From Stenotrophomonas maltophilia (GTDB lineage Bacteria; Pseudomonadota; Gammaproteobacteria; Xanthomonadales; Xanthomonadaceae): a stretch of DNA of 64,000 nt. Under the pieces are notes generated by a model. The model was not told the origin of the DNA. It saw nothing but the letters and a program-made list of their open reading frames with translations, and did no database searches. Positions 1 through 64,000 of this stretch are shown one piece after another. The position numbers and the translations under genes are program-made. Numbering within the stretch: the stretch's first letter is position 1; each line of letters opens with the position of its first letter. The stretch covers positions 186,001 through 250,000 of the forward strand of contig NZ_CP029773.1 of the NCBI RefSeq assembly GCF_003205835.1, read 5' to 3'.

Positions 1-590
1 TTGCTCACACCCACCGACGAACCCTGGTTGGCCGGCTTCACGAACAGCGGCAGGCCGAGCTGCGCGATCACCGCATCGACATCGACGTCAGCGGCCTGGT
101 GACGCCTGATGCACAGCCACGGCGCAACCTTCAGCCCGGCGTCACGCAGCAGGCGCTTGGTCACGTCCTTGTCCATCGCCACCGCCGAGCCCAGCACCGG
201 CGAACCGACGAAGGGCAGGTTGGCCATGCGCAGCAGGCCCTGCAGCGCACCGTCCTCGCCCAGCGGCCCGTGCACGATCGGCAGCACCACATCGATCTGG
301 CCCAGCGCGCTGGCCGCATCGGAGGGCTGCAGCTGCGCCTGTTCCACACCCGGGCGCACCGCCAGCGACGTACCGGACCGATGCAGCGCGATGCGCGACG
401 GATCATCGGCATTGATCAGGAAGGTATCCGGCTGGCTCAGATGCCACTGGCCCTGCTTGTCGATACCGACCAGCACCGGCTCGAAGCGCTCGCGATCGAG
501 CGCATCGAGGATGTTCTTCGCCGACTGCAGCGAAACTTCGTGCTCGGAGGACTTGCCCCCGAAGATGATGCCGACCCGGGTCCGTGCCAT
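1..590 (-). CDS. ddl: D-alanine--D-alanine ligase, partial (C-terminus beyond window)
   Basis: This ATP-grasp ligase joins two D-alanines for cytoplasmic peptidoglycan precursor synthesis. The reverse strand reads from an ATG at 590 as [20 protein letters not shown], the typical N-terminus of the family (GGxSxEHxVS). The stretch [18 protein letters not shown] and the ATP-grasp start ([16 protein letters not shown]) follow. About 196 codons are present; the catalytic C-terminal half lies left of base 1. It points away from ubiJ, with about 420 bp of repeat-rich DNA between. The presence of an extra N-terminal spacer before the ATP-grasp suggests the DdlA type, but A and B forms cannot be told apart with certainty from this half. 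Confidence 0.93.
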
Positions 591-723
591 GGTGTTGCGA
601 TGTCCTGTGCGTTGCGTGGCCTCATAGCATGAACCTTCATCGGCCCTCCGCGTGAGGCACAGATGAACCAGAAATCCATCCACGCATGGCGTGGATCTAG
701 CGTCCTCCATGGCCCATCAATAG

Positions 724-762
724 GGGGTCAGAGCCCGTTGCGCAGCAACGGGATCCGACCCC
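724..762. repeat. GGGGTC...GACCCC palindrome, copy 1
   Basis: The arms are GGGGTCAGAG and ATCCGACCCC around an inner stem CCCGTTGC/GCAACGGG with a 3-base loop. It belongs to a family with at least seven further copies in this window, near 31.6, 33.9 (two), 50.4 (two) and 63.7 kb (two). Confidence 0.85.
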
Positions 763-795
763 GGATAGCCTGACAGATCGCAGGAACCTGTCGAA

Positions 796-897
796 GGCGG
801 GATGGGTCCGGTGGCGGGGGTGTCCGCGGCATGGATGCCGCGGTCAAGCCCCCATGGATGGGTTTACGGCGTCCCCCGCCACCGGACCCACCCCGCC
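796..897. repeat. Long imperfect dyad repeat, copy 1
   Basis: About 100 bp that can fold into one long hairpin: the left arm begins GGCGGGATGGGTCCGGTGGC and the right arm is its near complement ending GGACCCACCCCGCC. A smaller internal hairpin (CGCGGCATGGATGCCGCG) sits in the middle. A diverged copy with the same flanks (CTGTCGAAG before, CCACGGAATGCC after) lies at 56308-56414. Confidence 0.85.
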
Positions 898-1013
898 AAC
901 CCACGGAATGCCCGCTGTTGCTGTTGCTTCGGCTGTTGCCGTTGCCGTTGCCTCTGCGGGTGCCGGGTGGCAGCCCGGCCCAAGCCCACCACCCACGCAG
1001 GTAGAATGCGCAC

Positions 1014-1649
1014 ATGGCTCTCTCCCTGCTCAAGTCCCTCAAGCCGGTCGCTGGCCGCGCCCTGCAGATCGCCCTGAACCGCGCGCTGGCGCTGGATCCG
1101 GATACCCGCCATGCACTGGCCAGCCTCGACGGCCGGCACATCGATCTGACCCTGGAAGCGCCCTTGCTGGCGATGCGCATCAGCGTCGATGGCGACCAGC
1201 TGCGGGTCGGCCCCGTGGACGCACAGGAAGCCGATCTGGCCGTGCGCAGCAGCCTGGCCGGCGTGCTCGCGCAGCTGCCGCTGCTGGCCAACGCACGGCG
1301 TGCCGACAACAACGGCAAGGGTCGCGTGCGCGTGGCCGGCGACGCCGAACTGGCGCGTCGCCTGCAGCAGCTGGCCAAGGGCTTTGACCCGGACTGGCAG
1401 CAGCCGTTCGTCAGCGTGTTCGGCGACGTGCTGGGCGTACAGGTGGCCAACACCCTGCGCAGCGCCCTGCAGCATGCGCGCCAGGGCGCGATCGACCTGG
1501 CCCACAGCGCCGCCGAGTTCATCACCGAGGAATCGCGCGACGTGGTACCGCGCGCTGAACTGGATGCCTTCCACGACGATGTGGACGTGCTGCGCGATGA
1601 CGTCGAACGTCTCGGTGCACGCGTGCAGCGCCTGCGGGGTGCCGCATGA
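1014..1649 (+). CDS. ubiJ: UbiJ, ubiquinone biosynthesis accessory factor (SCP2 domain)
   Basis: UbiJ binds ubiquinone intermediates through an SCP2 lipid-binding fold and helps organise the Ubi enzyme complex. The 211-residue product has the family layout: an SCP2-like domain (about residues 15-115) and a C-terminal helical, coiled-coil-like tail rich in Asp/Arg/Leu ([19 protein letters not shown]). The strongest evidence is context. Its stop overlaps the ATG of ubiB by 4 bp (ATGA at 1646-1649), the usual ubiJ-ubiB arrangement, implying translational coupling. The SCP2 domain is diverged, as is normal for UbiJ. Confidence 0.9.
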
Positions 1650-3301
1650 AGGCCGTGCTGCGCGCCAGCCGCATCGGCCGGGTGATCCTGCGCTACCGCC
1701 TCGACGACCTGCTGCAGGGCACCCCGGCCGAGCGCTGGTTGCGCCTGGCCAAGCCGTTCGTGCCGCGCGCCTCGGCCGACATCGCCGCACAGTCGCGCGG
1801 TGCGCGCCTGCGCCTGGCGCTGCAGGATCTGGGCCCGATCTTCGTCAAGTTCGGCCAGATCCTGTCCACCCGCCGCGACCTGGTGCCGCCGGACGTGGCC
1901 AATGAACTGACCCTGCTGCAGGACCGGGTCAAGCCGTTCGATGGCGAGACCGCACGCCGCATCGTCGAGGAAGCGCTGGGCCTGCCGGTCAGCGAGGCCT
2001 TCGCCAGCTTCGATACCGAACCGCTGGCCTCGGCCTCGATCGCGCAGGTGCACGCAGCGACGCTGGCCGATGGCCGGCAGGTGGTGGTCAAGGTGCTGCG
2101 CCCGGGCATCGAGAAGCAGATCGACGCCGATATCGCGTTGCTCAACTCGCTCGCCGCCCTGGTCGAGCGCACCCATCCGCGCGCTGACAAGATCCGCCCG
2201 CGCGAAGTGGTGGCCGAAGTCGAGAACACCCTGGCTGCCGAGCTGGACCTGCAGCGCGAAGGCGCCAATGCCAGCGTGCTGCGCCGCTTCTGGGAAAACA
2301 GCGACGATCTGTACGTGCCGGAAGTGATCTGGAGCCACACCGCAGAGCGCGCGCTGACCCTGGAGCGTGTGTGGGGCATCCCGTCCGATGACATCGCCGC
2401 ACTGGACAAGGCCGGCATCGACCGCAAGGCGCTGGCCGCCAAGGGCGTGCGGGTGTTCTACACCCAGGTGTTCCGCGACAACTTCTTCCATGCCGACGCG
2501 CACGCCGGCAACATCTGGGTCGACACCGATCCAGCGCGCCGGGCCAACCCGCGTTTCATCGCGCTGGACTTCGGCATCATGGGCCAGCTCTCGCAGGAAG
2601 ATCAGTACTACCTGGCCGAGAACTTCATGGCCATCTTCAACCGCGATTACCGCCGCATCGCCGAACTGCACGTGCAGGCGCGCTGGATGCCGGACAACGT
2701 GCGCATCGATGACCTCGAGGCCGCCGTGCGTTCGGTGTGCGAGCCGTACTTCACCCGGCCGTTGTCGCAGATCTCGCTGGCCGAAGTGCTGATGAAGCTG
2801 TTCCGCGTGGCCCAGCGTTACCAGCTGACCCTGCAGCCGCAGCTGATCCTGCTGCAGAAGACCCTGCTGAACATCGAAGGCGTCGGCCGCCAGCTCGACC
2901 CGCAGATCGACATCTGGGCGGTGGCCAAGCCGGTGTTGGCAAAGATCCTGCGCGAACGTTACAGCCCGCGCCGGGTGGTACGCGAGATCGGCAAGCGCCT
3001 GCCGGAAATCATGACCCATGCACCGGACATGCCGCGCCTGGTGCACGCCTGGCTGACCCAGCAGGTGGAAGGCCGCCACGAACTGTCGATGCGTTCGCGC
3101 GACCTGGCCGCACTGGATGCCAGCGTGCAGCGCCTGCAGAAGCATGCGGTCGGCGCGATCACCGGCGTCGGCCTGCTGGCCATCGCTGCACTGATGTATG
3201 TGCTGCAGCCGCCGGGCTGGTACTGGGGCGACGTGCCGGCGTGGAGCTGGCTGTCCGGTGCGGTCGGCGCAGTGGCGCTGCTGCGCGCGTGGTGGAAGTA
3301 G
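1646..3301 (+). CDS. ubiB: UbiB, ABC1/ADCK atypical kinase for ubiquinone biosynthesis
   Basis: UbiB is a membrane-anchored protein-kinase-like ATPase that supports ubiquinone synthesis, probably by extracting lipid intermediates for the Ubi complex. The 551-residue product has the family motifs: KFGQ ([16 protein letters not shown], about residue 70), the Ala-rich loop followed by the ATP lysine (ASIAQVHAA...VVVKVLRPG), the catalytic-loop equivalent ([13 protein letters not shown]) and the metal-binding DFG ([11 protein letters not shown]). Two hydrophobic C-terminal segments (about 500-550) anchor it in the inner membrane. Length is normal for bacterial UbiB. It is co-translated with ubiJ. 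Confidence 0.96.
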
Positions 3302-3306
3302 GCCCC

Positions 3307-3885
3307 ATGCTGCAGGCACTCAAGGACGAACTGGTCCGCTTCGGCGCCCACAACGACGCACGCGAAAGCGAGCGCGGCCGACGAATGCTCAACATCACGC
3401 CGGAGACCGGTGAATTCCTGTTGGTGCTGGTGCGCTTCGGCAACACTCGCCGGGTGCTGGAAATCGGTACGTCCAACGGCTATTCCACGTTATGGCTGGC
3501 CGAGGCCGCCGCCGCCATCGACGGCCACGTGACCACGCTGGAGTACGCCGAGGACAAGGTGGCGATGGCACGTGACACCTTCGCGCGCAGTGGCCTGGCC
3601 GATCGCATCACGCTGGTCCACGACGATGCCGGGCAGTGGCTGGCACAGGCCGCCGATGCCAGCATTGACCTGCTGTTCCTCGATTCGGACCGCGGGCAGT
3701 ACGCCGGCTGGTGGCCACAGCTGCGCCGCGTGCTGCGCCCGGGTGGCCTGCTGGTGGTGGACAACGCCACCTCACATGCGGAAGAGATGCAGCCGCTGCG
3801 CGTGCTGCTGGACGCTGATCCGGACTTCAGCACCAGCCTGGTGCCGGTGGGCAATGGCGAGCTGCTGGCCGTGCGCAACGCCTGA
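3307..3885 (+). CDS. Class I SAM-dependent O-methyltransferase
   Basis: This 192-residue protein has a Rossmann methyltransferase core. Motif I is VLEIGTSNGYSTLWLA (about 47-62), the acidic end of strand 2 is TLEYAEDKV, and the post-II region is DLLFLDSDRGQYAGWW, followed by LRPGGLLVVDN. This layout matches the O-methyltransferase 3 (CCoAOMT-like) family; substrate is unknown. The ATG at 3307 begins 5 bp after the ubiB stop, so it is probably co-transcribed with ubiJ-ubiB. A longer reading in the same frame runs back into ubiB and is not real. A role in quinone metabolism is tempting from position but is inference only. Confidence 0.85.
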   Translation: MLQALKDELVRFGAHNDARESERGRRMLNITPETGEFLLVLVRFGNTRRVLEIGTSNGYSTLWLAEAAAAIDGHVTTLEYAEDKVAMARDTFARSGLADRITLVHDDAGQWLAQAADASIDLLFLDSDRGQYAGWWPQLRRVLRPGGLLVVDNATSHAEEMQPLRVLLDADPDFSTSLVPVGNGELLAVRNA

Positions 3886-3911
3886 CTGCCGCGTTGCCCG
3901 CGTCTGATCCG

Positions 3912-3984
3912 GTAGTGCCGGCCGCTGGCCGGCAACCGCAGCCATCCGACTGCCCGGAGGCAGCCGGCCAGCGGCCGGCTCTAC
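3912..3984. repeat. SMAG-like GTAG palindrome pair
   Basis: A GTAGTGCCGGCCGCTGGCC arm and an inverted GGCCAGCGGCCGGCTCTAC arm are separated by a short spacer. It is one of the SMAG-type dimers typical of Stenotrophomonas intergenic DNA. Confidence 0.9.
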
Positions 3985-3992
3985 CCCATTCA

Positions 3993-4760
3993 ATGCCCAG
4001 CCCCGATAATCCTGCCGTGAGCACCGAACCCGATACCCTCGCCGCGGTCGAGACCGACACCGCGCCCCTGCAGCTGCTGCACCTGGATGAACGCCTGGCC
4101 GTGGTCAACAAGCCTGCCGGGCTGATGGTCCACGACAGCAAGCTGGCCCGTGGCGAAGACGACTTCCTGGCCGACCGCCTGCGCGAGCAGCTGGGCCGCC
4201 CGATCTTCCTCGTGCATCGCCTGGACCGGGCCACCAGTGGCTGCCTGCTGCTGGCCTTCGACCGCGATACCGCCAGCGCGCTGGGCAAGGCGCTGATGGG
4301 CGGCGAAGTGCTGAAGGACTACCTGACGGTCTGCCGGGGCTGGCCGGCCGAGCTCGCCTGGCAGGTCGATCATGATCTGGACGGCGGCCCGGGCAAGCCG
4401 GTGAAAAAGCCGGCGATCACCGACTTCCAGCGCCTGGCCATCGGCGAGCTGTCGGTGCCGGTGGGTGAATTCACCAGCTCGCGCTACGCATTGCTGCGCT
4501 GCCAGCCGCAGACCGGGCGCTTCCGGCAGATCCGCCGGCATCTCAAGCATCTCTCGCATCACATGATCGGCGACACCAGCCACGGCGATGGTCGCCACAA
4601 CCGCATCTTCCGCATGCAGGGCGTGCACCGCATGCTGCTGCACGCCGAGCGCCTGCGATTCCCGCATCCGGAGGGCGGCACCGTGGACGTGCGCGCGCCG
4701 CTGGACCGTGAGTTCCAGAAGGCACTGGACCTGTTCGGCTGGCAGGTGGATACCGTTTGA
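3993..4760 (+). CDS. truC: tRNA pseudouridine(65) synthase, RluA family
   Basis: TruC isomerises U65 in a subset of tRNAs. The 255-residue product has the RluA-family catalytic motif HRLDRATSG (Asp as nucleophile) and the TruC-like C-terminal signature GRFRQIRRHLKHLSHHMIGD followed by THGDGRHNR (written with S for T: TSHGDGRHNR). Length is close to that of E. coli TruC. The ATG at 3993 is chosen because an upstream in-frame start would read the preceding SMAG repeat as protein. It is flanked on both sides by SMAG pairs, so it is probably a separate transcript. Another RluA-type specificity cannot be fully excluded. Confidence 0.87.
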   Translation: MPSPDNPAVSTEPDTLAAVETDTAPLQLLHLDERLAVVNKPAGLMVHDSKLARGEDDFLADRLREQLGRPIFLVHRLDRATSGCLLLAFDRDTASALGKALMGGEVLKDYLTVCRGWPAELAWQVDHDLDGGPGKPVKKPAITDFQRLAIGELSVPVGEFTSSRYALLRCQPQTGRFRQIRRHLKHLSHHMIGDTSHGDGRHNRIFRMQGVHRMLLHAERLRFPHPEGGTVDVRAPLDREFQKALDLFGWQVDTV

Positions 4761-4762
4761 CG

Positions 4763-4834
4763 GTCGTGCCGGCCGCTGGCCGGCAGCTACGCGATTCAAG
4801 ATGTACTGGGGAACCGGCCAGCGGCCGGCACTAC
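4763..4834. repeat. SMAG-like palindrome pair (GTCG variant)
   Basis: The left arm starts GTCGTGCCGGCCGCTGGCC and the right arm ends GGCCAGCGGCCGGCACTAC. It fills the gap between the convergent truC and DUF2059 genes and may act as a bidirectional transcript end. Confidence 0.88.
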
Positions 4835-4835
4835 C

Positions 4836-5363
4836 TCATTTCTTTTCCGGCTCGTTGACGATCGCTTCCAGATCCTTCTGCAGGTCCGCGAACAGCGGCT
4901 GCATGCGCGCCTGGATCGCTACCATCACGTTCTGCATCAGCGCCGGGGTCTTGTCCAGCAGGCTCTGGCCGGCCGCGCTCTCGTAGAACTCGGCCATCGC
5001 CAGCACGTCTTCCTTGCTGAAGGTCTTCTTGTACAGGTCCACGTACATCGGCCGCAGCTGCTGCCAGGACAGGGCCTGGCGCAGGGTCTGGCTGGTCCGC
5101 GCCTGGATCCGCTTCAGCTGCTCCTGCTGCTGGGCGTTGAGCTGGCGCTGCGCGGCCACCTGCTGGAACTGCTGCTGCTGCATCGCCTCGATCTGCGGCA
5201 GCATGGTGTCGATCATGCTCTGCGCGCGCGAGGCGGACAGCAGGCGGTTGATGTCGCCATCGGTCGGCGGCGCAGCCAGGGCCGGGACGCTGGCCACGGC
5301 CAGCGCCAGCAGCAGGGCGGCGCGGCGCAGCAGGGACGGCAGGGCGGGTGCGGTGCGGGTCAT
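4836..5363 (-). CDS. DUF2059 domain-containing periplasmic protein
   Basis: A 175-residue exported protein of unknown function. The N-terminus (MTRTAPALPSLLRRAALLLA, then a hydrophobic stretch ending ALAAP) is a Sec signal peptide. The mature part is helical and Gln-rich (MQQQQFQQVAAQRQLNAQQQ). The C-terminal half contains the DUF2059 pattern around YVDLYKKTFSKEDVLAMAEF and FYESAAGQSLLDKTPALM. The start at 5363 places the signal peptide at the N-terminus; a longer reading to 5465 is out of keeping with export. It faces arfB divergently. Confidence 0.85.
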   Translation of the reverse strand: MTRTAPALPSLLRRAALLLALAVASVPALAAPPTDGDINRLLSASRAQSMIDTMLPQIEAMQQQQFQQVAAQRQLNAQQQEQLKRIQARTSQTLRQALSWQQLRPMYVDLYKKTFSKEDVLAMAEFYESAAGQSLLDKTPALMQNVMVAIQARMQPLFADLQKDLEAIVNEPEKK

Positions 5364-5496
5364 GCGGGCTTCCTGCGGTACATGGGACGGCCAGCATACC
5401 CGCAGCCAAGGCGAAGGCGGCGTGTTCGGTACCTGATCGGCGGCATACGGGGCGCGATGCCGCACTCCGGTGCGTGGCTGCCGCTACAATGCGCGG

Positions 5497-5928
5497 ATGG
5501 GCAGTGGACCGGTCACCATCAGCGCGCAGCTTGAAATCCCCGACGGCGAGATCGTCGAGCGGTTCGTGCGTGCCAGTGGCGCCGGTGGCCAGAACGTCAA
5601 CAAGGTCTCCACCGCGGTGGAACTGCGTTTCGACGTGGCCAACTCGCCCTCGTTGCCCGAACCGTTGCGCACCCGCCTGCTGGCGCGGCGTGACCGGCGC
5701 ATGACCGGCGAAGGCGTGCTGGTCATCGATGCGCAACGATTCCGGACCCAGGATCGCAATCGCGAGGATGCGCGCGATCGGCTGGCGGCCTTCATCCAGG
5801 CCGGGTTGAGCGTGCCCAAGCCGCGCAAGGCCACCAAGCCGACCCTCGGGTCGAAACTGCGTCGTCTGGACGCCAAACGCGGGCGCGCGCAGATCAAGCG
5901 CGGGCGCTCATCACGTGACTGGGAGTGA
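5497..5928 (+). CDS. arfB: ArfB (YaeJ) alternative ribosome-rescue peptidyl-tRNA hydrolase
   Basis: ArfB enters stalled ribosomes lacking a stop codon and hydrolyses the peptidyl-tRNA. The 143-residue product carries the catalytic GGQ loop (ASGAGGQNVNKVST, GGQ at residues 30-32) of class I release factors. It lacks the codon-recognition domain and ends in a basic Lys/Arg tail (PKPRKATKPTLGSKLRRLDA onward) that sits in the empty mRNA channel. Length matches E. coli ArfB (140). ATG 5497 is preferred over an in-frame GTG at 5470. The next gene starts 4 bp after the stop. Confidence 0.94.
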   Translation: MGSGPVTISAQLEIPDGEIVERFVRASGAGGQNVNKVSTAVELRFDVANSPSLPEPLRTRLLARRDRRMTGEGVLVIDAQRFRTQDRNREDARDRLAAFIQAGLSVPKPRKATKPTLGSKLRRLDAKRGRAQIKRGRSSRDWE

Positions 5929-5932
5929 TTGC

Positions 5933-6535
5933 TTGAACAACCCGACTTCGTTGCTGCCGGCCGTGCCGCCGCAGATGCCGCAGGTCAAACCCAACGCCTT
6001 CCTGCGCTGGCTGGCGCGCTGCACCCTGCGCATGGGCGGCTGGAAGGTGACCGGTACCCTGCCTGACATCCCCAGGCTGGTCTTCATCATCGCCCCGCAT
6101 TCGTCCAACTGGGACGGCCTGTGGGGCATGGCCGCGAAGATCGCGCTGGGCATGAAGGTGAAGGTGCTGGGCAAGGCATCGCTGTTCTGGTGGCCGCTCG
6201 GCCCGCTGCTGCACAAGCTGGGCGTGATCCCGCTCGATCGCAGCTCGCCGCAGGGCACGGTGGGCCAGGCGGTGGACCTGCTGCGCAACAACGAGAAGAT
6301 GTGGTTCGCCATCACGCCCGAGGGCACCCGCAAGGCCGTGAAGGACTGGAAGGCCGGCTTCCTGAAGATCGCGCGGATGGCCGACGTGCCGATCCTGGCC
6401 GCGTATTTCCACTACCCGGAAAAGACCATCGGCATCGGCCCGCTGTTCACGCCGACCGGCGATGACGCCGCCGACATGGCCGCCATCCGCGAGTTCTACC
6501 GGCCCTGGATCGGCAAGACCCGCGGTACGGTCTGA
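5933..6535 (+). CDS. PlsC-like 1-acyl-glycerol-3-phosphate acyltransferase family protein
   Basis: A 200-residue acyltransferase of the LPLAT superfamily. The catalytic HX4D motif is visible as APHSSNWDGLWG (about residue 55), and the glycerol-phosphate-binding motif as ITPEGTRKAV (about 126). It lies 4 bp after arfB, with a GGGAG sequence (5921-5925) before a TTG start at 5933; an in-frame GTG at 5915 overlaps arfB. Substrate is unknown: short cytosolic members like this one are distinct from the main PlsC and may remodel lysophospholipids or ornithine lipids. Confidence 0.85.
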   Translation: MNNPTSLLPAVPPQMPQVKPNAFLRWLARCTLRMGGWKVTGTLPDIPRLVFIIAPHSSNWDGLWGMAAKIALGMKVKVLGKASLFWWPLGPLLHKLGVIPLDRSSPQGTVGQAVDLLRNNEKMWFAITPEGTRKAVKDWKAGFLKIARMADVPILAAYFHYPEKTIGIGPLFTPTGDDAADMAAIREFYRPWIGKTRGTV

Positions 6536-6646
6536 GCCGGGCGCAGGCCGCCGCATAGACGCCACGTCCGGCACATGCCGGGCGAGCGCGACAGGAGTAG
6601 GGTGGAGGGCTGGTATCCCATACCGTCTGCCCAAGGAGCGTTTTAC

Positions 6647-8803
6647 ATGTCGCGTACCGTAGTCCTGGCCGCCGCCATCAGCCTGGCGCTGGCGGCCTGT
6701 TCCGGCAAGGAGTCCACCCCCGTGTCCGATGCCCAGAAAGCCCCGGCCCAGCAGCCGGCCGAAGCCTCCACCAATCCGCTGCTGAGCGCCAGCACGCTGC
6801 CGTTCCAGGCGCCGCAGTTCGACAAGATCAAGGACAGCGACTACCTGCCGGCCTTCGAAGAAGGCATGCGCCAGCACCTGGCCGACGTGCGCAAGATCGC
6901 TGACAGCAGCGAGCCGGCCACTTTCGACAACACCATCGTGGCGATGGAGCGCAGCGGCGAGACGCTGAATCGCGTGTCGCGCATCTTCTTCGGCCTGGTC
7001 CAGGCCGATACCAACGATGCGCGCCAGAAGATCCAGGAAGAAGTGGCGCCGAAGCTCGCCGCGCACCAGGACGAGATCAACCTCGATCCGAAGCTGTTCG
7101 CGCGCGTGAAGTCGCTGTACGACCAGCGTGACACGCTGGAGCTGGACCCGGTGCAGAAGCGCCTCGTCGAGCACTACTACGACGGTCTGGTGCGCGCCGG
7201 TGCGCAGCTGTCCGACGCCGACAAGGCGACCCTGCGCAAGCTCAACGTGGAAGAGACCACTCTCTCCACCCAGTTCCACACCCGCCTGGTGGCCGCCACC
7301 GCCGCTGCTGCCGTCGTTGTCGATGACAAGGCCAAGCTGGCCGGCCTGGACGAAGATGCGATCAACAACGCTGCGGCTGCCGCCAAGGAACGCAAGCTGG
7401 ATGGCAAGTTCCTGCTGCCGCTGCAGAACACCACCCAGCAGCCGGTGCTCGGCTCGCTGAGCGACCGCGACCAGCGCGCCGCCGTGCTGAAGGCTTCTGA
7501 AACCCGCGCCGAGCGTGGCGATGCCAACGACACCCGGCAGACCGTGCAGCGCCTGGCCCAGCTGCGTGCGCAGAAGGCCAAGCTGCTCGGCTTCGACACC
7601 TTCGCCGACTACCAGCTGGGCGACCAGATGGCCAAGACCCCGGCTGCCGCGCTCAAGCTGCTGACCGACACCGTGCCGGCCGCCACCGCCAAGGCGCGCG
7701 CCGAGGCCGGCGAGATCCAGAAGGTGATCGACGCGCAGAAGGGTGGTTTCCAGGTCGCTGCCTCGGACTGGGACTTCTACGCCGAGCAGGTGCGCAAGGC
7801 CAAGTACGATCTGGACGAGTCGCAGATCAAGCCGTACTTCGAACTGGACAACGTGCTGCAGAACGGCGTCTTCTACGCCGCCACCCAGCTGTACGGCATC
7901 ACCTTCAAGCCGCGTACCGACATTCCGACCTACAACCCGGACATGAAGGTGTACGAAGTGTTCGACAAGGACGGCACCTCGCTGGCCCTGTTCTACACCG
8001 ACTACTTCAAGCGTGACAGCAAGTCCGGCGGCGCCTGGATGGACGTGTTCGTCGAGCAGGACGGCCTGACCGGTGCCAAGCCGGTGGTCTACAACGTCTG
8101 CAACTTCACCAAGCCGGCCGCCGGCCAGCCTGCGCTGATCAGCTTCGACGACGTCACCACCATGTTCCATGAGTTCGGCCACGCACTGCATGGCATGTTC
8201 TCGAACGTGAAGTACCCGTCGATTGCCGGCACCGCCACCTCGCGTGATTTCGTCGAGTTCCCGTCGCAGTTCAACGAGCACTGGGCGCTGGATCCGAAGG
8301 TGTTCGCGAACTACGCCAAGCACTACAAGACCGGCGAGGCGATGCCGCAGGAACTGGTCGACAAGATCCTCAAGGCACGCAGCTTCAACCAGGGTTATGC
8401 GACCACCGAGTACCTGTCGGCCGCACTGCTCGACCTGGCCTGGCACACGCAGAAGGCTGATGCGCCGCTGCAGGATGTCGGCGCCTTTGAAGCCAGCGCG
8501 CTGAAGAAGTTCAAGGTCGACCTGCCGCAGGTGCCGCCGCGTTACCGCACCACCTACTTCGACCACATCTGGGGTGGCGGTTACTCGGCCGGTTACTACG
8601 CTTACTTCTGGGCCGAAGTGCTGGACCATGACGCCTACCAGTGGTTCACCGAACACGGTGGCCTGACCGCGGCCAATGGCCAGGAGTTCCGCGACAAGAT
8701 CCTCTCGCGCGGCAACAGCGTGGAGCTGTCGACCCTGTACCGCGATTTCCGCGGCAAGGACCCGTCGGTGGAACCGCTGCTGAAGTTCCGCGGGCTGAAA
8801 TAA
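6647..8803 (+). CDS. dcp: M3-family zinc peptidase lipoprotein (peptidyl-dipeptidase Dcp-like)
   Basis: A thimet-oligopeptidase-family metallopeptidase that probably removes C-terminal dipeptides from small peptides in the envelope. The 718-residue product starts with a lipoprotein signal (SRTVVLAAAISLALAACSG, Cys at the lipobox LAAC). It contains the M3 zinc site HEFGH at about residues 508-512 (MFHEFGHALHG) and the C-terminal YxxG-rich substrate region (WGGGYSAGYYAYFWAEVLDH). The ATG at 6647 has an AAGGAG sequence upstream; a longer in-frame reading would bury the signal peptide. A strong terminator follows at 8811. Lipid anchoring is seen in xanthomonad Dcp proteins, unlike cytosolic E. 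coli Dcp. Confidence 0.92.
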   Translation: MSRTVVLAAAISLALAACSGKESTPVSDAQKAPAQQPAEASTNPLLSASTLPFQAPQFDKIKDSDYLPAFEEGMRQHLADVRKIADSSEPATFDNTIVAMERSGETLNRVSRIFFGLVQADTNDARQKIQEEVAPKLAAHQDEINLDPKLFARVKSLYDQRDTLELDPVQKRLVEHYYDGLVRAGAQLSDADKATLRKLNVEETTLSTQFHTRLVAATAAAAVVVDDKAKLAGLDEDAINNAAAAAKERKLDGKFLLPLQNTTQQPVLGSLSDRDQRAAVLKASETRAERGDANDTRQTVQRLAQLRAQKAKLLGFDTFADYQLGDQMAKTPAAALKLLTDTVPAATAKARAEAGEIQKVIDAQKGGFQVAASDWDFYAEQVRKAKYDLDESQIKPYFELDNVLQNGVFYAATQLYGITFKPRTDIPTYNPDMKVYEVFDKDGTSLALFYTDYFKRDSKSGGAWMDVFVEQDGLTGAKPVVYNVCNFTKPAAGQPALISFDDVTTMFHEFGHALHGMFSNVKYPSIAGTATSRDFVEFPSQFNEHWALDPKVFANYAKHYKTGEAMPQELVDKILKARSFNQGYATTEYLSAALLDLAWHTQKADAPLQDVGAFEASALKKFKVDLPQVPPRYRTTYFDHIWGGGYSAGYYAYFWAEVLDHDAYQWFTEHGGLTAANGQEFRDKILSRGNSVELSTLYRDFRGKDPSVEPLLKFRGLK

Positions 8804-8810
8804 GAAAGTG

Positions 8811-8839
8811 AAAACGGCGGGGGCAACCCCGCCGTTTTT
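8811..8839 (+). terminator. Rho-independent terminator after dcp
   Basis: A perfect stem AAAACGGCGGGG / CCCCGCCGTTTT with a GCAA loop and trailing T-run begins 7 bp after the dcp stop. Confidence 0.93.
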
Positions 8840-8850
8840 CTTTCTGTGGC

Positions 8851-8941
8851 GTCGAGCCATGCTCGACGTTCTTCTGTAGAGCCGAGCCCATGCTCGGCTG
8901 ATGTTTCCTGGAAAGGCAGCCGAGCATGGGCTCGGCTCTAC
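8851..8941. repeat. Palindromic repeats of the GTAGAGCCGAGC type
   Basis: A small hairpin GTCGAGCCATGCTCGAC (8851-8867) is followed by an inverted pair. GTAGAGCCGAGCCCATGCTC starts at 8876 and its complement ends at 8941 in GGGCTCGGCTCTAC. It is a second subfamily of SMAG-like elements, also present at 36687-36759. Confidence 0.87.
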
Positions 8942-8952
8942 AAAAAACAGCG

Positions 8953-9399
8953 TTACGTCCCCACGTGCACCCGGTTCGCCTGCTCGGCCAGGCCCAGGTG
9001 ATCCAGCGCGATGTCCAGCGCCAGCACATAGCTCTGTGCACCGTAGCCGGCGGCGATACCCAGGCGCTGGCCGACGCCGGCCGGCAGGCACGGCTCGGCC
9101 ACTGCGCCGTCGTCATGCACTTCCACATAGGCGTTGTGCAGGTACGGCAGCAGGCGCTGCAGGCGCAGGCTGTTGGCACACGCACCTGGGTCCAGCAGGG
9201 TCACCTCGCCGCGGCTGTGGTCGGCCACGCGCAGCGCGTCCAGCAGTTCCTGTTCCGAACCGCAGGCACGGATCGCCACACTGGTACCGGCGTCGATCGC
9301 GCGGTGCACCAGCGATTTCAGTACCGGCGCCGGCAGCGGCATCGCCGTGCGGATCAATGCACCGGCTGCTTCCGGGCCACGGATGATGAAGATCGACAT
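8953..9399 (-). CDS. Degenerate type II 3-dehydroquinase-like protein
   Basis: A 148-residue protein with the overall pattern of AroQ (type II dehydroquinate dehydratase). It has an N-terminal strand with a Gly-Pro turn (IIRGPEAAG), a central GEVTLLDPGACANSLRLQRL matching the AroQ LINPGAYTHTSVALRDA region, YVEVHDD matching IEVHLSN, and a C-terminal GYGAQSYVLALDIAL. The residues expected for catalysis (Tyr and Arg in the lid loop, Asn in the NPG motif, His of the VEVHLSN region context) are largely altered, so it is unlikely to be an active dehydratase. It sits 3 bp downstream of a second similar gene. Confidence 0.6.
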   Translation of the reverse strand: MSIFIIRGPEAAGALIRTAMPLPAPVLKSLVHRAIDAGTSVAIRACGSEQELLDALRVADHSRGEVTLLDPGACANSLRLQRLLPYLHNAYVEVHDDGAVAEPCLPAGVGQRLGIAAGYGAQSYVLALDIALDHLGLAEQANRVHVGT

Positions 9400-9402
9400 G
9401 GC

Positions 9403-9804
9403 TCAGCCCTCCTGTGCCAGGCGGCGGCCGACAATGGCCAGCGACAACGGGTAACCGGCCTGCTGGCTGCGCTGGTCGACCACTACCGCGGCAGGACCAT
9501 GCTGCAGGCGCAGGCGCGAATCCAGGCCGGGTTCGCTGGGGGCCTGCAGCTCGATGTACTGCGCCGGCAGCCGTTCCAGCGCCGCCTGCAGCGCGCCACC
9601 TTCGGCCTGCCATTGCGCCTCGTCGGCGGCGCCGACATCCAGCAGTACCCAGTCGGCCGAGCGCGCCTGCGGCTGGCACAGGCACTGGCGCACTTCGGAC
9701 AGGCTGGCGCAGTCGCTGCACAGCACGCGATGGCCGCTCAGCTGCGCCGGCAGCTGCGGACGCGGCGCCGACGGAGACGCGTGGCGGATCACCAGGAGGG
9801 TCAT
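9403..9804 (-). CDS. Second dehydroquinase-fold-like protein, highly diverged
   Basis: A 133-residue protein of unknown function. Its C-terminal half (VLLDVG, LPAQYIELQAP, QAGYPLSLAIVGRRLAQEG) lines up with the same segments of the downstream gene at 8953 and so with the AroQ fold, but more weakly; no catalytic residues are recognisable. The ATG at 9804 has an AAGGTG sequence upstream on the minus strand. The two genes are 3 bp apart and read as one operon, divergent from the signal peptidase gene. A tandem duplication followed by divergence is the simplest reading. Confidence 0.5.
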   Translation of the reverse strand: MTLLVIRHASPSAPRPQLPAQLSGHRVLCSDCASLSEVRQCLCQPQARSADWVLLDVGAADEAQWQAEGGALQAALERLPAQYIELQAPSEPGLDSRLRLQHGPAAVVVDQRSQQAGYPLSLAIVGRRLAQEG

Positions 9805-9986
9805 ACAACACCTTGCGGAATGCGCCCTGTGGCGCGGTGGGCACACGATGCGCGTGCTGCCCGTAAAGGTGCGATGCCCGCTGCCGGGCCGGGGCGTAAA
9901 ACCTGCGTAACCCGTGTCCGGCGCTACCGGGAACCTGCGGCGCCTGCGTGTGGTCTGATACCGCTATCACCTACCCGGAACCTGTC

Positions 9987-10613
9987 ATGGATGCTGTTGC
10001 CCGCCCTCCCTTTTCCGAACGCGCGCTGGCCTGGCTGAAGAAGGAAGCATTGCCGCTGCTGGTGATGCTCGGCCTGCTCGCCGCCGCCCGCGATACCCTC
10101 GCCAACCACTACGTGGTGCCCAGCGGCTCGATGCAGCCGACCCTGCAGCCCGGCGACCGGGTGGTGGTGGACATGCGCGCCTATGGCCTGCGGCTGCCGT
10201 TCACCGGCAAGGAACTGATGTCCACCGGCGTTCCGCAGCGCGGTGAAGTGGCGGTGTTCGATTCACCGGCCGACGGCACCCGCCTGATCAAGCGCGTGGC
10301 GGCGGTGGCCGGTGACCATGTGCAGATGCGCGAGGGCCATCTGAGCATCAACGGCCAGCCGCTGCAGATCGCCGACCTGCAGGACGTGGAAGCCTTCGGC
10401 GAGCGCCGTGCCCGCCTCGACCTGGACATGGGCGGCGGTCCGGACATCGCCGATCTGGTGGTGCCGGCCGGCAAGGTGCTGGTGCTGGGTGACCACCGCG
10501 GCAACAGCTTCGACGGTCGTTTCTTCGGCTTCGTCGACGCCGACAAGCTCTACGGCCGCGCCGTGGCGGTGTACTACCGTCGTGGCGACGGTTTCGAGTG
10601 GCAGCGCCTGTAA
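9987..10613 (+). CDS. lepB: Signal peptidase I (second, short LepB)
   Basis: This inner-membrane Ser/Lys protease removes signal peptides. The 208-residue product has one N-terminal membrane segment (ALPLLVMLGLLAAARDTLAN). The catalytic Ser box is VPSGSMQPTLQPGD (Ser48), the Lys box RLIKRVAAVAGDHV (Lys102), and the C-terminal box is LGDHRGNSFDGRFFG. The main LepB of these bacteria is usually longer with two membrane segments and lies in the rnc-era region, so this is likely a paralogue. ATG 9987 is chosen over an upstream GTG-type start because it begins the conserved region. Confidence 0.9.
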   Translation: MDAVARPPFSERALAWLKKEALPLLVMLGLLAAARDTLANHYVVPSGSMQPTLQPGDRVVVDMRAYGLRLPFTGKELMSTGVPQRGEVAVFDSPADGTRLIKRVAAVAGDHVQMREGHLSINGQPLQIADLQDVEAFGERRARLDLDMGGGPDIADLVVPAGKVLVLGDHRGNSFDGRFFGFVDADKLYGRAVAVYYRRGDGFEWQRL

Positions 10614-10737
10614 GCTGAATTGATACTTCCTACATATCAATCCTGACCTATCAGGTTATGGATCGACTGGATGGACGGGCCTAGTCTGAGGCCCGTTCCC
10701 TCCCACGCCCGGCCGCCCCCACCGGCCCATCGATCCC

Positions 10738-11994
10738 ATGACCGGCGAAACCGCGGCGGCCGTCGAACGCCGCCCCCCCACTGTCGATCCCATCGCCGAG
10801 ACCCGCATCCAGCAGGGCACGCCGGCCTTCCGCCGCACCGCGCTGGCGCTGTTCCTGGCCGGCTTCTCCACGTTCGGCCTGCTGTACACGGTGCAGCCGC
10901 TGCTGCCCGAGTTCAGCCGTCACTTCGGCGTGTCCGCCGCCGGCAGCGCGATGTCCTTGTCGCTGACCACCGGCACGCTGGCGGTGGCGATGCTGCTGGC
11001 CGGCCTGCTGTCCGATGCGGTCGGCCGTCGCCCGTTGATGATCGTCGCGCTGTTGGCGTCGGCCATGCTGTCGCTGAGCACGGCGCTGGTGGATGACTGG
11101 ACCACGCTGCTGGTGTTGCGCACCCTGCTTGGCCTGGCGTTGAGCGGCGTACCGGCGGTGGCGATGACCTACCTGGTCGAGGAAATGGACAGCCGCGCGC
11201 TGGGCCTGGCGATGGGCCTGTACATCGGCGGCAACGCCATCGGTGGCATGAGCGGGCGCCTGCTGGCCGGCATCATCGCCGACCACTGGGGCTGGCGCTG
11301 GGGCATCGGCGTCGTCTCGATCATCGCCGTGGCCAGTACCGTGCTGTTGTGGTTGCAACTGCCGCCGTCGCGGCACTTCCAGGCGCGTCGCGGCGGCCTG
11401 CGCCAGTTGCCATCACGCTGGCGCACGCTGTTCGCCGACCCGGGCCTGCCGTGGCTGTTCGCCACGTCCTTCGTGCTGATGGGCGTGTTCGTCACTCTCT
11501 ACAACTACCTGGGTTACCACCTGCTGGCACCGCCGTACCGCCTCAGCCAGACCGTGGTCGGCCTGATCTTCAGCGTGTACCTGGTGGGCACCTTCAGTTC
11601 GGCATGGATGGGCCAGCAGGCCACGCGTTACGGGCGCGGTCGCATCCTGTCGATCTCGTTCGCACTGATTGGTGCCGGCATCGTGCTGTTGGCGATGCCG
11701 TGGCTGAGCACGATGGCACTCGGTATCGCGCTGGTGACGTTCGGCTTCTTCGGCGGTCACTCGGTGGCCAGCAGCTGGGTCGGCAGCCGCGCCGGCGCGA
11801 TGCGCGCCGAAGCCTCGGCGCTGTACCTGTTCGCCTACTACCTGGGTTCGAGCGTGCTCGGTGGTGTGGGCGGCCTGGCCTATGCAGCGTGGGACTGGCT
11901 GGGTGTGTGCCTGTTCGCCGCCGTGCTGACCCTGATCGGCGGTGGCATCGTCTGGGCGCTGCAGCAGCACGCCCCGCAGCCGGTGACGGCGTGA
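10738..11994 (+). CDS. MFS transporter, drug/metabolite efflux type
   Basis: A 418-residue major facilitator with about 12 membrane segments. The loop 2-3 signature appears as GLLSDAVGRRPLMI (about residues 95-108). Hydrophobic segments run from LALFLAGFSTFGLLYTVQPL to the C-terminal LFAAVLTLIGGGIVWAL. The N-terminal TVQPLLPEFSRHFGVS matches the YnfM/NepI-like arabinose-efflux subfamily. Substrate is unknown. It is convergent with a LysR gene; such permeases are often controlled by the neighbouring LysR protein, which here is inference. Confidence 0.85.
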   Translation: MTGETAAAVERRPPTVDPIAETRIQQGTPAFRRTALALFLAGFSTFGLLYTVQPLLPEFSRHFGVSAAGSAMSLSLTTGTLAVAMLLAGLLSDAVGRRPLMIVALLASAMLSLSTALVDDWTTLLVLRTLLGLALSGVPAVAMTYLVEEMDSRALGLAMGLYIGGNAIGGMSGRLLAGIIADHWGWRWGIGVVSIIAVASTVLLWLQLPPSRHFQARRGGLRQLPSRWRTLFADPGLPWLFATSFVLMGVFVTLYNYLGYHLLAPPYRLSQTVVGLIFSVYLVGTFSSAWMGQQATRYGRGRILSISFALIGAGIVLLAMPWLSTMALGIALVTFGFFGGHSVASSWVGSRAGAMRAEASALYLFAYYLGSSVLGGVGGLAYAAWDWLGVCLFAAVLTLIGGGIVWALQQHAPQPVTA

Positions 11995-12007
11995 ACCAAC
12001 GCAAACG

Positions 12008-12071
12008 GTAGTGCCGGCCGCTGGCCGGCAACCCCACTTGGGTCCGCATGCCGGCCAGCGGCCGGCACTAC
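12008..12071. repeat. SMAG-like GTAG palindrome pair
   Basis: GTAGTGCCGGCCGCTGGCCG and its inverted complement fill the gap between the convergent MFS and LysR genes, 13 bp after the MFS stop. Confidence 0.9.
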
Positions 12072-12075
12072 CGGG

Positions 12076-12984
12076 CTACCCTTCCGCGAACGCCTCACGC
12101 AACAGCCCGGCGAAATTGCGGATCAGCGGCGTCACCCCCTCACGGTGCCACGCCAGCTGCACTTCCGAATGCGCACCGGCATCGGCCAGCGCGACGAAGC
12201 GCGCGCCTTCCACCCGGATGTGATCACAGGACGACGGCAGGATCGCCGCACCGAGACCAGCAGCCGCAAGACTGATCAATGTCGATGCCTCACCGGCTTC
12301 CTGCACGATGCGCGGAGTGAACCCGGCAGCCGCACACAACGCGATCATGTGGTCATGGATGCCCGCACCGGCACTGCGCCGGAATGCTACGAACGGCTCC
12401 TGCGCGAAGTCGCGCAGCGACAGCGTGCCCTGTTTCGACAGTCTGCGCAGGGCAGGGTGATCGGCATGCACGATCAACGCCAACGGATCGACGAACAGGC
12501 TGTGCGCCACCAGTTCCGGCGGCAACGCGCGCTTGCGGATGATGCCCACGTCCAGGCTGCCATCGAGCAGCGCATCGATCTGCTGCAGGGTGTTCATCTC
12601 GCTCAGCTGCAGCCGCACCTGCGGGTACTGCTGGCGGTAGCGCAGGATCGAGCGCGGAATCTGTGGCGACAGCGGCGTCGCCCGGGTCAGCCCGATGCGT
12701 AGCTCACCCTGCTCGCCGCGCTGCGCGCGCTGCACCTCGTCCACCGCCGTTTCCACCTGCTGCACGATGGCGCGTGCACGTTCCTGCAGCAGCTCACCGG
12801 CAGGCGTCAGCTGCACACGACGATGGCTGCGCACGAACAGGCGCGCACCGATCAGATCTTCCAGCTGGCGGATCTGCTGGCTGAGCGGCGGCTGCGACAT
12901 ACCCAGCCGCTCCGCCGCCTGTCCGAAGTGCAGCGTATCGGCGACGGCAAGGAAGTAACGCAGATGGCGGAGTTCGATGGACAT
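12076..12984 (-). CDS. LysR-family transcriptional regulator
   Basis: A 302-residue LysR protein. The N-terminal winged helix-turn-helix is ELRHLRYFLAVADTLHFGQA followed by AERLGMSQPPLSQQIRQLED (residues 4-43). An effector-binding periplasmic-protein-like domain follows (about 90-300; LRIGLTRATPLSPQIPRSIL). It resembles BenM/CatR-type regulators. It is convergent with the MFS gene. Its start is only 9 bp from the stop of the Hsp70-like gene, and the best Shine-Dalgarno (AGGAGG, 12998-13003) lies inside that gene's last codons, so the island insertion appears to have replaced its native upstream DNA. Confidence 0.9.
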   Translation of the reverse strand: MSIELRHLRYFLAVADTLHFGQAAERLGMSQPPLSQQIRQLEDLIGARLFVRSHRRVQLTPAGELLQERARAIVQQVETAVDEVQRAQRGEQGELRIGLTRATPLSPQIPRSILRYRQQYPQVRLQLSEMNTLQQIDALLDGSLDVGIIRKRALPPELVAHSLFVDPLALIVHADHPALRRLSKQGTLSLRDFAQEPFVAFRRSAGAGIHDHMIALCAAAGFTPRIVQEAGEASTLISLAAAGLGAAILPSSCDHIRVEGARFVALADAGAHSEVQLAWHREGVTPLIRNFAGLLREAFAEG

Positions 12985-12993
12985 TGAAGACGG

Positions 12994-14736
12994 TCAACCT
13001 CCTCTCGACTGGAAACGATCTAGCCTATAGCCACCAATTCCAATTCCGGTGGACCGCAGGACACCCATCGAGGAAATCGTGTTCTGACGAGCGCCACCTA
13101 GTGAGACTGCAATTCGAGAGTAGTGATCCTCCAAGTCTGGATAGTCCTTGCTTAGCCACTCTGGAAAAGGCTTGGCAGCAATTACCGGGATGCGAATCCC
13201 GTGGGCAGTTACAAATCCTTCGGTGAGCTTCTTGGCCATGGGCAACATCGCACCGCCTCCGGTGAGCACGACAGTGAGGTATCTACTGGCGCTAGCTCTA
13301 ACCCACTCGATCCAGTCAGGGTGCGAAGATTCCAGTGTCTCAACTAGAGTCGTTCGAAGTGATTCCTCAAATGCACGAACGGTGTCTAATGCAAGGAACT
13401 CTTCAAGAGTGACTTCAATACTATCGCCATTCTTCAGTGTCACAGCGGCTACGCCACCGTTGAACAAGGACTCTTTGTAGTCACGAATGCTGCGCTCCAG
13501 ATCATGTGTTATGACTTTGAATTTCGGATCGCTTGAAGATACCCCTGCCTTCATCAATATATGGCCAAGCAGAAGCTTGTCGAGGTGGTTCCCGGCTTCC
13601 GTTATGCCCCGCGCTGTTTTATCAACCTCGCCTGCCGATGCATTGACGATCTCACCGTCTTCGTCAACAACAACATTCAGCCGATACAAGCTGAAGTCAC
13701 TAGTGCCGGCGCCGATGTCAACTACCAGTGCGAGAGAGTCCTGCGAGGCGTTCCAACTGAGCAGCGAGCCAGCAACTCCCAAAGGCTCTGTCACGCTGCA
13801 CTCAATGAATGAGTAAATTCGCGAATGGCTTCGGAGTTCTCGACAGGCATTCAAGAAGCTTTTAAGCGGTATGCCGCTATTCATTCTATGCTCAAAGGTG
13901 TCCGCTAAGATCTGCGCCTCGCCGAGCAATACCTTAAGTTTGGACTCAACAATTTTTGCGTTTGCCCTAGGGAAGCACGGCATGGCAAATCTCCGTGCAA
14001 AATTCCGGGAGACGTCAATGGCGTCGACTTCTTGCTTCAATGACTGATTGACAGCCCAAGTGAAGAAAGACAGGTAAGCCAGCACAACGTCTTCGTTCGT
14101 CAAGTCTTCAGAGGTCGGATTGAATGCGAATGGAACAGGCTCACCCAACACGCCTTCAGAGAGAGCGCGCTTGATGTTGTCCATGCGTAGATTCTTGCCC
14201 TCAGGCGCGAGCTGCGCCTGTTCCACTCCGCGCTGACCAAACCAAATTAGTCCGTCGCCATCAATGAAGACCGAAGATACGAGCATGATCTCGTCGATCT
14301 GTTCTTGGTCTCCTGGAACTCCGAGATGCAGCACTTGGACGTGCTCAAAGCCATTAGCATCGTCCTTCACGAAAGTCGCCTTAGACATGGCAGTCCCGAA
14401 GTCCATGCACACTCGATAGCTAGAGTCCGCGTCGGCCAAGTAGAGCGTAGATAGATTTAGCTCTACCGCTTCTTCAGGTTCGACCGCATCTGCGGTCGTT
14501 CCAGATGGGAATGCGATGACATTGGATTCCGGTGGGGGAGTAGAAGTATGCAGCAGGTTTGCTGCTTCGAGACGAGGCGCCTGTTGAGGTGGAACATCAG
14601 ATGAAAGTAGCTCAAGTGCATTCAGTTCGTTCTGAGTAATAACACCTGAGAGGCGGAACTTTCCGTCATCGCCGATCTCAATTCTTTCTCTCAAGTTGCC
14701 CAGAATAATTCTGGCCTTCGCGACGTCCATACTCAT
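12994..14736 (-). CDS. Hsp70/DnaK-like actin-fold ATPase without substrate-binding domain
   Basis: A 580-residue protein with the three nucleotide-binding motifs of the Hsp70/actin superfamily: phosphate-1 VCMDFGTAMSKATFV (109-123), phosphate-2 LVVDIGAGTSDFSLY (337-351) and adenosine LTGGGAMLPMAKKL (491-504). Only about 75 residues follow the last motif, so the DnaK peptide-binding domain and lid are missing. About 105 residues of acidic, Pro/Ser-rich sequence precede the ATPase core. Its ATG overlaps the stop of the upstream 481-residue gene by 4 bp, so the two are co-translated. GC content is clearly below neighbouring genes, and codon use is mixed, a sign of horizontal acquisition. Function is unknown; the paired arrangement suggests a two-protein system, perhaps defensive. 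Confidence 0.85.
   Translation of the reverse strand: MSMDVAKARIILGNLRERIEIGDDGKFRLSGVITQNELNALELLSSDVPPQQAPRLEAANLLHTSTPPPESNVIAFPSGTTADAVEPEEAVELNLSTLYLADADSSYRVCMDFGTAMSKATFVKDDANGFEHVQVLHLGVPGDQEQIDEIMLVSSVFIDGDGLIWFGQRGVEQAQLAPEGKNLRMDNIKRALSEGVLGEPVPFAFNPTSEDLTNEDVVLAYLSFFTWAVNQSLKQEVDAIDVSRNFARRFAMPCFPRANAKIVESKLKVLLGEAQILADTFEHRMNSGIPLKSFLNACRELRSHSRIYSFIECSVTEPLGVAGSLLSWNASQDSLALVVDIGAGTSDFSLYRLNVVVDEDGEIVNASAGEVDKTARGITEAGNHLDKLLLGHILMKAGVSSSDPKFKVITHDLERSIRDYKESLFNGGVAAVTLKNGDSIEVTLEEFLALDTVRAFEESLRTTLVETLESSHPDWIEWVRASASRYLTVVLTGGGAMLPMAKKLTEGFVTAHGIRIPVIAAKPFPEWLSKDYPDLEDHYSRIAVSLGGARQNTISSMGVLRSTGIGIGGYRLDRFQSRGG
12998..13003 (-). promoter_or_regulatory. LysR ribosome binding site inside the upstream gene
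   Basis: AGGAGG on the minus strand spans the last sense codons of the Hsp70-like gene, 13 nt before the LysR ATG at 12984. It suggests read-through from the island drives the regulator. Confidence 0.5.
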
Positions 14737-16178
14737 TTCTCAGGCTCCACCCGTGGTTTGACCAATGTCTTTTTCTTCCCACCAAACTCTTTATGTATGC
14801 CGTCTCGAACAACTCTTACGTTGCGTATGCCCGTGCGATGGCCGCCCTCCATGTCGTGCTCTATGGGGTTGTATTCAACCGAATCGCCAAGGAAGTCAGT
14901 CTTCGTCAGTTTTCGCATCCGAGCAAGACGCTCTGCCACCTGAGCAATGCTTTCATAGCCATTTGCGGCCCGTCGCACCGTCGCTGCCTGGATCGGGTCA
15001 AATGTCTCGAGGACTGGGACAACAGCGCGGTGCAGTTTCGCCATGTTGTCGCGATTTGCGTCTAGCTGAATCAGCAGTTCACCAATCTGCTGATCTTCAG
15101 TATTGCCAAGCTTGTGCTCGGCGGCACGCTCACTTTGGGGAACCCTACCGACCTTCATCCAGTAGTCTGATATCTCTGGATCGATATCAACGGCTTCCTT
15201 GAAATGAAGTTTGATGGCGACTGATATGAATGCTATCGAAGGCCAGCTTGCCTCCATAGCGCGAAGGATCTCTTTGTCCGTCCGATTCTGACGCGCTAGA
15301 ACGACGGCGGTCTCTAGCAGGTTCATCTGCACCTTGCGGATGTTCTGTGAGGATTCGAGGAATCGGGTCCACGGTCCAACTGTCAGGAGCTTCTTCCCAG
15401 ACTGAAGGACGCTGTAGGTTTCGGCATGAAGTGCGTGCGAGAAACGAAGTTCAATGACTCGAACGACGATGGATATGGCCGAGTCGATCGTTGCGTGTGC
15501 CGCGTCAATGTCGCTGCTGTAAGCGCCGCGAAGGAACGTGTCCATAAGAAACGAAATTGCCCTTCCTGGCTCAGTCCCAACTTCTCCATCATAGTTGCGG
15601 ACGACTTCAGCCAAAGCGTCAAAAATTCGCCTGACTCGTTTGATGCGAGAGTCGAGCTGTTCAATGCTTCTTACAATCGCCTGTGCTTCAGAGAGATGCG
15701 CAATGCAGCCGGATATGCTGCCAGCTTCAATCAATAGAGTCTTCAAAACCTCTTTGCGAGCGTTGTTTGCCGTATCGAGTGCAAGGGCTTCACGCGCGCA
15801 GTAGGAGGTAAGCCAGTTTGCGCCGGTGTGAGCAATAGCCCTGGCCGCGTACTCCTTCTCGTCGCCGTCGCCGAGTGTTTCAAGCGATCCGGGTTCATCG
15901 CTGAAGAGATCTGGGGCGCGCGAGAAGACCTCATTCTCCCTGCCTCTAGCGACCGCCGCGAGACGTCCCAAAATTGCGGAGGCAAATAGCTCATCTTCGA
16001 TTGGGCAGGTTGCGGCTAGGTCAAGAACAGTCGATACAATCTTGGAAAGGTTGTCCCCTCTAATCAACTGCTGAATCTGCATACGCTTCATGGACTCTGT
16101 GAGTAACAGATTCAATCCTTGAAGACTTTCGGCACCTTCGATGTTCCCTAGCTCTACTTCCATGTCTTTCGTCGTCAT
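14733..16178 (-). CDS. Uncharacterised helical partner of the Hsp70-like ATPase
   Basis: A 481-residue protein I do not recognise. It appears almost wholly alpha-helical, with no signal peptide or membrane segment, and alternates acidic and basic patches. The C-terminus is strongly basic (GGKKKTLVKPRVEPEK). It is upstream of, and overlaps by 4 bp, the Hsp70-like gene, so fixed stoichiometry is likely. GC content is low for this genome. Possible roles are a client, adaptor or effector for the ATPase, but no catalytic motif was found to choose between them. The ATG at 16178 begins MTTKDMEVELGNIEG. Confidence 0.75.
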   Translation of the reverse strand: MTTKDMEVELGNIEGAESLQGLNLLLTESMKRMQIQQLIRGDNLSKIVSTVLDLAATCPIEDELFASAILGRLAAVARGRENEVFSRAPDLFSDEPGSLETLGDGDEKEYAARAIAHTGANWLTSYCAREALALDTANNARKEVLKTLLIEAGSISGCIAHLSEAQAIVRSIEQLDSRIKRVRRIFDALAEVVRNYDGEVGTEPGRAISFLMDTFLRGAYSSDIDAAHATIDSAISIVVRVIELRFSHALHAETYSVLQSGKKLLTVGPWTRFLESSQNIRKVQMNLLETAVVLARQNRTDKEILRAMEASWPSIAFISVAIKLHFKEAVDIDPEISDYWMKVGRVPQSERAAEHKLGNTEDQQIGELLIQLDANRDNMAKLHRAVVPVLETFDPIQAATVRRAANGYESIAQVAERLARMRKLTKTDFLGDSVEYNPIEHDMEGGHRTGIRNVRVVRDGIHKEFGGKKKTLVKPRVEPEK

Positions 16179-16232
16179 GAATCGTCGCCCCAGTATCTAT
16201 TCATCGGATTCGATTGCTGTCCAGACCTGGTA

Positions 16233-16254
16233 GGCTGCTTCTAGAAGAGCAGCC
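16233..16254. promoter_or_regulatory. Inverted repeat upstream of the Hsp70-like operon
   Basis: GGCTGCT and AGCAGCC flank an 8-base centre containing TCTAGA, about 55 bp before the operon start codon. It could be an operator or an attenuator; no T-run follows, so a terminator is less likely. Confidence 0.35.
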
Positions 16255-16321
16255 GACTAAGTTCGATCTACGTAATTTAATGAGAATGCCCCCCCTTGGG
16301 TAGGAGGCTTGACCGAGCGCG

Positions 16322-17290
16322 TCACCGCTCCGAATGCCCGCTCTGGTCGTAATCGCGGGGGCTGAACAACTCCGGCTGGATCAGCTCGATGAACGCCCGC
16401 GCCTGCGCCGACAACGCCTTGCCCCGGCGCACGATCACCCCGTAACTGCGTTCCGGGAACCAGCGCTTCATCGACCGCGCCGCCAGCCGCTCGCGGTCGG
16501 CCTCGTTCAGGCACAGCGCCGGCACGATGGAAATACCCATGCCCATCGCCACGTATTGCTTGATCACCTCCCAGCCGCCCACCTCCAGCGCCACGGTGTA
16601 GGCGATGCGGTGGCGCTGGAAGACCTGGTCCACCAGGCGGTAGGTGATCTGCCGCTTCGGCGGCAGCACCAGCGGATAGCGCGCGATGTCGGCCAGTTCC
16701 AGCTCGCCGCCACTGGCCAGCGGATGGTCGTGCGGCGCGATCAGCACCTGCTCGAAGCGGTAGGCCGGGGCGTAGCTGAGGTCGGCCGGCACGTCTGTCA
16801 TCGAACCGATCGCCAGGTCGGCGGCGTCCTCGCGCAGCAGGTCGGTGCCATCGGCGCTGATCGCGTTGTGCAGGGTCAGGCGCACGTCCGGATGATGCAG
16901 GCGGAAGCGTTCGACGATCTTCGGCAGCAGGTACAGGATGGTCGAGCTGTTGGCGGCGATGTTCAGCTCGCCCGCGTCCAGGCCGCGCACCTTGTCGCGG
17001 AACCGCGCCTCCAGCCCGTCCAGGTTCTCCACCAGCGGCTGTGCCATTTCGTACAGCAGCTGGCCCTCGCGGCTGGGCACCAGGCGGCGCCCGCTGCGCT
17101 CGAACAACGGCACCCCCAGCTCACGCTCCAGCGCCTGCAGCTGCAGGCTGATGGCCGGCTGGCTGACGAAAAGTGCCTCAGCCGCCCGTGAGACCGAGCC
17201 CAGGCGCACGGTCTGGCAGAACGCGCGCAACGGCTTCAGCCGGTCGGATTTGTAGGAAAAACGCGGACTTGGCGGGGGGCGTGTGGTCAT
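16322..17290 (-). CDS. LysR-family regulator divergent from aceB-aceA
   Basis: A 322-residue LysR regulator resembling the CysB/Cbl-like branch. The helix-turn-helix region is LKPLRAFCQTVRLGSVSRAA followed by EALFVSQPAISLQLQALERE (about 17-58). The effector domain includes GELNIAANSSTILYLLPKIV and a GMGISIVPALCLNEADRERL segment. Start 17290 is chosen because the longer frame runs back through the aceB promoter. It is divergent from the malate synthase gene across a 110-bp AT-rich gap, so control of the glyoxylate shunt and of itself is the natural inference. Confidence 0.9.
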   Translation of the reverse strand: MTTRPPPSPRFSYKSDRLKPLRAFCQTVRLGSVSRAAEALFVSQPAISLQLQALERELGVPLFERSGRRLVPSREGQLLYEMAQPLVENLDGLEARFRDKVRGLDAGELNIAANSSTILYLLPKIVERFRLHHPDVRLTLHNAISADGTDLLREDAADLAIGSMTDVPADLSYAPAYRFEQVLIAPHDHPLASGGELELADIARYPLVLPPKRQITYRLVDQVFQRHRIAYTVALEVGGWEVIKQYVAMGMGISIVPALCLNEADRERLAARSMKRWFPERSYGVIVRRGKALSAQARAFIELIQPELFSPRDYDQSGHSER

Positions 17291-17327
17291 CGCGTCACAA
17301 GTATTAGCACAATTTATGTAGAACATT

Positions 17328-17343
17328 GCAAAAACTGTTTTGC
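17328..17343. promoter_or_regulatory. Palindrome in the LysR/aceB divergent promoter
   Basis: GCAAAA-ACTG-TTTTGC, a perfect 6-bp inverted repeat, lies in the AT-rich 110-bp gap between the LysR gene and aceB. Another AT-rich stretch (17301-17320) is adjacent. It is a candidate operator for the LysR protein or another regulator. Confidence 0.45.
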
Positions 17344-17400
17344 CAAATACTCGGCCCCGGCGGCACCGTGGAGGCGTTCCCCCATCGCTGGAGTCGCCCC

Positions 17401-19023
17401 ATGTCCGCCGTCGCTTCCGCTGTTCCCACCCCCGCCAGCAAGGCCACCCCCGGCATCGCCCTGGCGACCCGCGTGGCCGGCCAGGACACCCTGCTGCCGG
17501 CGCCGCTGCTGGCCCTGCTGGTGTCGCTGCACCGTGCGGTGGAACCGGGCCGGCAGGCACGGCTGCAGGCACGCCGCGAGCGCCAGGCATTCTTCGACCA
17601 GGGCGGCCTGCCGGACTTCCGCGGAGACACCACCGCGATCCGCAGCGGCGACTGGCGCGTTGCGCCGCTGCCGACCGCGCTGCAGGACCGCCGCGTCGAG
17701 ATCACCGGCCCGACCGACCCGAAGATGGTCATCAATGCGCTGAACTCCGGCGCCAAGGTGTTCATGGCCGACTTCGAGGATTCGACCTCGCCGACCTGGC
17801 GCAACCTGCTGGCCGGCCAGCAGTCGCTGGCCGCCGCGGTGCGTGGCGATCTCGAATACACCGCACCCAATGGAAAGCACTACGCCCTGCGCCCCTACGA
17901 CGAGCAGGCGGTGCTGATCGTGCGCCCGCGCGGCTGGCACCTGGACGAGAAGCACGTGCGCATCGATGGCCAGTTCATCGCCGGTGGCCTGTTCGACGCG
18001 GCGGTGTTCGCCTTCCACAACGCTCGCACCCTGCAGGCGAAGGATCGTGGCCCGTACTTCTACCTGCCCAAGCTGCAGAGCATGGAAGAGGCAGCGCTGT
18101 GGGAAACCGCGCTGTCGCACATCGAGGGCATGCTCGGCCTGCCGCACGGCCAGATCAAGGTGACGGTACTGATCGAAACGCTGCCGGCGGTGTTCGAGAT
18201 GGACGAGATCCTGCACGCGCTGCGTGACCGCATCGTCGGCCTGAACTGCGGGCGCTGGGACTACATCTTCTCGTACCTGAAGACCTTCCGCCGCCACGCC
18301 GACCGCGTGCTGCCTGAACGCGGCCAGGTGACCATGACCCAGCCGTTCCTGAAGGCGTATTCGGAGCTGCTGATCCAGACCTGCCACCGCCGCGGTGCGC
18401 ATGCGATGGGCGGCATGGCCGCGCAGATTCCGATCAACAACGATGCCGCCGCCAACGAGCAGGCGATGGCCCGCGTGCGCGCCGACAAGCTGCGCGAGGT
18501 CACTGCCGGCCACGACGGTACCTGGGTGGCGCACCCGGCGCTGATTCCGGTGGCGATGGCGATCTTCGACGAACACATGCCCGGTGCGAACCAGCACAGC
18601 GTGCTGCGCCAGGATGTGCGCGTGGGCCGCGACGAACTGATCGCGCGGCCGCCCGGCACCATCACCCGCGCCGGCTTCGAAGGCAACGTGGAAGTCTGCG
18701 TGCGCTATCTGGCGGCGTGGCTGGATGGCAACGGCTGCGTGCCGATCCACCACCTGATGGAGGACGCGGCCACCGCCGAGATCAGCCGCAGCCAGCTGTG
18801 GCAGTGGCTGCATACGCCGGGCCAGCAGCTGGACGATGGCACTGCGATCGATCTGGCGTTGCTGGATTCCACCCTCTCGCAGCTGCCGGCACGGCTGGGC
18901 GATACCGCCGCGCTGCCCGGTGGTGCACGCATCGGCGAGGCCATCACCCTGCTCGGCGAACTGAGCCGCAGCGAAGAACTGACCGATTTCCTGACCCTGC
19001 CGGCCTACGCGCGCATCGACTGA
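17401..19023 (+). CDS. aceB: Malate synthase A
   Basis: Malate synthase condenses glyoxylate with acetyl-CoA, the second glyoxylate-shunt step. The 540-residue product is the A type by length. It shows the N-terminal [20 protein letters not shown], the substrate region [33 protein letters not shown], and the active-site [20 protein letters not shown]. The conserved [10 protein letters not shown] follows, and the C-terminal catalytic Asp region is [22 protein letters not shown] 17401 has a typical N-terminus; a longer reading extends into the promoter. aceA follows 64 bp downstream, forming an aceBA operon. Confidence 0.97.
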
Positions 19024-19087
19024 TCGCCGCCCGCGTTTCCCGCCGTTTCCCTCCCCGCTGCACGCACGAACCGAACTGGAGAAAGAC

Positions 19088-20389
19088 ATGAGCAAGCTGC
19101 CCACTGCCGAACAGATCCAGCACGACTGGGATACCAACCCGCGTTGGGAAGGCATCCAGCGCAACTACAGCGCCGCCGACGTGGTGCGCCTGCGCGGCAC
19201 CGTCCACATCGAGCATTCGCTGGCCCGCCTGGGCGCAGAGAAGCTGTGGGCGTCGCTGCATGAGCGCGAGTTCGTCAACGCGCTCGGTGCATTGACCGGC
19301 AACCAGGCCATGCAGCAGGTCAAGGCGGGCCTGAAGGCGATCTACCTGTCCGGTTGGCAGGTGGCGGCCGACGCCAACCTGGCTGGGCAGATGTACCCGG
19401 ACCAGTCGCTGTACCCGGCCGATTCGGTGCCGGCGGTGGTCAAGCGCATCAACAACACGCTGCTGCGCGCCGACCAGCTGCATCACGCCGAAGGCAAGGA
19501 CGACATCGATTTCCTGCAGCCGATCGTGGCCGATGCGGAAGCCGGTTTCGGCGGCGTGCTCAATGCGTTCGAACTGATGAAGGCGATGATCGAGGCCGGT
19601 GCCGCCGGCGTGCATTTCGAAGACCAGCTGGCCTCGGTGAAGAAGTGCGGCCACATGGGCGGCAAGGTGCTGGTGCCGACCCGCGAGGCGATCGAGAAGC
19701 TCAACGCTGCGCGCCTGGCCGCCGACGTGCTGGGCGTGCCGACCCTGCTGGTGGCACGTACCGATGCCGAAGCCGCGGATCTGCTGACCAGCGACATCGA
19801 TGGCAATGACAAGCCGTTCGCCACCGGCGAGCGCACCGTGGAAGGCTTCTACAAGACCCGCAACGGCCTGGACCAGGCGATCAGCCGTGGCCTGGCCTAT
19901 GCGCCCTACGCCGACCTGGTGTGGTGCGAGACCGGCAAGCCGGACCTGGAGTTCGCACGCAAGTTCGCCGAGGCGATCCATGCCAAGTTCCCGGGCAAGC
20001 TGCTGGCCTACAACTGCTCGCCCAGCTTCAACTGGAAGAAGAACCTGGACGACGCCACCATCGCCAAGTTCCAGCGCGAGCTGGGCAGCTACGGCTACAA
20101 GTTCCAGTTCATCACCCTGGCCGGCTTCCATGCGCTGAACTACGGCATGTTCAATCTGGCCCACGGCTACGCGCGCCGCCAGATGAGCGCGTTCGTCGAG
20201 TTGCAGGAAGCCGAGTTCGAGGCGGCAGAGCGCGGCTTCACTGCGGTCAAGCACCAGCGCGAGGTCGGTACCGGCTACTTCGATGCCGTGACCCAGGCGA
20301 TCCAGCAGGGCCAGTCGTCGACCACTGCGCTGACCGGCTCGACCGAGGAAGAGCAGTTCCACGGCGGGCGCAGCGAACGCGCGGCGTGA
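19088..20389 (+). CDS. aceA: Isocitrate lyase
   Basis: Isocitrate lyase splits isocitrate into succinate and glyoxylate, diverting carbon from the TCA decarboxylations during growth on acetate or fatty acids. The 433-residue product has the signature [14 protein letters not shown] (catalytic Cys in KKCGH), [20 protein letters not shown], and the C-terminal [17 protein letters not shown]. Length matches the E. coli enzyme (434). GAGAAAG precedes the ATG. It is the second gene of the aceBA operon and is followed by a SMAG pair and a strong hairpin. Confidence 0.97.
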
Positions 20390-20393
20390 TGCG

Positions 20394-20469
20394 GTAGTGC
20401 CGGCCGCTGGCCGGCAACCCGTCGATGTTCCCTGAGTCCACGTGGTTGCCGGCCAGCGGCCGGCACTAC
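20394..20469. repeat. SMAG-like GTAG palindrome pair
   Basis: GTAGTGCCGGCCGCTGGCCG and its inverted complement ending CACTAC, starting 4 bp after the aceA stop. Confidence 0.9.
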
Positions 20470-20508
20470 CGGGCCACAGAGCGATCAGGGTGGCCAGGGA
20501 AGGGCCAG

Positions 20509-20544
20509 ACAACGCCGGCCGGTCGGGGGACCTGCCGGCGTTGT
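20509..20544 (+). terminator. Hairpin terminator candidate after aceA
   Basis: An 11-bp stem, ACAACGCCGGC / GCCGGCGTTGT, followed by a short T-rich stretch. It may end the aceBA transcript. Confidence 0.6.
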
Positions 20545-20797
20545 TGTATCGATGGAACAGCCGTGAACGCGGGCAGCGTCAATCCGGCGCACCCCCAGGC
20601 CCTGCAACTTGGCCGAAAGCCCGTGAAGATGGCCATCGGATTGATCCAGCAGGACTTTTGTGCGGACAGGCATGCCCAGAACGGGTCACCACGCATCTTC
20701 ACATCAGAGAAGTGCGTCCGAAGGCTCAAAATGAGATAGGGCGCACACTTTAAAGCGGTGCTATGCTCCGCGGCTCACCAGGGGACGCTGGCGGCGG

Positions 20798-21847
20798 GTG
20801 CAGGGAATGACCGGCAGGGGTGCGGCCGAGAACAGTGATGTGACGTCAGGTATCGCCCGGGTGGCGATGGCCGAGATCGTGCACGCGCTGCTGTCCGCTG
20901 CCGAGGTCGCATTGTTCGCCAGATATGCCCGTCCATGCAAGCTTCATGCCGGACAGTGGTTGTTCCAGCGTGGCCATCGCGGCGAACGGATGTACGTGAT
21001 CCTCGAAGGCCAGATCGAACTGGACTTCGGCGAAGATCTGGTGATCAAGACCCTCGGCCAGCATGAGTTCTTCGGTGAGCTTGGCCTGCTGGTCGGCGAC
21101 CACCTGCGCAGCGCCAGTGCCCGCGCGCTGGCCGACTGCGAAGTGCTCGAGCTGGGCCCGGCCGACTTCCATCGCCTGGTCGAATCCGATCCTGGCCTGG
21201 TCGCCTATTTCCTGCGCCGCACGATCATGCGCGTGCTGACCAACGAGCAGGCGCTGATCAGCCAGCTGCGCCGGCGCAACCATGATCTGGAAACCGCGCT
21301 GGACAACCTGTACATCACCACCCACCAGTTGACCCACACCCGTGAACTGGTGCGTACCGATGAACTGACCGGGCTGCATAACCGTCGTGGCCTCACCCTG
21401 TACCTGCAGGAATGCCGCGCCGATGGCGACGGGTTGCCGCAGGCACTGCTGCTGATCGACTGCGACCGCTTCAAGCAGATCAACGACCGCCATGGCCACC
21501 AGGCCGGTGACCGCGTGCTGCAGAGCATGGGCAACATCCTGCGCTCGATGGCCGGTGAACAGGACCTGGCCTGCCGCCTTGGTGGCGATGAGTTCTGCCT
21601 GATCCTGCGCCGTGGCAACCACGAGATCGTGCAGCACGCGGCCGAGTTCATCCTCAGCGCGGTGCATGGCCTGCTCGAGCGCAGCCACGGTACGCCGCAT
21701 GTCAGCCTGGTCAGCATCGGTGCCAGCCTGCTGGCGCCGGAGGCAGGCTGGAGCGAGTGGTATGCCAGCGCGGACCGCGCGCTGTACCAGGCCAAGCGCG
21801 ATGGCGGCAACTGCCTGCGCTGGGTGGATGCAGCGGATACACCTTGA
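20798..21847 (+). CDS. cNMP-binding domain plus GGDEF diguanylate cyclase
   Basis: A 349-residue cytosolic signalling protein. Residues about 30-145 form a CRP-like cyclic-nucleotide-binding domain (GERMYVILEGQIELDFG, FFGELGLLVGDHLRSASARA). A helical linker follows, then a GGDEF domain (about 185-345) with an intact active site RLGGDEFCLIL (GGDEF at 262-266) and DCDRFKQINDRHGHQAGDRV. The RxxD inhibitory site expected just before GGDEF is replaced (GEQD), so product inhibition is probably absent. Start is uncertain: GTG 20798, ATG 20807 or ATG 20867. It ends 16 bp before the class III cyclase gene, so the two are one operon. A cNMP made by that cyclase could be its ligand, which is inference. 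Confidence 0.87.
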   Translation: MQGMTGRGAAENSDVTSGIARVAMAEIVHALLSAAEVALFARYARPCKLHAGQWLFQRGHRGERMYVILEGQIELDFGEDLVIKTLGQHEFFGELGLLVGDHLRSASARALADCEVLELGPADFHRLVESDPGLVAYFLRRTIMRVLTNEQALISQLRRRNHDLETALDNLYITTHQLTHTRELVRTDELTGLHNRRGLTLYLQECRADGDGLPQALLLIDCDRFKQINDRHGHQAGDRVLQSMGNILRSMAGEQDLACRLGGDEFCLILRRGNHEIVQHAAEFILSAVHGLLERSHGTPHVSLVSIGASLLAPEAGWSEWYASADRALYQAKRDGGNCLRWVDAADTP

Positions 21848-21863
21848 TCGGGAGAGTCAGGCG

Positions 21864-24332
21864 ATGAATGGCGACAACGGAACGTCGACGCCGCACAACC
21901 AGCAACTGCGCGCGCTGTTGTTCACGGATCTGTGCGACTCCCTGCTGCTGGTTGAACGTATTGGCGATGTCGCTGCCGCCGAACTGTTCCAGGAACACGA
22001 CCGGCTGGTATTGGCGCTGCAGCAGCGCTGGAACGGCCAGTTGATCGACCGTTCCGATGGATTGTTCATGCTGTTCGAGCGCCCGATTGATGCGCTTGGG
22101 TTCGCCCTGGATTACCAGCGTGGGCTGCAGCCGCTGGGGCAGTCGCGTGATCTCCGGTTGCAGGCGCGGGCCGGGTTGCACGTGGGTGAGGTGATTCTGT
22201 GGAACAACAGCGCTGAGTCCGTTGCGCTGGGGTCCAAGGCCGTGGAGGTGGAAGGTCTGGCGAAGCCGATGGCGGCGCGCCTCATGCAGCTGGCACGACC
22301 GGGCCAACTGCTGTTGTCGGCAGCGGCCGAATCGCTGGTCCGGCGTGCAGCCTCCCAGCTTGGCGAGCCGGCCGACCGGTTGTACTGGAAGTCATTCGGC
22401 CGCTGGCGCTTCCGTGGTGTGGCGCAGCCGATGGAGGTGATCGGCGTCTCGGCGGTCGGCAAGGCAGCGCTGCGACGGCCGCGTGCGAGTGACAAGGCCA
22501 GGCCGGATGTCCCGTTCTGGCGTCGCCCGATGGCGATGGCGGCGCAGGTAACGCTGGTGGCAGCCTGCGCAATGGGCTTGTGGTTGCTGACTCGTCCACA
22601 ACCGGCCATCGCCTTTGCCGAACGCGACTGGGTGGTGATCGCGGAGCCGCGCAACCTGACTGGCGATCCTCTGCTGAGCGAGTCGATCAACCAGGCGTTC
22701 CGCATCAGCCTGGAGCAGTCGCGGTATGTGAACGTGCTGAGTGACCTGAAGGTGCGCGACACCATGCAGCGCATGCTGATCAGTCCTGGGGCCGGGCTGG
22801 ACCGGGGGGTTGCCAGCGAGGTGGCCCAGCGTGATGGTGCACGCGCGGTGCTGGCGCCTTCGGTCCTGGAGGTGCATGGCCGCCTGCGGGTGGCGGTCGA
22901 TGTGATCGATCCGTCGACCGCGGCCACCGTCTACACCGTGCATGTCGATGGCAAAGGCCTGGACTCGCTTCTGGCATCCACCGATGAAGTGGTGGGGCGT
23001 CTGCGCGAGCGTCTTGGCGAAGGCGGTATGGAGATTGATCGACATTCGGTGAATCTGCCGCAGGTGGCGACGTCCAGCCTGGACGCGCTGCGTGCTTACG
23101 CCGCAGGCATCAGGGCGCTGGACCGGCGCCAGACCGATGAGGCGCTGGGCTTTCTCGCGCAGGCGGTGAAGGTCGACCCGGAATTTGCGATGGCCCATGT
23201 GGCAATCATGCGCATCCACTGGATGCGCGGTGAAAGCCGCATGGCACTGGATGCCCATGCGCGTGCGCAGGCATTGCGGGCGCGACTGACGCCGCGCGAT
23301 GCACTGTACCTGGACGGATGGGCAGGGCAGGCCAGCGATCTGCCGGAGGCTGACATCGCCCGACGCTGGAAGCTGTTGACCGACCTGTATCCCGACTACC
23401 ACGGTGGGTATGTCAATCGGGCGCTGGCGTTGTCCGGAATGGGGCGCTACGCAGAAGCGGTGACCGTGGTGCAGCCGGCGCGGGTTCCGCAGGCATGGGC
23501 CCGCAGCCACACGCTGGATTTCTCAGGACGGTTGAAGCTGGCTGCGGGCAACACCAACGGTGCGGTTGCGGATTTCCGCATGGCCGGTGATGTCGGAGGC
23601 TGGAGAACCAGCGCCAACCTGGCTACGGCGATGGCCGTACTCGGAGACTGGAGCGCTGCACGTGCCCAGTTGGTGGGCGTGTCGGCCGATGATTTCGGCG
23701 CCCGCATGCAGCAGGCAGCGGTGCTGGTCGATCTCGGTGAGCTGGACAAGGCCGAAGAGGTTGCCCGATCACTGCAGGCGCAGTGCAATGAGCCGGCCCT
23801 TTGCCGGCTGGCGTCGGCCTGGCGCGCCAGCATTGCCGGCATGGCAGGAGAGCGGTCGGATCCCGCAGCGAGCCGCAAGCGGATTGGAGAGGCGTTGGCC
23901 GACCTGCGCCAGCAGCCCAGCGGCAATCTGCACACCCGGCAGTTCATGGTTCTGGGCCTGATTCGCCTGGCTCAGCGCGAAGGCGTGGACGTGACGCCCC
24001 AGTTGCGCTTGGCGCGTCGCGCGATCGACCTCAGGAGCGACCCACGCTCGCGCCAGTTGCTGGACATCATCGAAGCCACCCGCGAGTTGCATGCCGGGCA
24101 GGCGGTCGCGGCCGTCGAGCGCCTGCTGCCGTGGGCCGACGGCACGGAGTTGTACCAGTTGCACGTGGCGCTGCGCGATGCAAGGCATGCCTCGGGAGAT
24201 TCCGCGGCGGCCGCTGCAGAAGCACGCTGGCTGGCCGCGCATCGCGGTCGTGCCTATGCCGAGGATTCCGGCAATTACATCCTGCAGGCGCTCAATGTCC
24301 GTGACAGCCGCGCACCGCTGGGCGCGGACTGA
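21864..24332 (+). CDS. Putative peptide-modification-system cyclase (class III cyclase, TM, TPR-like)
   Basis: An 822-residue protein matching what I know as the putative peptide modification system cyclase family (TIGR04510 type). Residues 15-155 are a class III nucleotidyl cyclase domain with both metal-binding aspartates (D22 in LFTDLCDS, D65 in DRSDGLFMLF) and GLHVGEV. The transition-state NxxxR motif reads PMAAR (135-139), so the Arg is kept but the Asn is lost. One membrane segment lies at about 224-243. Beyond it are a TolB-N/CadC-like segment (VIAEPRNLTGDPLLSESINQ) and a long TPR-like helical region (about 385-800), probably periplasmic. GGGAGA precedes the ATG. Its stop is 10 bp from the stop of the convergent precursor-like gene. 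Confidence 0.85.
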   Translation: MNGDNGTSTPHNQQLRALLFTDLCDSLLLVERIGDVAAAELFQEHDRLVLALQQRWNGQLIDRSDGLFMLFERPIDALGFALDYQRGLQPLGQSRDLRLQARAGLHVGEVILWNNSAESVALGSKAVEVEGLAKPMAARLMQLARPGQLLLSAAAESLVRRAASQLGEPADRLYWKSFGRWRFRGVAQPMEVIGVSAVGKAALRRPRASDKARPDVPFWRRPMAMAAQVTLVAACAMGLWLLTRPQPAIAFAERDWVVIAEPRNLTGDPLLSESINQAFRISLEQSRYVNVLSDLKVRDTMQRMLISPGAGLDRGVASEVAQRDGARAVLAPSVLEVHGRLRVAVDVIDPSTAATVYTVHVDGKGLDSLLASTDEVVGRLRERLGEGGMEIDRHSVNLPQVATSSLDALRAYAAGIRALDRRQTDEALGFLAQAVKVDPEFAMAHVAIMRIHWMRGESRMALDAHARAQALRARLTPRDALYLDGWAGQASDLPEADIARRWKLLTDLYPDYHGGYVNRALALSGMGRYAEAVTVVQPARVPQAWARSHTLDFSGRLKLAAGNTNGAVADFRMAGDVGGWRTSANLATAMAVLGDWSAARAQLVGVSADDFGARMQQAAVLVDLGELDKAEEVARSLQAQCNEPALCRLASAWRASIAGMAGERSDPAASRKRIGEALADLRQQPSGNLHTRQFMVLGLIRLAQREGVDVTPQLRLARRAIDLRSDPRSRQLLDIIEATRELHAGQAVAAVERLLPWADGTELYQLHVALRDARHASGDSAAAAAEARWLAAHRGRAYAEDSGNYILQALNVRDSRAPLGAD

Positions 24333-24342
24333 CAGCGCAGCA

Positions 24343-24627
24343 TCAGCTGTCGGCGCCGGCTTCGAAGAAGTGCGGCAGGACGAAGGCGCCGCAGGACTGC
24401 AGGTGCTGGTTCAGGGCCTCGGCAGTAGCGGCAAAGGCTTCCTTGCTGGCCAGCGCGTCCACTGGAGCGCACATCGAGCCATCGGCATTGGGAGCAATGC
24501 CCAGACCCTGCAGCGCAAGGCTGGGAGAAGCGGCGAAGGCACTGCGGAAGCCGTCATCGCTCTGCAGCAGCGACAGTACCTGGGCGGCTTGTGCAGCCGT
24601 AAGCAGGGTCTTGTCGGAAGTACTCAT
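24343..24627 (-). CDS. NHLP-related RiPP precursor-like peptide
   Basis: A 94-residue peptide with a leader resembling nitrile-hydratase-like/Nif11 RiPP leaders. LTAAQAAQVLSLLQSDDGFR is followed by SAFAASPSLALQGLGI, the LxxLxxDxxFRxxFxxxPxxALxxxGI pattern at residues 9-44. The C-terminal part (45-94) has two cysteines (53, 79), several Ser, Ala and His, and ends FFEAGADS. This matches the modification-target family I associate with the cyclase and SagB-like dehydrogenase on either side (TIGR04509 type). It is convergent with the cyclase and divergent from the dehydrogenase. Cleavage site and modified residues cannot be read from sequence. Confidence 0.83.
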   Translation of the reverse strand: MSTSDKTLLTAAQAAQVLSLLQSDDGFRSAFAASPSLALQGLGIAPNADGSMCAPVDALASKEAFAATAEALNQHLQSCGAFVLPHFFEAGADS

Positions 24628-24711
24628 GGTGATCGCGCTGGCCGTTGCAGGTAGGGTTCTCTTGTTTCGGCCTGTTGCAGGGAAAGTTTAGCCTCAGCGC
24701 GCCCTGGGGCG
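24628..24711. promoter_or_regulatory. Divergent promoter region between precursor and dehydrogenase
   Basis: The 84-bp gap separates the precursor (minus strand) from the SagB-like dehydrogenase (plus strand), so both promoters or a shared control region lie here. AT-richer patches (TTCTCTTGTTT, AAAGTTTAG) could supply promoter elements. Confidence 0.45.
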
Positions 24712-25911
24712 ATGCATGGCATCCTGCGCGTCCCGCTCCACACCGATGCCTCCATGCAGATCAGACGTTGCTCCATCGTGATGTTCGAGCCCCGTGCGGA
24801 AGTGGCGCTGGATCTTGACCTGCTGCTCAAGGGAGAGGCCGGCCTGGGCACCACGATGCAGTGGTACGCGCTGGCCGCGCACCTTGATGCGCCGCTCAGG
24901 GTGGAGGCTGGCGATGTGGAGCTGCTGGGCCGTATCGTGCCCGACGCCTGGGTCGACGCGGCGCACAGCGACATTGGCGAAGCCGATCTCGACCGGTTGC
25001 TGCACAGTGGTCTGCTGATCAGTGACGACCCAGCCTACGCTGGGCACCGCCAGCGAGACCAGCGTGTACGCGATGCCAGCTGGTGGCCGCTGTCGGCGCT
25101 GGCCCATCGGCTGGGGCGCTGGAACGGCATCGACAGCGCGCAGCAGATGCGCGAAGAGAAACTTGTCACGGCGCAGGACCTGCGACGTAGATTCGGTCCT
25201 CCACCACCAGCCGTGATGCCCCCCGCCACCGAGCCGCTGGCTCTGCCCCTGCCAGAAGACGAGCCGCGTGATCTGCTCCTTGCGAGGCGCGCGACCTGCC
25301 GCAACTTCGATACCGCACGATCATTGCCGTTGCGCATGCTCGCCCAGGTGTTCAAGCGGACGGTGAAGGCGCACGCCGTGGTGGAGCCCGGCGAAGACAT
25401 GGCCTTTCTGAAGAAGCATGTTCCTTCCGGTGGAGGCCTGCATCCGCTGGAAACCTATGTCATCGCCGTGGACGTCGATGGCCTTGCCGCAGGTGTCTAT
25501 CACTATCACGCGCTGGAACACACCTTGCGGCCGCTGCCGGTGGATGGCACCGGTCTTCGCGGCAGCGTGCTGACGCTGCTGGCTGGACAGGACTGGTTCG
25601 CGGCTGCGCCACTGCACATCATCCAGGTTGCGCGGTTCCCGCGAAGCTTCTGGAAGTATCGCAACCATCCCAAGGCCTATCGGGCAGTGCTGCTGGATGC
25701 AGGCCACCTGTCACAGCAGTGGATGTTGTCTGCCACCGAACTTGGGCTGGCGGCCTACGTCACCGCTGCCATCAATGAAGTGGATATCGAAGCCCTGCTG
25801 GGCCTGGATGGCATCGACGCCAGTCCGGTAATGATGTGTGGATTGGGGTGGCGGGCAGCGGACCAGACCACCAGCGAGTTTGATCCACTGCAGCGGGTCT
25901 GGCCGGGTTGA
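24712..25911 (+). CDS. SagB-type putative peptide maturation dehydrogenase
   Basis: A flavin (FMN) dehydrogenase of the nitroreductase superfamily, SagB branch, which in azole-forming RiPP systems oxidises azolines. The 399-residue product has an N-terminal helical domain (1-150) with no clear match. A Pro-rich linker (GPPPPAVMPPATEP) leads into the nitroreductase domain (about 185-399). Visible there are LLARRATCRNFDTARSLPLR, the SagB signature PSGGGLHPLETYVIAVDVDG, VYHYHALEHTLRPL, and LDAGHLSQQWMLSATELGL. It fits the SagB-related maturation dehydrogenase family (TIGR04511 type). Start is 24712 or 24754 (MQIRRCSIVMFEPRAEV). No YcaO or cyclodehydratase gene is seen nearby, so the reaction is unknown. 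Confidence 0.85.
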   Translation: MHGILRVPLHTDASMQIRRCSIVMFEPRAEVALDLDLLLKGEAGLGTTMQWYALAAHLDAPLRVEAGDVELLGRIVPDAWVDAAHSDIGEADLDRLLHSGLLISDDPAYAGHRQRDQRVRDASWWPLSALAHRLGRWNGIDSAQQMREEKLVTAQDLRRRFGPPPPAVMPPATEPLALPLPEDEPRDLLLARRATCRNFDTARSLPLRMLAQVFKRTVKAHAVVEPGEDMAFLKKHVPSGGGLHPLETYVIAVDVDGLAAGVYHYHALEHTLRPLPVDGTGLRGSVLTLLAGQDWFAAAPLHIIQVARFPRSFWKYRNHPKAYRAVLLDAGHLSQQWMLSATELGLAAYVTAAINEVDIEALLGLDGIDASPVMMCGLGWRAADQTTSEFDPLQRVWPG

Positions 25912-25950
25912 GGCGTGGCGCGCCGTTGCCAGCACGCCACTGCCACTTCA

Positions 25951-27951
25951 TCACGCCGCTTCGAAGTCCACCAGCACCGCACCGTCACCCACCTGGTCGC
26001 CGGCCTTGGCGCGGTAGCCCTTCACCGTGCCGTCTGCCGGTGCCTGCAGGGTGTGCTCCATCTTCATTGCTTCCAGCACCACCAGCGGCGTGCCGCGCTT
26101 GACCTCGGTACCGGCCGCGACCAGTGTCGCGACGATCTTGCCCGGCATTGGTGCCAGCAGGCTGCCCGCGTCGGCCACGGCGTGGTCCGATTCGCCCACC
26201 GGGTCGTGCAGGGTGAAACGGTGCTGGCCATCGGCACCGAACAGATACAGCTGGTCGCCTTCGCGCAGCAGCTGCAGCTGCCAGCGGCGGCCGTCCAGCT
26301 GCACTGACAGGCTGCTGCCCTTGGCACTGCCGAGCACCGTGGCCGGTGCAGCAGCATCGCACTGCACGCGCCAGCCATCGGCCTGCACCCATACCTTCAG
26401 CGTGTGCTTGCGTTCGCCCTGCTGCAGCGGCAGCACGCGCGGTGCCGATGCGCCAAGGCGCCAGCCATCCTGTGCCTGCCACGGCGAATGCGGATCGCGC
26501 GCGTCGGTGCTGGCGCCGCCCGTGCTTGCAACCGCAGCCACCGCAGCCAGCTGCCACAGGGCATCATCTGTGTCGCCCACTGCATTCAACGCGACCTGCT
26601 CGCGCTCGATCAGCGCGGTATCCAGCTTGGCGTGCGCGAACGAATCGGTGTTCACCAGCCGGCGCAGGAAGCCGGCATTGGTGGTCACGCCCACCACCTG
26701 GCAGTCGGCCAGGGCCTGGCTCATGCGGCGCAGTGCGGCGTCGCGGTCCACGTCCCAGACGATCAGCTTGGCAATCATCGGATCGTAGTACGGCGTGATG
26801 CTGTCGCCTTCTTCGACGCCGGTATCCACGCGCACATGGGCCGACGGCGTCGGCAGGCGCAGGCGGCGCAGGGTGCCGGTGGAGGGCAGGAAGCCCCGAT
26901 CGGCATCTTCGGCATACAGGCGTGCTTCGATGGCGTGGCCGTGGATCGCCAGCTGTTCCTGGCGCAGCGGCAGCGGCTGGCCCGAGGCCACGCGCAGCTG
27001 CCACTCCACCAGGTCGGTGCCGGTGATGTACTCGGTCACCGGGTGCTCGACCTGCAGGCGGGTGTTCATTTCCATGAAGTAGAAATCGCCGTCCGGGCCG
27101 GCGATGAACTCCACCGTGCCGGCACCGACGTAGCCCACCGCGCGCGCGGCATCGACCGCCGCCTTGCCCATTGCAGCACGACGTTCTGCGCTCATGCCCG
27201 GGGCGGGTGCTTCTTCCAGCACCTTCTGGTGGCGGCGCTGCACCGAGCAGTCGCGCTCGAACAGGTAGACCGCCTCACCGTGGCGGTCGCCGAACACCTG
27301 GATCTCGATATGGCGCGGGCGCTCGACATACTTCTCGACCAGCACGTGGTCGTTGCCGAACGCCGAGGCCGCTTCGCGCTGGCAGCTGGCCAGCGCATCG
27401 ACGAAGTCCTCGCTGCGTTCGACCCTGCGCATGCCCTTGCCACCGCCACCGGCGCTGGCCTTGATCAGCACCGGGTAGCCGATGTCGTCGGCCTGTGCGC
27501 GCAGGAAGTCCGGCGCCTGCTGGTCGCCGTGGTAGCCCGGGGTCAGCGGTACACCGGCCTTGGCCATCAGCGCCTTGGCCGCGCTCTTGTCGCCCATCGC
27601 GCGGATGGCGCTGGCCGGCGGCCCGATGAAGGTGATGCCGGCGGCGGCGCAGGCATCGGCGAAGTCGGCATTCTCGGACAGGAAGCCGTAGCCGGGGTGG
27701 ATCGCCTGCGTGCCGGTCAGGCGTGCGGCGTCGAGCAGGGCATCGCTGCGCAGGTAGCTCTCACGCGCGGCGGCAGGTCCAATGTGGATGGCTTCGTCGG
27801 CCAAGCGCACGTGGCGCGCGTTGCGGTCGGCATCGGAATACACCGCCACGGTGGCGATGCCGAGGCGGCGGCAGGTGGCGATGACGCGGCAGGCGATCTC
27901 GCCGCGGTTGGCGATCAGGACTTTGGTGAACATGGCAACAGGCTCGGTCAT
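25951..27951 (-). CDS. liuD: 3-Methylcrotonyl-CoA carboxylase, biotin-carrying alpha subunit
   Basis: This subunit carboxylates its own biotin, which the beta subunit uses to convert 3-methylcrotonyl-CoA to 3-methylglutaconyl-CoA in leucine breakdown. The 666-residue product has a biotin carboxylase N-terminus (TKVLIANRGEIACRVIATCR), the ATP-grasp glycine-rich loop (KASAGGGGKGMRRVE), the EMNTRLQVEHPVTE active-site motif, and a C-terminal biotinyl domain with LEAMKMEHTLQAPADG (the biotinyl Lys in MKM). It starts 8 bp after the beta-subunit stop. ATG 27933 is an alternative start. Propionyl-CoA carboxylase is excluded mainly by the isovaleryl-CoA dehydrogenase and beta-subunit neighbours. Confidence 0.93.
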   Translation of the reverse strand: MTEPVAMFTKVLIANRGEIACRVIATCRRLGIATVAVYSDADRNARHVRLADEAIHIGPAAARESYLRSDALLDAARLTGTQAIHPGYGFLSENADFADACAAAGITFIGPPASAIRAMGDKSAAKALMAKAGVPLTPGYHGDQQAPDFLRAQADDIGYPVLIKASAGGGGKGMRRVERSEDFVDALASCQREAASAFGNDHVLVEKYVERPRHIEIQVFGDRHGEAVYLFERDCSVQRRHQKVLEEAPAPGMSAERRAAMGKAAVDAARAVGYVGAGTVEFIAGPDGDFYFMEMNTRLQVEHPVTEYITGTDLVEWQLRVASGQPLPLRQEQLAIHGHAIEARLYAEDADRGFLPSTGTLRRLRLPTPSAHVRVDTGVEEGDSITPYYDPMIAKLIVWDVDRDAALRRMSQALADCQVVGVTTNAGFLRRLVNTDSFAHAKLDTALIEREQVALNAVGDTDDALWQLAAVAAVASTGGASTDARDPHSPWQAQDGWRLGASAPRVLPLQQGERKHTLKVWVQADGWRVQCDAAAPATVLGSAKGSSLSVQLDGRRWQLQLLREGDQLYLFGADGQHRFTLHDPVGESDHAVADAGSLLAPMPGKIVATLVAAGTEVKRGTPLVVLEAMKMEHTLQAPADGTVKGYRAKAGDQVGDGAVLVDFEAA

Positions 27952-27959
27952 GGCACGGG

Positions 27960-29570
<1,611 letters not shown>

Positions 29571-29580
29571 CGCGGTGGCC

Positions 29581-30744
29581 TTACAGGGTGCGCTGGAACA
29601 GTTCGCGGCCGATCAGCATGCGGCGGATCTCCGAAGTGCCGGCGCCGATTTCATACAGCTTGGCGTCGCGCCACAAACGGCCGGTCGGGTATTCGTTGAT
29701 GTAGCCGTTGCCGCCCAGGATCTGGATCGCCTGGCCGGTCAGCCAGGTGGCCTTCTCGGCGGCGTACAGGATCGCACCGGCGGCGTCCTGGCGGGTGGTG
29801 CGGCCCTGGTCGCAGGCGCGCGCCACGGCATACACATAGGCGCGGCACGCGCCCAGGCCCACGTACATGTCGGCGATCTTGGCCTGGATCAGCTGGAAGC
29901 TGCCGATCGGTTCGCCGAACTGGTGGCGCTCGTGCACATAGGGCATGACCACGTCCATGGCCGCGGCCATCAGGCCCAGCGGGCCACCGGACAGCACCAC
30001 GCGCTCGTAATCCAGGCCGGACATCAACACGCGCACGCCACCACCGACCTGGCCCAGCACGTTTTCTTCGGGAATCTCGCAGTCCTGGAACACCAGCTCG
30101 CAGGTGGGCGAAGAGCGCATGCCCAGCTTGTCCAGCTTCTGCGCGGTGGAGAAGCCCTTCATGCCCTTCTCGACCAGGAACGCGGTGATGCCCTTGGCAC
30201 CGGCCTCCATGTCGGTCTTGGCATAGACCACCAGCACGTCGGCGTCCGGGCCATTGGTGATCCACATCTTGTTGCCGTTGAGCACGTAGCGGTCGCCGCG
30301 CTTGTCGGCGCGCAGCTTCATCGACACCACGTCCGAACCGGCACCTGGTTCGCTCATCGCCAGCGCGCCGACCAGGCTGCCGTTGCACAGGCCGGGCAGG
30401 AAGCGCTGCTTCTGTTCTTCGTTGCCGTTCTTGCGCAGCTGGTTCACGCACAGGTTGGAGTGTGCGCCATAGGACAGGCCGATGCCGCCGGAGGCACGCG
30501 AGATCTCTTCCATCGCCACCACGTGGGCCAGGTAGCCCATGCCGGTACCACCGTATTCTTCTTCCACGGTGAGGCCGAGCAGGCCCTGCTCGCCCAGCTT
30601 CGGCCACAGGGCCAGCGGGAACTGGTTGCTGGCATCGGCCTCGGCGGCCAGCGGCGCGACCTCGGCGGCGGCAAAATGGGCCACGCTCTGGCGCAGCAGG
30701 TCGATGTCTTCGCCAAGATCGAAGTTCAGGGATGGCACGTGCAT
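29581..30744 (-). CDS. liuA: Isovaleryl-CoA dehydrogenase
   Basis: An FAD acyl-CoA dehydrogenase that oxidises isovaleryl-CoA to 3-methylcrotonyl-CoA. The 387-residue product shows [58 protein letters not shown] and the C-terminal [20 protein letters not shown], all typical of IVD; the Glu in DYER is the IVD-specific catalytic base. The ATG at 30744 gives the normal length; the reverse frame stays open far upstream through the TetR gene but that part is spurious. It is the first gene of the leucine catabolic operon and is divergent from a TetR regulator. Confidence 0.95.
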
Positions 30745-30866
30745 TGTGGTGGCTCCACGGCGGGATGGCAGGAAATGGACGCACCCGGCGGGGGAGCGGG
30801 CGGCGGTCTGCAGGACCGCGACCCGCACGGGCGATGGGCCCAGCGTAGCGGGGTTCGGGTAAGAAG

Positions 30867-30880
30867 TGAATACGAATTCA
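30867..30880. promoter_or_regulatory. Palindromic operator candidate between liuA and TetR
   Basis: TGAAT-ACGA-ATTCA lies in the AT-rich part of the 159-bp divergent gap, 24 bp before the TetR ATG, where a TetR operator would repress both directions. Confidence 0.5.
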
Positions 30881-30903
30881 AAAATTGAAACTAGAATCAG
30901 AAC

Positions 30904-31518
30904 ATGGCCTATAAACGCTCTGCATTGATGGAAGAACGCCTGGCGGGCGCCCGTGAACGGATCCTGCTGGCCACCCGCGAGCTGGTCGCCACCGGCGGCT
31001 GGCGCAACGCCCCGGTGACCGCCGTGGCAACCCAGGCGGGGGTATCCACTGGCCTGATCTATCGCCATTTCCCGTCCAAGGCCGAGCTGTTCGTGGAGGT
31101 GCTCAACGCCGCGGTGGCCCACGAGGTCGCGATCATGGAACGCATCGCCAGCGGCCCGGAGGTGGCCAGCGAGCGCCTGCGGCTGGCGATCACCGCCTTC
31201 GTCCGCCGCGCCCTGGCCGGGCCGGGGCTGGCGCACGCCTTCATCGTCGAACCGGTCGATCCGGACGTGGAAGCTGAGCGCATGCGCGGCCGTCGTGCCT
31301 TTGGTGATGTCTTCCTGCGGCTGGTGGAAGAGGGCGTGGCCGCCGGTGAGCTGCCGGCGCAGGACGCGCACGCCACGGCCGCGTGCCTGGTCGGCGCCTT
31401 CACCGAAGCAATGGTCGGCCCGACCGCGCCCAGCCGCGAGGCGCACCGCGACGAAGGCGCGCTGGTGGATGCGATCTGCAGCTTCTGCCTGCGCGCGATC
31501 GGCGCCCGGGTTTTGTAG
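30904..31518 (+). CDS. TetR-family regulator of the liu operon (inferred)
   Basis: A 204-residue TetR protein. The N-terminal helix-turn-helix covers [20 protein letters not shown] and [20 protein letters not shown] followed by SKAELF (about 18-62). The C-terminal domain is a ligand-binding helical bundle with the extended [17 protein letters not shown] and [20 protein letters not shown] segments. Its divergence from isovaleryl-CoA dehydrogenase suggests that it controls leucine catabolism in response to an acyl-CoA. Many Pseudomonas liu operons use a MerR regulator (LiuR) instead, so the TetR type here would be the xanthomonad arrangement. Confidence 0.9.
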
Positions 31519-31570
31519 AGTCGAGCCATGCTCGACTGCTTTTGCCGGCCGCTGGCCGGCTTCTGTTGCC

Positions 31571-31611
31571 GGGGTCGGATCCCTTTTGCGTCGCAAAAGG
31601 GATCCGACCCC
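31571..31611. repeat. GGGGTC...GACCCC palindrome, copy 2
   Basis: A near-perfect palindrome: GGGGTCGGAT, inner stem CCCTTTTGCG/CGCAAAAGGG, ATCCGACCCC. Unlike other copies both outer arms are of the GGAT type. Small SMAG-like hairpins (about 31516-31553) precede it. Confidence 0.87.
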
Positions 31612-31738
31612 ATCCCCCGGCATGTTGCGCCGCACCAGCAGTGACGCCTGTTGTCGCACGCAAAGCGCGTTCTATACTCGGTCCATCACGCAGTCGCTCA
31701 GCCGTGGTCCAACGACTATCAGCCAGGGGTAACGAAGA

Positions 31739-32257
31739 GTGCGGAATTACGATCTGGAGTTCCTGAAACGCTTCTCCATGGTGATCGCGCTGCTGGCGAC
31801 CATCACCCTCGGCCTCATCCTCCTAGCCGCCTACATCCACACCCGGATTCCGCCCGAGGTGTCGCCGACCGCGGCCAAGCGCACCGAACAGCGCATCTCG
31901 CCCACCGGCGCGGTCTATGCCGGCAGCACCGGCGCCGCCGCGCAGGCTGCGGCCAAGGCCGCCGCGCTGGCCAAGGCCGCCTCGCAGGTGGCCTACGGCG
32001 GCACCAAGGACGGCAAGGTCATCTTCGACAACCTGTGCACCGCCTGCCACACCACCGGTGTGGGCATGGCGCCGACGCTGGACCATTCGCACTGGGACAA
32101 GCGCATCGCACAGGGCAAGGACACCCTCTACAAGCACGCCATCGAGGGCTATACCGGCCCGGATGGCGGCATCATGCCGCCCAAGGGCGGCAACCCGGCG
32201 CTGACCGAGGAACAGATCCACGCCACCGTGGACTGGATGCTGGGTAACCTGAAATAA
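31739..32257 (+). CDS. Cytochrome c5 family protein
   Basis: A membrane-anchored monohaem cytochrome c. The 172-residue product begins with an uncleaved anchor (about residues 10-37; VIALLATITLGLILLAAYIH). An Ala/Lys-rich linker (60-85) follows, then a c5-type haem domain with CTACHTTGVGMAPTL (haem Cys-x-x-Cys-His at about 99-103) and a distal Met probably in GGIMPPKGGN. The start is a GTG at 31739 with AGGGGT upstream. It probably carries electrons to a terminal oxidase or reductase in the periplasm. A terminator-like hairpin and SMAG pair follow. Confidence 0.92.
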   Translation: MRNYDLEFLKRFSMVIALLATITLGLILLAAYIHTRIPPEVSPTAAKRTEQRISPTGAVYAGSTGAAAQAAAKAAALAKAASQVAYGGTKDGKVIFDNLCTACHTTGVGMAPTLDHSHWDKRIAQGKDTLYKHAIEGYTGPDGGIMPPKGGNPALTEEQIHATVDWMLGNLK

Positions 32258-32260
32258 CCG

Positions 32261-32334
32261 GTCGTGCCGGCCGCTGGCCGGCAACCACGCATCGCACGAA
32301 GGTCATGAGGTTGCCGGCCAGCGGCCGGCACGAC
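32261..32334. repeat. SMAG-like palindrome pair (GTCG variant)
   Basis: GTCGTGCCGGCCGCTGGCCG and its inverted complement ending CACGAC; it starts 3 bp after the cytochrome stop. Confidence 0.89.
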
Positions 32335-32357
32335 CCAGGCTTTGCCCACCAAGGTCA

Positions 32358-32381
32358 AAACCCTGCCCGCAGGCGGGGTTT
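32358..32381 (+). terminator. Terminator-like hairpin before the nuclease gene
   Basis: AAACCCTGCC / GGCGGGGTTT with a 4-base loop (one G-T pair). The downstream T content is modest, so efficiency is uncertain. Confidence 0.5.
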
Positions 32382-32430
32382 CGCATTTCAGGGTTAGTCT
32401 GTGCGCCCTCTTCCAAGGAATCGCCCGTCG

Positions 32431-33876
32431 ATGCGCCGCCGCTCCCTCGCTCTTGCCCTGACCCTGCTGCTGCCGGCCAGCGCCTTTGCCCAGGCCCAGC
32501 CGCAGGCCGCACCGGTCGCGTCGCCCTCCGCTGCGCGCAGCAGCGCCACCGTGGTGCTGACCGCCGCGCCGGCCGACTGGCGTGCGCTGGATGGCCAGCG
32601 CGTGCGCATCGCCGCACCGCTCACCCTGGCCGGTACCGATGGCCTGGAACGCTTCGGCCAGCTCACCGTGGCCTTCGATGGCCGCCTCTGGCAGCCCACC
32701 GAAGTGGCCGCGCCGGGTACTGCCGGCTACGAGCAGGTGATGGCCGACAACCAGCGCCGCCGCCTGCTGCTGGACGACGGCAGCGAAGCCCGCGACCCGG
32801 CCAGCGTGGCCTACCTGCCGGCCAACCCGGTGCTGCGCACCGGCATGCAGCTGCGCAATGTGGAAGGCGTGGTGCACGTGGACGCGCAGGGCCGTCCGCG
32901 CCTGCAGGTCGAAGGTGTGCTGAAGCTGCCGGAACTGAAGCGCCCCGCGGTACCGACGGTGCCGGGCAGCCTGCATGTCGCTGCCTTCAACCTGGAGAAC
33001 TTCTTCAATGGTGATGGCCAGGGCGGCGGTTTCCCGACACTGCGCGGCGCACGCACGCTGGACGAGCACAAGGCGCAGGTGGCCAAGCTGGTGACCACGG
33101 TCAACGCGCTGGGTGCCGACGTCGCCGCGCTGATGGAGCTGGAGAACGACGGCTACGGTCCGCAGTCGGCCATCGCCGAACTGGTCGACGCGCTCAACCG
33201 CGATCGCGGCGCGCAGGGCGACTGGCGCTTCGTCGACGCCGGCAATGGCCCCGGCGACAACCCGATCCGGGTCGGCATCATCTACCGCAGCACGCGCCTG
33301 CAGCCGGTGGGCACGCCGGCCACGCTGACCGGCGGCCCGTTCGTCGAGCACAGCCGCGTGCCGCTGGCGCAGGCTTTCCAGGGCAAGCACGGTGCACCGT
33401 TCGTGGTGGTCGCCAACCATTTCAAGTCGAAGGGCTGCCGCGACGCGGCCGGTGCCGACGCCGACCACAACGACAACCAGGGCTGCTGGAACGCCACCCG
33501 GGTGACCTCGGCGCAGCAACTGCACGCCTGGCTGCAGACCGATCCGACCGGTACCGGTGCCAAGGACGCGGTGCTGTTGGGTGACTTCAACGCCTACGCG
33601 ATGGAAGACCCGATCCGCACCCTGCATGAGCTGGGCTGGCAGGACGCGTTCAAGGTCGCCAAGGTCGAGCATCCCTACAGCTACGTCTATAACGGCTATA
33701 CCGGCCGCCTCGACCACGCGCTGCTGAGCCCGGGCATGGCCCAGCGCCTGCGCGGTGCCGCCGAATGGCACAGCAACGCCGACGAGCAGGACGCCAGCGG
33801 CTACCAGGGCCGCAACGTGCAGGGCCCGTGGCGCAGCTCCGACCACGATCCGCTGCTGCTGGGTTTCGACAAATAA
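32431..33876 (+). CDS. Secreted endonuclease/exonuclease/phosphatase-family nuclease (ExeM-like)
   Basis: A 481-residue exported nuclease of the DNase I-like EEP superfamily. A Sec signal peptide opens the protein (MRRRSLALALTLLLPASAFA, then Q). An N-terminal OB-like region (about 45-165) precedes the EEP domain with VAAFNLENFF, ALMELENDGYG, VVVANHFKSKG, LLGDFNAYAMEDPIRTL and the C-terminal SSDHDPLLLGF, which together supply the metal and catalytic Asn, Asp and His residues. This layout is that of ExeM-like extracellular DNases. AAGGA precedes the ATG at 32431. It may degrade extracellular DNA for phosphate or biofilm turnover. Confidence 0.9.
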   Translation: MRRRSLALALTLLLPASAFAQAQPQAAPVASPSAARSSATVVLTAAPADWRALDGQRVRIAAPLTLAGTDGLERFGQLTVAFDGRLWQPTEVAAPGTAGYEQVMADNQRRRLLLDDGSEARDPASVAYLPANPVLRTGMQLRNVEGVVHVDAQGRPRLQVEGVLKLPELKRPAVPTVPGSLHVAAFNLENFFNGDGQGGGFPTLRGARTLDEHKAQVAKLVTTVNALGADVAALMELENDGYGPQSAIAELVDALNRDRGAQGDWRFVDAGNGPGDNPIRVGIIYRSTRLQPVGTPATLTGGPFVEHSRVPLAQAFQGKHGAPFVVVANHFKSKGCRDAAGADADHNDNQGCWNATRVTSAQQLHAWLQTDPTGTGAKDAVLLGDFNAYAMEDPIRTLHELGWQDAFKVAKVEHPYSYVYNGYTGRLDHALLSPGMAQRLRGAAEWHSNADEQDASGYQGRNVQGPWRSSDHDPLLLGFDK

Positions 33877-33887
33877 CGCCCAGCGCC

Positions 33888-33992
33888 GGGGTCGGATCCC
33901 ATTCCAACGGAATGGGCTCTGACCCCCACGCGTTCATGGCCCGGCGATGTATCGGGCTCAGAGCCCATTCCGTTGGAATGGGATCCGACCCC
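33888..33992. repeat. Two inverted GGGGTC...GACCCC palindromes, copies 3 and 4
   Basis: Copy 3 (33888-33926) and copy 4 (about 33954-33992) are reverse complements of each other apart from one base, with the same inner stem CCCATTCC/GGAATGGG. They separate the convergent nuclease and EamA genes. Confidence 0.88.
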
Positions 33993-34002
33993 GAGGCCGC
34001 GC

Positions 34003-34860
34003 TCACCCCCAGGCGATCAACCCGATCGCCAGCACCGCCAGTGCAAGGCCGGCGCGGTTCCACTTCGTGGTCGCCTCGCCGAAGGCGAACACGCCCACCA
34101 GCGCGCCCAGCACCACCACGCCGATGTTCATGCCGGCGAACACGGTGGCCGGGCTGTCCGGCATGGACTGATGCGCGTGCACATAGAAAAGAATGTTGCC
34201 GCCGTTGAGCAGGCCCAGCAGCGCGCCCGCACCGAGGTTGCGCCAGGCCAACCGGCTGCGGCCACTGGCGTGCCGCCACAGCTGCAGTGCCAGCATCAGC
34301 ACGAAGGCCACGCTGAAGCTGGCCAGCACCGCCGCCATTGACGGCGTGCCGGACAGCGCCACCTGCTTGAGCAGCACGTCGACCACCGCGAACCCGGCCC
34401 ATACGCCCAGCAGCCAGCCCCAGCCGCCGGGTGAGGACGCCACGGCCGGGCCGCGCGGGCGCAGGCTGATCGCCACCATCGCCAGCAGGCCCAGGCCGAG
34501 ACCGGCCAGCTTCCACGGCGTCGCAGTCTGGCCGAAGAACAGGAACGCGGCGGCCAATGACAGCAGCAGCGACAAGCGCTGTGCCACGTCGCTGCGGACG
34601 ATGCCAGCCACCGCCACCGCGCGGCCCAGCACCAGGAAGATCGACGGCAGAACCACCGCCAGTGCCAGCAGCGACAGCCACGGCGCATGCGGCGCGCGCA
34701 GCGCATCCAGCGGCGGCTGCAGCACCACGGCGGTGAGCGTTGCCGCCACCAGATAGTTCCAGGTGACCATCTGCGAAACATCCAGCTGGCGGCGTCCGGC
34801 CACCTTCAACAACACCGAAACCAGCACGCTGCAGATCACGGCCAAGGACAGGTAGAGCAT
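34003..34860 (-). CDS. EamA-family (drug/metabolite) transporter
   Basis: A 285-residue membrane protein with about 10 predicted segments in two halves, typical of EamA/DMT permeases. The first segments are MLYLSLAVICSVLVSVLLKV and the C-terminal half includes NILFYVHAHQSMPDSPATVF and GMNIGVVVLGALVGVFAFGE. The substrate is not predictable. It faces the downstream hydrolase gene divergently with a 43-bp gap. Confidence 0.85.
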   Translation of the reverse strand: MLYLSLAVICSVLVSVLLKVAGRRQLDVSQMVTWNYLVAATLTAVVLQPPLDALRAPHAPWLSLLALAVVLPSIFLVLGRAVAVAGIVRSDVAQRLSLLLSLAAAFLFFGQTATPWKLAGLGLGLLAMVAISLRPRGPAVASSPGGWGWLLGVWAGFAVVDVLLKQVALSGTPSMAAVLASFSVAFVLMLALQLWRHASGRSRLAWRNLGAGALLGLLNGGNILFYVHAHQSMPDSPATVFAGMNIGVVVLGALVGVFAFGEATTKWNRAGLALAVLAIGLIAWG

Positions 34861-34903
34861 GGGGCGGGCACAGGGCAGGGGCGGGGGACGGTATCATGGT
34901 GCC

Positions 34904-35575
34904 ATGCACAAGCCTTCGTTCCCCGTCGCCCCCGGCGAAACCGCCTGCCTCGAACTGGACGGCCCGGCCGGCCCGCTGGAAGTCGTCGTCGACCTGCCCA
35001 AGGCCGATGTGCCGGCGCAGCCGATCGTGGCCATCATCTGCCATCCGCTGTCCACCGAAGGCGGCACCCTGCACAACAAGGTGGTCACCATGACCGCCAC
35101 CACCCTGCGCGAGCTGGGCATCGCCACGGTGCGCTTCAACTTCCGCAGCGTCGGCGGTTCGGCGGGCGAGTTCGACCACGGCGTGGGCGAGCAGGACGAC
35201 CTGAAAGCCGTCGCCGCCTGGGTGCAGAGCCAGCGCCCCGACGACCGCCTGTGGCTGGCCGGTTTCAGCTTCGGCGCGTTCGTTTCGTTGAAGGCCGCTG
35301 CCGCGCTGCAGCCGGAAGCGCTGATCTCGATCGCACCGCCGGCCGGCCGCTGGGATTTCGATGGCATCGCGCCGCCGGCCCGCTGGCTGGTGATCCAGGG
35401 CGAGCAGGATGAGATCGTCGATCCGCAGGCCGTCTACCAGTGGCTGGACACGCTGGACGTCCCGCATGAGCTGGTGCGCATGCCCGAGACCAGCCATTTC
35501 TTCCACCGCAAGCTGATCGACCTGCGCGGCGCGCTGACCCACGGCGTCAAGCACTGGCTGGGCGCGGCGGCATGA
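34904..35575 (+). CDS. Alpha/beta hydrolase (COG2945 type)
   Basis: A 223-residue alpha/beta hydrolase. The nucleophile elbow is GFSFGAFVSLKA (Ser at about residue 118), and the strand leading to the acid reads WLVIQGEQDEIVDP with a downstream His in MPETSHFFHRKL. HPLSTEGGTLHNKVV near the N-terminus is characteristic of the COG2945 group. Function is unknown. The ATG at 34904 is chosen as the first start in frame after the divergent promoter. Its stop overlaps the zapE ATG by 4 bp (35572-35575), implying co-translation. Confidence 0.86.
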   Translation: MHKPSFPVAPGETACLELDGPAGPLEVVVDLPKADVPAQPIVAIICHPLSTEGGTLHNKVVTMTATTLRELGIATVRFNFRSVGGSAGEFDHGVGEQDDLKAVAAWVQSQRPDDRLWLAGFSFGAFVSLKAAAALQPEALISIAPPAGRWDFDGIAPPARWLVIQGEQDEIVDPQAVYQWLDTLDVPHELVRMPETSHFFHRKLIDLRGALTHGVKHWLGAAA

Positions 35576-36672
35576 GTGCAACCGAGTTGACCCCGTCGCA
35601 GCGGTACGCGGAAGGGGTTGCCCGTGGCGACTGGCAGAACGACCCGGCCCAGCACGCGGCGCTGGCCGAGCTGGACCGCATCCACCTGGGCCTGCTGGAC
35701 AGTGCCGAGGACGGTTGGCTGGACCGTCTGTCCTCGTTCTGGAAGAAGCCCGAGCCGGTCAAGGGCCTGTATTTCTGGGGCGGCGTCGGCCGTGGCAAGA
35801 CCTTCCTGGTCGACCTGTTCTACGACGGCCTGCCGATCAAGCAGAAGTACCGCACGCATTTCCACCGCTTCATGCGCAGCGTCCACGAGCGCCTGCGCGA
35901 GCACCAGGGGCAGAGCGATCCGCTGGCGAAGATTGCCCAGGAATGGCGCAGCAACCTGCGCGTGCTGGTGCTGGATGAATTCTTCGTCACCGACATCGGC
36001 GATGCGATGCTGCTGGCACGGCTGCTGGAGCGCCTGTTCGCCGAGGGCGTGACCCTGGTCACCACCTCCAACACGGCGGTGGAGAACCTGTACCTCAATG
36101 GCCTGCAGCGTGAGAGCTTCCTGCCGGCCATCGGCCTGCTGCAGCGCTTCTGCGTCGAGCTGTACGCCGAGGGCACCGAGGACTACCGGATGCGCGCGCT
36201 GACCCGCTCGCCGGTGTACCGCGCGCCGTTGGCCGCCGACAGTGATGAGTGGCTGGCCACGCGCTGGAACGAACTGAGCGGCGGCCAGCCGGCCAAGCCC
36301 GGCAACATCGAGATCGAAGGCCGCAAGATCCCAGTGCGCGGCCGTGGCAAGAGCATCGCCTGGTTCGATTTCGCCGCGTTGTGCGAGGGCCCGCGTGGCC
36401 CGTCGGACTACATCGAGATCGCGCACGAGTTCAACACCGTGCTGCTGGGCGGCATTCCCGCCTTCGATCGTTTGAACGAAGATGCCGCGCGCCGCTTCGT
36501 CAACCTGATCGACGAACTGTACGACCGCCACGTCAACCTGGTCTGCACCGCCAGCACCTCGCCGATCGAGCTGTACACCGGCCAGCGCCTGCAGGGCGCG
36601 TTCGAGCGCACCGCCTCGCGCCTGATCGAGATGCAGAGCGCCGAATACCTGGGTACCCCGCACCGGGCGTGA
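35572..36672 (+). CDS. zapE: Cell division protein ZapE (AFG1-like ATPase)
   Basis: ZapE is an AFG1-type AAA-like ATPase that acts at the Z ring during constriction. The 366-residue product has the Walker A GGVGRGKTFLVDLFYDGL (about 67-84), Walker B LVLDEFFVTD (about 132-141), and LVTTSNTAVENLYLNGLQRE (sensor region). Length is close to E. coli ZapE (375). It is translated together with the upstream hydrolase. Its last 78 bp are duplicated at 37168-37245 after a small orphan gene, as though a segment was inserted at this gene's 3' end. Confidence 0.95.
   Translation: MSATELTPSQRYAEGVARGDWQNDPAQHAALAELDRIHLGLLDSAEDGWLDRLSSFWKKPEPVKGLYFWGGVGRGKTFLVDLFYDGLPIKQKYRTHFHRFMRSVHERLREHQGQSDPLAKIAQEWRSNLRVLVLDEFFVTDIGDAMLLARLLERLFAEGVTLVTTSNTAVENLYLNGLQRESFLPAIGLLQRFCVELYAEGTEDYRMRALTRSPVYRAPLAADSDEWLATRWNELSGGQPAKPGNIEIEGRKIPVRGRGKSIAWFDFAALCEGPRGPSDYIEIAHEFNTVLLGGIPAFDRLNEDAARRFVNLIDELYDRHVNLVCTASTSPIELYTGQRLQGAFERTASRLIEMQSAEYLGTPHRA
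36595..36672 (+). repeat. Direct repeat, zapE 3' end (intact copy)
   Basis: These 78 bp, starting GGCGCGTTCGAGCGC and ending with the zapE stop, recur at 37168-37245 with two differences (C to T and G to A), both silent in the zapE frame. Confidence 0.95.
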
Positions 36673-36686
36673 AGGGGCCGCTGGTT

Positions 36687-36759
36687 GTAGAGCCGAGCCC
36701 ATGCTCGGCTGCTTCTGAATGCTGTGCCGAAAAGCAGCCGAGCATAGGCTCGGCTCTAC
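36687..36759. repeat. GTAGAGCCGAGC-type palindrome pair
   Basis: GTAGAGCCGAGCCCATGCTC and its inverted complement ending GGCTCGGCTCTAC, as at 8876-8941. It starts 14 bp after the zapE stop. Confidence 0.88.
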
Positions 36760-36826
36760 CTGACGTGCCAGGTCCGGAATGATTCAACTGCGCGCTGGGA
36801 AGTGCCTGTACAAGTAAAGGTGATTC

Positions 36827-37087
36827 GTGAGCCAGGAAATCAACAAGCACGTTGCGCGAGCCATCGTTGAGCTTGCCATCTTTCTCGAGTTTTCGGCGGA
36901 TGATGTATTGGATCCAGATGCTGCCGTGCAGGGGCTCGAACGATTGGCTTCGACATTGCAAATGATGGACGTGGAGTCCAGATCATCTTTGTGCATGCAG
37001 TTTGAAAGCATCGCGATGGAGTATTCAGGTGAGCAGGCCGGGTTTGTTGAAGGCTTGGGCGAATCGCTGGGGTTGCTCGAAGCGTAG
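36827..37087 (+). CDS. Small orphan protein of unknown function
   Basis: An 86-residue acidic, helical protein I do not recognise (VARAIVELAIFLEFSADDVL opens it). The GTG at 36827 follows a good AAAGGTG sequence. No signal peptide, membrane segment or cysteine motif is present apart from one Cys. GC content is lower than zapE. It lies inside a 573-bp segment bounded by direct repeats of the zapE 3' end, so it was probably acquired or duplicated with that segment. Small acidic single proteins of this kind are often immunity proteins, but nothing here proves it. Confidence 0.7.
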   Translation: MSQEINKHVARAIVELAIFLEFSADDVLDPDAAVQGLERLASTLQMMDVESRSSLCMQFESIAMEYSGEQAGFVEGLGESLGLLEA

Positions 37088-37089
37088 TC

Positions 37090-37164
37090 TGCTCATGTGT
37101 AGAAGCCCCAGATTCTTCTGGCACCAGGCAGTCAGAAATTCCGTGTTCGCGCAGAACATGAGCA
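37090..37164. repeat. 9-bp inverted repeat bracketing the end of the inserted segment
   Basis: TGCTCATGT at 37090-37098 and ACATGAGCA at 37156-37164 flank 57 bp just before the zapE duplicate. It might mark an old element end. Confidence 0.5.
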
Positions 37165-37167
37165 AGA

Positions 37168-37245
37168 GGCGCGTTCGAGCGCACCGCCTCGCGCCTGATT
37201 GAAATGCAGAGCGCCGAATACCTGGGTACCCCGCACCGGGCGTGA
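37168..37245 (+). pseudogene. Duplicate fragment of the zapE 3' end
   Basis: Seventy-eight bases matching 36595-36672 with two silent changes, including the zapE stop. There is no start signal before it, so it is a remnant and not a gene. Preserved sequence suggests a fairly recent event. Confidence 0.9.
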
Positions 37246-37285
37246 GGGCGCCACCCAGGTAAATGCGTTGCCGGCCAGGGTTCCG

Positions 37286-37311
37286 GTAGTGCCGGCCGCT
37301 GGCCGGCATCC
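37286..37311. repeat. Single SMAG-like arm
   Basis: GTAGTGCCGGCCGCTGGCCG only; a partial opposite arm (TTGCCGGCCA) lies just upstream at about 37268, so the pair looks disrupted. Confidence 0.75.
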
Positions 37312-37320
37312 GCCGCGCGG

Positions 37321-38157
37321 TTACCGGGTCGGCGCCACGGCGTTCCCACGCGGCCGCTCATCCGGCCCGGCCGACACATGCAGGCCCGAGCCATCGCCGT
37401 GCTCTACCCGTACGCTCTCGCCGCGCTCCAGCAGCCGCAGCGGTTGGCCCTGGTAGCGCACTTCCAGCGCGTCGTGGGCCGCTGCCAGCGACTGCACCAG
37501 CGGGCACAGTGCCATCGCCTTGGCTTCCAGCTGCTGGCTGCGCGCTTCCATGCGGCGGTCGACCTCTGCGTCCAGGCGGTCGGCACGGCGTTCCATGGCG
37601 CCGGCGCGGCCGGTGAACACCTGCCACAGCACGCTGCGGGTCATTGACGCCGCCATCGTCTCGGCCATCTGGTCGATGTGCGCGTCGAAGCCGTCGCCGA
37701 ACGTCTCCTGCTCCCAGTAGCCTCGGCCCAGGCTGGCGTCGATCCAGGTCTGCATCTCGCCGCGCATCGCACGCATCTGGCGGTTGCGGGACTTGCCGGT
37801 GATCGCTTCGAAGGCGGCGTCCAGCGCATCGAAGGTGACCCCGGAGACTTCATGGGCCAGTGCGGTGACCGCCGGCATCAGCTGGCGGGCACCGGCCTCC
37901 ATCTGCCGCAGGCGGGCGGCGTCGGCGGCGCTGACCGTGACCATCCTGCCGTCCAGGCTCAGTTCGCCGTCGTGGAACACCACTTCATGCGGCGCCTGCG
38001 GGCCATGCCGCAGCCAGATGCCGCCGCTGTCCACCAGCACGTCGTAGTCGGTATGGATGCCGCACTGGTCCGAACGCAGTTCCGGCCCCTCGGCGGCCAA
38101 CGCCGGGGCGGCGGACAGCGTAGCCAGCAGGGCCAGCGCGGGCAGTCGCACGTGCAT
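37321..38157 (-). CDS. DUF2884 (YggN-like) family periplasmic protein
   Basis: A 278-residue exported protein of unknown function. A Sec signal peptide (MHVRLPALALLATLSAAPAL, then AA) leads into a mature domain. It has the DUF2884 pattern: an N-terminal CGIHTDYDVLVDSGGIWLRH, then a long helical region (ARLRQMEAGARQLMPAVTAL, EVSGVTFDALDAAFEAITGK) and a Cys pair (CGIHT and LCPL). E. coli YggN is the named relative. It is monocistronic and convergent with the small orphan gene. Confidence 0.83.
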   Translation of the reverse strand: MHVRLPALALLATLSAAPALAAEGPELRSDQCGIHTDYDVLVDSGGIWLRHGPQAPHEVVFHDGELSLDGRMVTVSAADAARLRQMEAGARQLMPAVTALAHEVSGVTFDALDAAFEAITGKSRNRQMRAMRGEMQTWIDASLGRGYWEQETFGDGFDAHIDQMAETMAASMTRSVLWQVFTGRAGAMERRADRLDAEVDRRMEARSQQLEAKAMALCPLVQSLAAAHDALEVRYQGQPLRLLERGESVRVEHGDGSGLHVSAGPDERPRGNAVAPTR

Positions 38158-38263
38158 CGGAATCTCCTTCTCCGGAACCGGATGGCCAGCATCTGCTGCC
38201 AGTGTGCGGGCGTCACCGGCCGGAAGTCACCCGTCCACCGGATTCCCACCGACTGCCCACCAC

Positions 38264-38272
38264 CTATCCACA
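38264..38272 (+). promoter_or_regulatory. DnaA-box-like site upstream of nrdA
   Basis: CTATCCACA differs by one base from the DnaA consensus TTATCCACA. DnaA regulates nrdAB in E. coli, so the position is suggestive. Confidence 0.4.
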
Positions 38273-38427
38273 GGGTTGTCCCTAGCCAGCTTCATCACTG
38301 TCATGTGAAGCTGTCATTGTTCCGTTTCCGCGCGGCGTTGTACCACCGCGATGACGCCTTTCGGGCTTGACTGCGCAGCCCGTTCCGCCAGGTCTGAAGC
38401 GTCTGATCCGGGCGCCGATGGCACGAT

Positions 38428-38442
38428 CCTTGCGGCGCAAGG
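38428..38442. promoter_or_regulatory. Inverted repeat in the nrdA upstream region
   Basis: CCTTGC-GGC-GCAAGG, a perfect 6-bp stem 14 bp before the first NrdR-like box. Confidence 0.35.
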
Positions 38443-38453
38443 GATTGCCGAAT

Positions 38454-38503
38454 TTCACTACATTTGGCGTTGACGGACCCAATTACCCCCACTATCTTGT
38501 GGC
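38454..38503 (+). promoter_or_regulatory. Pair of NrdR-box-like sites
   Basis: CACTACATTTGG (from 38456) and CACTATCTTGTGG (from 38490) resemble NrdR boxes, which occur in pairs ahead of ribonucleotide reductase genes. Their spacing is about 34 bp, slightly longer than the usual 31-32. Confidence 0.45.
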
Positions 38504-38686
38504 CGTCGGTCGCAGCAACCCCAATTCCAGGGGGTGCCCGGGGTACCCATCCGCGATCGTCAACGGCAGTGGCAGGCGCAGGGTCTCATCCCCTGCGACG
38601 CCGTCCTGCCATCCTGGGCTGTCATGTCCCGGGCTGCGTCACCCGATGCATCGAGCACCCCCAATCACGCCAAGAGGACACACGCC

Positions 38687-41089
38687 GTGAGCACCGAATC
38701 CAGCGCCACCATCGAGAAGGAAAGCGAATTCCTGTTGACGTCGCCGCCGACGGCCAACGCGATGAGTGTGACCAAGCGCAATGGGACCACCGAACTGGTG
38801 GACCTGAACAAGATCGTGCGCGCGGTGCAGCGTTCCTCCGAAGGCCTGCACGCCGTCGATCCGATGCGCGTGGCCACCCGTACCATTTCCGGCCTGTACA
38901 ACGGTGCCACCACCCGCGAGCTGGACGAACTGTCCATCCGCACCGCCGCCCTGCTGATCGGTGAAGAGCCCGAGTACGGCCGCCTGGCTGCGCGCCTGCT
39001 GGCCAACTACATCGCCAAGGAAGTCTCGGGCCAGGAAATCTACGCCTTCTCGCAGTCGGTCAGCCGTGGCCATGAAGTCGGCCTGATCAACGACCGCCTG
39101 CTGAACTTCGTGCAGACCAATGCGCGCAAGCTCAACGACGCCATCGACGGCGCGCTGGACCTGAACTTCGATTACTTCGGCCTGCGTACCCTGTACGACC
39201 GTTACCTGCTGCGCCACCCGCACACCCGCAAGGTGATCGAGACCCCGCAGCAGTTCTTCCTGCGCATTGCCAGCGCACTGAGCGAGGACGTGTCCGAGAC
39301 CCTGGCGCTGTACAAGCGCATGGGCAACCTGGATTACCTGCCGTCCAGCCCGACCCTGTTCAACTCCGGCACCACCCACGAGCAGCTGTCCTCGTGCTTC
39401 CTGCTGGATTCGCCGCAGGACTCGCTGGAGTCGATCTATTCCAAGTACGGCGACATCGCCCAGCTGTCGAAGTTCTCCGGCGGCATCGGCGTCAGCTACA
39501 CCCGCGTGCGTTCGCGTGGTTCGCTGATCAAGTCGACCAACGGCCACTCCAACGGCATCGTGCCGTGGCTGAAGACCATGGATTCGTCGGTGGCTGCGGT
39601 GAACCAGGGCGGCAAGCGCAAGGGCGCGGCCTGCGTGTACCTGGAAACCTGGCACGCCGACATCGAGGACTTCCTCGAGCTGCGTGACAACACCGGTGAC
39701 GAAGCCCGCCGTGCGCACAACCTGAACCTGGCCAACTGGGTGCCGGACCTGTTCATGAAGCGCGTCGAGGCCGACCAGGAATGGTCGCTGTTCGATCCGC
39801 GCGTCGTGCCGGAGTTCACCGACCTGTTCGGCGAAGCCTTCGAGCAGGCCTACCTGCAGGCCGAAGCCCAGGGCAAGGCCAACCGCACCATCTCCGCGCG
39901 CAAGCTGTATGCCCGCATGATGCGTACGCTGGCCGAGACCGGCAACGGCTGGATGACCTTCAAGGACAAGTGCAACCGCGCCAGCAACCAGACCCTGCGC
40001 GCCGGCAACGTGATCCACCTGTCGAACCTGTGCACCGAGATCCTGGAAGTCACCTCCAACGATGAAACCGCGGTGTGCAACCTGGGTTCGATCAACCTGG
40101 GCAACCACTTCGACGAGCACAACGAGTTCGACTTCGAGAAGCTGGCCGAGACCGTGCGCCTGGCCGTGCGCCAGCTCGACCGCGTCATCGACCTGAACTT
40201 CTACCCGATCGAAACCGCCCGCCGCGCCAACCTGCGCTGGCGTCCGGTCGGCCTGGGCTGCATGGGCCTGCAGGACGTGTTCTTCCGCAAGCGCCTGCCG
40301 TTCGACAGCGCCGAAGCCCGTGCGCTGTCGAAGAAGATCGCCGAAGCGATCTACTTCCACGCGCTGGAAACCTCCTGCGAGCTGGCCCAGGAACGCGGCA
40401 AGCACCCGTCGTTCAACGACACCCGCGCCGCCGGTGGCGAACTGCAGTTCGACGCCTGGAACGTGGTGCCGGAAGACGCCGAGCGCTGGGATGCCCTGCG
40501 TGCCCGCATCAAGGAACACGGCCTGCGCAACTCGCTGATGATCGCGATCGCCCCGACCGCGACCATCGCCTCGATCGCCGGCTGCTACGAGTGCGTCGAG
40601 CCGCAGGTGTCCAACCTGTTCAAGCGCGAGACCCTGTCCGGTGACTTCCTGCAGGTCAACCGTTACCTGGTGAACGAGCTGAAGAAGCTGGGCCTGTGGA
40701 CGCCGGAAATGCGCGATGCCATCAAGCTGGCCGAAGGCTCCATCGCGGGCGTGGCACAGATTCCGGAAACGCTGCGCGAGGTCTACCGCACTGCGTGGGA
40801 ACTGCCGATGCGTTCGTTGATCGACATGGCCGCCGAGCGTGGTGCCTTCATCGATCAGTCGGCCTCGCTCAACCTGTTCATGGAAAGCCCGAACATCGGC
40901 GCGATGTCCTCCATGTACATGTACGCCTGGAAGCAGGGCATCAAGACCACCTACTACCTGCGTTCGCGCCCGGCCACCAAGATCGCCAAGACCACGGTGA
41001 GCAGCGCAGCCCCGGCCAAGGTGTTCAGCCCGGACGAAGCCATCGCCTGCTCGCTGGAAAACCCGGAAGCCTGCGAGGCCTGCCAGTAA
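38687..41089 (+). CDS. nrdA: Class Ia ribonucleoside-diphosphate reductase, alpha subunit
   Basis: NrdA reduces ribonucleoside diphosphates to deoxyribonucleotides with NrdB. The 800-residue product has an N-terminal ATP-cone (KRNGTTELVDLNKIVRAVQR, about 25-110), NSGTTHEQLSSCFLLDSPQD (first redox Cys), and NLCTEILEVTSNDETAVCNL with the radical Cys. It ends CEACQ, where the C-terminal cysteine pair shuttles electrons from thioredoxin. The start is a GTG at 38687 with AAGAGGA upstream; an open frame back to 38534 has no ribosome site. nrdB follows 118 bp downstream. Confidence 0.96.
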   Translation: MSTESSATIEKESEFLLTSPPTANAMSVTKRNGTTELVDLNKIVRAVQRSSEGLHAVDPMRVATRTISGLYNGATTRELDELSIRTAALLIGEEPEYGRLAARLLANYIAKEVSGQEIYAFSQSVSRGHEVGLINDRLLNFVQTNARKLNDAIDGALDLNFDYFGLRTLYDRYLLRHPHTRKVIETPQQFFLRIASALSEDVSETLALYKRMGNLDYLPSSPTLFNSGTTHEQLSSCFLLDSPQDSLESIYSKYGDIAQLSKFSGGIGVSYTRVRSRGSLIKSTNGHSNGIVPWLKTMDSSVAAVNQGGKRKGAACVYLETWHADIEDFLELRDNTGDEARRAHNLNLANWVPDLFMKRVEADQEWSLFDPRVVPEFTDLFGEAFEQAYLQAEAQGKANRTISARKLYARMMRTLAETGNGWMTFKDKCNRASNQTLRAGNVIHLSNLCTEILEVTSNDETAVCNLGSINLGNHFDEHNEFDFEKLAETVRLAVRQLDRVIDLNFYPIETARRANLRWRPVGLGCMGLQDVFFRKRLPFDSAEARALSKKIAEAIYFHALETSCELAQERGKHPSFNDTRAAGGELQFDAWNVVPEDAERWDALRARIKEHGLRNSLMIAIAPTATIASIAGCYECVEPQVSNLFKRETLSGDFLQVNRYLVNELKKLGLWTPEMRDAIKLAEGSIAGVAQIPETLREVYRTAWELPMRSLIDMAAERGAFIDQSASLNLFMESPNIGAMSSMYMYAWKQGIKTTYYLRSRPATKIAKTTVSSAAPAKVFSPDEAIACSLENPEACEACQ

Positions 41090-41107
41090 GAGCGGCACCG
41101 CCGCGCG

Positions 41108-41180
41108 GTAGTGCCGGCCGCTGGCCGGCAACCCCGGCCAACGATCATCACCCACGGTAGCGCCGGGCCATGCCCGGCGG
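41108..41180. repeat. SMAG-like arm and GTAGCGCCGGGCC hairpin between nrdA and nrdB
   Basis: A single arm GTAGTGCCGGCCGCTGGCCG (41108-41133) is followed by GTAGCGCCGGGCCATGCCCGGC (41157-41180). They sit inside the nrdAB operon and could affect mRNA stability between the two genes. Confidence 0.8.
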
Positions 41181-41207
41181 CTCACCCAGGAATTCAAGGA
41201 AACACCC

Positions 41208-42227
41208 ATGGCCGACAAGCCCAAGCAGATGCTGCTCGATCCCGGTTTTGAACTGACCCTGCGCCCGATGCGCTACCCGCAGTTCTATGACATGTACCGG
41301 AATGCGATCAAGAACACCTGGACGGTGGAAGAGATCAACTTCCAGATCGACATCACCGACCTGCACAGCAAGATGTCGCCGGGTGAGCGCCACCTGATCC
41401 ACCGCCTGGTCGCGTTCTTCGCCACCGGCGACTCGATCGTCTCCAACAACCTGGTGCTGAACCTGTACCAGCACTTGAACGCGCCCGAAGCGCGCATGTA
41501 CCTGTCGCGCCAGCTGTATGAAGAAGCGCTGCACGTGCAGTTCTACCTGACCCTGCTCGACAACTACCTGCCGGATCCGGAAGAGCGCGTCAAAGCCTTC
41601 GCCGCGGTGGAGAACATCGACTCGATCAAGAAGAAGGCCGATTTCTGCTTCAAGTGGATCGACTCGATCCAGGACCTGAAGCGCATCGAGACCCGTGCCG
41701 AGCGTCGCCAGTTCCTGCTCAACCAGATCTGCTTCGCTGCGTGCATCGAAGGCCTGTTCTTCTTTGCTGCGTTCGCCTACGTGTACTACTTCCGTTCGCG
41801 CGGCCTGCTGCCGGGCCTGGCCTCGGGCACCAACTGGGTGTTCCGCGACGAAAGCGCGCACATGGAGTTCGCGTTCGAGTCGGTGCGCGTGGTACGTGAG
41901 GAAGAGCCGGACCTGTTCGACGACGAGATGAAGCAGCAGGTCTACGACATGCTGGCCGAAGCCATCGAATGCGAAGTGCAGTTCGCCGAGGACGTGCTGT
42001 CCGGTGGCGTGGCCGGCATCTCGACCCGTGACATGCGCCAGTACCTGCAGCACTGCGCCGACCAGCACTTCGCCAAGCTGGGCATGGAGAAGAAGTACAA
42101 CGTGCGCAACCCGCTGCCGTTCATGGAGCTGCAGGACGTGCAGGAGCTGACCAACTTCTTCGAACGCCGCGTCTCGGCCTACCAGGTCGGCGTGCAGGGC
42201 GAAGTCGCCTTCGACATGAACTTCTGA
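41208..42227 (+). CDS. nrdB: Class Ia ribonucleoside-diphosphate reductase, beta subunit
   Basis: NrdB carries the diferric-tyrosyl radical needed by NrdA. The 339-residue product is a ferritin-like helical protein with the iron ligands in YEEALHVQFYLTLLDNY (Glu, His) and DESAHMEFAFESVRVVREEE (Glu, His). The radical Tyr region lies just after the first of these, and the C-terminus (QGEVAFDMNF) is the NrdA-binding tail. CAAGGAA precedes the ATG. Length is shorter than E. coli NrdB (376) but usual for this group. A strong terminator follows. Confidence 0.96.
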   Translation: MADKPKQMLLDPGFELTLRPMRYPQFYDMYRNAIKNTWTVEEINFQIDITDLHSKMSPGERHLIHRLVAFFATGDSIVSNNLVLNLYQHLNAPEARMYLSRQLYEEALHVQFYLTLLDNYLPDPEERVKAFAAVENIDSIKKKADFCFKWIDSIQDLKRIETRAERRQFLLNQICFAACIEGLFFFAAFAYVYYFRSRGLLPGLASGTNWVFRDESAHMEFAFESVRVVREEEPDLFDDEMKQQVYDMLAEAIECEVQFAEDVLSGGVAGISTRDMRQYLQHCADQHFAKLGMEKKYNVRNPLPFMELQDVQELTNFFERRVSAYQVGVQGEVAFDMNF

Positions 42228-42255
42228 TCGAACCGGTCAGGCCTGTCGCAACGAG

Positions 42256-42283
42256 AAACCCCGGCCAGCGCCGGGGTTTTTTT
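42256..42283 (+). terminator. Rho-independent terminator after nrdB
   Basis: AAACCCCGGC / GCCGGGGTTT stem with a short CAGC loop and a run of eight T, 28 bp after the nrdB stop. Confidence 0.95.
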
Positions 42284-42443
42284 GTGCTTGCTGCGCTCGC
42301 CGGGCATGGCCCGGCGCCACCGGCCGGCTTCGCGCGCGCCTGTGTAGAGTCGCGCCATGCTCGACTCACGCGTGTGGCGCGCAAGGGCATAATCTGCATT
42401 GATGGTCGATCATGGCCCAGTGTCGACTCTGGTGGAGTACAGG

Positions 42444-43076
42444 ATGTTGATCGTCGAAAGCGAATTTTTGAATGGCCATCTTGCCGCGCTCAGGGAGGAG
42501 TTCCATTCATTCGCCGCGGCAATGGAATCGGCACTTTCGGCGTGCAGGGACAAGGTCGTCGATTGGAAGTACTCCGTGGGCGAGGCCTTGGAGCTTGTTC
42601 CCTGTGAGCATCTTGTTCCCAGCGTTCTGGAGACGAAGGGGCGTGTGCTTCGCGAGCCGACGCGGAAGGAATTGAACTCCAAGCGCCTGGTGAAGCATGG
42701 GCTTGATGGAGGCGGGTTGCCGATCATCGAGATCCGCCGGCTGGATGCGGATGTTGAACGCTATGGGGAGCTGGTGAGATTCATCAGCGGTGACATGATC
42801 GTGAGCTGCCACCTTTTCGATAACGAGAAGCACCGCAACAGGTTGATGTCACTGACCAGAGTGATCAGGCAAAGCGATGCCGTACATTACGTATCTGCGA
42901 ACCCGCCTCATCAATGGGCAGTGAGATCCGACCAGCTGCTTGGCAGCAGGATCTCCAGAAGTTCAATCATGGCGACAAGCTGGTACAAGCAGATGGACTA
43001 TGACTTCGTGTACGGCACAACAGGACGGCTTGATGCAATCCTGATCGGTGACCATACGCATTGGTCGGCCGAGTAA
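42444..43076 (+). CDS. Orphan protein of unknown function, low GC
   Basis: A 210-residue soluble protein I do not recognise. It has no membrane segment or signal peptide. The sequence mixes helical stretches (LREEFHSFAAAMESALSACR) with a more beta-rich C-terminal part (SADAVHYVSANPPHQWAV-like, ending TTGRLDAILIGDHTHWSAE). GC content and codon use differ from neighbouring core genes, which suggests acquisition. ATG 42444 has GGTGGAG 6 bp upstream and is preferred; ATG 42402 is an in-frame alternative. It is a single gene between nrdB and a LysE exporter; no partner gene is evident. Confidence 0.7.
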   Translation: MLIVESEFLNGHLAALREEFHSFAAAMESALSACRDKVVDWKYSVGEALELVPCEHLVPSVLETKGRVLREPTRKELNSKRLVKHGLDGGGLPIIEIRRLDADVERYGELVRFISGDMIVSCHLFDNEKHRNRLMSLTRVIRQSDAVHYVSANPPHQWAVRSDQLLGSRISRSSIMATSWYKQMDYDFVYGTTGRLDAILIGDHTHWSAE

Positions 43077-43110
43077 GCCCGCAGCGATCAGGCAAGCGTC
43101 CCGTCCGCCG

Positions 43111-43746
43111 CTACCGCCGCCCTTCCACCGCCATGCGCACCGCCAGCCCGGCCAGCACCGTGCCCATCAGCCAGCGCTGCACCACCTGCCAGGTCGGGCG
43201 CGCGGCCAGGAAGCCGGCGATGCTGCCAGCGGTCAGCGCGATGATGCCGTTCACGGTCACACTCACCGCGATCTGGGTGGAACCCAGCACGATCGACTGC
43301 ATCAGCACGCTGCCTTCGCCGTCCGGATGCAGGAACTGCGGCAGCAGTGACAGGTACATCACCGCCACTTTCGGGTTCAGCAGATTGGTCAGGAAGCCCA
43401 TCGTGAACAGCTTGCGCGGGCTGTCCTGCGGCAGGTCGCGTACCGCAAATGGTGAACGGCCACCGGGCTTGAGCGCCTGCCAGGCCAGGTACAGCAGGTA
43501 CAGCGCGCCACCGATGCGCAGCGCGTCGTAGGCGAACGGTACGGTCATCAGCAGGGCGGTGATGCCCAGCGCCGCGCACAGCATGTAGAACACGAAGCCC
43601 AGCGCGACGCCAGCCAGCGAGATCAGGCCAGCGGTCGGCCCCTGGCAGATCGAGCGCGAGATGACGTAGATCATGTTCGGCCCGGGCGTGAGCACCATCG
43701 CCAGCGAAACCAGCGCAAAGGCCAACAGGTCGGAGGTGGCGGGCAT
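43111..43746 (-). CDS. LysE-family translocator (amino acid exporter)
   Basis: A 211-residue membrane protein of the LysE/RhtB family, which exports amino acids or related compounds. The family N-terminus LLAFALVSLAMVLTPGPNMI is seen, with the TPGPN motif, and SRSICQGPTAGLISLAGVAL follows. About six hydrophobic segments run to the C-terminus; KLFTMGFLTNLLNPKVAVMY is the middle signature (NLLNPK). Start 43746 gives the standard length. It is divergent from the thioesterase gene. Substrate is not determinable. Confidence 0.9.
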   Translation of the reverse strand: MPATSDLLAFALVSLAMVLTPGPNMIYVISRSICQGPTAGLISLAGVALGFVFYMLCAALGITALLMTVPFAYDALRIGGALYLLYLAWQALKPGGRSPFAVRDLPQDSPRKLFTMGFLTNLLNPKVAVMYLSLLPQFLHPDGEGSVLMQSIVLGSTQIAVSVTVNGIIALTAGSIAGFLAARPTWQVVQRWLMGTVLAGLAVRMAVEGRR

Positions 43747-43836
43747 GGGCAATCCTGGCAGGGGGCGTGGCGCAGTGTAGCGCCGCCTGCACGGGGCCTG
43801 GCTTAAAATCGCCGTACCCCACACCGAAGCACCCCC

Positions 43837-44238
43837 ATGACCCCGATCCCCGAGACCGTGCCGCCCACCGAAGTGCGCATGGCCGAAATCGTCTTCCCCA
43901 ACCACACCAACCACCTCGGCACCCTGTTCGGTGGCCAGGCGCTGGCGTGGATGGACAAGGCCGCGTTCCTGGCTGCCGCCCGCTACTCGCGCCGCACCGT
44001 GGTGACCGCGCGCAGCGACCAGGTCGACTTCAAGCTGCCGATCCGCATCGGCCAGATGGTGGAAACCATTGGCCGCATCGTCGAAGTCGGCCGCAGCTCG
44101 ATGAAGGTCGAGGTCGAACTGGTCGCTGAAGACCTGCACAGCGGCGAGCGCAAGCTGTGCACCCGCGGCCACTTCGTGATGATCGCGCTGGACGAGGAAG
44201 GCCACCCGATCGCGGTGCCGCCGCTGCCGGCGGCCTGA
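43837..44238 (+). CDS. Acyl-CoA thioesterase, hotdog fold (YciA-like)
   Basis: A 133-residue single-hotdog acyl-CoA thioesterase that hydrolyses acyl-CoA to free acid and CoA. VFPNHTNHLGTLFGGQALAW (residues about 18-37) is the YciA/BACH signature with the catalytic Asp following in MDKAAFLAA, and RSDQVDFKLPIRIGQMVETI is the second conserved strand. Length is that of YciA. It probably acts as a hexamer of hotdog dimers. The sirtuin gene follows 56 bp downstream in the same direction. Confidence 0.9.
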   Translation: MTPIPETVPPTEVRMAEIVFPNHTNHLGTLFGGQALAWMDKAAFLAAARYSRRTVVTARSDQVDFKLPIRIGQMVETIGRIVEVGRSSMKVEVELVAEDLHSGERKLCTRGHFVMIALDEEGHPIAVPPLPAA

Positions 44239-44294
44239 GCCCGCCGACTGAACCGGCGCCTGCGGGGGCGCTTGCGCGCCCCCATCTGGCAGCC

Positions 44295-45101
44295 ATGACC
44301 CCACCGCTGACCGACTTCATCGACCGCGCCAAGCGCCTGTTCGTGCTGACCGGCGCCGGCTGCAGCACCGCCTCGGGCATTCCCGATTACCGCGATACCG
44401 ACGGCCAGTGGAAACGCACGCCGCCGGTGACCTACCAGGCCTTCATGGGCGAGGCGGCCACCCGCCAGCGCTACTGGGCGCGCAGCCTGCTGGGTTGGCC
44501 ACGCTTCGGCCTGGCCCGGCCCAACGGCACCCACCAGGCCCTGGCCGCGCTGGAAAGCCGGGGCAAGCTGCAGCTGCTGCTGACCCAGAATGTGGACGGC
44601 CTGCACCAGCGCGCCGGCAGTCACAACGTGATCGACCTGCATGGCCGCCTGGATCTGGTGCGCTGCATGGGCTGCGAGCGTCGCAGTGGCCGCGAGGACT
44701 TCCAGCAGCGCCTGCTGGACGCCAATCCCGGCTGGGACGCGCTGGAGGCAGGCATCGCGCCCGATGGTGATGCCGATCTGGAGACCGATTTTTCCACGTT
44801 CGTGGTGCCCGACTGTCCGCACTGCGGCGGCCTGCTGAAGCCCGACGTGGTGTTCTTCGGCGAAAACGTGCCGCGCGAGCGGGTGGCGGCGGTGCACGAT
44901 CATCTGCAGCAGGCTGATGCGGTGCTGGTGGTGGGGTCGTCGCTGATGGTCTATTCCGGCTTCCGCTTCGTGCAGGCGGCGGCCAGGGCAGGGCTGCCGG
45001 TGGCGGCGCTGAACCGTGGCCGTACCCGTGCCGACGACCTGCTGTTGTTCAAGGATGAGCGGGACTGCGCTGAAGCGCTGGCGTCGGTTATCGCTGGATA
45101 G
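44295..45101 (+). CDS. cobB: NAD-dependent protein deacetylase, SIR2 family
   Basis: A sirtuin that removes acyl groups from lysines using NAD. The 268-residue product has [17 protein letters not shown] (NAD site), [12 protein letters not shown] (catalytic His) and [20 protein letters not shown]. Zinc ligands are visible as CMGC (around residue 124) and CPHC (about 175). The R in IPDYRD is followed by [12 protein letters not shown], unlike the CobB desuccinylase pattern, so class II-like specificity is possible. Start 44295 is favoured over a longer frame from the overlapping thioesterase gene. Confidence 0.92.
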
Positions 45102-45275
45102 AGTCTGCTATCGCGTGCAGCGCGGGCTTTTCGCCGCCGTTGGAAAAGCAGTCGACTGGCAGTCGACTCTACCGAGAACCCGCCCCCGCGAAACAGCGAT
45201 CCATCCAGACGGTTGATTCGCAGGCCGTGCGGCGGTGCAATACGCCCCCTCCATCCGCCTGACCCCCGCATCGCC

Positions 45276-46376
45276 GTGACCCAGCTGTTTTCGCCGATCT
45301 CGTTCGGCCCCCTGACCCTGTCCAACCGCATCGTCATCGCGCCGATGTGCCAGTACTCCGCCGAAGATGGCCGCGCCAGCGACTGGCACGCCATGCACCT
45401 GGGCAACCTGGCGCAGTCCGGCGCCGGCCTGCTGATCCTGGAAGCCACCGCGGTCGAACCGCGCGGCCGCATCAGCTGGGCCGACCTGGGCCTGTGGGAC
45501 GACGGCACCGAGGCCGCGCTGGCACAGGTGCTGACCAGCGTGCGCCGCTGGTCGCCGATGCCGCTGGGCATCCAGCTGGGCCATGCCGGCCGCAAGGCCT
45601 CGGTGAGGCGTCCTTGGGACGGTGGTGGCCAGTTGCCGGCCGACGATGCGCGTGGCTGGGCCACCGTGGCGCCGTCGCCGCTGCCGTTCCATGCCGCCGA
45701 TCCGGCACCGCAGGAACTGGACGAAGCCGGCATCGCCGAGGTCATCGCCGCCTTCGCCGCCAGTGCGGTGCGCGCCGAGCGCCTGGGCTTCGAGTTGATC
45801 GAGCTGCATGGTGCGCACGGTTACCTGCTGCACCAGTTCCTGTCGCCGCTGAGCAACCGCCGCACCGATGGCTACGGTGGCTCGCTGCCGAACCGCCTGC
45901 GCCTGCTGGTGGAGGTGTTTGATGCGGTGCGTGCGGCGGTGTCCGACAAGGTCGCCGTGGGCGTGCGCATTTCCGCCAGCGACTGGGTCGATGGCGGCTG
46001 GGACCTGGTGCAGAGCGAGGCCCTGGCCCAGGTGCTGGACGCGCGTGGCTGCAACTTCCTGCATGTCTCCAGCGGCGGCCTCGACGAGCGCCAGAAGATC
46101 ACCGTCGGCCCGGGCTATCAGGTGCCGTTCGCAGCGGCGATCAAGGCCAAGGTGCGCATGCCGGTCATCGCCGTGGGCATGATCACCGAACCGGAGCAGG
46201 CCGAATCGATCCTGCGCCATCGCCACGCCGATGCCGTGGCCCTGGCGCGCGGCATCCTCTACGACCCGCGTTGGCCGTGGCATGCCGCCGCCGCATTGCG
46301 CGACAGCGTGGAACCGGCGCCGCAGTACCTGCGCTGCGAGCCGCGCGATGCGCGCGGCGTGTTCAAGGCGCGCTGA
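45276..46376 (+). CDS. NADH:flavin oxidoreductase (old yellow enzyme, YqjM/XenA class)
   Basis: A 366-residue FMN-dependent ene-reductase. Family motifs are NRIVIAPMCQYSAEDG (Cys of the YqjM class), GIQLGHAGRKAS, ELHGAHGYLLHQFLSPLSNR and RTDGYGGSLPNRLRLLVEVF with the substrate His pair, then the FMN phosphate region GMITEPEQAESILRHRHADA. Such enzymes reduce activated C=C bonds, quinones or nitro compounds. The start is a GTG at 45276. A LysR gene on the opposite strand is convergent with it. Confidence 0.93.
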   Translation: MTQLFSPISFGPLTLSNRIVIAPMCQYSAEDGRASDWHAMHLGNLAQSGAGLLILEATAVEPRGRISWADLGLWDDGTEAALAQVLTSVRRWSPMPLGIQLGHAGRKASVRRPWDGGGQLPADDARGWATVAPSPLPFHAADPAPQELDEAGIAEVIAAFAASAVRAERLGFELIELHGAHGYLLHQFLSPLSNRRTDGYGGSLPNRLRLLVEVFDAVRAAVSDKVAVGVRISASDWVDGGWDLVQSEALAQVLDARGCNFLHVSSGGLDERQKITVGPGYQVPFAAAIKAKVRMPVIAVGMITEPEQAESILRHRHADAVALARGILYDPRWPWHAAAALRDSVEPAPQYLRCEPRDARGVFKAR

Positions 46377-46379
46377 GGC

Positions 46380-47291
46380 TCACACCCGCCAGGCCGGCGC
46401 CATGCCGGCCTGCAGGTGCTCGAACAGCGCGCGGATCTTGGCAGTGAAATCGCGGCGGTCGCTGACGCAGAAATAGACTTCCATCGGCTCCGGGCGCCAC
46501 GTCGTGTCGGCGCCGAACACCGCCTGCAGGCGGCCATCGCGCAGGTACGGCTCGGCCACGAATGCAGCCAGCCGGGTGATGCCGGCGCCGGCCGCCGCCA
46601 GCGTCGCCAGCGCGTCGATGTCATCGCAGACCATGCTCGGCGGCAGCGCGGCGTCCACGCGCTGACCGTCCTTCAGCAGGCCCCAGCGCAGCGGCCGGCC
46701 ATCGGTGGGGAAGCGATGCAGCAGCCCGCGATGGCCGCCCAGGTCGGATGGCTGCTGCGGGGTGCCGTGTGCCTTCAGATAGGCCGGCGAGGCGCAGAAC
46801 ACGAACGGCACGCGCGCCAGCTGCCGCGCGACCACACCGTCTTCCAGCTGCGCGCCGATGCGGATGCTGGCATCCACCGCCTCTGGACCATGCTGCACGG
46901 CGCGGTCGGTCAGCCGCAGTTCCAGCTGCAGCTGCGGGTAGCGTTGCTGCAGTGACGGCAGCAACGGTGCCAGCACGTGGCGGCCGAACGCGCTGCTGCT
47001 GGCGATGCGCAGCGGCCCGGCCGGTTCGATGTCACCGGAGGTGACCATCGCCTGTGCACGCGCCAGGTCGGCTTCGATGTGGCGCACCTGCGCCAGGTAC
47101 AGCGCGCCGGCCTCGCTGAGCGCCAGCTGCCGCGTACTTCGGTTCAGCAACCGTACGCCCAGATGCGCCTCCAGCCGGTTGATGTTCTGGCCGACTGCGG
47201 TGGCGCTGATGCCAAGGATGCGGGCCGCGGCGGCAATGCTGCCGGTCTCTGCGGTGCGGGTGAAGCTGCGGATCAGTTGCAACAGGTTCAT
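46380..47291 (-). CDS. LysR-family transcriptional regulator
   Basis: A 303-residue LysR protein. The helix-turn-helix is LLQLIRSFTRTAETGSIAAA followed by ARILGISATAVGQNINRLEA (about 3-42). The effector domain begins PLRIASSSAFGRHVLAPLLP. It resembles the AaeR/DsdC-like short-chain branch that often regulates a neighbouring oxidoreductase. ATG 47291 is preferred; ATG 47309 would add six residues. It is convergent with the OYE gene and divergent from purU with a 114-bp gap. Confidence 0.88.
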   Translation of the reverse strand: MNLLQLIRSFTRTAETGSIAAAARILGISATAVGQNINRLEAHLGVRLLNRSTRQLALSEAGALYLAQVRHIEADLARAQAMVTSGDIEPAGPLRIASSSAFGRHVLAPLLPSLQQRYPQLQLELRLTDRAVQHGPEAVDASIRIGAQLEDGVVARQLARVPFVFCASPAYLKAHGTPQQPSDLGGHRGLLHRFPTDGRPLRWGLLKDGQRVDAALPPSMVCDDIDALATLAAAGAGITRLAAFVAEPYLRDGRLQAVFGADTTWRPEPMEVYFCVSDRRDFTAKIRALFEHLQAGMAPAWRV

Positions 47292-47405
47292 GACCGACCA
47301 GCTTGCCATGGAGAAACCAAAGTATCGCTTGGGACTGAACCAAGCAGGTCGGTTGCATCGGTGACCATCGATCCCGAGGACAGGCTGCTGCCCTACACTC
47401 GGGCG

Positions 47406-48257
47406 ATGCGCCCCGATTCCATCCTCACCCTGTCCTGCCCCGACCGTACCGGCATCGTCTACCGCGTATCCGGCCTGCTGTTCGACCACGGCTGCAACAT
47501 TCTCGACGCCCAGCAGTTCGGCGACGAGGAGAGCGGCCGCTTCTTCCTGCGCGTGCATTTCGATCGCGATGCCGGCCTGCCGCTGGAGACCGTGCACGCC
47601 GCCATGGCCACGCTCGCCGCCGGCTTCGGCATGGACTGGCAGCTGCATGATGGCCGCCGCCGCGCACGCCTGCTGGTGCTGGTCAGCAAGCAAGGGCACT
47701 GCCTCAACGACCTGCTGTTCCGTGCCCACAGCGGCCAGCTGAAGGTGGACATTGCCGCAGTAGCGTCCAACCACGCCGACTTCGCGCCATTGGCCGCGTC
47801 CTACCAGGTTCCGTTCCACCACCTGCCGGTGACCGCCGATACGCGTGCGGTGCAGGAGCAGCAGATCATCGACCTGGTCGAGCGCGAGCGCATCGACCTG
47901 GTGGTGCTGGCGCGCTACATGCAGATCCTGTCACCCACGCTGTGCCGCGCGCTGGCCGGACGAGCGATCAACATCCACCACAGCTTCCTGCCCAGCTTCA
48001 AGGGCGCGCAGCCGTACCACCAGGCGCACGCGCGCGGGGTCAAGATCATCGGCGCCACCGCGCACTACGTCACCGAGGATCTGGACGAAGGACCGATCAT
48101 CGAACAGGACGTGGCCCGCGTGGACCACGCCATGGCGCCGCGCGAGCTGGTGCGGCTGGGCAGCGATACCGAATCGCTGGTGCTGGCCCGCGCCGTGCGC
48201 CGCCATGTGGAGCACCGCATCCTGCTCAACGGGCACCGCACGGTGGTGTTCCGGTAA
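47406..48257 (+). CDS. purU: Formyltetrahydrofolate deformylase
   Basis: PurU hydrolyses 10-formyl-THF to formate and THF, balancing one-carbon units. The 283-residue product has an N-terminal ACT domain (LTLSCPDRTGIVYRVSGLLF, about 5-85) and a formyltransferase-like catalytic domain with INIHHSFLPSFKGAQPYHQA and GATAHYVTEDLDEGPIIEQD, which supply the catalytic Asn, His and Asp. Length matches E. coli PurU (280). The ATG at 47406 begins the ACT domain; longer frames upstream are spurious. A SMAG cluster follows. Confidence 0.95.
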   Translation: MRPDSILTLSCPDRTGIVYRVSGLLFDHGCNILDAQQFGDEESGRFFLRVHFDRDAGLPLETVHAAMATLAAGFGMDWQLHDGRRRARLLVLVSKQGHCLNDLLFRAHSGQLKVDIAAVASNHADFAPLAASYQVPFHHLPVTADTRAVQEQQIIDLVERERIDLVVLARYMQILSPTLCRALAGRAINIHHSFLPSFKGAQPYHQAHARGVKIIGATAHYVTEDLDEGPIIEQDVARVDHAMAPRELVRLGSDTESLVLARAVRRHVEHRILLNGHRTVVFR

Positions 48258-48274
48258 TCGCCCATCCCGCGTCC

Positions 48275-48376
48275 GCCGGGCATGGCCCGGCGCTACCACG
48301 GGTGCTATCCGGTAGTGCCGGCCGCTGGCCGGCAACTGCAGAGATCCCGAGGTTGCCGGCCAGCGGCCGGCACTAC
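48275..48376. repeat. SMAG-like elements after purU
   Basis: A GCCGGGCATGGCCCGGCGCTAC hairpin (48275-48296) is followed by a GTAG...CTAC pair (48312-48376). Confidence 0.88.
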
Positions 48377-48515
48377 CGAATCCTGATTTCATCCAATGAA
48401 AAGCCCCCGGTTCGGCCGTCCCGCGATCTGTAGGGGGGGCGTAGTTGGGGGGGCTGGATGAATCGATTGTGTTGTCGTGGGCAGGAGCGCGCAAGCGGCA
48501 TAAGCGACGTGCGCG

Positions 48516-48538
48516 GTAGCGCCGGGCCGTGCCCGGCG
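48516..48538. repeat. GTAGCGCCGGGCC hairpin downstream of pncA
   Basis: GTAGCGCCGGGCCGTGCCCGGC lies just past the pncA stop on the minus strand. The ~140 bases between it and the purU-side repeats hold no convincing gene. Confidence 0.8.
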
Positions 48539-48546
48539 TTGGTGGC

Positions 48547-49173
48547 TCAGATGATCGAGATCCCCGCCTTGCCCAGCGTCTCGCGCACCATCGCGTCGTT
48601 GGCCTCGGTCACCGGCTTGGTCAGGTCCCACAGGAACTTCACCCGGAAGCCGGACTTCACCGCGTCCTGTGCGCTCCACAGCACGCAGTAGTCGCGGGCC
48701 AGGCCGCACACATGCACTTCGCGGATGCGGCGTTCGTGCAGCCAGCCGGCCAGGCCGGTGGCCGGGCGCTCGCCATCGGGGCCATGGTTCTCGCGGAAGG
48801 CGCTGTACGAATCCACCTGTTGGCGCGTGCCCTTGCGCAGGATCAGGTCGGCCACGGTCCAGTCCACGCCCGGGTGCAGCGCGGCACCGGCGCTGCCCTG
48901 CACGCAGTGGTCGGGCCACAGGGTCTGCGGCTGCGCGTGCAGCAGGATGGTCTCGAACGGGCGCTGGCCGGCGTGCTGGCTGGCAAACGAGGCATGGTCG
49001 GCGGGGTGCCAGTCCTGGGTCGCCACCACGGTGCGGTAGCGGCGCTGTGCCAGCAGATCGGCAATCGGTGCCACCAGCGCATCGCCCTGGTCGCAGGCCA
49101 GCGCGCCACCAGGCATGAAGTCCGGCTGCAGGTCGATCACCAGCAGGGCGACGTCGGCGGGCAGGGCGGTCAT
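48547..49173 (-). CDS. pncA: Nicotinamidase
   Basis: PncA deamidates nicotinamide to nicotinate, feeding the Preiss-Handler route to NAD. The 208-residue cysteine hydrolase has the catalytic Asp in LLVIDLQPDFMPGGALA, the Lys in LILRKGT, and the nucleophilic Cys in VCGLARDYCVLWSAQDAV; metal ligands are in DWHPADHASF. Start 49173 places the conserved DLQ motif near the N-terminus as usual. It lies 55 bp downstream of queH on the same strand and near nadV and nadM, forming an NAD salvage block. Confidence 0.94.
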   Translation of the reverse strand: MTALPADVALLVIDLQPDFMPGGALACDQGDALVAPIADLLAQRRYRTVVATQDWHPADHASFASQHAGQRPFETILLHAQPQTLWPDHCVQGSAGAALHPGVDWTVADLILRKGTRQQVDSYSAFRENHGPDGERPATGLAGWLHERRIREVHVCGLARDYCVLWSAQDAVKSGFRVKFLWDLTKPVTEANDAMVRETLGKAGISII

Positions 49174-49228
49174 GGCAGGTCCGGTACAACAGAAGGGGCG
49201 ACCAGCGTGGCCGCCCCATGCCTGCACG

Positions 49229-49900
49229 TCAATCGCCCTGCGGCGTCTCAGCGTCCTGCCCGTAGTACAGCAGGCCGATCTTGATCCGTTCGCGCCCGTT
49301 CTCGCGGCGGTGGCGGTTGGCGTCGCGCAGCGAGTACACGCAGCCGCAGTATTCCTGCTGGTAGAACTGCTCGCGCTTGCTGATCTCGATCATGCGGCTG
49401 GCACCGCCGCCCTTGCGCCAGTTGTAGTCCCAGTACTGCAGGCCTTCATAGCGCGAGGCGGCGCGGATGCCGCAGTCGTTGATCTGCGCCATGTTCTTCC
49501 AGCGCGAGATGCCCAACGACGAACTGATGGTGTCGTAGCCGTGCTCGTGCGCGTACAGCGCAGTGCGCTCGAAGCGCATGTCGAAGCACATCGTGCAGCG
49601 GATGCCGCGCTCGGGCTCGTTTTCCATGCCGCGTGCACGGCTGAACCAGTTGTCGGTGTCGTAGTCGCAGTCGATGAACGGGATGTCGTGCTGCTCGGCG
49701 AAGCGGATGTTCTCCTGCTTGCGCAGCTCGTATTCCTTCACCGGATGGATGTTGGGGTTGTAGAAGAAGATCGCGTAGTCGATCCCGGAGGCGGTGATCG
49801 CCTCCATCACTTCGCCGGAACAGGGCGCGCAGCATGAATGCAGCAGCAGGCGCGTGCCGTCGGCGGGCAGGGTCAGGGTAGGGCGTTGGAGCTCGGTCAT
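49229..49900 (-). CDS. queH: Epoxyqueuosine reductase QueH (B12-independent)
   Basis: QueH reduces epoxyqueuosine to queuosine in tRNA and replaces the cobalamin-dependent QueG. The 223-residue product has the QueH cysteine motifs: [18 protein letters not shown] (adjacent Cys pair plus CxxC-like), [20 protein letters not shown] and the C-terminal [16 protein letters not shown], which bind iron-sulfur and metal. Start 49900 is chosen as the first residue of the conserved region, [16 protein letters not shown] cobalamin riboswitch about 190 bp upstream on the same strand suggests that B12 turns the gene off when QueG could work. Confidence 0.94.
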
Positions 49901-50089
49901 CGTCAGGTACCGCATGGACCGCCGGCAACGGCGGTGGCCCATGCATCAGCGCGTGGGTGAACAGGTCTGGCCGGATACCGTGAACAGGACGCGCGCGGCC
50001 GCGCGGCCCGCATGCGCAGGACGACGACGGCCCCGGCAACCTCCCCGCGGAGATTCCAGGTCGAGTCAGGGGACGGTCGTGTCCCCCGG

Positions 50090-50292
50090 CCGGGGCCGGT
50101 ATTCGGGCTGATGGACACGGGCCGCAGCCCACCTACTACCTGCCGCTTCCCAGGCGTGAGCCCAGTGCTGTTGGCAGGATTCGTTTCCATTCACCGCTGC
50201 GGGGCAGCTCCGGAATGGGCGCGCGAGGCGCCTTCACCGGATTCCCGTTTAAATCCCTCCCCGCGCCGGAGCGATGGGAGGGATACCTTCGG
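50090..50292 (-). promoter_or_regulatory. Cobalamin riboswitch upstream of queH
   Basis: Read on the minus strand this has the ordered conserved blocks of the Cbl element: GGGAATCCGGTG near 50235-50246, CCGGAGCTGCCCCGCAGCGG (around 50200), GCCAACAGCACTGGG, GGGAAGCGGCAGG, and the B12 box AGCCCGAATACCGGCC (50094-50109). It points to queH about 190 bp downstream. Boundaries are approximate. Confidence 0.9.
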
Positions 50293-50335
50293 CGTGTGCA
50301 AAGTGGACCTATTGGTGGCGCGGGTCAAGAGCGCA

Positions 50336-50424
50336 GGGGTCAGAGCCCGTTGCGCTGCAACGGGATCCGACCCCAGCGGAAGGAAGGGGTCGGATCCCGC
50401 TGCCACGCAGCGGGCTCTGACCCC
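50336..50424. repeat. Two GGGGTC...GACCCC palindromes, copies 5 and 6
   Basis: Copy 5 (50336-50374) has inner stem CCCGTTGC/GCAACGGG; copy 6 (50386-50424), inverted, has CCCGCTGC/GCAGCGGG. The stems differ by one base pair changed on both sides (T-A versus C-G). Confidence 0.88.
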
Positions 50425-50439
50425 GGTCGGAATGCACCT

Positions 50440-51849
50440 TCAATGCCCCGCAGCGGCCCGCGTGCGGATGTCGTCCAGGCGCTGGTCGTGCAGCAGACGG
50501 CCGTTCTCCCACACGGTCACCATCGCATCCTCGAAGCCGTCCGGCAGGGTGTCGTCGCCGTTGGCCGGCAGCGGCACCGTGTGCAGGCTGCCGTCATCCA
50601 GACGCCGCAGCAGGCGCATGCGGCCGCGCTTGCTGGTCTTGCCGGCGTCGGTGATCGGGTCCTTGTAGACATCAATCCACTCACCGTCCACCCGTGCGGC
50701 CGAGCACTTCAGCGCGAACTTCTGCGTATCGCGGTCCAGCCGCTGCAGCAGTGCACCGCCCATGCCGAAGGCCACGTTGTCGGCGGCGTAGCCGTCGTCG
50801 GTGATGCGCTGCAGGATCGCCCGGATCGTGTCCGGATTGATGCCATCGCCCTGGATCACCCGCACGTGGTTGAGCACGCGGTAGCCCTTGCCGTTGAAGG
50901 TGTGGCCGAAGGCTTCGTCCAGCCGGCACAGGCTTTCGGCCACCACCTCCACCGGGTCGCCCGAGTCGGGGCGGATGACCAGGGTGGCGCCCGAGGCGAT
51001 CACTTCATCGCGCAGCGTCGTGCCCCAGTGCTCGCTGATCGCGTGGTAGATGTCGTAGCTGTCCGATACCACCGCCATGATCGCGCCGGGCTTGCCGAAC
51101 CGGCGCAGCATGTTGCGGTAGGCGTCCACCTCGCGCTCGCGGCCCCAGCTGGTGATGGTGCTGTGCTCGGCGGCGGGAATCGAATAGCCGGCCATCGGCG
51201 CGTGATAGTGCGCACGGGCCAGGCACAGGGCCGAGACGGTATCGGTGCCGAGGAAGTTGACCAGATGCGCGGCACCGCCCAGCGCGGCCGACTCCAGGCT
51301 CGAGACACCGCGCGCGCCGAAGTCGTGCAGCTTGAACGGCAGCTGCCCCTGCGGGTCGTCGCTGGTCTGCTGCAGGAACGCGGCAATGGTCTGCCGTGCA
51401 TGCCAGCTGATGGTGGCCACGGTGACCGGGTACCACACGCGCAGCAACAGCGTTTCCAGGTACGACGGTACCCAGAACGCGGCTGGATCGGTCGATTCGA
51501 TGGTCATCAGGGCCTGGTGGGTGGGCACCACGCTGCCCTCGGGCACGGCGCGGATGCGCACCGGCAGGTGGCCGCCAAGCCGGTCGACGATATCGCGCCA
51601 GCCGGCTTCGTTGAACGGTTCGCCATGCGCGGCGAACACCGCAGCGGCGTCGTCGATGTCGGCGTGGGTGACCGGCCGCGCCAGCGCGTCCTTGAGGATC
51701 GCCTGCAGGCCGAAGAACACCGTGCGATCGTGCAGGCCGCCGCGCGATTCCACGTAGAAGAAGGTGGCATCGGTACCCGGCGGGTACTGCAGCCAGTGGC
51801 TGGCCTTGTAGCTGTCGGTGTTGAGGAGAAGATTATCGAGGTAATGCAT
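50440..51849 (-). CDS. nadV: Nicotinamide phosphoribosyltransferase (NAMPT/NadV type)
   Basis: NadV converts nicotinamide and PRPP directly to NMN, a salvage route that bypasses deamidation. The 469-residue product shows NTDSYKASHWLQYPPGTDAT at the N-terminus, YFLGTDT-like NFLGTDTVSALCLARAHYHA, and RPDSGDPVEVV (phosphoribosyl region) with GDGINPDTIRAILQRITDDG, all typical of NAMPT rather than nicotinate phosphoribosyltransferase. It is followed 64 bp downstream (transcriptionally upstream, minus strand) by the nadM-Nudix gene, whose product uses NMN. Confidence 0.94.
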   Translation of the reverse strand: MHYLDNLLLNTDSYKASHWLQYPPGTDATFFYVESRGGLHDRTVFFGLQAILKDALARPVTHADIDDAAAVFAAHGEPFNEAGWRDIVDRLGGHLPVRIRAVPEGSVVPTHQALMTIESTDPAAFWVPSYLETLLLRVWYPVTVATISWHARQTIAAFLQQTSDDPQGQLPFKLHDFGARGVSSLESAALGGAAHLVNFLGTDTVSALCLARAHYHAPMAGYSIPAAEHSTITSWGREREVDAYRNMLRRFGKPGAIMAVVSDSYDIYHAISEHWGTTLRDEVIASGATLVIRPDSGDPVEVVAESLCRLDEAFGHTFNGKGYRVLNHVRVIQGDGINPDTIRAILQRITDDGYAADNVAFGMGGALLQRLDRDTQKFALKCSAARVDGEWIDVYKDPITDAGKTSKRGRMRLLRRLDDGSLHTVPLPANGDDTLPDGFEDAMVTVWENGRLLHDQRLDDIRTRAAAGH

Positions 51850-51913
51850 GACGGAAGCTCCTTCGCGTCGGGTGGCACCGGCGGTCTATCCGCCAGTGGG
51901 AAAGCCGGGCCTG

Positions 51914-52963
51914 TCAGCCGCGGCCGAGGAAATACTCCAGGATGTGCAGGTGGTCTTCGTACAGCTGCGGGCCCATCTCCAGTGCTTCGCTCACCGGGAT
52001 CCAGCGTGCCTTGTCAGCGTCGTCGCCGCCGCGCACCGGCGGCAGGTCACCGGCCGGGAACTCGAAGTGGAAGCCGTGGGTAATAGTGCGGCCGCGCTGG
52101 CTGCGGTCGGGGTGGTCGAAGACCCGCTGGCCCTTCAGCGATCCCTTCAGCACCGGCAGCGGAATCTTCAGCCGGGTTTCCTCGCGCAGTTCGCGCAGGC
52201 AGCTGTCGAGCAGGCTCTGTTCCTGGCCGACGAAGCCGCCGGGCAGCGCCCACAGGCCCTTGCCGGGTTCCGAACGGCGACGCACCAGCAGCACGTGGCC
52301 CGAATGCACCACCACCGCATCGGTGGTGACGAAGGTGGGCGCGTAGGGCGCATCCTTCCAGGCGGCCTTGTACTGTTCGATGAAGCGGTACTCGGCCACC
52401 AGTTGGCCATACGCAGGCGCGCTCCTGCGGAACGCTTCGAGCATGTCGTACACCGGCGCCGGCACATTGCCACGCAGCATCAGCAGCGCGCCGTGGAAGT
52501 CGACGTCGCCGGCTTCGAACAGGTAGCGCCGCAGCTCGGTGGCCGACAGGGTGGCGGTATGCTGCACGTCCACCAGCGGCCACTGCGGGAATTCGCGCAG
52601 GTAGTAGCTGGAGGCGTCCTTGTCCATGCCGATCAGGCCCACCTTTGCATCGGCGGCGGCACCGTCGTTGCGCAGGGCTTCGGCCACCTGGCGCTGCACA
52701 TTGGCGATCCACTGCGCTTCGTTGTACAGGTGGTCGCGCAGCGGGCGGATCAGCAGGCGGTCGGAGTGGCCATCGAGGGCGGCCTGGATCATCACGGCGC
52801 GTTCGGCCACGGTCCAGGGGTTGCGCAGGCTGCGGGGGGTATCGGCAGAGCCGACCAGGAAGATCAGCTTGCGGGCCCGGCTCAGGGCCAGGCGGGCAAC
52901 GGCGGCATGGCCGTTGTGGAAGGGCTCGAATCGCCCGATGAAGACGAGATAGTCGAATTCCAT
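51914..52963 (-). CDS. nadM: Bifunctional NMN adenylyltransferase/Nudix hydrolase
   Basis: The 349-residue fusion makes NAD from NMN and ATP and hydrolyses ADP-ribose-like nucleotides. The N-terminal nucleotidyltransferase domain (1-180) has VFIGRFEPFHNGHAAVARLA (HxGH-type motif) and the phosphate loop later in WPLVDVQHTATLSATELRRY. The C-terminal Nudix domain (about 205-345) has a full Nudix box, GFVGQEQSLLDSCLRELREE followed by TRL. It is the first gene of a minus-strand pair with nadV, so together they convert nicotinamide to NAD in two steps. Confidence 0.95.
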   Translation of the reverse strand: MEFDYLVFIGRFEPFHNGHAAVARLALSRARKLIFLVGSADTPRSLRNPWTVAERAVMIQAALDGHSDRLLIRPLRDHLYNEAQWIANVQRQVAEALRNDGAAADAKVGLIGMDKDASSYYLREFPQWPLVDVQHTATLSATELRRYLFEAGDVDFHGALLMLRGNVPAPVYDMLEAFRRSAPAYGQLVAEYRFIEQYKAAWKDAPYAPTFVTTDAVVVHSGHVLLVRRRSEPGKGLWALPGGFVGQEQSLLDSCLRELREETRLKIPLPVLKGSLKGQRVFDHPDRSQRGRTITHGFHFEFPAGDLPPVRGGDDADKARWIPVSEALEMGPQLYEDHLHILEYFLGRG

Positions 52964-53157
52964 GAGAATCCCTCATGTCGTTGTGGCAGCCGCGGGTCTG
53001 TCCCTTGGCTTGCTGCGGATGCTACGCCAATGGCGGGGCGGGTCAAGCCTGCAGGCATGCCTTCCGCTGAACGCCGAAGATTCGTGCTGGGACTGCGCTG
53101 CTGTTCTCAGGCCCTGAGAAGCCTCTGCGCCATACTGGCACCCACGCGGCGGACGGC

Positions 53158-55050
53158 ATGCTCGGGGGCAAGACAGTGGCGGACAAGTACTGCGATCTGG
53201 TCATGAAAGGCGGCATCACCAGCGGCATCGTGTACCCCAATGCGGTGCTGGCGCTGGCGCGCGAGTACCGCTTCAAGAGCATCGGCGGCACTTCGGCCGG
53301 TGCCATCGCTGCGGCGGTGGCGGCTGCGGCGGCATGCGGTGATCGCCGCCAGCAGGCCGGCGAGCACCTGCCCGGCGATGCCGGCTATGGCGGGTTGTCG
53401 GCGGTGTCGGCGCAGCTGTCGCGGCGCGGTTTCATCTACAGCCTGTTCCAGCCGGCACGGGGCGCACGCGCCGCCTACCGGCTGCTGGTGGTGCTGACCG
53501 GCAATGCCGGCCTGCCGCACAAGCTGCTGTGCCTGGCCGTTGCCGTATTCGAGATCGCGCCGCTGGAAGTGCTGGTGTCGTTGGCACTGCTGCTCGGCCT
53601 GGGCTGGTGGGGCGGTGGCTGGAGCGGCGTGGCCGCCACGCTGCTGCCGTCGCTGCTGTGCGCGTACGGTGCCGGCGTGGCCGGTGCCGCGCTGCGGGTG
53701 GCGCGGGTGGCGCGGCGCAATCTGCTGGGCCTGTGCAGCGGTCTCGGCCGCGATGCACGCACGCCGGCGTTGACCGAGTGGCTGCACGCGTGCCTGCAGC
53801 AGTTGTCCGGCAAGCCGCTGGATGCACCGCTCACGTTCGCCGACCTGCACGATGCGCCGCGCTATGCCGGCGAGCCGGACAGCCCGCATGCGATCAGCCT
53901 GCAGATGATCACCACCTGCGTGTCGCACAACGAGCCGCGTACGTTGCCGCTGGGCGGTGCGCAGTTCTGGTTCCTGCGCGAGGAGTTCGAGCAGCTGTTC
54001 CCGGCCAGCGTGGTGCAGTGGCTGGTGACGCAGGCCGGCCCGCCGCTGGAGGTGGAAGGGCGCCGGTACTACCACCTGCCGCAGGGCCCGAAGCTGCCGG
54101 TGCTGGTGGCCACGCGCATGAGCCTGAGCTTCCCGCTGCTGATCAGCGCGGTGCCGTTGCATGAGCCCTCGCGCCGCGAGCGTCGCTGCGAACCGACCGC
54201 ACCCGCTGCCGACCAGGAGCACAATGTGGCCGACAGCATGGAAGGGCTGACCAGTGCCGGGCAGACCTGCGGACCGGTGATCACCGCGTTCCGCATCTGC
54301 TGGTTCTCCGATGGTGGCATCAGCAGCAACTTCCCGATCCATCTGTTCGATGCCGCCCTGCCGCGCTGGCCAACCTTCGCCATCAATCTGGTTTACCCGC
54401 AGCACGCCGAAGACGTGAGCCACGGCAGCAGTGGCCGCCAGGCGCTGGAACATGCCGTGTTCCTGCCCACCGAGAACCGCCACGGCTGGCAGCGCACCTA
54501 TCAGTCGATCGCCACGCCGTTGGCGGCCGCCGAGCTGGGCCGCTTCCTGTTCGCGGTGGTGGCGACCATGCAGAACTGGCGCGATCTGCTGCAGGCGCGC
54601 GCGCCGGGCTACCGCGACCGCATCGTGCACGTCAGCCTGCAGGGTGACGAAGGCGGCATGAACCTGGACATGACGCAGGACGTGCTGACCCGCATCGCCG
54701 ACAAGGGCAGCCTGGCCGGTGCACGCTTCTGTTCGTTCTCGTTCGAGAACCATTACTGGATCCGCTGGCGCAACCTGGCCTCCGCCTACCAGCGCTACAC
54801 GCTGGAAGTGGCGCGTACCGATGACCCGGCGCAGCAGGTACTGGCCTACCGTGCAGCGTACGCGATGGTTGCCAGTGGCCAGCCGACGCCACCGTCGTAC
54901 AAGCTGGGCTCGGAAGACAAGCGGCTGGCCTCGCAGCAGCTGTGGGGCTTGATGGTCGAGCAGGGACGTACCTGGGAAGACCTCGGCCCGGACCTTACTG
55001 ACGGCGCACCGCGTCCGCTGCCGCAGATGAAGGTCACGCCGATCTACTGA
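53158..55050 (+). CDS. Patatin-like phospholipase with internal membrane region
   Basis: A 630-residue patatin-family protein. The oxyanion loop is MKGGITSGIVYPNAVLAL, the nucleophile elbow GGTSAGAIAAA (Ser at about 46) and the catalytic Asp is in SDGGISSNFPI (about 385). Between the nucleophile and Asp is a long insertion (about 105-200) with several strongly hydrophobic stretches (LEVLVSLALLLGLGWWGGGW, LLPSLLCAYGAGVAGAAL), so the enzyme is probably membrane embedded. Length is well above simple patatins. No start ribosome site is obvious; ATG 53158 gives the family N-terminus. Substrate is unknown. Confidence 0.9.
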   Translation: MLGGKTVADKYCDLVMKGGITSGIVYPNAVLALAREYRFKSIGGTSAGAIAAAVAAAAACGDRRQQAGEHLPGDAGYGGLSAVSAQLSRRGFIYSLFQPARGARAAYRLLVVLTGNAGLPHKLLCLAVAVFEIAPLEVLVSLALLLGLGWWGGGWSGVAATLLPSLLCAYGAGVAGAALRVARVARRNLLGLCSGLGRDARTPALTEWLHACLQQLSGKPLDAPLTFADLHDAPRYAGEPDSPHAISLQMITTCVSHNEPRTLPLGGAQFWFLREEFEQLFPASVVQWLVTQAGPPLEVEGRRYYHLPQGPKLPVLVATRMSLSFPLLISAVPLHEPSRRERRCEPTAPAADQEHNVADSMEGLTSAGQTCGPVITAFRICWFSDGGISSNFPIHLFDAALPRWPTFAINLVYPQHAEDVSHGSSGRQALEHAVFLPTENRHGWQRTYQSIATPLAAAELGRFLFAVVATMQNWRDLLQARAPGYRDRIVHVSLQGDEGGMNLDMTQDVLTRIADKGSLAGARFCSFSFENHYWIRWRNLASAYQRYTLEVARTDDPAQQVLAYRAAYAMVASGQPTPPSYKLGSEDKRLASQQLWGLMVEQGRTWEDLGPDLTDGAPRPLPQMKVTPIY

Positions 55051-55083
55051 TCTCCGCCGCAGCCGATTGAACTGTTCTGGTGG

Positions 55084-55103
55084 GTGCCGACCTTGGTCGG
55101 CAC
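55084..55103. repeat. GTGCCGACC palindrome
   Basis: GTGCCGACC-TT-GGTCGGCAC between the convergent patatin and DUF1028 genes; related palindromes occur at 56225-56244 and 56259-56279. Confidence 0.75.
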
Positions 55104-55123
55104 GATCTGACCCCTGCGGTGCC

Positions 55124-56077
55124 TCATCGCCACGACGCCACCACCGCATCACCCTGCAACGGCGCATACAACGGCAACGCCAGCTCCTGCTTCACCCAGC
55201 CCGGATTGAGCGCACGCAGTCCTGCCAGATACTCGCGCGCCAGCGCCGTATCGCCCTGCCGCATGGCCAGGCGCGCAGCGCGCGCCCAGGTACGGTCCCA
55301 GCCATGGGCCAGCGACAACGAGGTCGCCAGTGCTGCACGCGCCCCTGCCACATCGCCTTTCTCCCAGCGCTGCTCGGCGCGGATGATCGCCTCGTTGGAC
55401 AGGCGCATGTCGTACAGCTCGCGCAGCCTTGCGACCGCGCGTGGGTCAGCGTCCACGCGCAGGTCGGTGTCCTGCCAGTCGCCGCCGGGCGTGCGTACCA
55501 GCAGCGCCGCCGACCATTGTCCACTGCGCTGCCCGCCTGCTGCCTGGCCAGCTTCCAGCGCCGCCAGCAAGCGCGCCGCCAACTCACCCTGAGATGCAGC
55601 GAAGACGCGTTGCATCGATGCCAGCACCTCTGGCCCGGCCAGACCATTGCCCTGCACGCTCAGCATGCCCTCGCCCTGCGCACCGGCCCAATCCGCCTGC
55701 TGCGCGGTGGCGCCGGTGTACTGCGCATTGCCGTCGCGCGCGCTGACCAGCCCCACCTGGCGCTCGGCAAGCGTGGTGCCATCGAAGTTGCCGTCTTCAT
55801 CGAGCAGCTGCTTCAGCACCTGGGCAGGCGTGCGGCCTTTGGCCATCAACTCCAGACCCTTCGACCCATAGGTCGGGTTGGTCTCGAACTGGCTGGCGAC
55901 CGCACCCACCTTCGCCTGCGCCCACGGTACACCCACGCCCCCGACCGCCAGATTGTGCGTGGCCACCGCCACCCCGCAGTCGCCGGCCGCGTTGCAGGCG
56001 GCAATGGAGAACGTCGCCCACGCCGGCGCAGCGAAGGCAGCGAGCAGCAGGACCAGGCAGGAACGCAGCAGGAACAT
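55124..56077 (-). CDS. DUF1028 family exported protein
   Basis: A 317-residue exported protein. The signal peptide is FLLRSCLVLLLAAFAAPAWA. The mature N-terminal domain (about 22-215) matches DUF1028, an Ntn-hydrolase-like fold: TFSIAACNAAGDCGVAVATH opens it with the family Cys, and GVGVPWAQAKVGAVASQFET and YGSKGLELMAKGRTPAQVLK follow. The C-terminal helical part (230-317) has a TPR-like pattern. Function is unknown. ATG 56077 puts the signal peptide first; a longer start adds an unlikely N-terminus. Confidence 0.88.
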   Translation of the reverse strand: MFLLRSCLVLLLAAFAAPAWATFSIAACNAAGDCGVAVATHNLAVGGVGVPWAQAKVGAVASQFETNPTYGSKGLELMAKGRTPAQVLKQLLDEDGNFDGTTLAERQVGLVSARDGNAQYTGATAQQADWAGAQGEGMLSVQGNGLAGPEVLASMQRVFAASQGELAARLLAALEAGQAAGGQRSGQWSAALLVRTPGGDWQDTDLRVDADPRAVARLRELYDMRLSNEAIIRAEQRWEKGDVAGARAALATSLSLAHGWDRTWARAARLAMRQGDTALAREYLAGLRALNPGWVKQELALPLYAPLQGDAVVASWR

Positions 56078-56307
56078 GGCCAACTCCGTGGGCAGGCATT
56101 GCAATGGGATGCAGCCTACGCACGAAAGGTTTAGTAGACCCACGCCATGCATGGATGGAATCCCATCGAAATCGAATATTTCGAACCTTCATCGAAGAAC
56201 ATCCACGCATGGCATGGATCAAGCGTGTCGACCAAGGTCGACACCCACCAACAGCAGCGTGCCGACCAACGGTCAGCACCCACCAACAGCAGCCGGAAAC
56301 TGTCGAA

Positions 56308-56414
56308 GGCGGGGTGGGTCCGGTTGCGGGGGTGTCCGCGGGATGGATGCCGCGGCCAAGCCCCCAGGGACGGGTTCACGGCGTCCCCGCAATCCGACAC
56401 GACACCGCCCCGCC
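56308..56414. repeat. Long imperfect dyad repeat, copy 2
   Basis: It is homologous to 796-897, starting GGCGGGGTGGGTCCGGTTGC and ending CCGCCCCGCC, with shared flanks CTGTCGAAG and CCACGGAATGCC. The right arm is more diverged and carries a small insertion compared with copy 1. Confidence 0.85.
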
Positions 56415-56444
56415 ATTCCACGGAATGCCAGCTGTTGCTTTTGA

Positions 56445-56470
56445 GGTTGCCGGCCAGCGGCCGGCACTAC
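56445..56470. repeat. Single SMAG-like arm
   Basis: GGCCAGCGGCCGGCACTAC only, without the opposite arm. Confidence 0.75.
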
Positions 56471-56504
56471 CGCAGGTGCAGGGCGCAGCCCTGCCGAACC
56501 ACCC

Positions 56505-57872
56505 CTACCGCCCCGGCAACTGCGCGAACGCGCGCTGCATGCAGTCCTCCCGCGGGCACACCCGGCACCCCGGGCCGATCGACACCGAATTGCCCGGGCT
56601 CTGCACATCCAGCCCCAGTGAATACACCAGCCGCTCGGCATGCTGCAGATCGCAGCCCAGCGCTACCGCGAACGTCTTCCGCGGTTGGCCATGCCCCACC
56701 GGCCCGCTGCTGACCTGCCGCGCCAGCCAGAAGTGGCGCCGCCCATCGGGCATGCGCGCGGTCTGCGTCAGGATCCGCCCCGGCTGGTTGAACGCCTCGT
56801 AGACGATCCACAGCGGGCACGACCCACCTACCTGCGAGAAATGGAAATCGGTGGCCGAATGACGCTTGGACACATTGCCGGCGCGATCCACGCGGATGAA
56901 GAAGAATGGCAGCCCGGGCGCACTGCGCCGCGCCAGCGTGCTCAGCCGGTGGCAGACCGCTTCGAAGCCGACGCCGAACTGATGCGCCAGCAGTTCGATG
57001 TCGTAGCTGCTGGTTTCGGCCGCACGCAGGAAGCGCATGTACGGCATCACCAGCGCACCGGCGAAATAGTTGGAGAGACCGATCCGCGCCTGCGCGATGC
57101 GTGCCTCATCGGTGAACCCGGCGCGCGCCACCACTGCATCGATCTGCGGCAGGTAGCCGTGAAGGGCCAGCTCGGCCGCCATCTGGAACGCCTGCTGGCC
57201 GGGCTCCAGGTAATCGGGCAGCCACAGCCGCCGCGCATCGGCATCGTATTGCCGCTTCTCGCGCCCGGCCTGCAGTGCGGCCACCTCCACCAGCACGCCA
57301 TGGCGGTCGGCCAGCAGCTGGCGCAGTCGCGGTGCCACGTGCCCGGGCGACAGCCCCCATTCGGCGAACAGCTGCTCGGCCAGCTCGTCCAGCTCGGGAA
57401 TGTGGTTGTGCATGCGATTGAAGAATTCGCGGACCTGGTCGCCGGCCGGCAGGGTGCTGCCTGCGCCGGGCTCGCCCAGCTGGAACTCCAGCGCGGCGGC
57501 ATGCTCGCGCAGCGCCAGGTGGCGGCGATGCAGGTCCAGCAGGGCGCGGCTGACCTGCGGCAGGTTGCCGGCCAGCGCGCGCAGCTCGGTCGCGCTGACC
57601 TCGGCCAGACCCAGGTCACGCAGGGTCTCGCCCAGCGCTTCCTGCAGGGCGGCGGGCTCATCCTCGTCGAACAGCGCGGAAACGTCGCCCAATACCTCGC
57701 CCAGCTTCTTCTGCACTGCTGGCGTGAGTGGGCGCTTGTTGCGCTCGATCTGGTTCAGGTAGCTGGCCGACAGCCCCAGCGCCCGAGCCAGATCGGCCTG
57801 GCTGTAGCCGCGCTGCTCGCGCAGCCGCAGCAGGCGCAGGCCAAGTTGTCGCTGGGGGGCTGAATAATTCAC
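56505..57872 (-). CDS. ScfR-like short-chain acyl metabolism regulator (XRE plus ImmA/IrrE-like)
   Basis: A 455-residue regulator of the ScfR/RamB/PrpR-like group. The N-terminal XRE helix-turn-helix is LRLLRLREQRGYSQADLARA followed by LGLSASYLNQIERNKRPLTP. The middle (about 150-310) corresponds to an ImmA/IrrE-like domain but lacks an HExxH zinc motif, so it is probably a sensor. The C-terminal DUF2083 region has a Cys cluster (GCRVCPREDCMQRAFAQLPG) that may bind iron-sulfur or metal. The start is GTG at 57872. It is divergent from mmsA, so control of valine or propionate metabolism is likely. Confidence 0.9.
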   Translation of the reverse strand: MNYSAPQRQLGLRLLRLREQRGYSQADLARALGLSASYLNQIERNKRPLTPAVQKKLGEVLGDVSALFDEDEPAALQEALGETLRDLGLAEVSATELRALAGNLPQVSRALLDLHRRHLALREHAAALEFQLGEPGAGSTLPAGDQVREFFNRMHNHIPELDELAEQLFAEWGLSPGHVAPRLRQLLADRHGVLVEVAALQAGREKRQYDADARRLWLPDYLEPGQQAFQMAAELALHGYLPQIDAVVARAGFTDEARIAQARIGLSNYFAGALVMPYMRFLRAAETSSYDIELLAHQFGVGFEAVCHRLSTLARRSAPGLPFFFIRVDRAGNVSKRHSATDFHFSQVGGSCPLWIVYEAFNQPGRILTQTARMPDGRRHFWLARQVSSGPVGHGQPRKTFAVALGCDLQHAERLVYSLGLDVQSPGNSVSIGPGCRVCPREDCMQRAFAQLPGR

Positions 57873-57878
57873 AGAATT
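57866..57878. promoter_or_regulatory. Palindromic operator candidate at the scfR start
   Basis: AATTC-ACA-GAATT overlaps the scfR GTG start, about 110 bp before mmsA. Binding here could repress the regulator itself. Confidence 0.45.
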
Positions 57879-57987
57879 AACATGAATCGTCTGGCGTGTT
57901 GGCCAGATTAAGCGGATTCAGCCCGGAAATCGAGGTGGGTGCTGTGAATAATGCCAAGCATCTTTCGCACCCTGTGGGATTGTCGTC

Positions 57988-59493
57988 ATGACTGTTGCAG
58001 CGCCCCGTATCCGCATGCTGATCGATGGCCAGTTCGTTGAATCGGCCACCTCCCACTGGCAGGACGTGATCAATCCGGCCACCCAGGACGTGCTGGCCAA
58101 GGTGCCGTTCGCCACCACCGGCGAAGTGGACGCCGCCGTCGCCGCCGCCAAGGAAGCCTTCAAGACCTGGCGCAAGACCCCGATCGGCACCCGTGCGCGC
58201 ATCTTCCTGAAGTACCAGCAGCTGATCCGCGAAAACATGAGCGAGCTGGCCCACATCCTTACCGCCGAACAGGGCAAGACCCTGCCGGACGCCGAAGGCG
58301 ATGTGTTCCGCGGCCTGGAAGTGGTCGAGCACGCCGCCGCCATCGGCAACCTGCAGCTGGGCGAGCTGGCCAACAACGTGGCCAATGGCGTGGACACCTA
58401 CACGATCATGCAGCCGCTGGGCGTGTGCGCCGGCATCACCCCGTTCAACTTCCCGGCGATGATCCCGCTGTGGATGTTCCCGATGGCGATTGCAACGGGC
58501 AACACCTTCATCCTCAAGCCGTCCGAGCAGGACCCGATGGTGACCATGCGCCTGGTCGAGCTTGCGCTGGAAGCAGGCATTCCGAAGGGCGTGCTGAACG
58601 TCGTCCACGGCGGCGAGGAAGTGGTCAACGCGATCTGCGACCACCCGGACATCAAGGCCGTGTCGTTCGTCGGTTCCACCCGCGTCGGCACCCACGTCTA
58701 CAACCGTGCCTCGCTGGCCGGCAAGCGCGTGCAGTGCATGATGGGCGCCAAGAACCACGCCGTGGTGCTGCCGGACGCCAACAAGGAACAGACCCTCAAC
58801 GCGATGGTCGGCGCCGCCTTCGGTGCCGCGGGCCAGCGTTGCATGGCCGCCTCCACCCTGGTGCTGGTCGGTGAAGCACGCAACTGGGTGCAGGACCTGG
58901 TCACCAAGGCCAAGACCCTGAAGGTCAGCGGCGGCACCGTCGCCGGCACCGACGTCGGTCCGGTCATTTCCTGCAGCGCCCGCGAGCGCGTGGAAGGCCT
59001 GATCGCCTCGGGCGTGGAGCAGGGCGCCAAGCTGGTGCTCGACGGCCGCAAGCCGCAGGTCGATGGTTTCGAGAAGGGCAACTTCGTCGGCCCGACCATC
59101 TTTGCCGGTGTCACCACCGACATGCGCATCTACCAGGAAGAAATCTTCGGGCCGGTGCTGGTCATCCTCGAAGCGGAGACGCTGGAAGAGGCCATCGCGA
59201 TGGTCAACAGCAACCCGAACGGCAACGGCACCGCACTGTTCACCCAGTCCGGCGCGGCCGCGCGCAAGTTCCAGGAAGACATCGACGTCGGCCAGGTCGG
59301 CATCAACGTGCCGATCCCGGTGCCGGTGCCGCTGTTCTCGTTCACCGGTTCGCGCGCCTCCAAGCTGGGCGACCTGGGCCCGTACGGCAAGCAGGTGGTG
59401 CTGTTCTACACCCAGACCAAGACGGTCACCGCGCGCTGGTTCGATGACGAGACGCTCAGCCATGGCGTCAACACCACGATCAGCCTGAAGTAA
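57988..59493 (+). CDS. mmsA: Methylmalonate-semialdehyde dehydrogenase, CoA-acylating
   Basis: MmsA oxidises methylmalonate semialdehyde to propionyl-CoA at the end of valine breakdown. The 501-residue aldehyde dehydrogenase has the family N-terminus ([20 protein letters not shown]). It also has the NAD-binding [14 protein letters not shown] and the active-site Cys in [11 protein letters not shown] (about residue 287). [20 protein letters not shown] fits the MMSDH subfamily. It is the first gene of a five-gene plus-strand operon. Confidence 0.95.
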
Positions 59494-59507
59494 CGGCAGG
59501 AGCAGCC

Positions 59508-60674
59508 ATGAGCCACTCGATGACGACGGAACTGGAAGAAGCGCAGCAGGCGTACCGCGAGGCGGCGCGCGACTTCGCACAGGCCGAACTGGCGCCGCAC
59601 GCCGCGCGATGGGATGCGGAGGGCATCTTTCCGCGCGAGGCGATCGCCAAGGCCGGTGAACTGGGCTTCTGCGGCCTGTACATGGACCCGGAAGTGGGCG
59701 GCAGCGGCCTGAGCCGACTGGACGCCGCCGTCGTCATCGAGGAGCTCGCCAACGTGGATCCGTCGACCGCGGCGTACATCAGCATCCACAACATGGCTTC
59801 GTGGATGGTGTCCAAGTGGGGCCAGCCGGCGCTGCGCGATGCGTGGGGCCAGGATCTGGCCGCCGGCCTCAAGCTGGCCTCGTACTGCCTGACCGAACCC
59901 GGTGCCGGTTCCGATGCGGCCTCGCTGAAGACCACCGCCGTGCGCGATGGCGACTTCTATGTGCTGAACGGCTCGAAGGCCTTCATTTCCGGCGCCGGTG
60001 CCACCGAGCTGCTGGTGGTGATGGCGCGTACCGGTGGTGCCGGTGCCGGCGGTGTCAGCGCCATTGCGGTGCCGGCCGACCTGCCGGGCATCAGCTTCGG
60101 CCGCAAGGAAGAGAAGATGGGCTGGAACAGCCAGCCCACCCGTGGCATCACCTTCGAAAACGTCCGCGTACCGGTCAGCCACCTTCTGGGAGAGGAAGGC
60201 GGCGGCTTCAAGCTGGCGATGAAGGGGCTCGATGGCGGCCGCATCAACATCGCCGCCTGCTCGCTGGGCGCCGCGCAGGGTGCGCTGGACGCTGCACGCC
60301 GCTACATGGGCGAGCGCCGCCAGTTCGGCAAGGCACTGGCCGAGTTCCAGGCACTGCAGTTCAAGCTGGCCGACATGGTCACCCAGCTGGTGGCCGCCCG
60401 GCAGATGGTGCACACCGCTGCGCGCAAGCTCGATGCCGGTGCCAGCGACGCCAACGTGTGGTGCGCGATGGCCAAGCGCTTCGCCACCGATGCCGGTTTC
60501 AACGTCTGCAACGAAGCACTGCAGATCCACGGTGGCTACGGCTACATCCGCGAATACCCGATCGAGCGCCTGCTGCGTGACTGCCGCGTGCACCAGATCC
60601 TGGAAGGCACCAACGAGATCATGCGGGTGATCGTTGCCCGTCACCTGCTCAACACCGAAGAGGAACTGCGATGA
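59508..60674 (+). CDS. Acyl-CoA dehydrogenase (isobutyryl-CoA dehydrogenase candidate)
   Basis: A 388-residue FAD acyl-CoA dehydrogenase. SYCLTEPGAGSDAASLKTTA, MGWNSQPTRGITFENVRVPV and LQIHGGYGYIREYPIERLLR are the family signatures; EGTNEIMRVIVARHLL closes the C-terminus. Its place between mmsA and two crotonase-fold genes makes isobutyryl-CoA the likely substrate. Its C-terminal ATG overlaps the next start by 4 bp (60671-60674). GGAG-like sequence precedes its own ATG. Confidence 0.92.
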   Translation: MSHSMTTELEEAQQAYREAARDFAQAELAPHAARWDAEGIFPREAIAKAGELGFCGLYMDPEVGGSGLSRLDAAVVIEELANVDPSTAAYISIHNMASWMVSKWGQPALRDAWGQDLAAGLKLASYCLTEPGAGSDAASLKTTAVRDGDFYVLNGSKAFISGAGATELLVVMARTGGAGAGGVSAIAVPADLPGISFGRKEEKMGWNSQPTRGITFENVRVPVSHLLGEEGGGFKLAMKGLDGGRINIAACSLGAAQGALDAARRYMGERRQFGKALAEFQALQFKLADMVTQLVAARQMVHTAARKLDAGASDANVWCAMAKRFATDAGFNVCNEALQIHGGYGYIREYPIERLLRDCRVHQILEGTNEIMRVIVARHLLNTEEELR

Positions 60675-61468
60675 AGGATTGGCGTACCCAGGAGCACGTG
60701 GGCCTGAAGGTGGAGGTGGATGGCCACACCGCCGTGGTCACCCTGAACAACCCGCCGGCGCATACCTGGACCGTGCACAGCCTGTCGGCGCTGCGCGACC
60801 TGGTGGGCGCGCTCAACGCAGACCGCGACATCTACGCGCTGGTGATCACCGGTGACGGCGAGAAATTCTTCTCCGCCGGTGCCGACCTCAACCAGTTCGC
60901 CTCCGGCGACAAGGCCGCTGCACGTGAAGCCGCGCGCCGCTTCGGTGAAGCCTTCGAGGCGCTGTCCGGTTTCCGTGGCGTGTCGATCGCCGCGATCAAC
61001 GGCTACGCCATGGGCGGTGGCCTGGAATGCGCGCTGGCCTGCGACCTGCGCATCATTGAAGACCATGCCCAGGTTGCGCTGCCAGAGGCCACCGTCGGCC
61101 TGCTGCCCTGCGCCGGTGGCACCCAGAACCTGCCGCGCTTGGTTGGCGAGGGCTGGGCCAAGCGCATGATCCTGCTGGGCGAGCGCATCAACGCCGAGAC
61201 CGCGCTGCGCATTGGCCTGGCCGAAGAAAAGGTCGGCAAGGGTGAAGCCAAGGCGCTGGCGCTGGAATGGGCGAAGAAGGCCGGCAAGCAGAGCCCGACC
61301 AGCATCGCCGCCTGCAAGACCCTGGTGCAGGCCACCCGCACCGGCACCCACGCTTCGGCGCTGGTGGCCGAACGCGAAGCCTTCGTCGATCTGTTCGACA
61401 CCGCCGACCAGGTCGAGGGCGTGACCGCCTTCCTGGAAAAGCGCGCTGCGCAGTGGAAGAACGCATGA
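60671..61468 (+). CDS. Enoyl-CoA hydratase (methacrylyl-CoA hydratase candidate)
   Basis: A 265-residue crotonase-fold protein. Typical features are EKFFSAGADLNQFASGDKAA (CoA-binding region with the first oxyanion strand), AAINGYAMGGGLECALACDL (second oxyanion segment) and ALPEATVGLLPCAGGTQNLP (with the catalytic Glu pair). In valine breakdown it would hydrate methacrylyl-CoA to 3-hydroxyisobutyryl-CoA. It overlaps both neighbours by 4 bp, so the three are tightly co-translated. Confidence 0.92.
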   Translation: MKDWRTQEHVGLKVEVDGHTAVVTLNNPPAHTWTVHSLSALRDLVGALNADRDIYALVITGDGEKFFSAGADLNQFASGDKAAAREAARRFGEAFEALSGFRGVSIAAINGYAMGGGLECALACDLRIIEDHAQVALPEATVGLLPCAGGTQNLPRLVGEGWAKRMILLGERINAETALRIGLAEEKVGKGEAKALALEWAKKAGKQSPTSIAACKTLVQATRTGTHASALVAEREAFVDLFDTADQVEGVTAFLEKRAAQWKNA

Positions 61469-62640
61469 GCACCGACACCGCTGCCGACGACGCACCGGTG
61501 CTGTTCGAAGAGCGCGCAGCCGGCAACGGCACGCGCATCGGCATCGCCACGCTCAACGCGCCGCGCACGCTCAACGGCTTCTCGCTGCCGATGGCACACC
61601 TGCTGCTGAAGCAGTTGAATGCCTGGGCCGACGACGATGGCATCGCCATGGTGGTGCTGCAGGGTGCCGGCGAAAAGGCGTTCTGCGCCGGCGGTGACCT
61701 GCACAGCCTGTACAAGAGCATGGTCGACTTCCGCGAGGCCGGCCGCAGCGACATCCGCGAGAACGACTACGCGGCCGAGTTCTTCGACGTTGAATACCGC
61801 GTCGATTACCTCATCCACACCTACGCCAAGCCGATCCTGTGCTGGGGCCACGGCATCGTGATGGGCGGCGGCATCGGCCTGATGTCCGGCGCCAGCCACC
61901 GCGTGGTCAGTGAGCGCTCCAAGCTGGCCTTCCCGGAAATCACCGTCGGCCTGTTCCCCGATGTGGGCGGCAGCTGGCTGCTGCCGCGCGTACCCGGCAA
62001 GGGCGGCCTGTTCCTGGCCCTGACCGGCGCACTGCTCAATCCAGGCGATGCCATCTACGCCGGCCTGGCCGACGTGCATGTGGCCGAAGAACGCCGCAGC
62101 GCAGTGTTCGACGCGCTGCTGCAGGTCGCGTGGTCCAGCAGCGCCGCACACAACCACGAACGCCTCAGCCATCTGCTGCAGTCGCATGCCAGCGATGCTG
62201 CCACGGGTCCGCTGCTGGCCAATGCGGCGCAGGTTGATGCGTTGTGCGAAGGCGATGACCTGCAGGCCATCATTGCGCGCATTGCCGGTCTGCAGACCGA
62301 CGATGCCTGGTTGCAGGCGGCACAGAAGACCCTCGCCGCCGGTGCACCCGGTTCGGCACGGCTGTCGTACGAGCTGCAGCGACGCAGTGCCGGCCAGGAC
62401 CTGGCCGCGATCTATCGCCTGGAGTACATCGTCGCCCTGCATTGCGCCGCCCACGGTGATTTCGCCGAAGGCATCCGCGCGCTGCTGATCGACAAGGACC
62501 GCAATCCGCAGTGGAACCCGGCCACCCTGGCCGAGGCCACCGGCGCGTGGGCCGACACCTTCTTCGCTTCCCCCTGGGCCGCTGCCGCGCATCCGCTGGC
62601 CGACCTGGGCACTCCCCTTGTTGAAAGGAGCCTTGCATGA
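61465..62640 (+). CDS. 3-Hydroxyisobutyryl-CoA hydrolase (crotonase fold)
   Basis: A 391-residue crotonase-superfamily hydrolase. EKAFCAGGDLHSLYKSMVDF, LCWGHGIVMGGGIGLMSGAS and FPEITVGLFPDVGGSWLLPR match HIBCH rather than a hydratase, and the extra C-terminal length (about 390 versus 265) is also typical. It frees 3-hydroxyisobutyrate from CoA for MmsB. The ATG at 61465 overlaps the hydratase stop by 4 bp; a longer frame upstream is spurious. Confidence 0.9.
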   Translation: MSTDTAADDAPVLFEERAAGNGTRIGIATLNAPRTLNGFSLPMAHLLLKQLNAWADDDGIAMVVLQGAGEKAFCAGGDLHSLYKSMVDFREAGRSDIRENDYAAEFFDVEYRVDYLIHTYAKPILCWGHGIVMGGGIGLMSGASHRVVSERSKLAFPEITVGLFPDVGGSWLLPRVPGKGGLFLALTGALLNPGDAIYAGLADVHVAEERRSAVFDALLQVAWSSSAAHNHERLSHLLQSHASDAATGPLLANAAQVDALCEGDDLQAIIARIAGLQTDDAWLQAAQKTLAAGAPGSARLSYELQRRSAGQDLAAIYRLEYIVALHCAAHGDFAEGIRALLIDKDRNPQWNPATLAEATGAWADTFFASPWAAAAHPLADLGTPLVERSLA

Positions 62641-63527
62641 GCCGCATTGCATTCATCGGGTTGGGCAACATGGGTGGCCCGATGGCCGCCAATCTGGTCA
62701 AGAACGGCCATACCGTGCGCGTGTTCGATCTGGTCCCGGCCGCGGTGCAGGCCGCCGTCGATGCCGGTGCCAGCGCGGCCGCGTCGGCGCGCGAAACCCT
62801 GGCCGATGCCGAGGTGGTGATCTCGATGCTGCCGGCCAGCCGCCACGTCGAAGGCGTGTACCTGGGCGACGACGGCATCCTCGGCGCGATCCCGGCCGGT
62901 GCGCTGGTCATCGACTGCAGCACGATCGCCCCGGCCAGCGCCCGCAAGGTTTCCGAAGCCGCTGCCGCACGTGGCCTGCAGATGATCGACGCGCCGGTAT
63001 CCGGCGGTACCGCCGGTGCCCAGGCCGGCACCCTGACCTTCATCGTCGGTGGCGAGGAGGATGCGCTGGAGCGCGCTCGCCCGGTGCTGCAGGCGATGGG
63101 CAAGAACATTTTCCATGTCGGCGCCAGCGGTGCCGGCCAGGTCGCCAAGCTGTGCAACAACATGGCGCTGGGCGTGATCATGGCGGTCACCGGCGAAGCC
63201 ATCGCCCTCGGCGTGGCGCACGGGCTGGACCCGAAGGTGCTGTCGCAGATGATGGCCGTCAGCACCGGCCGCAGCTGGGCCACCGAAGTGTGCAACCCGT
63301 GGCCGGGCGTGCTGGAAAACGCCCCGGCGTCGCGCGGCTACAGCGGCGGCTTCGGCAGCGATCTGATGCTGAAGGACATGGGCCTGGCGGTGGAAGCGGC
63401 GATGAGTGTCGGCGCTTCGATTCCGTTGGGCGAAGTGGCCCGCAACCTGTACTCGATGAACCACCAGGCCGGCCGCGGCAAGCTGGATTTCTCCAGCGTC
63501 GTGCAGCTCATCACGAGCGAGAAGTGA
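62637..63527 (+). CDS. mmsB: 3-Hydroxyisobutyrate dehydrogenase
   Basis: MmsB oxidises 3-hydroxyisobutyrate to methylmalonate semialdehyde, the substrate of MmsA, completing the operon's pathway. The 296-residue product has the N-terminal NAD-binding IAFIGLGNMGGPMAANLVKN, the substrate motif DAPVSGGTAGAQAGTLTFIV and the catalytic Lys in GAGQVAKLCNNMALGVIMAV. It overlaps the HIBCH stop by 4 bp. A strong terminator follows 60 bp downstream. Confidence 0.96.
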   Translation: MSRIAFIGLGNMGGPMAANLVKNGHTVRVFDLVPAAVQAAVDAGASAAASARETLADAEVVISMLPASRHVEGVYLGDDGILGAIPAGALVIDCSTIAPASARKVSEAAAARGLQMIDAPVSGGTAGAQAGTLTFIVGGEEDALERARPVLQAMGKNIFHVGASGAGQVAKLCNNMALGVIMAVTGEAIALGVAHGLDPKVLSQMMAVSTGRSWATEVCNPWPGVLENAPASRGYSGGFGSDLMLKDMGLAVEAAMSVGASIPLGEVARNLYSMNHQAGRGKLDFSSVVQLITSEK

Positions 63528-63531
63528 CCTG

Positions 63532-63556
63532 GTAGCGCCGGCCGCTGGCCGGCAAC
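63532..63556. repeat. Single SMAG-like arm after mmsB
   Basis: GTAGCGCCGGCCGCTGGCCG starts 4 bp after the mmsB stop. Confidence 0.8.
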
Positions 63557-63588
63557 CTCATGCCCCCGTGCGGGACAACGAAGGTGGG

Positions 63589-63632
63589 ATGGGCGGATGT
63601 TCGGTTTCGACCGGCATCCGCCCATTTTTTTT
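63589..63632 (+). terminator. Strong terminator of the valine operon
   Basis: ATGGGCGGATG / CATCCGCCCAT stem with an inner hairpin (GGTTTCGACC region), followed by eight T. Confidence 0.92.
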
Positions 63633-63729
63633 GGGGTCGGATCCCTTTCGCAACGCGAAAGGGCTCTGACCCCCGAGTACTCCGCGATGGGGTCAGAGCC
63701 CTTTGCCGGTGGCAAAGGGATCCGACCCC
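63633..63729. repeat. Two GGGGTC...GACCCC palindromes, copies 7 and 8
   Basis: The first (63633-63673) has inner stem CCCTTTCGC/GCGAAAGGG; the second (about 63689-63729), inverted, has CCCTTTGCC/GGCAAAGGG. Each stem is internally paired though the sequences differ. Confidence 0.87.
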
Positions 63730-63736
63730 GGCCGCA

Positions 63737-64000
63737 TCAGGCAACGATCAGCGTCACGTCGATGTTGCCACGCGTGGCATTCGAGTACGGGCACACGATG
63801 TGCGCCTTCTGCACCAGCTCTTCCAGCTGCTCGCGCGGCACGCCCGGAGCGCTGATGGTCAGCTCGGCTTCGATGCCGAAACCGGTCGGGATCTGGCCGA
63901 TGCCGACCTTGCCGGTCACGGTGGTGTCGGCCGGCAGCGCGACCTTGGCCTGGCCGGCCACGAACTTCAGCGCGCCCAGGAAGCAGGCCGAGTAGCCGGC
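63737..64000 (-). CDS. ohr: Organic hydroperoxide resistance protein, Ohr/OsmC family, partial
   Basis: Ohr is a thiol peroxidase for fatty-acid and other organic hydroperoxides. The visible C-terminal 87 codons include the first catalytic Cys region ([11 protein letters not shown] at the right edge) and the second Cys in [20 protein letters not shown], the Ohr pattern. A middle [20 protein letters not shown] fits Ohr rather than classical OsmC. The N-terminus lies right of base 64000. It is convergent with the valine operon. Confidence 0.93.

What the first reader, a model, noticed from the sequence alone, without database searches (positions are those of the whole stretch)
20798..25911. RiPP maturation locus joined to second-messenger enzymes
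Four neighbouring genes make a coherent set: cNMP-binding/GGDEF protein, class III cyclase with TPR-like region, convergent NHLP-leader peptide, and divergent SagB-type dehydrogenase. I recall the last three as co-occurring families (TIGR04510, TIGR04509, TIGR04511) whose product and chemistry were never established. No YcaO, radical SAM, lanthionine synthetase, protease or exporter is seen in the flanks, so how a flavin dehydrogenase and a nucleotidyl cyclase mature a peptide is open. One possibility is that the cyclase is itself the modifying enzyme (for instance nucleotidylation); another is that it only signals.
Basis: partly seen in the sequence, partly recalled or inferred. Interest (0 to 1): 0.85.

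Follow-up and report, generated by a model that had tools for sequence, protein, structure and literature searches.

The report
Swappable peptide, modifier and receptor-cyclase cassette
Next to the counterparts of a known cyclic-GMP signalling gene pair, close relatives among Xanthomonas-type bacteria carry very different versions of a small peptide gene, its likely modifying enzyme and the predicted sensing half of the cyclase, which change together, so the peptide is the likely missing signal that switches this receptor cyclase on.

Summary
The four genes are real and the three recalled models match far above their cut-offs (TIGR04510, TIGR04509, TIGR04511). The first two genes are the counterparts of XC_0249/XC_0250 of Xanthomonas campestris, shown in 2013 to be a cGMP-activated diguanylate cyclase and a GTP-specific guanylate cyclase (PMC3770947), so the cyclase is very unlikely to be a peptide-modifying enzyme. 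New here: the locus has a conserved and an interchangeable half. Between close relatives the flanks, the GGDEF gene and (in Xanthomonas) the cytoplasmic cyclase domain stay mostly 90-100% identical, whereas the predicted periplasmic TPR sensor, peptide and dehydrogenase fall to about 20-50%; identity returns to 92-94% just after the dehydrogenase stop. In 22 Xanthomonas loci sensor, peptide and dehydrogenase fall into the same six types; output domains do not. Peptide and TPR rarely separate, even where dehydrogenase and leader do. This is the genetic signature of peptide-pheromone/receptor systems (agr, ComQXPA). Best reading: a dehydrogenase-matured peptide is the cognate ligand of a receptor guanylate cyclase feeding cGMP into c-di-GMP. 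Binding, maturation and export are untested; no exporter or YcaO is linked.

The parts
20798..21847 (+). cNMP-binding domain + GGDEF diguanylate cyclase; orthologue of XC_0249 (output module, conserved half)
   Evidence: PF00027 and PF00990; best solved match 5h5o, 149 bits, 73 of 129 identical; all seven cGMP-contact residues of XC_0249 present at a constant offset; GGDEF motif kept in 186 of 186 relatives
21864..24332 (+). receptor-type class III cyclase, TIGR04510; orthologue of XC_0250
   Evidence: 1023.9 bits against cut-off 400; the six residues mutated in XC_0250 are present
21891..22403 (+). cytoplasmic cyclase (CHD) domain, residues 10-180 (output module)
   Evidence: alignment A1; aspartates D22 and D65 in 199 of 199
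22533..22589 (+). predicted transmembrane helix, residues 224-242, positive side in the cytoplasm
   Evidence: one such segment at residues 195-290 in 232 of 235 cyclase sequences (7 of them with a second TM-like stretch elsewhere), K/R excess before it in all 232
22626..23015 (+). alpha/beta (TolB-like, recalled name) predicted periplasmic domain, residues 255-384
   Evidence: model
23061..24326 (+). TPR solenoid sensor, residues 400-821, the part of the cyclase that varies most
   Evidence: model; fold matches to TPR proteins; identity by segment
24343..24627 (-). precursor peptide, TIGR04509 (94 aa); leader about residues 1-49 (24481-24627), likely core about 50-94 (24346-24480)
   Evidence: 64.7 bits against cut-off 34; alignment of 123 relatives; leader/core border inferred
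24754..25911 (+). SagB-type FMN dehydrogenase, TIGR04511, with an N-terminal domain before the nitroreductase domain (25282-25851)
21864..25911 (.). interchangeable specificity cassette; left edge within about 21751-22000, right edge within 25751-26000 against near relatives of another type
   Evidence: window against L047 in 250-base bins: 92-99% from 17501 to 21501 (83% at 20501), 44-84% in the bins 21751-25751, 94% at 26001, 84% at 26251, 91-99% in the next fourteen bins

Best explanation
The locus encodes the orthologues of a published cyclic-GMP to cyclic-di-GMP relay, the predicted periplasmic sensor of its cyclase varies as one interchangeable cassette with a small peptide and a SagB-type dehydrogenase, and the peptide, likely matured by that enzyme, is the likely cognate signal of this receptor cyclase. 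Shown: the four genes and their conservation, one hydrophobic membrane segment in the cyclase, the edges of the cassette, and the co-segregation of sensor, peptide and dehydrogenase. Published for XC_0250 and XC_0249: GTP to cGMP, and cGMP activation of the GGDEF protein. Inferred: the NHLP-like leader is read by the dehydrogenase, which oxidises the core without a YcaO partner; the product leaves the cytoplasm by an unlinked exporter; the TPR solenoid binds the core and changes the activity of the cyclase domain; alleles define communication groups (pherotypes) that respond to their own peptide.
For: Orthology: the X. cannabis protein is identical to 5h5o at 122 of 129 positions, and 5h5o fits all seven XC_0249 contact residues at one offset; the X. 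arboricola cyclase L150 is 886 aa like XC_0250 and carries D41, D71, L73, A150, L157, A161 at the paper's own numbers. Topology. Edges: X. arboricola L150 against L159, 91-98% in the bins 4751-9251 (68 and 85% in the bins 7501 and 7751, just before the GGDEF gene), 34-76% in 9501-13251, 94-98% in 13501-15001, 87-93% further out; the dehydrogenase ends at 13216. Concordance: 22 Xanthomonas loci, six types at 70% identity, adjusted Rand index with peptide types 1.0 for TolB, TPR and DH, 0 for GGDEF and CHD; partial Mantel peptide-TPR r 0.98, peptide-CHD -0.01. 65 loci of the window's genus: 21 DH and 28 peptide types, Rand index 0.84 (DH), 0.83 and 0.74 (TPR), 0.68 (TolB), 0 (GGDEF, CHD); of 187 pairs with GGDEF at least 95% identical, 129 differ in DH type. 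Trees: types I and III rejected as clades on GGDEF+CHD, the X. arboricola group rejected on sensor and on DH. Finest case: L224 matches one group in TPR 451-800 and peptide core, but is nearer the other group in leader and DH. Over 155 loci, peptide and TPR are discordant in 4 of 11,935 pairs, peptide and DH in 41.
Against: No binding, maturation or secretion was tested. The sensor is predicted periplasmic but the peptide has no recognised signal sequence and no exporter is linked; in this genome the only C39 matches are a stand-alone open frame of 267 aa and a 27-residue fragment. The cassette is one physical tract and the 3' ends of cyclase and peptide genes abut, so a single recombination event carries both; co-segregation alone does not prove contact. 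The counts depend on thresholds that differ between TPR and DH, and pairs are not independent. The cyclase domain alone restored biofilm in X. campestris, so input from the TPR part is not required for output. In the window's genus the CHD also diverges between types (79% against 97%), and the peptide-CHD partial correlation is 0.53. The clade of the X. arboricola group is only 89/86 supported, and one type (T0) is not rejected as a clade (p 0.117).
Confidence: 0.6

Rival explanations
1. Competition rather than communication: the peptide is a narrow-spectrum antimicrobial (RiPP bacteriocin) and the variable TPR half is its matching immunity or detection part, so types mark kin-killing groups.
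For: Polymorphic producer/recognition cassettes also fit toxin-immunity loci; loss of an NHLP-clan small protein beside a SagB-type enzyme, without cyclodehydratase, lowers antibiotic activity of Pseudomonas sp. Os17 (PMC7726476, passages).
Against: No separate immunity gene or exporter recognised in the flanks; the recognition part is fused to a cyclase whose orthologue signals; the conserved half is a published signalling relay.
Confidence: 0.15
2. The TPR half is a maturation or export scaffold: it holds the precursor (or dehydrogenase) rather than sensing the product, and cGMP output reports biosynthesis.
For: TPR modules commonly hold other proteins (recalled); TPR co-varies with the peptide core as a docking partner also would.
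Against: The predicted topology puts TPR on the other side of the membrane from the dehydrogenase; the part of the peptide that co-varies is the C-terminal half, not the leader.
Confidence: 0.1
3. Linkage only: the region is a recombination hot spot or lies beside a selected site, and the three genes vary together merely because they are neighbours.
For: The cassette is contiguous and its edges lie at gene or domain borders where homology resumes.
Against: Flanks on both sides are mostly 84-98% identical up to the edges in the seven different-type pairs profiled, with the left edge at or inside the cyclase gene and the right edge at the dehydrogenase end each time; at least 32 changes for 21 types on the GGDEF tree; dehydrogenase separates from peptide in 41 pairs but TPR in 4.
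Confidence: 0.1
4. One reading: the cyclase is itself the peptide-modifying enzyme (for instance nucleotidylation).
For: Co-occurrence of cyclase and peptide; NCBI's name for the family.
Against: The XC_0250 cyclase domain makes cGMP from GTP and had no adenylate cyclase activity; the cyclase domain is the part that does not co-vary with the peptide in Xanthomonas (r -0.01); the cGMP effector gene sits upstream.
Confidence: 0.03

Closest known systems
XC_0249/XC_0250 cGMP pathway of Xanthomonas campestris (An et al. 2013, PMC3770947)
   Same: Same gene pair: cNMP-GGDEF effector and class III guanylate cyclase with TPR region; the tested residues are present.
   Different: The main text has 0 occurrences of peptide or dehydrogenase as words, calls the TPR region uncharacterised and names no input signal in the parts read; a 2019 review repeats 'uncharacterized function'. 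I saw no description of the polymorphic cassette there; supplements not seen.
ComQXPA pherotypes of Bacillus (PMC4408185, passages seen) and agr groups of Staphylococcus (recalled)
   Same: Peptide, its modifying enzyme and the sensor half of a receptor are hypervariable together (comQXP polymorphism and pherotypes seen in passages; conserved output half recalled).
   Different: Receptor is a guanylate cyclase with a TPR sensor, not a histidine kinase; modifier is a SagB-type flavoenzyme; Gram-negative hosts; communication groups not yet shown.
TIGR04509/04510/04511 set (NCBIfam)
   Same: Model matches above cut-off.
   Different: The models carry only putative names; the GGDEF partner and the cassette behaviour are not part of them.
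Os1348 cluster of Pseudomonas sp. Os17 (PMC7726476, passages) and NHLP peptides (Haft et al. 2010, PMC2887384, passages)
   Same: Small NHLP-clan protein with a SagB-type enzyme and no cyclodehydratase (Os17); weak match to the Os17 domain model, 19 bits against a cut-off of 40.
   Different: The Os17 cluster has acetyltransferase and peptidase-like genes and no cyclase in the table seen; classic NHLP peptides have a Gly-Gly site and an associated ABC exporter, neither recognised here.
Animal receptor guanylate cyclases for peptide hormones (recalled)
   Same: Would be a membrane receptor that turns a peptide signal into cGMP.
   Different: Unrelated sensor and organism; ligand binding here is inferred.
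Rap/RRNPP peptide-pheromone receptors

Membership tests
XC_0249/XC_0250 cGMP to c-di-GMP relay | cNMP + GGDEF protein with the cGMP-contact residues | tested here: met
   7 of 7 residues at a constant offset in the window; in 186 relatives E91 kept in 185, H99 in 185, N146 in 172, E147 in 186
XC_0249/XC_0250 cGMP to c-di-GMP relay | class III cyclase with TPR region and the six residues needed by XC_0250 | tested here: met
   6 of 6 in the window; 886 aa and identical numbering in X. arboricola L150
XC_0249/XC_0250 cGMP to c-di-GMP relay | GTP to cGMP activity of this very protein | not testable with these tools
   needs protein; shown in print for XC_0250 only
TIGR04509/04510/04511 peptide set | scores above curated cut-offs | tested here: met
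TOMM (azole RiPP) pathway | YcaO cyclodehydratase with the dehydrogenase | tested here: not met
   no YcaO match in this genome; 1 of 13 genus members searched has one
TOMM (azole RiPP) pathway | SagB/McbC-type FMN dehydrogenase with Lys-Tyr pair | tested here: met
Classic NHLP precursor (TIGR03793) | NHLP leader model and Gly-Gly cleavage site | tested here: not met
   TIGR03793 not listed at E<=10 for the window peptide; no conserved Gly-Gly column by eye in 123 peptides; GG occurs in the last 60 residues of 26 of 123
Peptide-pheromone specificity cassette (agr/ComQXPA-like) | sensor half, peptide and modifier vary together behind a conserved output half | tested here: met
Peptide-pheromone specificity cassette (agr/ComQXPA-like) | peptide activates only its own receptor type | not testable with these tools
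   needs bench work
Peptide-pheromone specificity cassette (agr/ComQXPA-like) | dedicated processing/export gene | tested here: inconclusive
   no exporter among the 19 of 22 largest flanking groups scanned; an S9 peptidase gene follows in 24 of 80 loci; unlinked genes not excluded
RRNPP receptors | peptide-binding TPR receptor fold | tested here: inconclusive

The most novel reading that the evidence does not exclude
Bacterial receptor guanylate cyclases for ribosomal peptides: in Xanthomonadaceae a family of dehydrogenase-modified peptides acts as pherotype-specific pheromones that bind periplasmic TPR sensors of transmembrane guanylate cyclases, setting cGMP and through it c-di-GMP; dozens of alleles swap between species as peptide + modifier + sensor cassettes.
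Probability: 0.5. Interest if true: 0.95.

Novelty: new variant of a known kind. Interest (0 to 1): 0.86.

Why it matters
The cGMP pathway of Xanthomonas was described in 2013 with no input signal named in what I read, and its cyclase carries a TPR region that a 2019 review still calls uncharacterised. A peptide ligand encoded next door would supply that input, give an orphan RiPP family its first function, and add a receptor type (guanylate cyclase with TPR sensor) to peptide signalling in Gram-negative bacteria. The polymorphism makes it testable at once: matched and mismatched peptide/sensor pairs already exist in nature.

Tried and rejected
Cyclase as nucleotidylating enzyme: set aside because the orthologue is a demonstrated guanylate cyclase and because, in Xanthomonas, its catalytic half is the part that does not follow the peptide. 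YcaO acting from elsewhere: none found in this genome. A linked exporter or protease: open frames of 100 aa or more in the held flanks of the 80 named-record loci were grouped; of the 22 largest groups I scanned one member of each of 19 against Pfam (two last groups and one of 126 aa not scanned). Found: isocitrate lyase (45 loci) and malate synthase (38) upstream; downstream an S9 peptidase (24 loci, 18 of them Xanthomonas), biotin carboxylase (19), a Mg-chelatase-type ATPase (18), a Na/H exchanger (7) and others; nine frames had no match, several of them antisense to known genes. No peptide exporter among them; the S9 peptidase lies outside the variable tract and could still act on the peptide. 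Export by a C39-ABC protein: none in this genome; genus members that have one carry it elsewhere (nearest, G174, about 42 kb away). A specific structural relative of the sensor: only generic TPR matches. The cyclase domain itself was poorly modelled (pLDDT 28-83). The N-terminal domain of the dehydrogenase is inside the alignments to ThcOx and BmdC, which I recall as carrying RRE-like domains, but few listed rows cover it, so leader recognition there stays unproven. Promoters and terminators: no promoter-like site, terminator-like sites at chance. Papers: the three models have no paper under their numbers in the library (one hit, an unrelated Vibrio paper); XC_0250, XC_0249 and two recalled XCC numbers occur in 7 papers, of which I read parts 1-2 of 4 of PMC3770947 plus term finds, and two passages of PMC8042644; the other five were seen only in the listing. 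A search joining Xanthomonas, RiPP, pheromone, pherotype, cyclic GMP and Stenotrophomonas gave one paper on a Bacillus genome. Subscription journals and preprints are not held.

Rows dropped before counts. L242 (broken GGDEF and short cyclase) left out of 66 loci of the window's genus; of 27 loci named Xanthomonas, 21 were used plus unnamed L099; left out were L188 and L197 (broken genes) and L136, L123, L124, L125 (distant group); 155 loci with exactly one full-length copy of each gene and not repeated, out of 238 locus entries (92, 80 and 66), which include the same genome fetched twice. One search counts 235 sequences without removing such repeats. The scan found 472 relatives and kept the best 80. 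Of 91 genus genomes 90 hold the GGDEF gene at E<=1e-60; I fetched 60 of them in addition to the six already held. Results against the reading are listed in the Against line.
Full report
What is there. The window holds four genes in the order GGDEF> cyclase> peptide< dehydrogenase>. The upstream protein has PF00027 and PF00990. Named relatives of the locus include Xanthomonas, Lysobacter, Pseudoxanthomonas, Luteimonas and Stenotrophomonas. That the window itself is a Stenotrophomonas is my inference; the 'genus' sets below use the tool's genus code.

Conservation. In 149 genomes of the family the models are over cut-off in 91 (04511), 93 (04510) and 93 (04509) genomes; the GGDEF protein is found in 93 at E<=1e-40, beside the cyclase in 86 by coordinates. 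In 92 loci chosen for their cyclase (91 fetched plus the window), 84 have the GGDEF gene, 91 a peptide and 90 a dehydrogenase. At class level the dehydrogenase model passes its cut-off in 5 of 369 genomes, four of them of the window's family and one of another family of the order. In the window's genus 90 of 91 genomes have the GGDEF gene, and all 66 loci read have the four genes in the same order, 10 with extra peptide or cyclase copies and one (L242) with broken genes.

The first two genes are a published relay. An et al. 2013 (PMC3770947; parts 1-2 of 4 read, terms searched in the rest) showed that XC_0250 makes cGMP from GTP and that XC_0249 binds cGMP and then makes more c-di-GMP. The main text has no occurrence of peptide or dehydrogenase as words. 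Orthology is firm: X. cannabis, whose gene sits in the same four-gene locus, is identical to the solved domain 5h5o at 122 of 129 positions, and 5h5o carries all seven XC_0249 cGMP-contact residues at one constant offset, as does the window protein. The X. arboricola cyclase L150 is 886 aa, the length given for XC_0250, and has D41, D71, L73, A150, L157, A161 at exactly those positions; the window has the same letters at 35, 65, 67, 144, 151, 155. I did not fetch X. campestris itself.

Topology. Of 235 cyclase sequences, 232 have a hydrophobic helix at residues 195-290 (225 only this one, 7 with a second TM-like stretch, 3 none), with more Lys/Arg before than after it in all 232. So the cyclase domain is predicted cytoplasmic and the rest periplasmic. 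The model (mean pLDDT 77.6) shows an alpha/beta domain and a long TPR solenoid, most ten-residue blocks of it above 79; the cyclase domain is poorly modelled.

The interchangeable cassette. Comparing X. arboricola strains L150 and L159 in 250-base bins, identity is 91-98% in the bins 4751-9251 except 68 and 85% in the two bins just before the GGDEF gene, falls to 34-76% in the bins 9501-13251, is 94-98% in 13501-15001 and 87-93% further out; 9501 lies near cyclase codon 176 and the dehydrogenase ends at 13216. The window against L047 shows the same: 92-99% from 17501 to 21501 (83% at 20501), 44-84% in the bins 21751-25751, 94% at 26001, 84% at 26251 and 91-99% in the next fourteen bins. Seven different-type pairs were profiled (three, four), and all have these edges; pairs of the same type (L150 with L156, the window with L203) show no such drop. 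Thus one tract from the cyclase gene to the dehydrogenase stop differs inside an otherwise ordinary chromosome stretch next to the isocitrate lyase and malate synthase genes.

Statistics. Twenty-two Xanthomonas loci: clusters at 70% identity number 1 for GGDEF, CHD and linker, and 6 for TolB, TPR, peptide and dehydrogenase, with identical membership (adjusted Rand 1.0); partial Mantel correlations with the peptide, given GGDEF, are -0.01 (CHD), 0.27 (linker), 0.95 (TolB), 0.98 and 0.97 (TPR), 0.97 (dehydrogenase). Sixty-five loci of the window's genus: 2 clusters for GGDEF and CHD, 15 linkers, 19 TolB, 24 and 30 for TPR halves, 28 peptides, 21 dehydrogenases; Rand index with the peptide 0 (GGDEF, CHD), 0.37 (linker), 0.68 (TolB), 0.83 and 0.74 (TPR), 0.84 (dehydrogenase); partial Mantel 0.53 (CHD), 0.59 (linker), 0.85 (TolB), 0.92 (TPR), 0.81 (dehydrogenase). 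Of 187 pairs at least 95% identical in GGDEF, 129 carry different dehydrogenase types; their means are GGDEF 97, CHD 79, TPR 34 and 24, peptide 33, dehydrogenase 47; the 58 same-type pairs have CHD 97, TPR 90 and 80, peptide 88, dehydrogenase 94. On a GGDEF+CHD tree of Xanthomonas the X. arboricola group is one clade with modest support (89/86) and types I and III are rejected as clades (p 6e-57, 1e-87); on dehydrogenase and sensor trees types I, II and III are clades and the X. arboricola group is rejected (p 0.001, 6e-33). In the window's genus 21 types need at least 32 changes on the GGDEF tree (20 would be the least); types T1 and T2 are rejected as clades, T0 is not (p 0.117). The window is of type T2; of its five nearest rows on that tree two are T2, two T0 and one T5.

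Which part goes with which. Within dehydrogenase type 0, two groups of 4 and 7 loci are 94-97% alike in GGDEF, CHD, TM-TolB and dehydrogenase and 88% in peptide 1-51, but 49-84% in cyclase 451-800 and 66% in peptide 52-97. L224 is a natural recombinant: its peptide core is 95% like the first group and 67% like the second and its TPR blocks follow the first, while leader (91 against 85%), dehydrogenase (98 against 95%) and CHD (98 against 94%) are nearer the second. Over 155 unambiguous loci of the family (11,935 pairs), peptide and TPR are discordant in 4 pairs (peptide >=70 with TPR <40, or peptide <50 with TPR >=60), peptide and dehydrogenase in 41 (peptide >=70 with DH <60 in 1, peptide <50 with DH >=70 in 40). 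Correlation with the peptide is 0.82 for TPR, 0.72 for dehydrogenase, 0.54 for TolB, 0.39 for GGDEF; partial correlation peptide-TPR given dehydrogenase 0.61, peptide-dehydrogenase given TPR 0.31. The thresholds differ because dehydrogenases are more alike throughout, and pairs are not independent. The peptide gene lies between both neighbours, so adjacency alone does not explain the difference; but in the window the gap to the cyclase is shorter (10 bp against about 126 bp) and the core-coding end faces the TPR-coding end, so linkage remains a partial alternative.

Open gaps. Export route, the actual modification, ligand binding, and whether types define communication groups are all untested.

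Noticed in passing
window 20392-20471: A perfect 28-nt inverted repeat (arms 20392-20419 and 20444-20471, 24 nt apart) upstream of the GGDEF gene; looks like the GTAG-type repetitive elements recalled for Stenotrophomonas.
   Followed up: partly
L257, L258, L259, L261, L262, L175: Second cyclase copies in tandem downstream of the dehydrogenase; in L257, L262 and L175 the second copy is shorter (614-641 aa) and lacks the cyclase domain, a sensor-only protein.
   Followed up: partly
L215, L216, L230, L238, L244 downstream of the dehydrogenase: Extra peptide genes without their own cassette, most of them only 40-62% like any peptide outside the same pair of loci; may be remnants of displaced cassettes or additional signals.
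   Followed up: partly
L170:13478-15640 and 23 other loci, mostly Xanthomonas: A prolyl-oligopeptidase (S9) family gene follows the dehydrogenase at a median of about 230 bp, in the conserved flank; candidate for processing or removing the peptide.
   Followed up: partly
L188 (X. phaseoli), L197 (X. vasicola), L242: Loci with the cyclase and/or dehydrogenase (L242: GGDEF and cyclase) in pieces or shortened, so the system seems to be lost in some lineages.
   Followed up: no
L085, L091, L093, L098, L099, L107, L109, L115, L117, L118; named L164, L172, L183: A second architecture with the dehydrogenase on the same strand as the peptide; seven of these ten unnamed loci and all three named ones... 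have short peptides ending in a hydrophobic stretch plus two residues, such as WVVFCR or GIILFKV.
   Followed up: partly
L110, L108, L116: Multi-peptide arrays: ten (L110), five (L108) and five (L116) peptide genes with five, three and one dehydrogenase genes, without a GGDEF gene in the stretch.
   Followed up: no
L168: A record titled Bacillus subtilis strain SK7B5 holds this Xanthomonadaceae locus, on a contig of the same length (108265) as G215:C8 of the window's genus: apparently a mislabelled assembly.
   Followed up: no
PMC3770947 residue numbering: The paper's first metal aspartate D41 maps to the GD of ERxGD (D35 here, 196 of 199); the canonical position (D22 here, recalled) is invariant in 199 of 199, so the paper's assignment of catalytic residues may be shifted.
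   Followed up: partly
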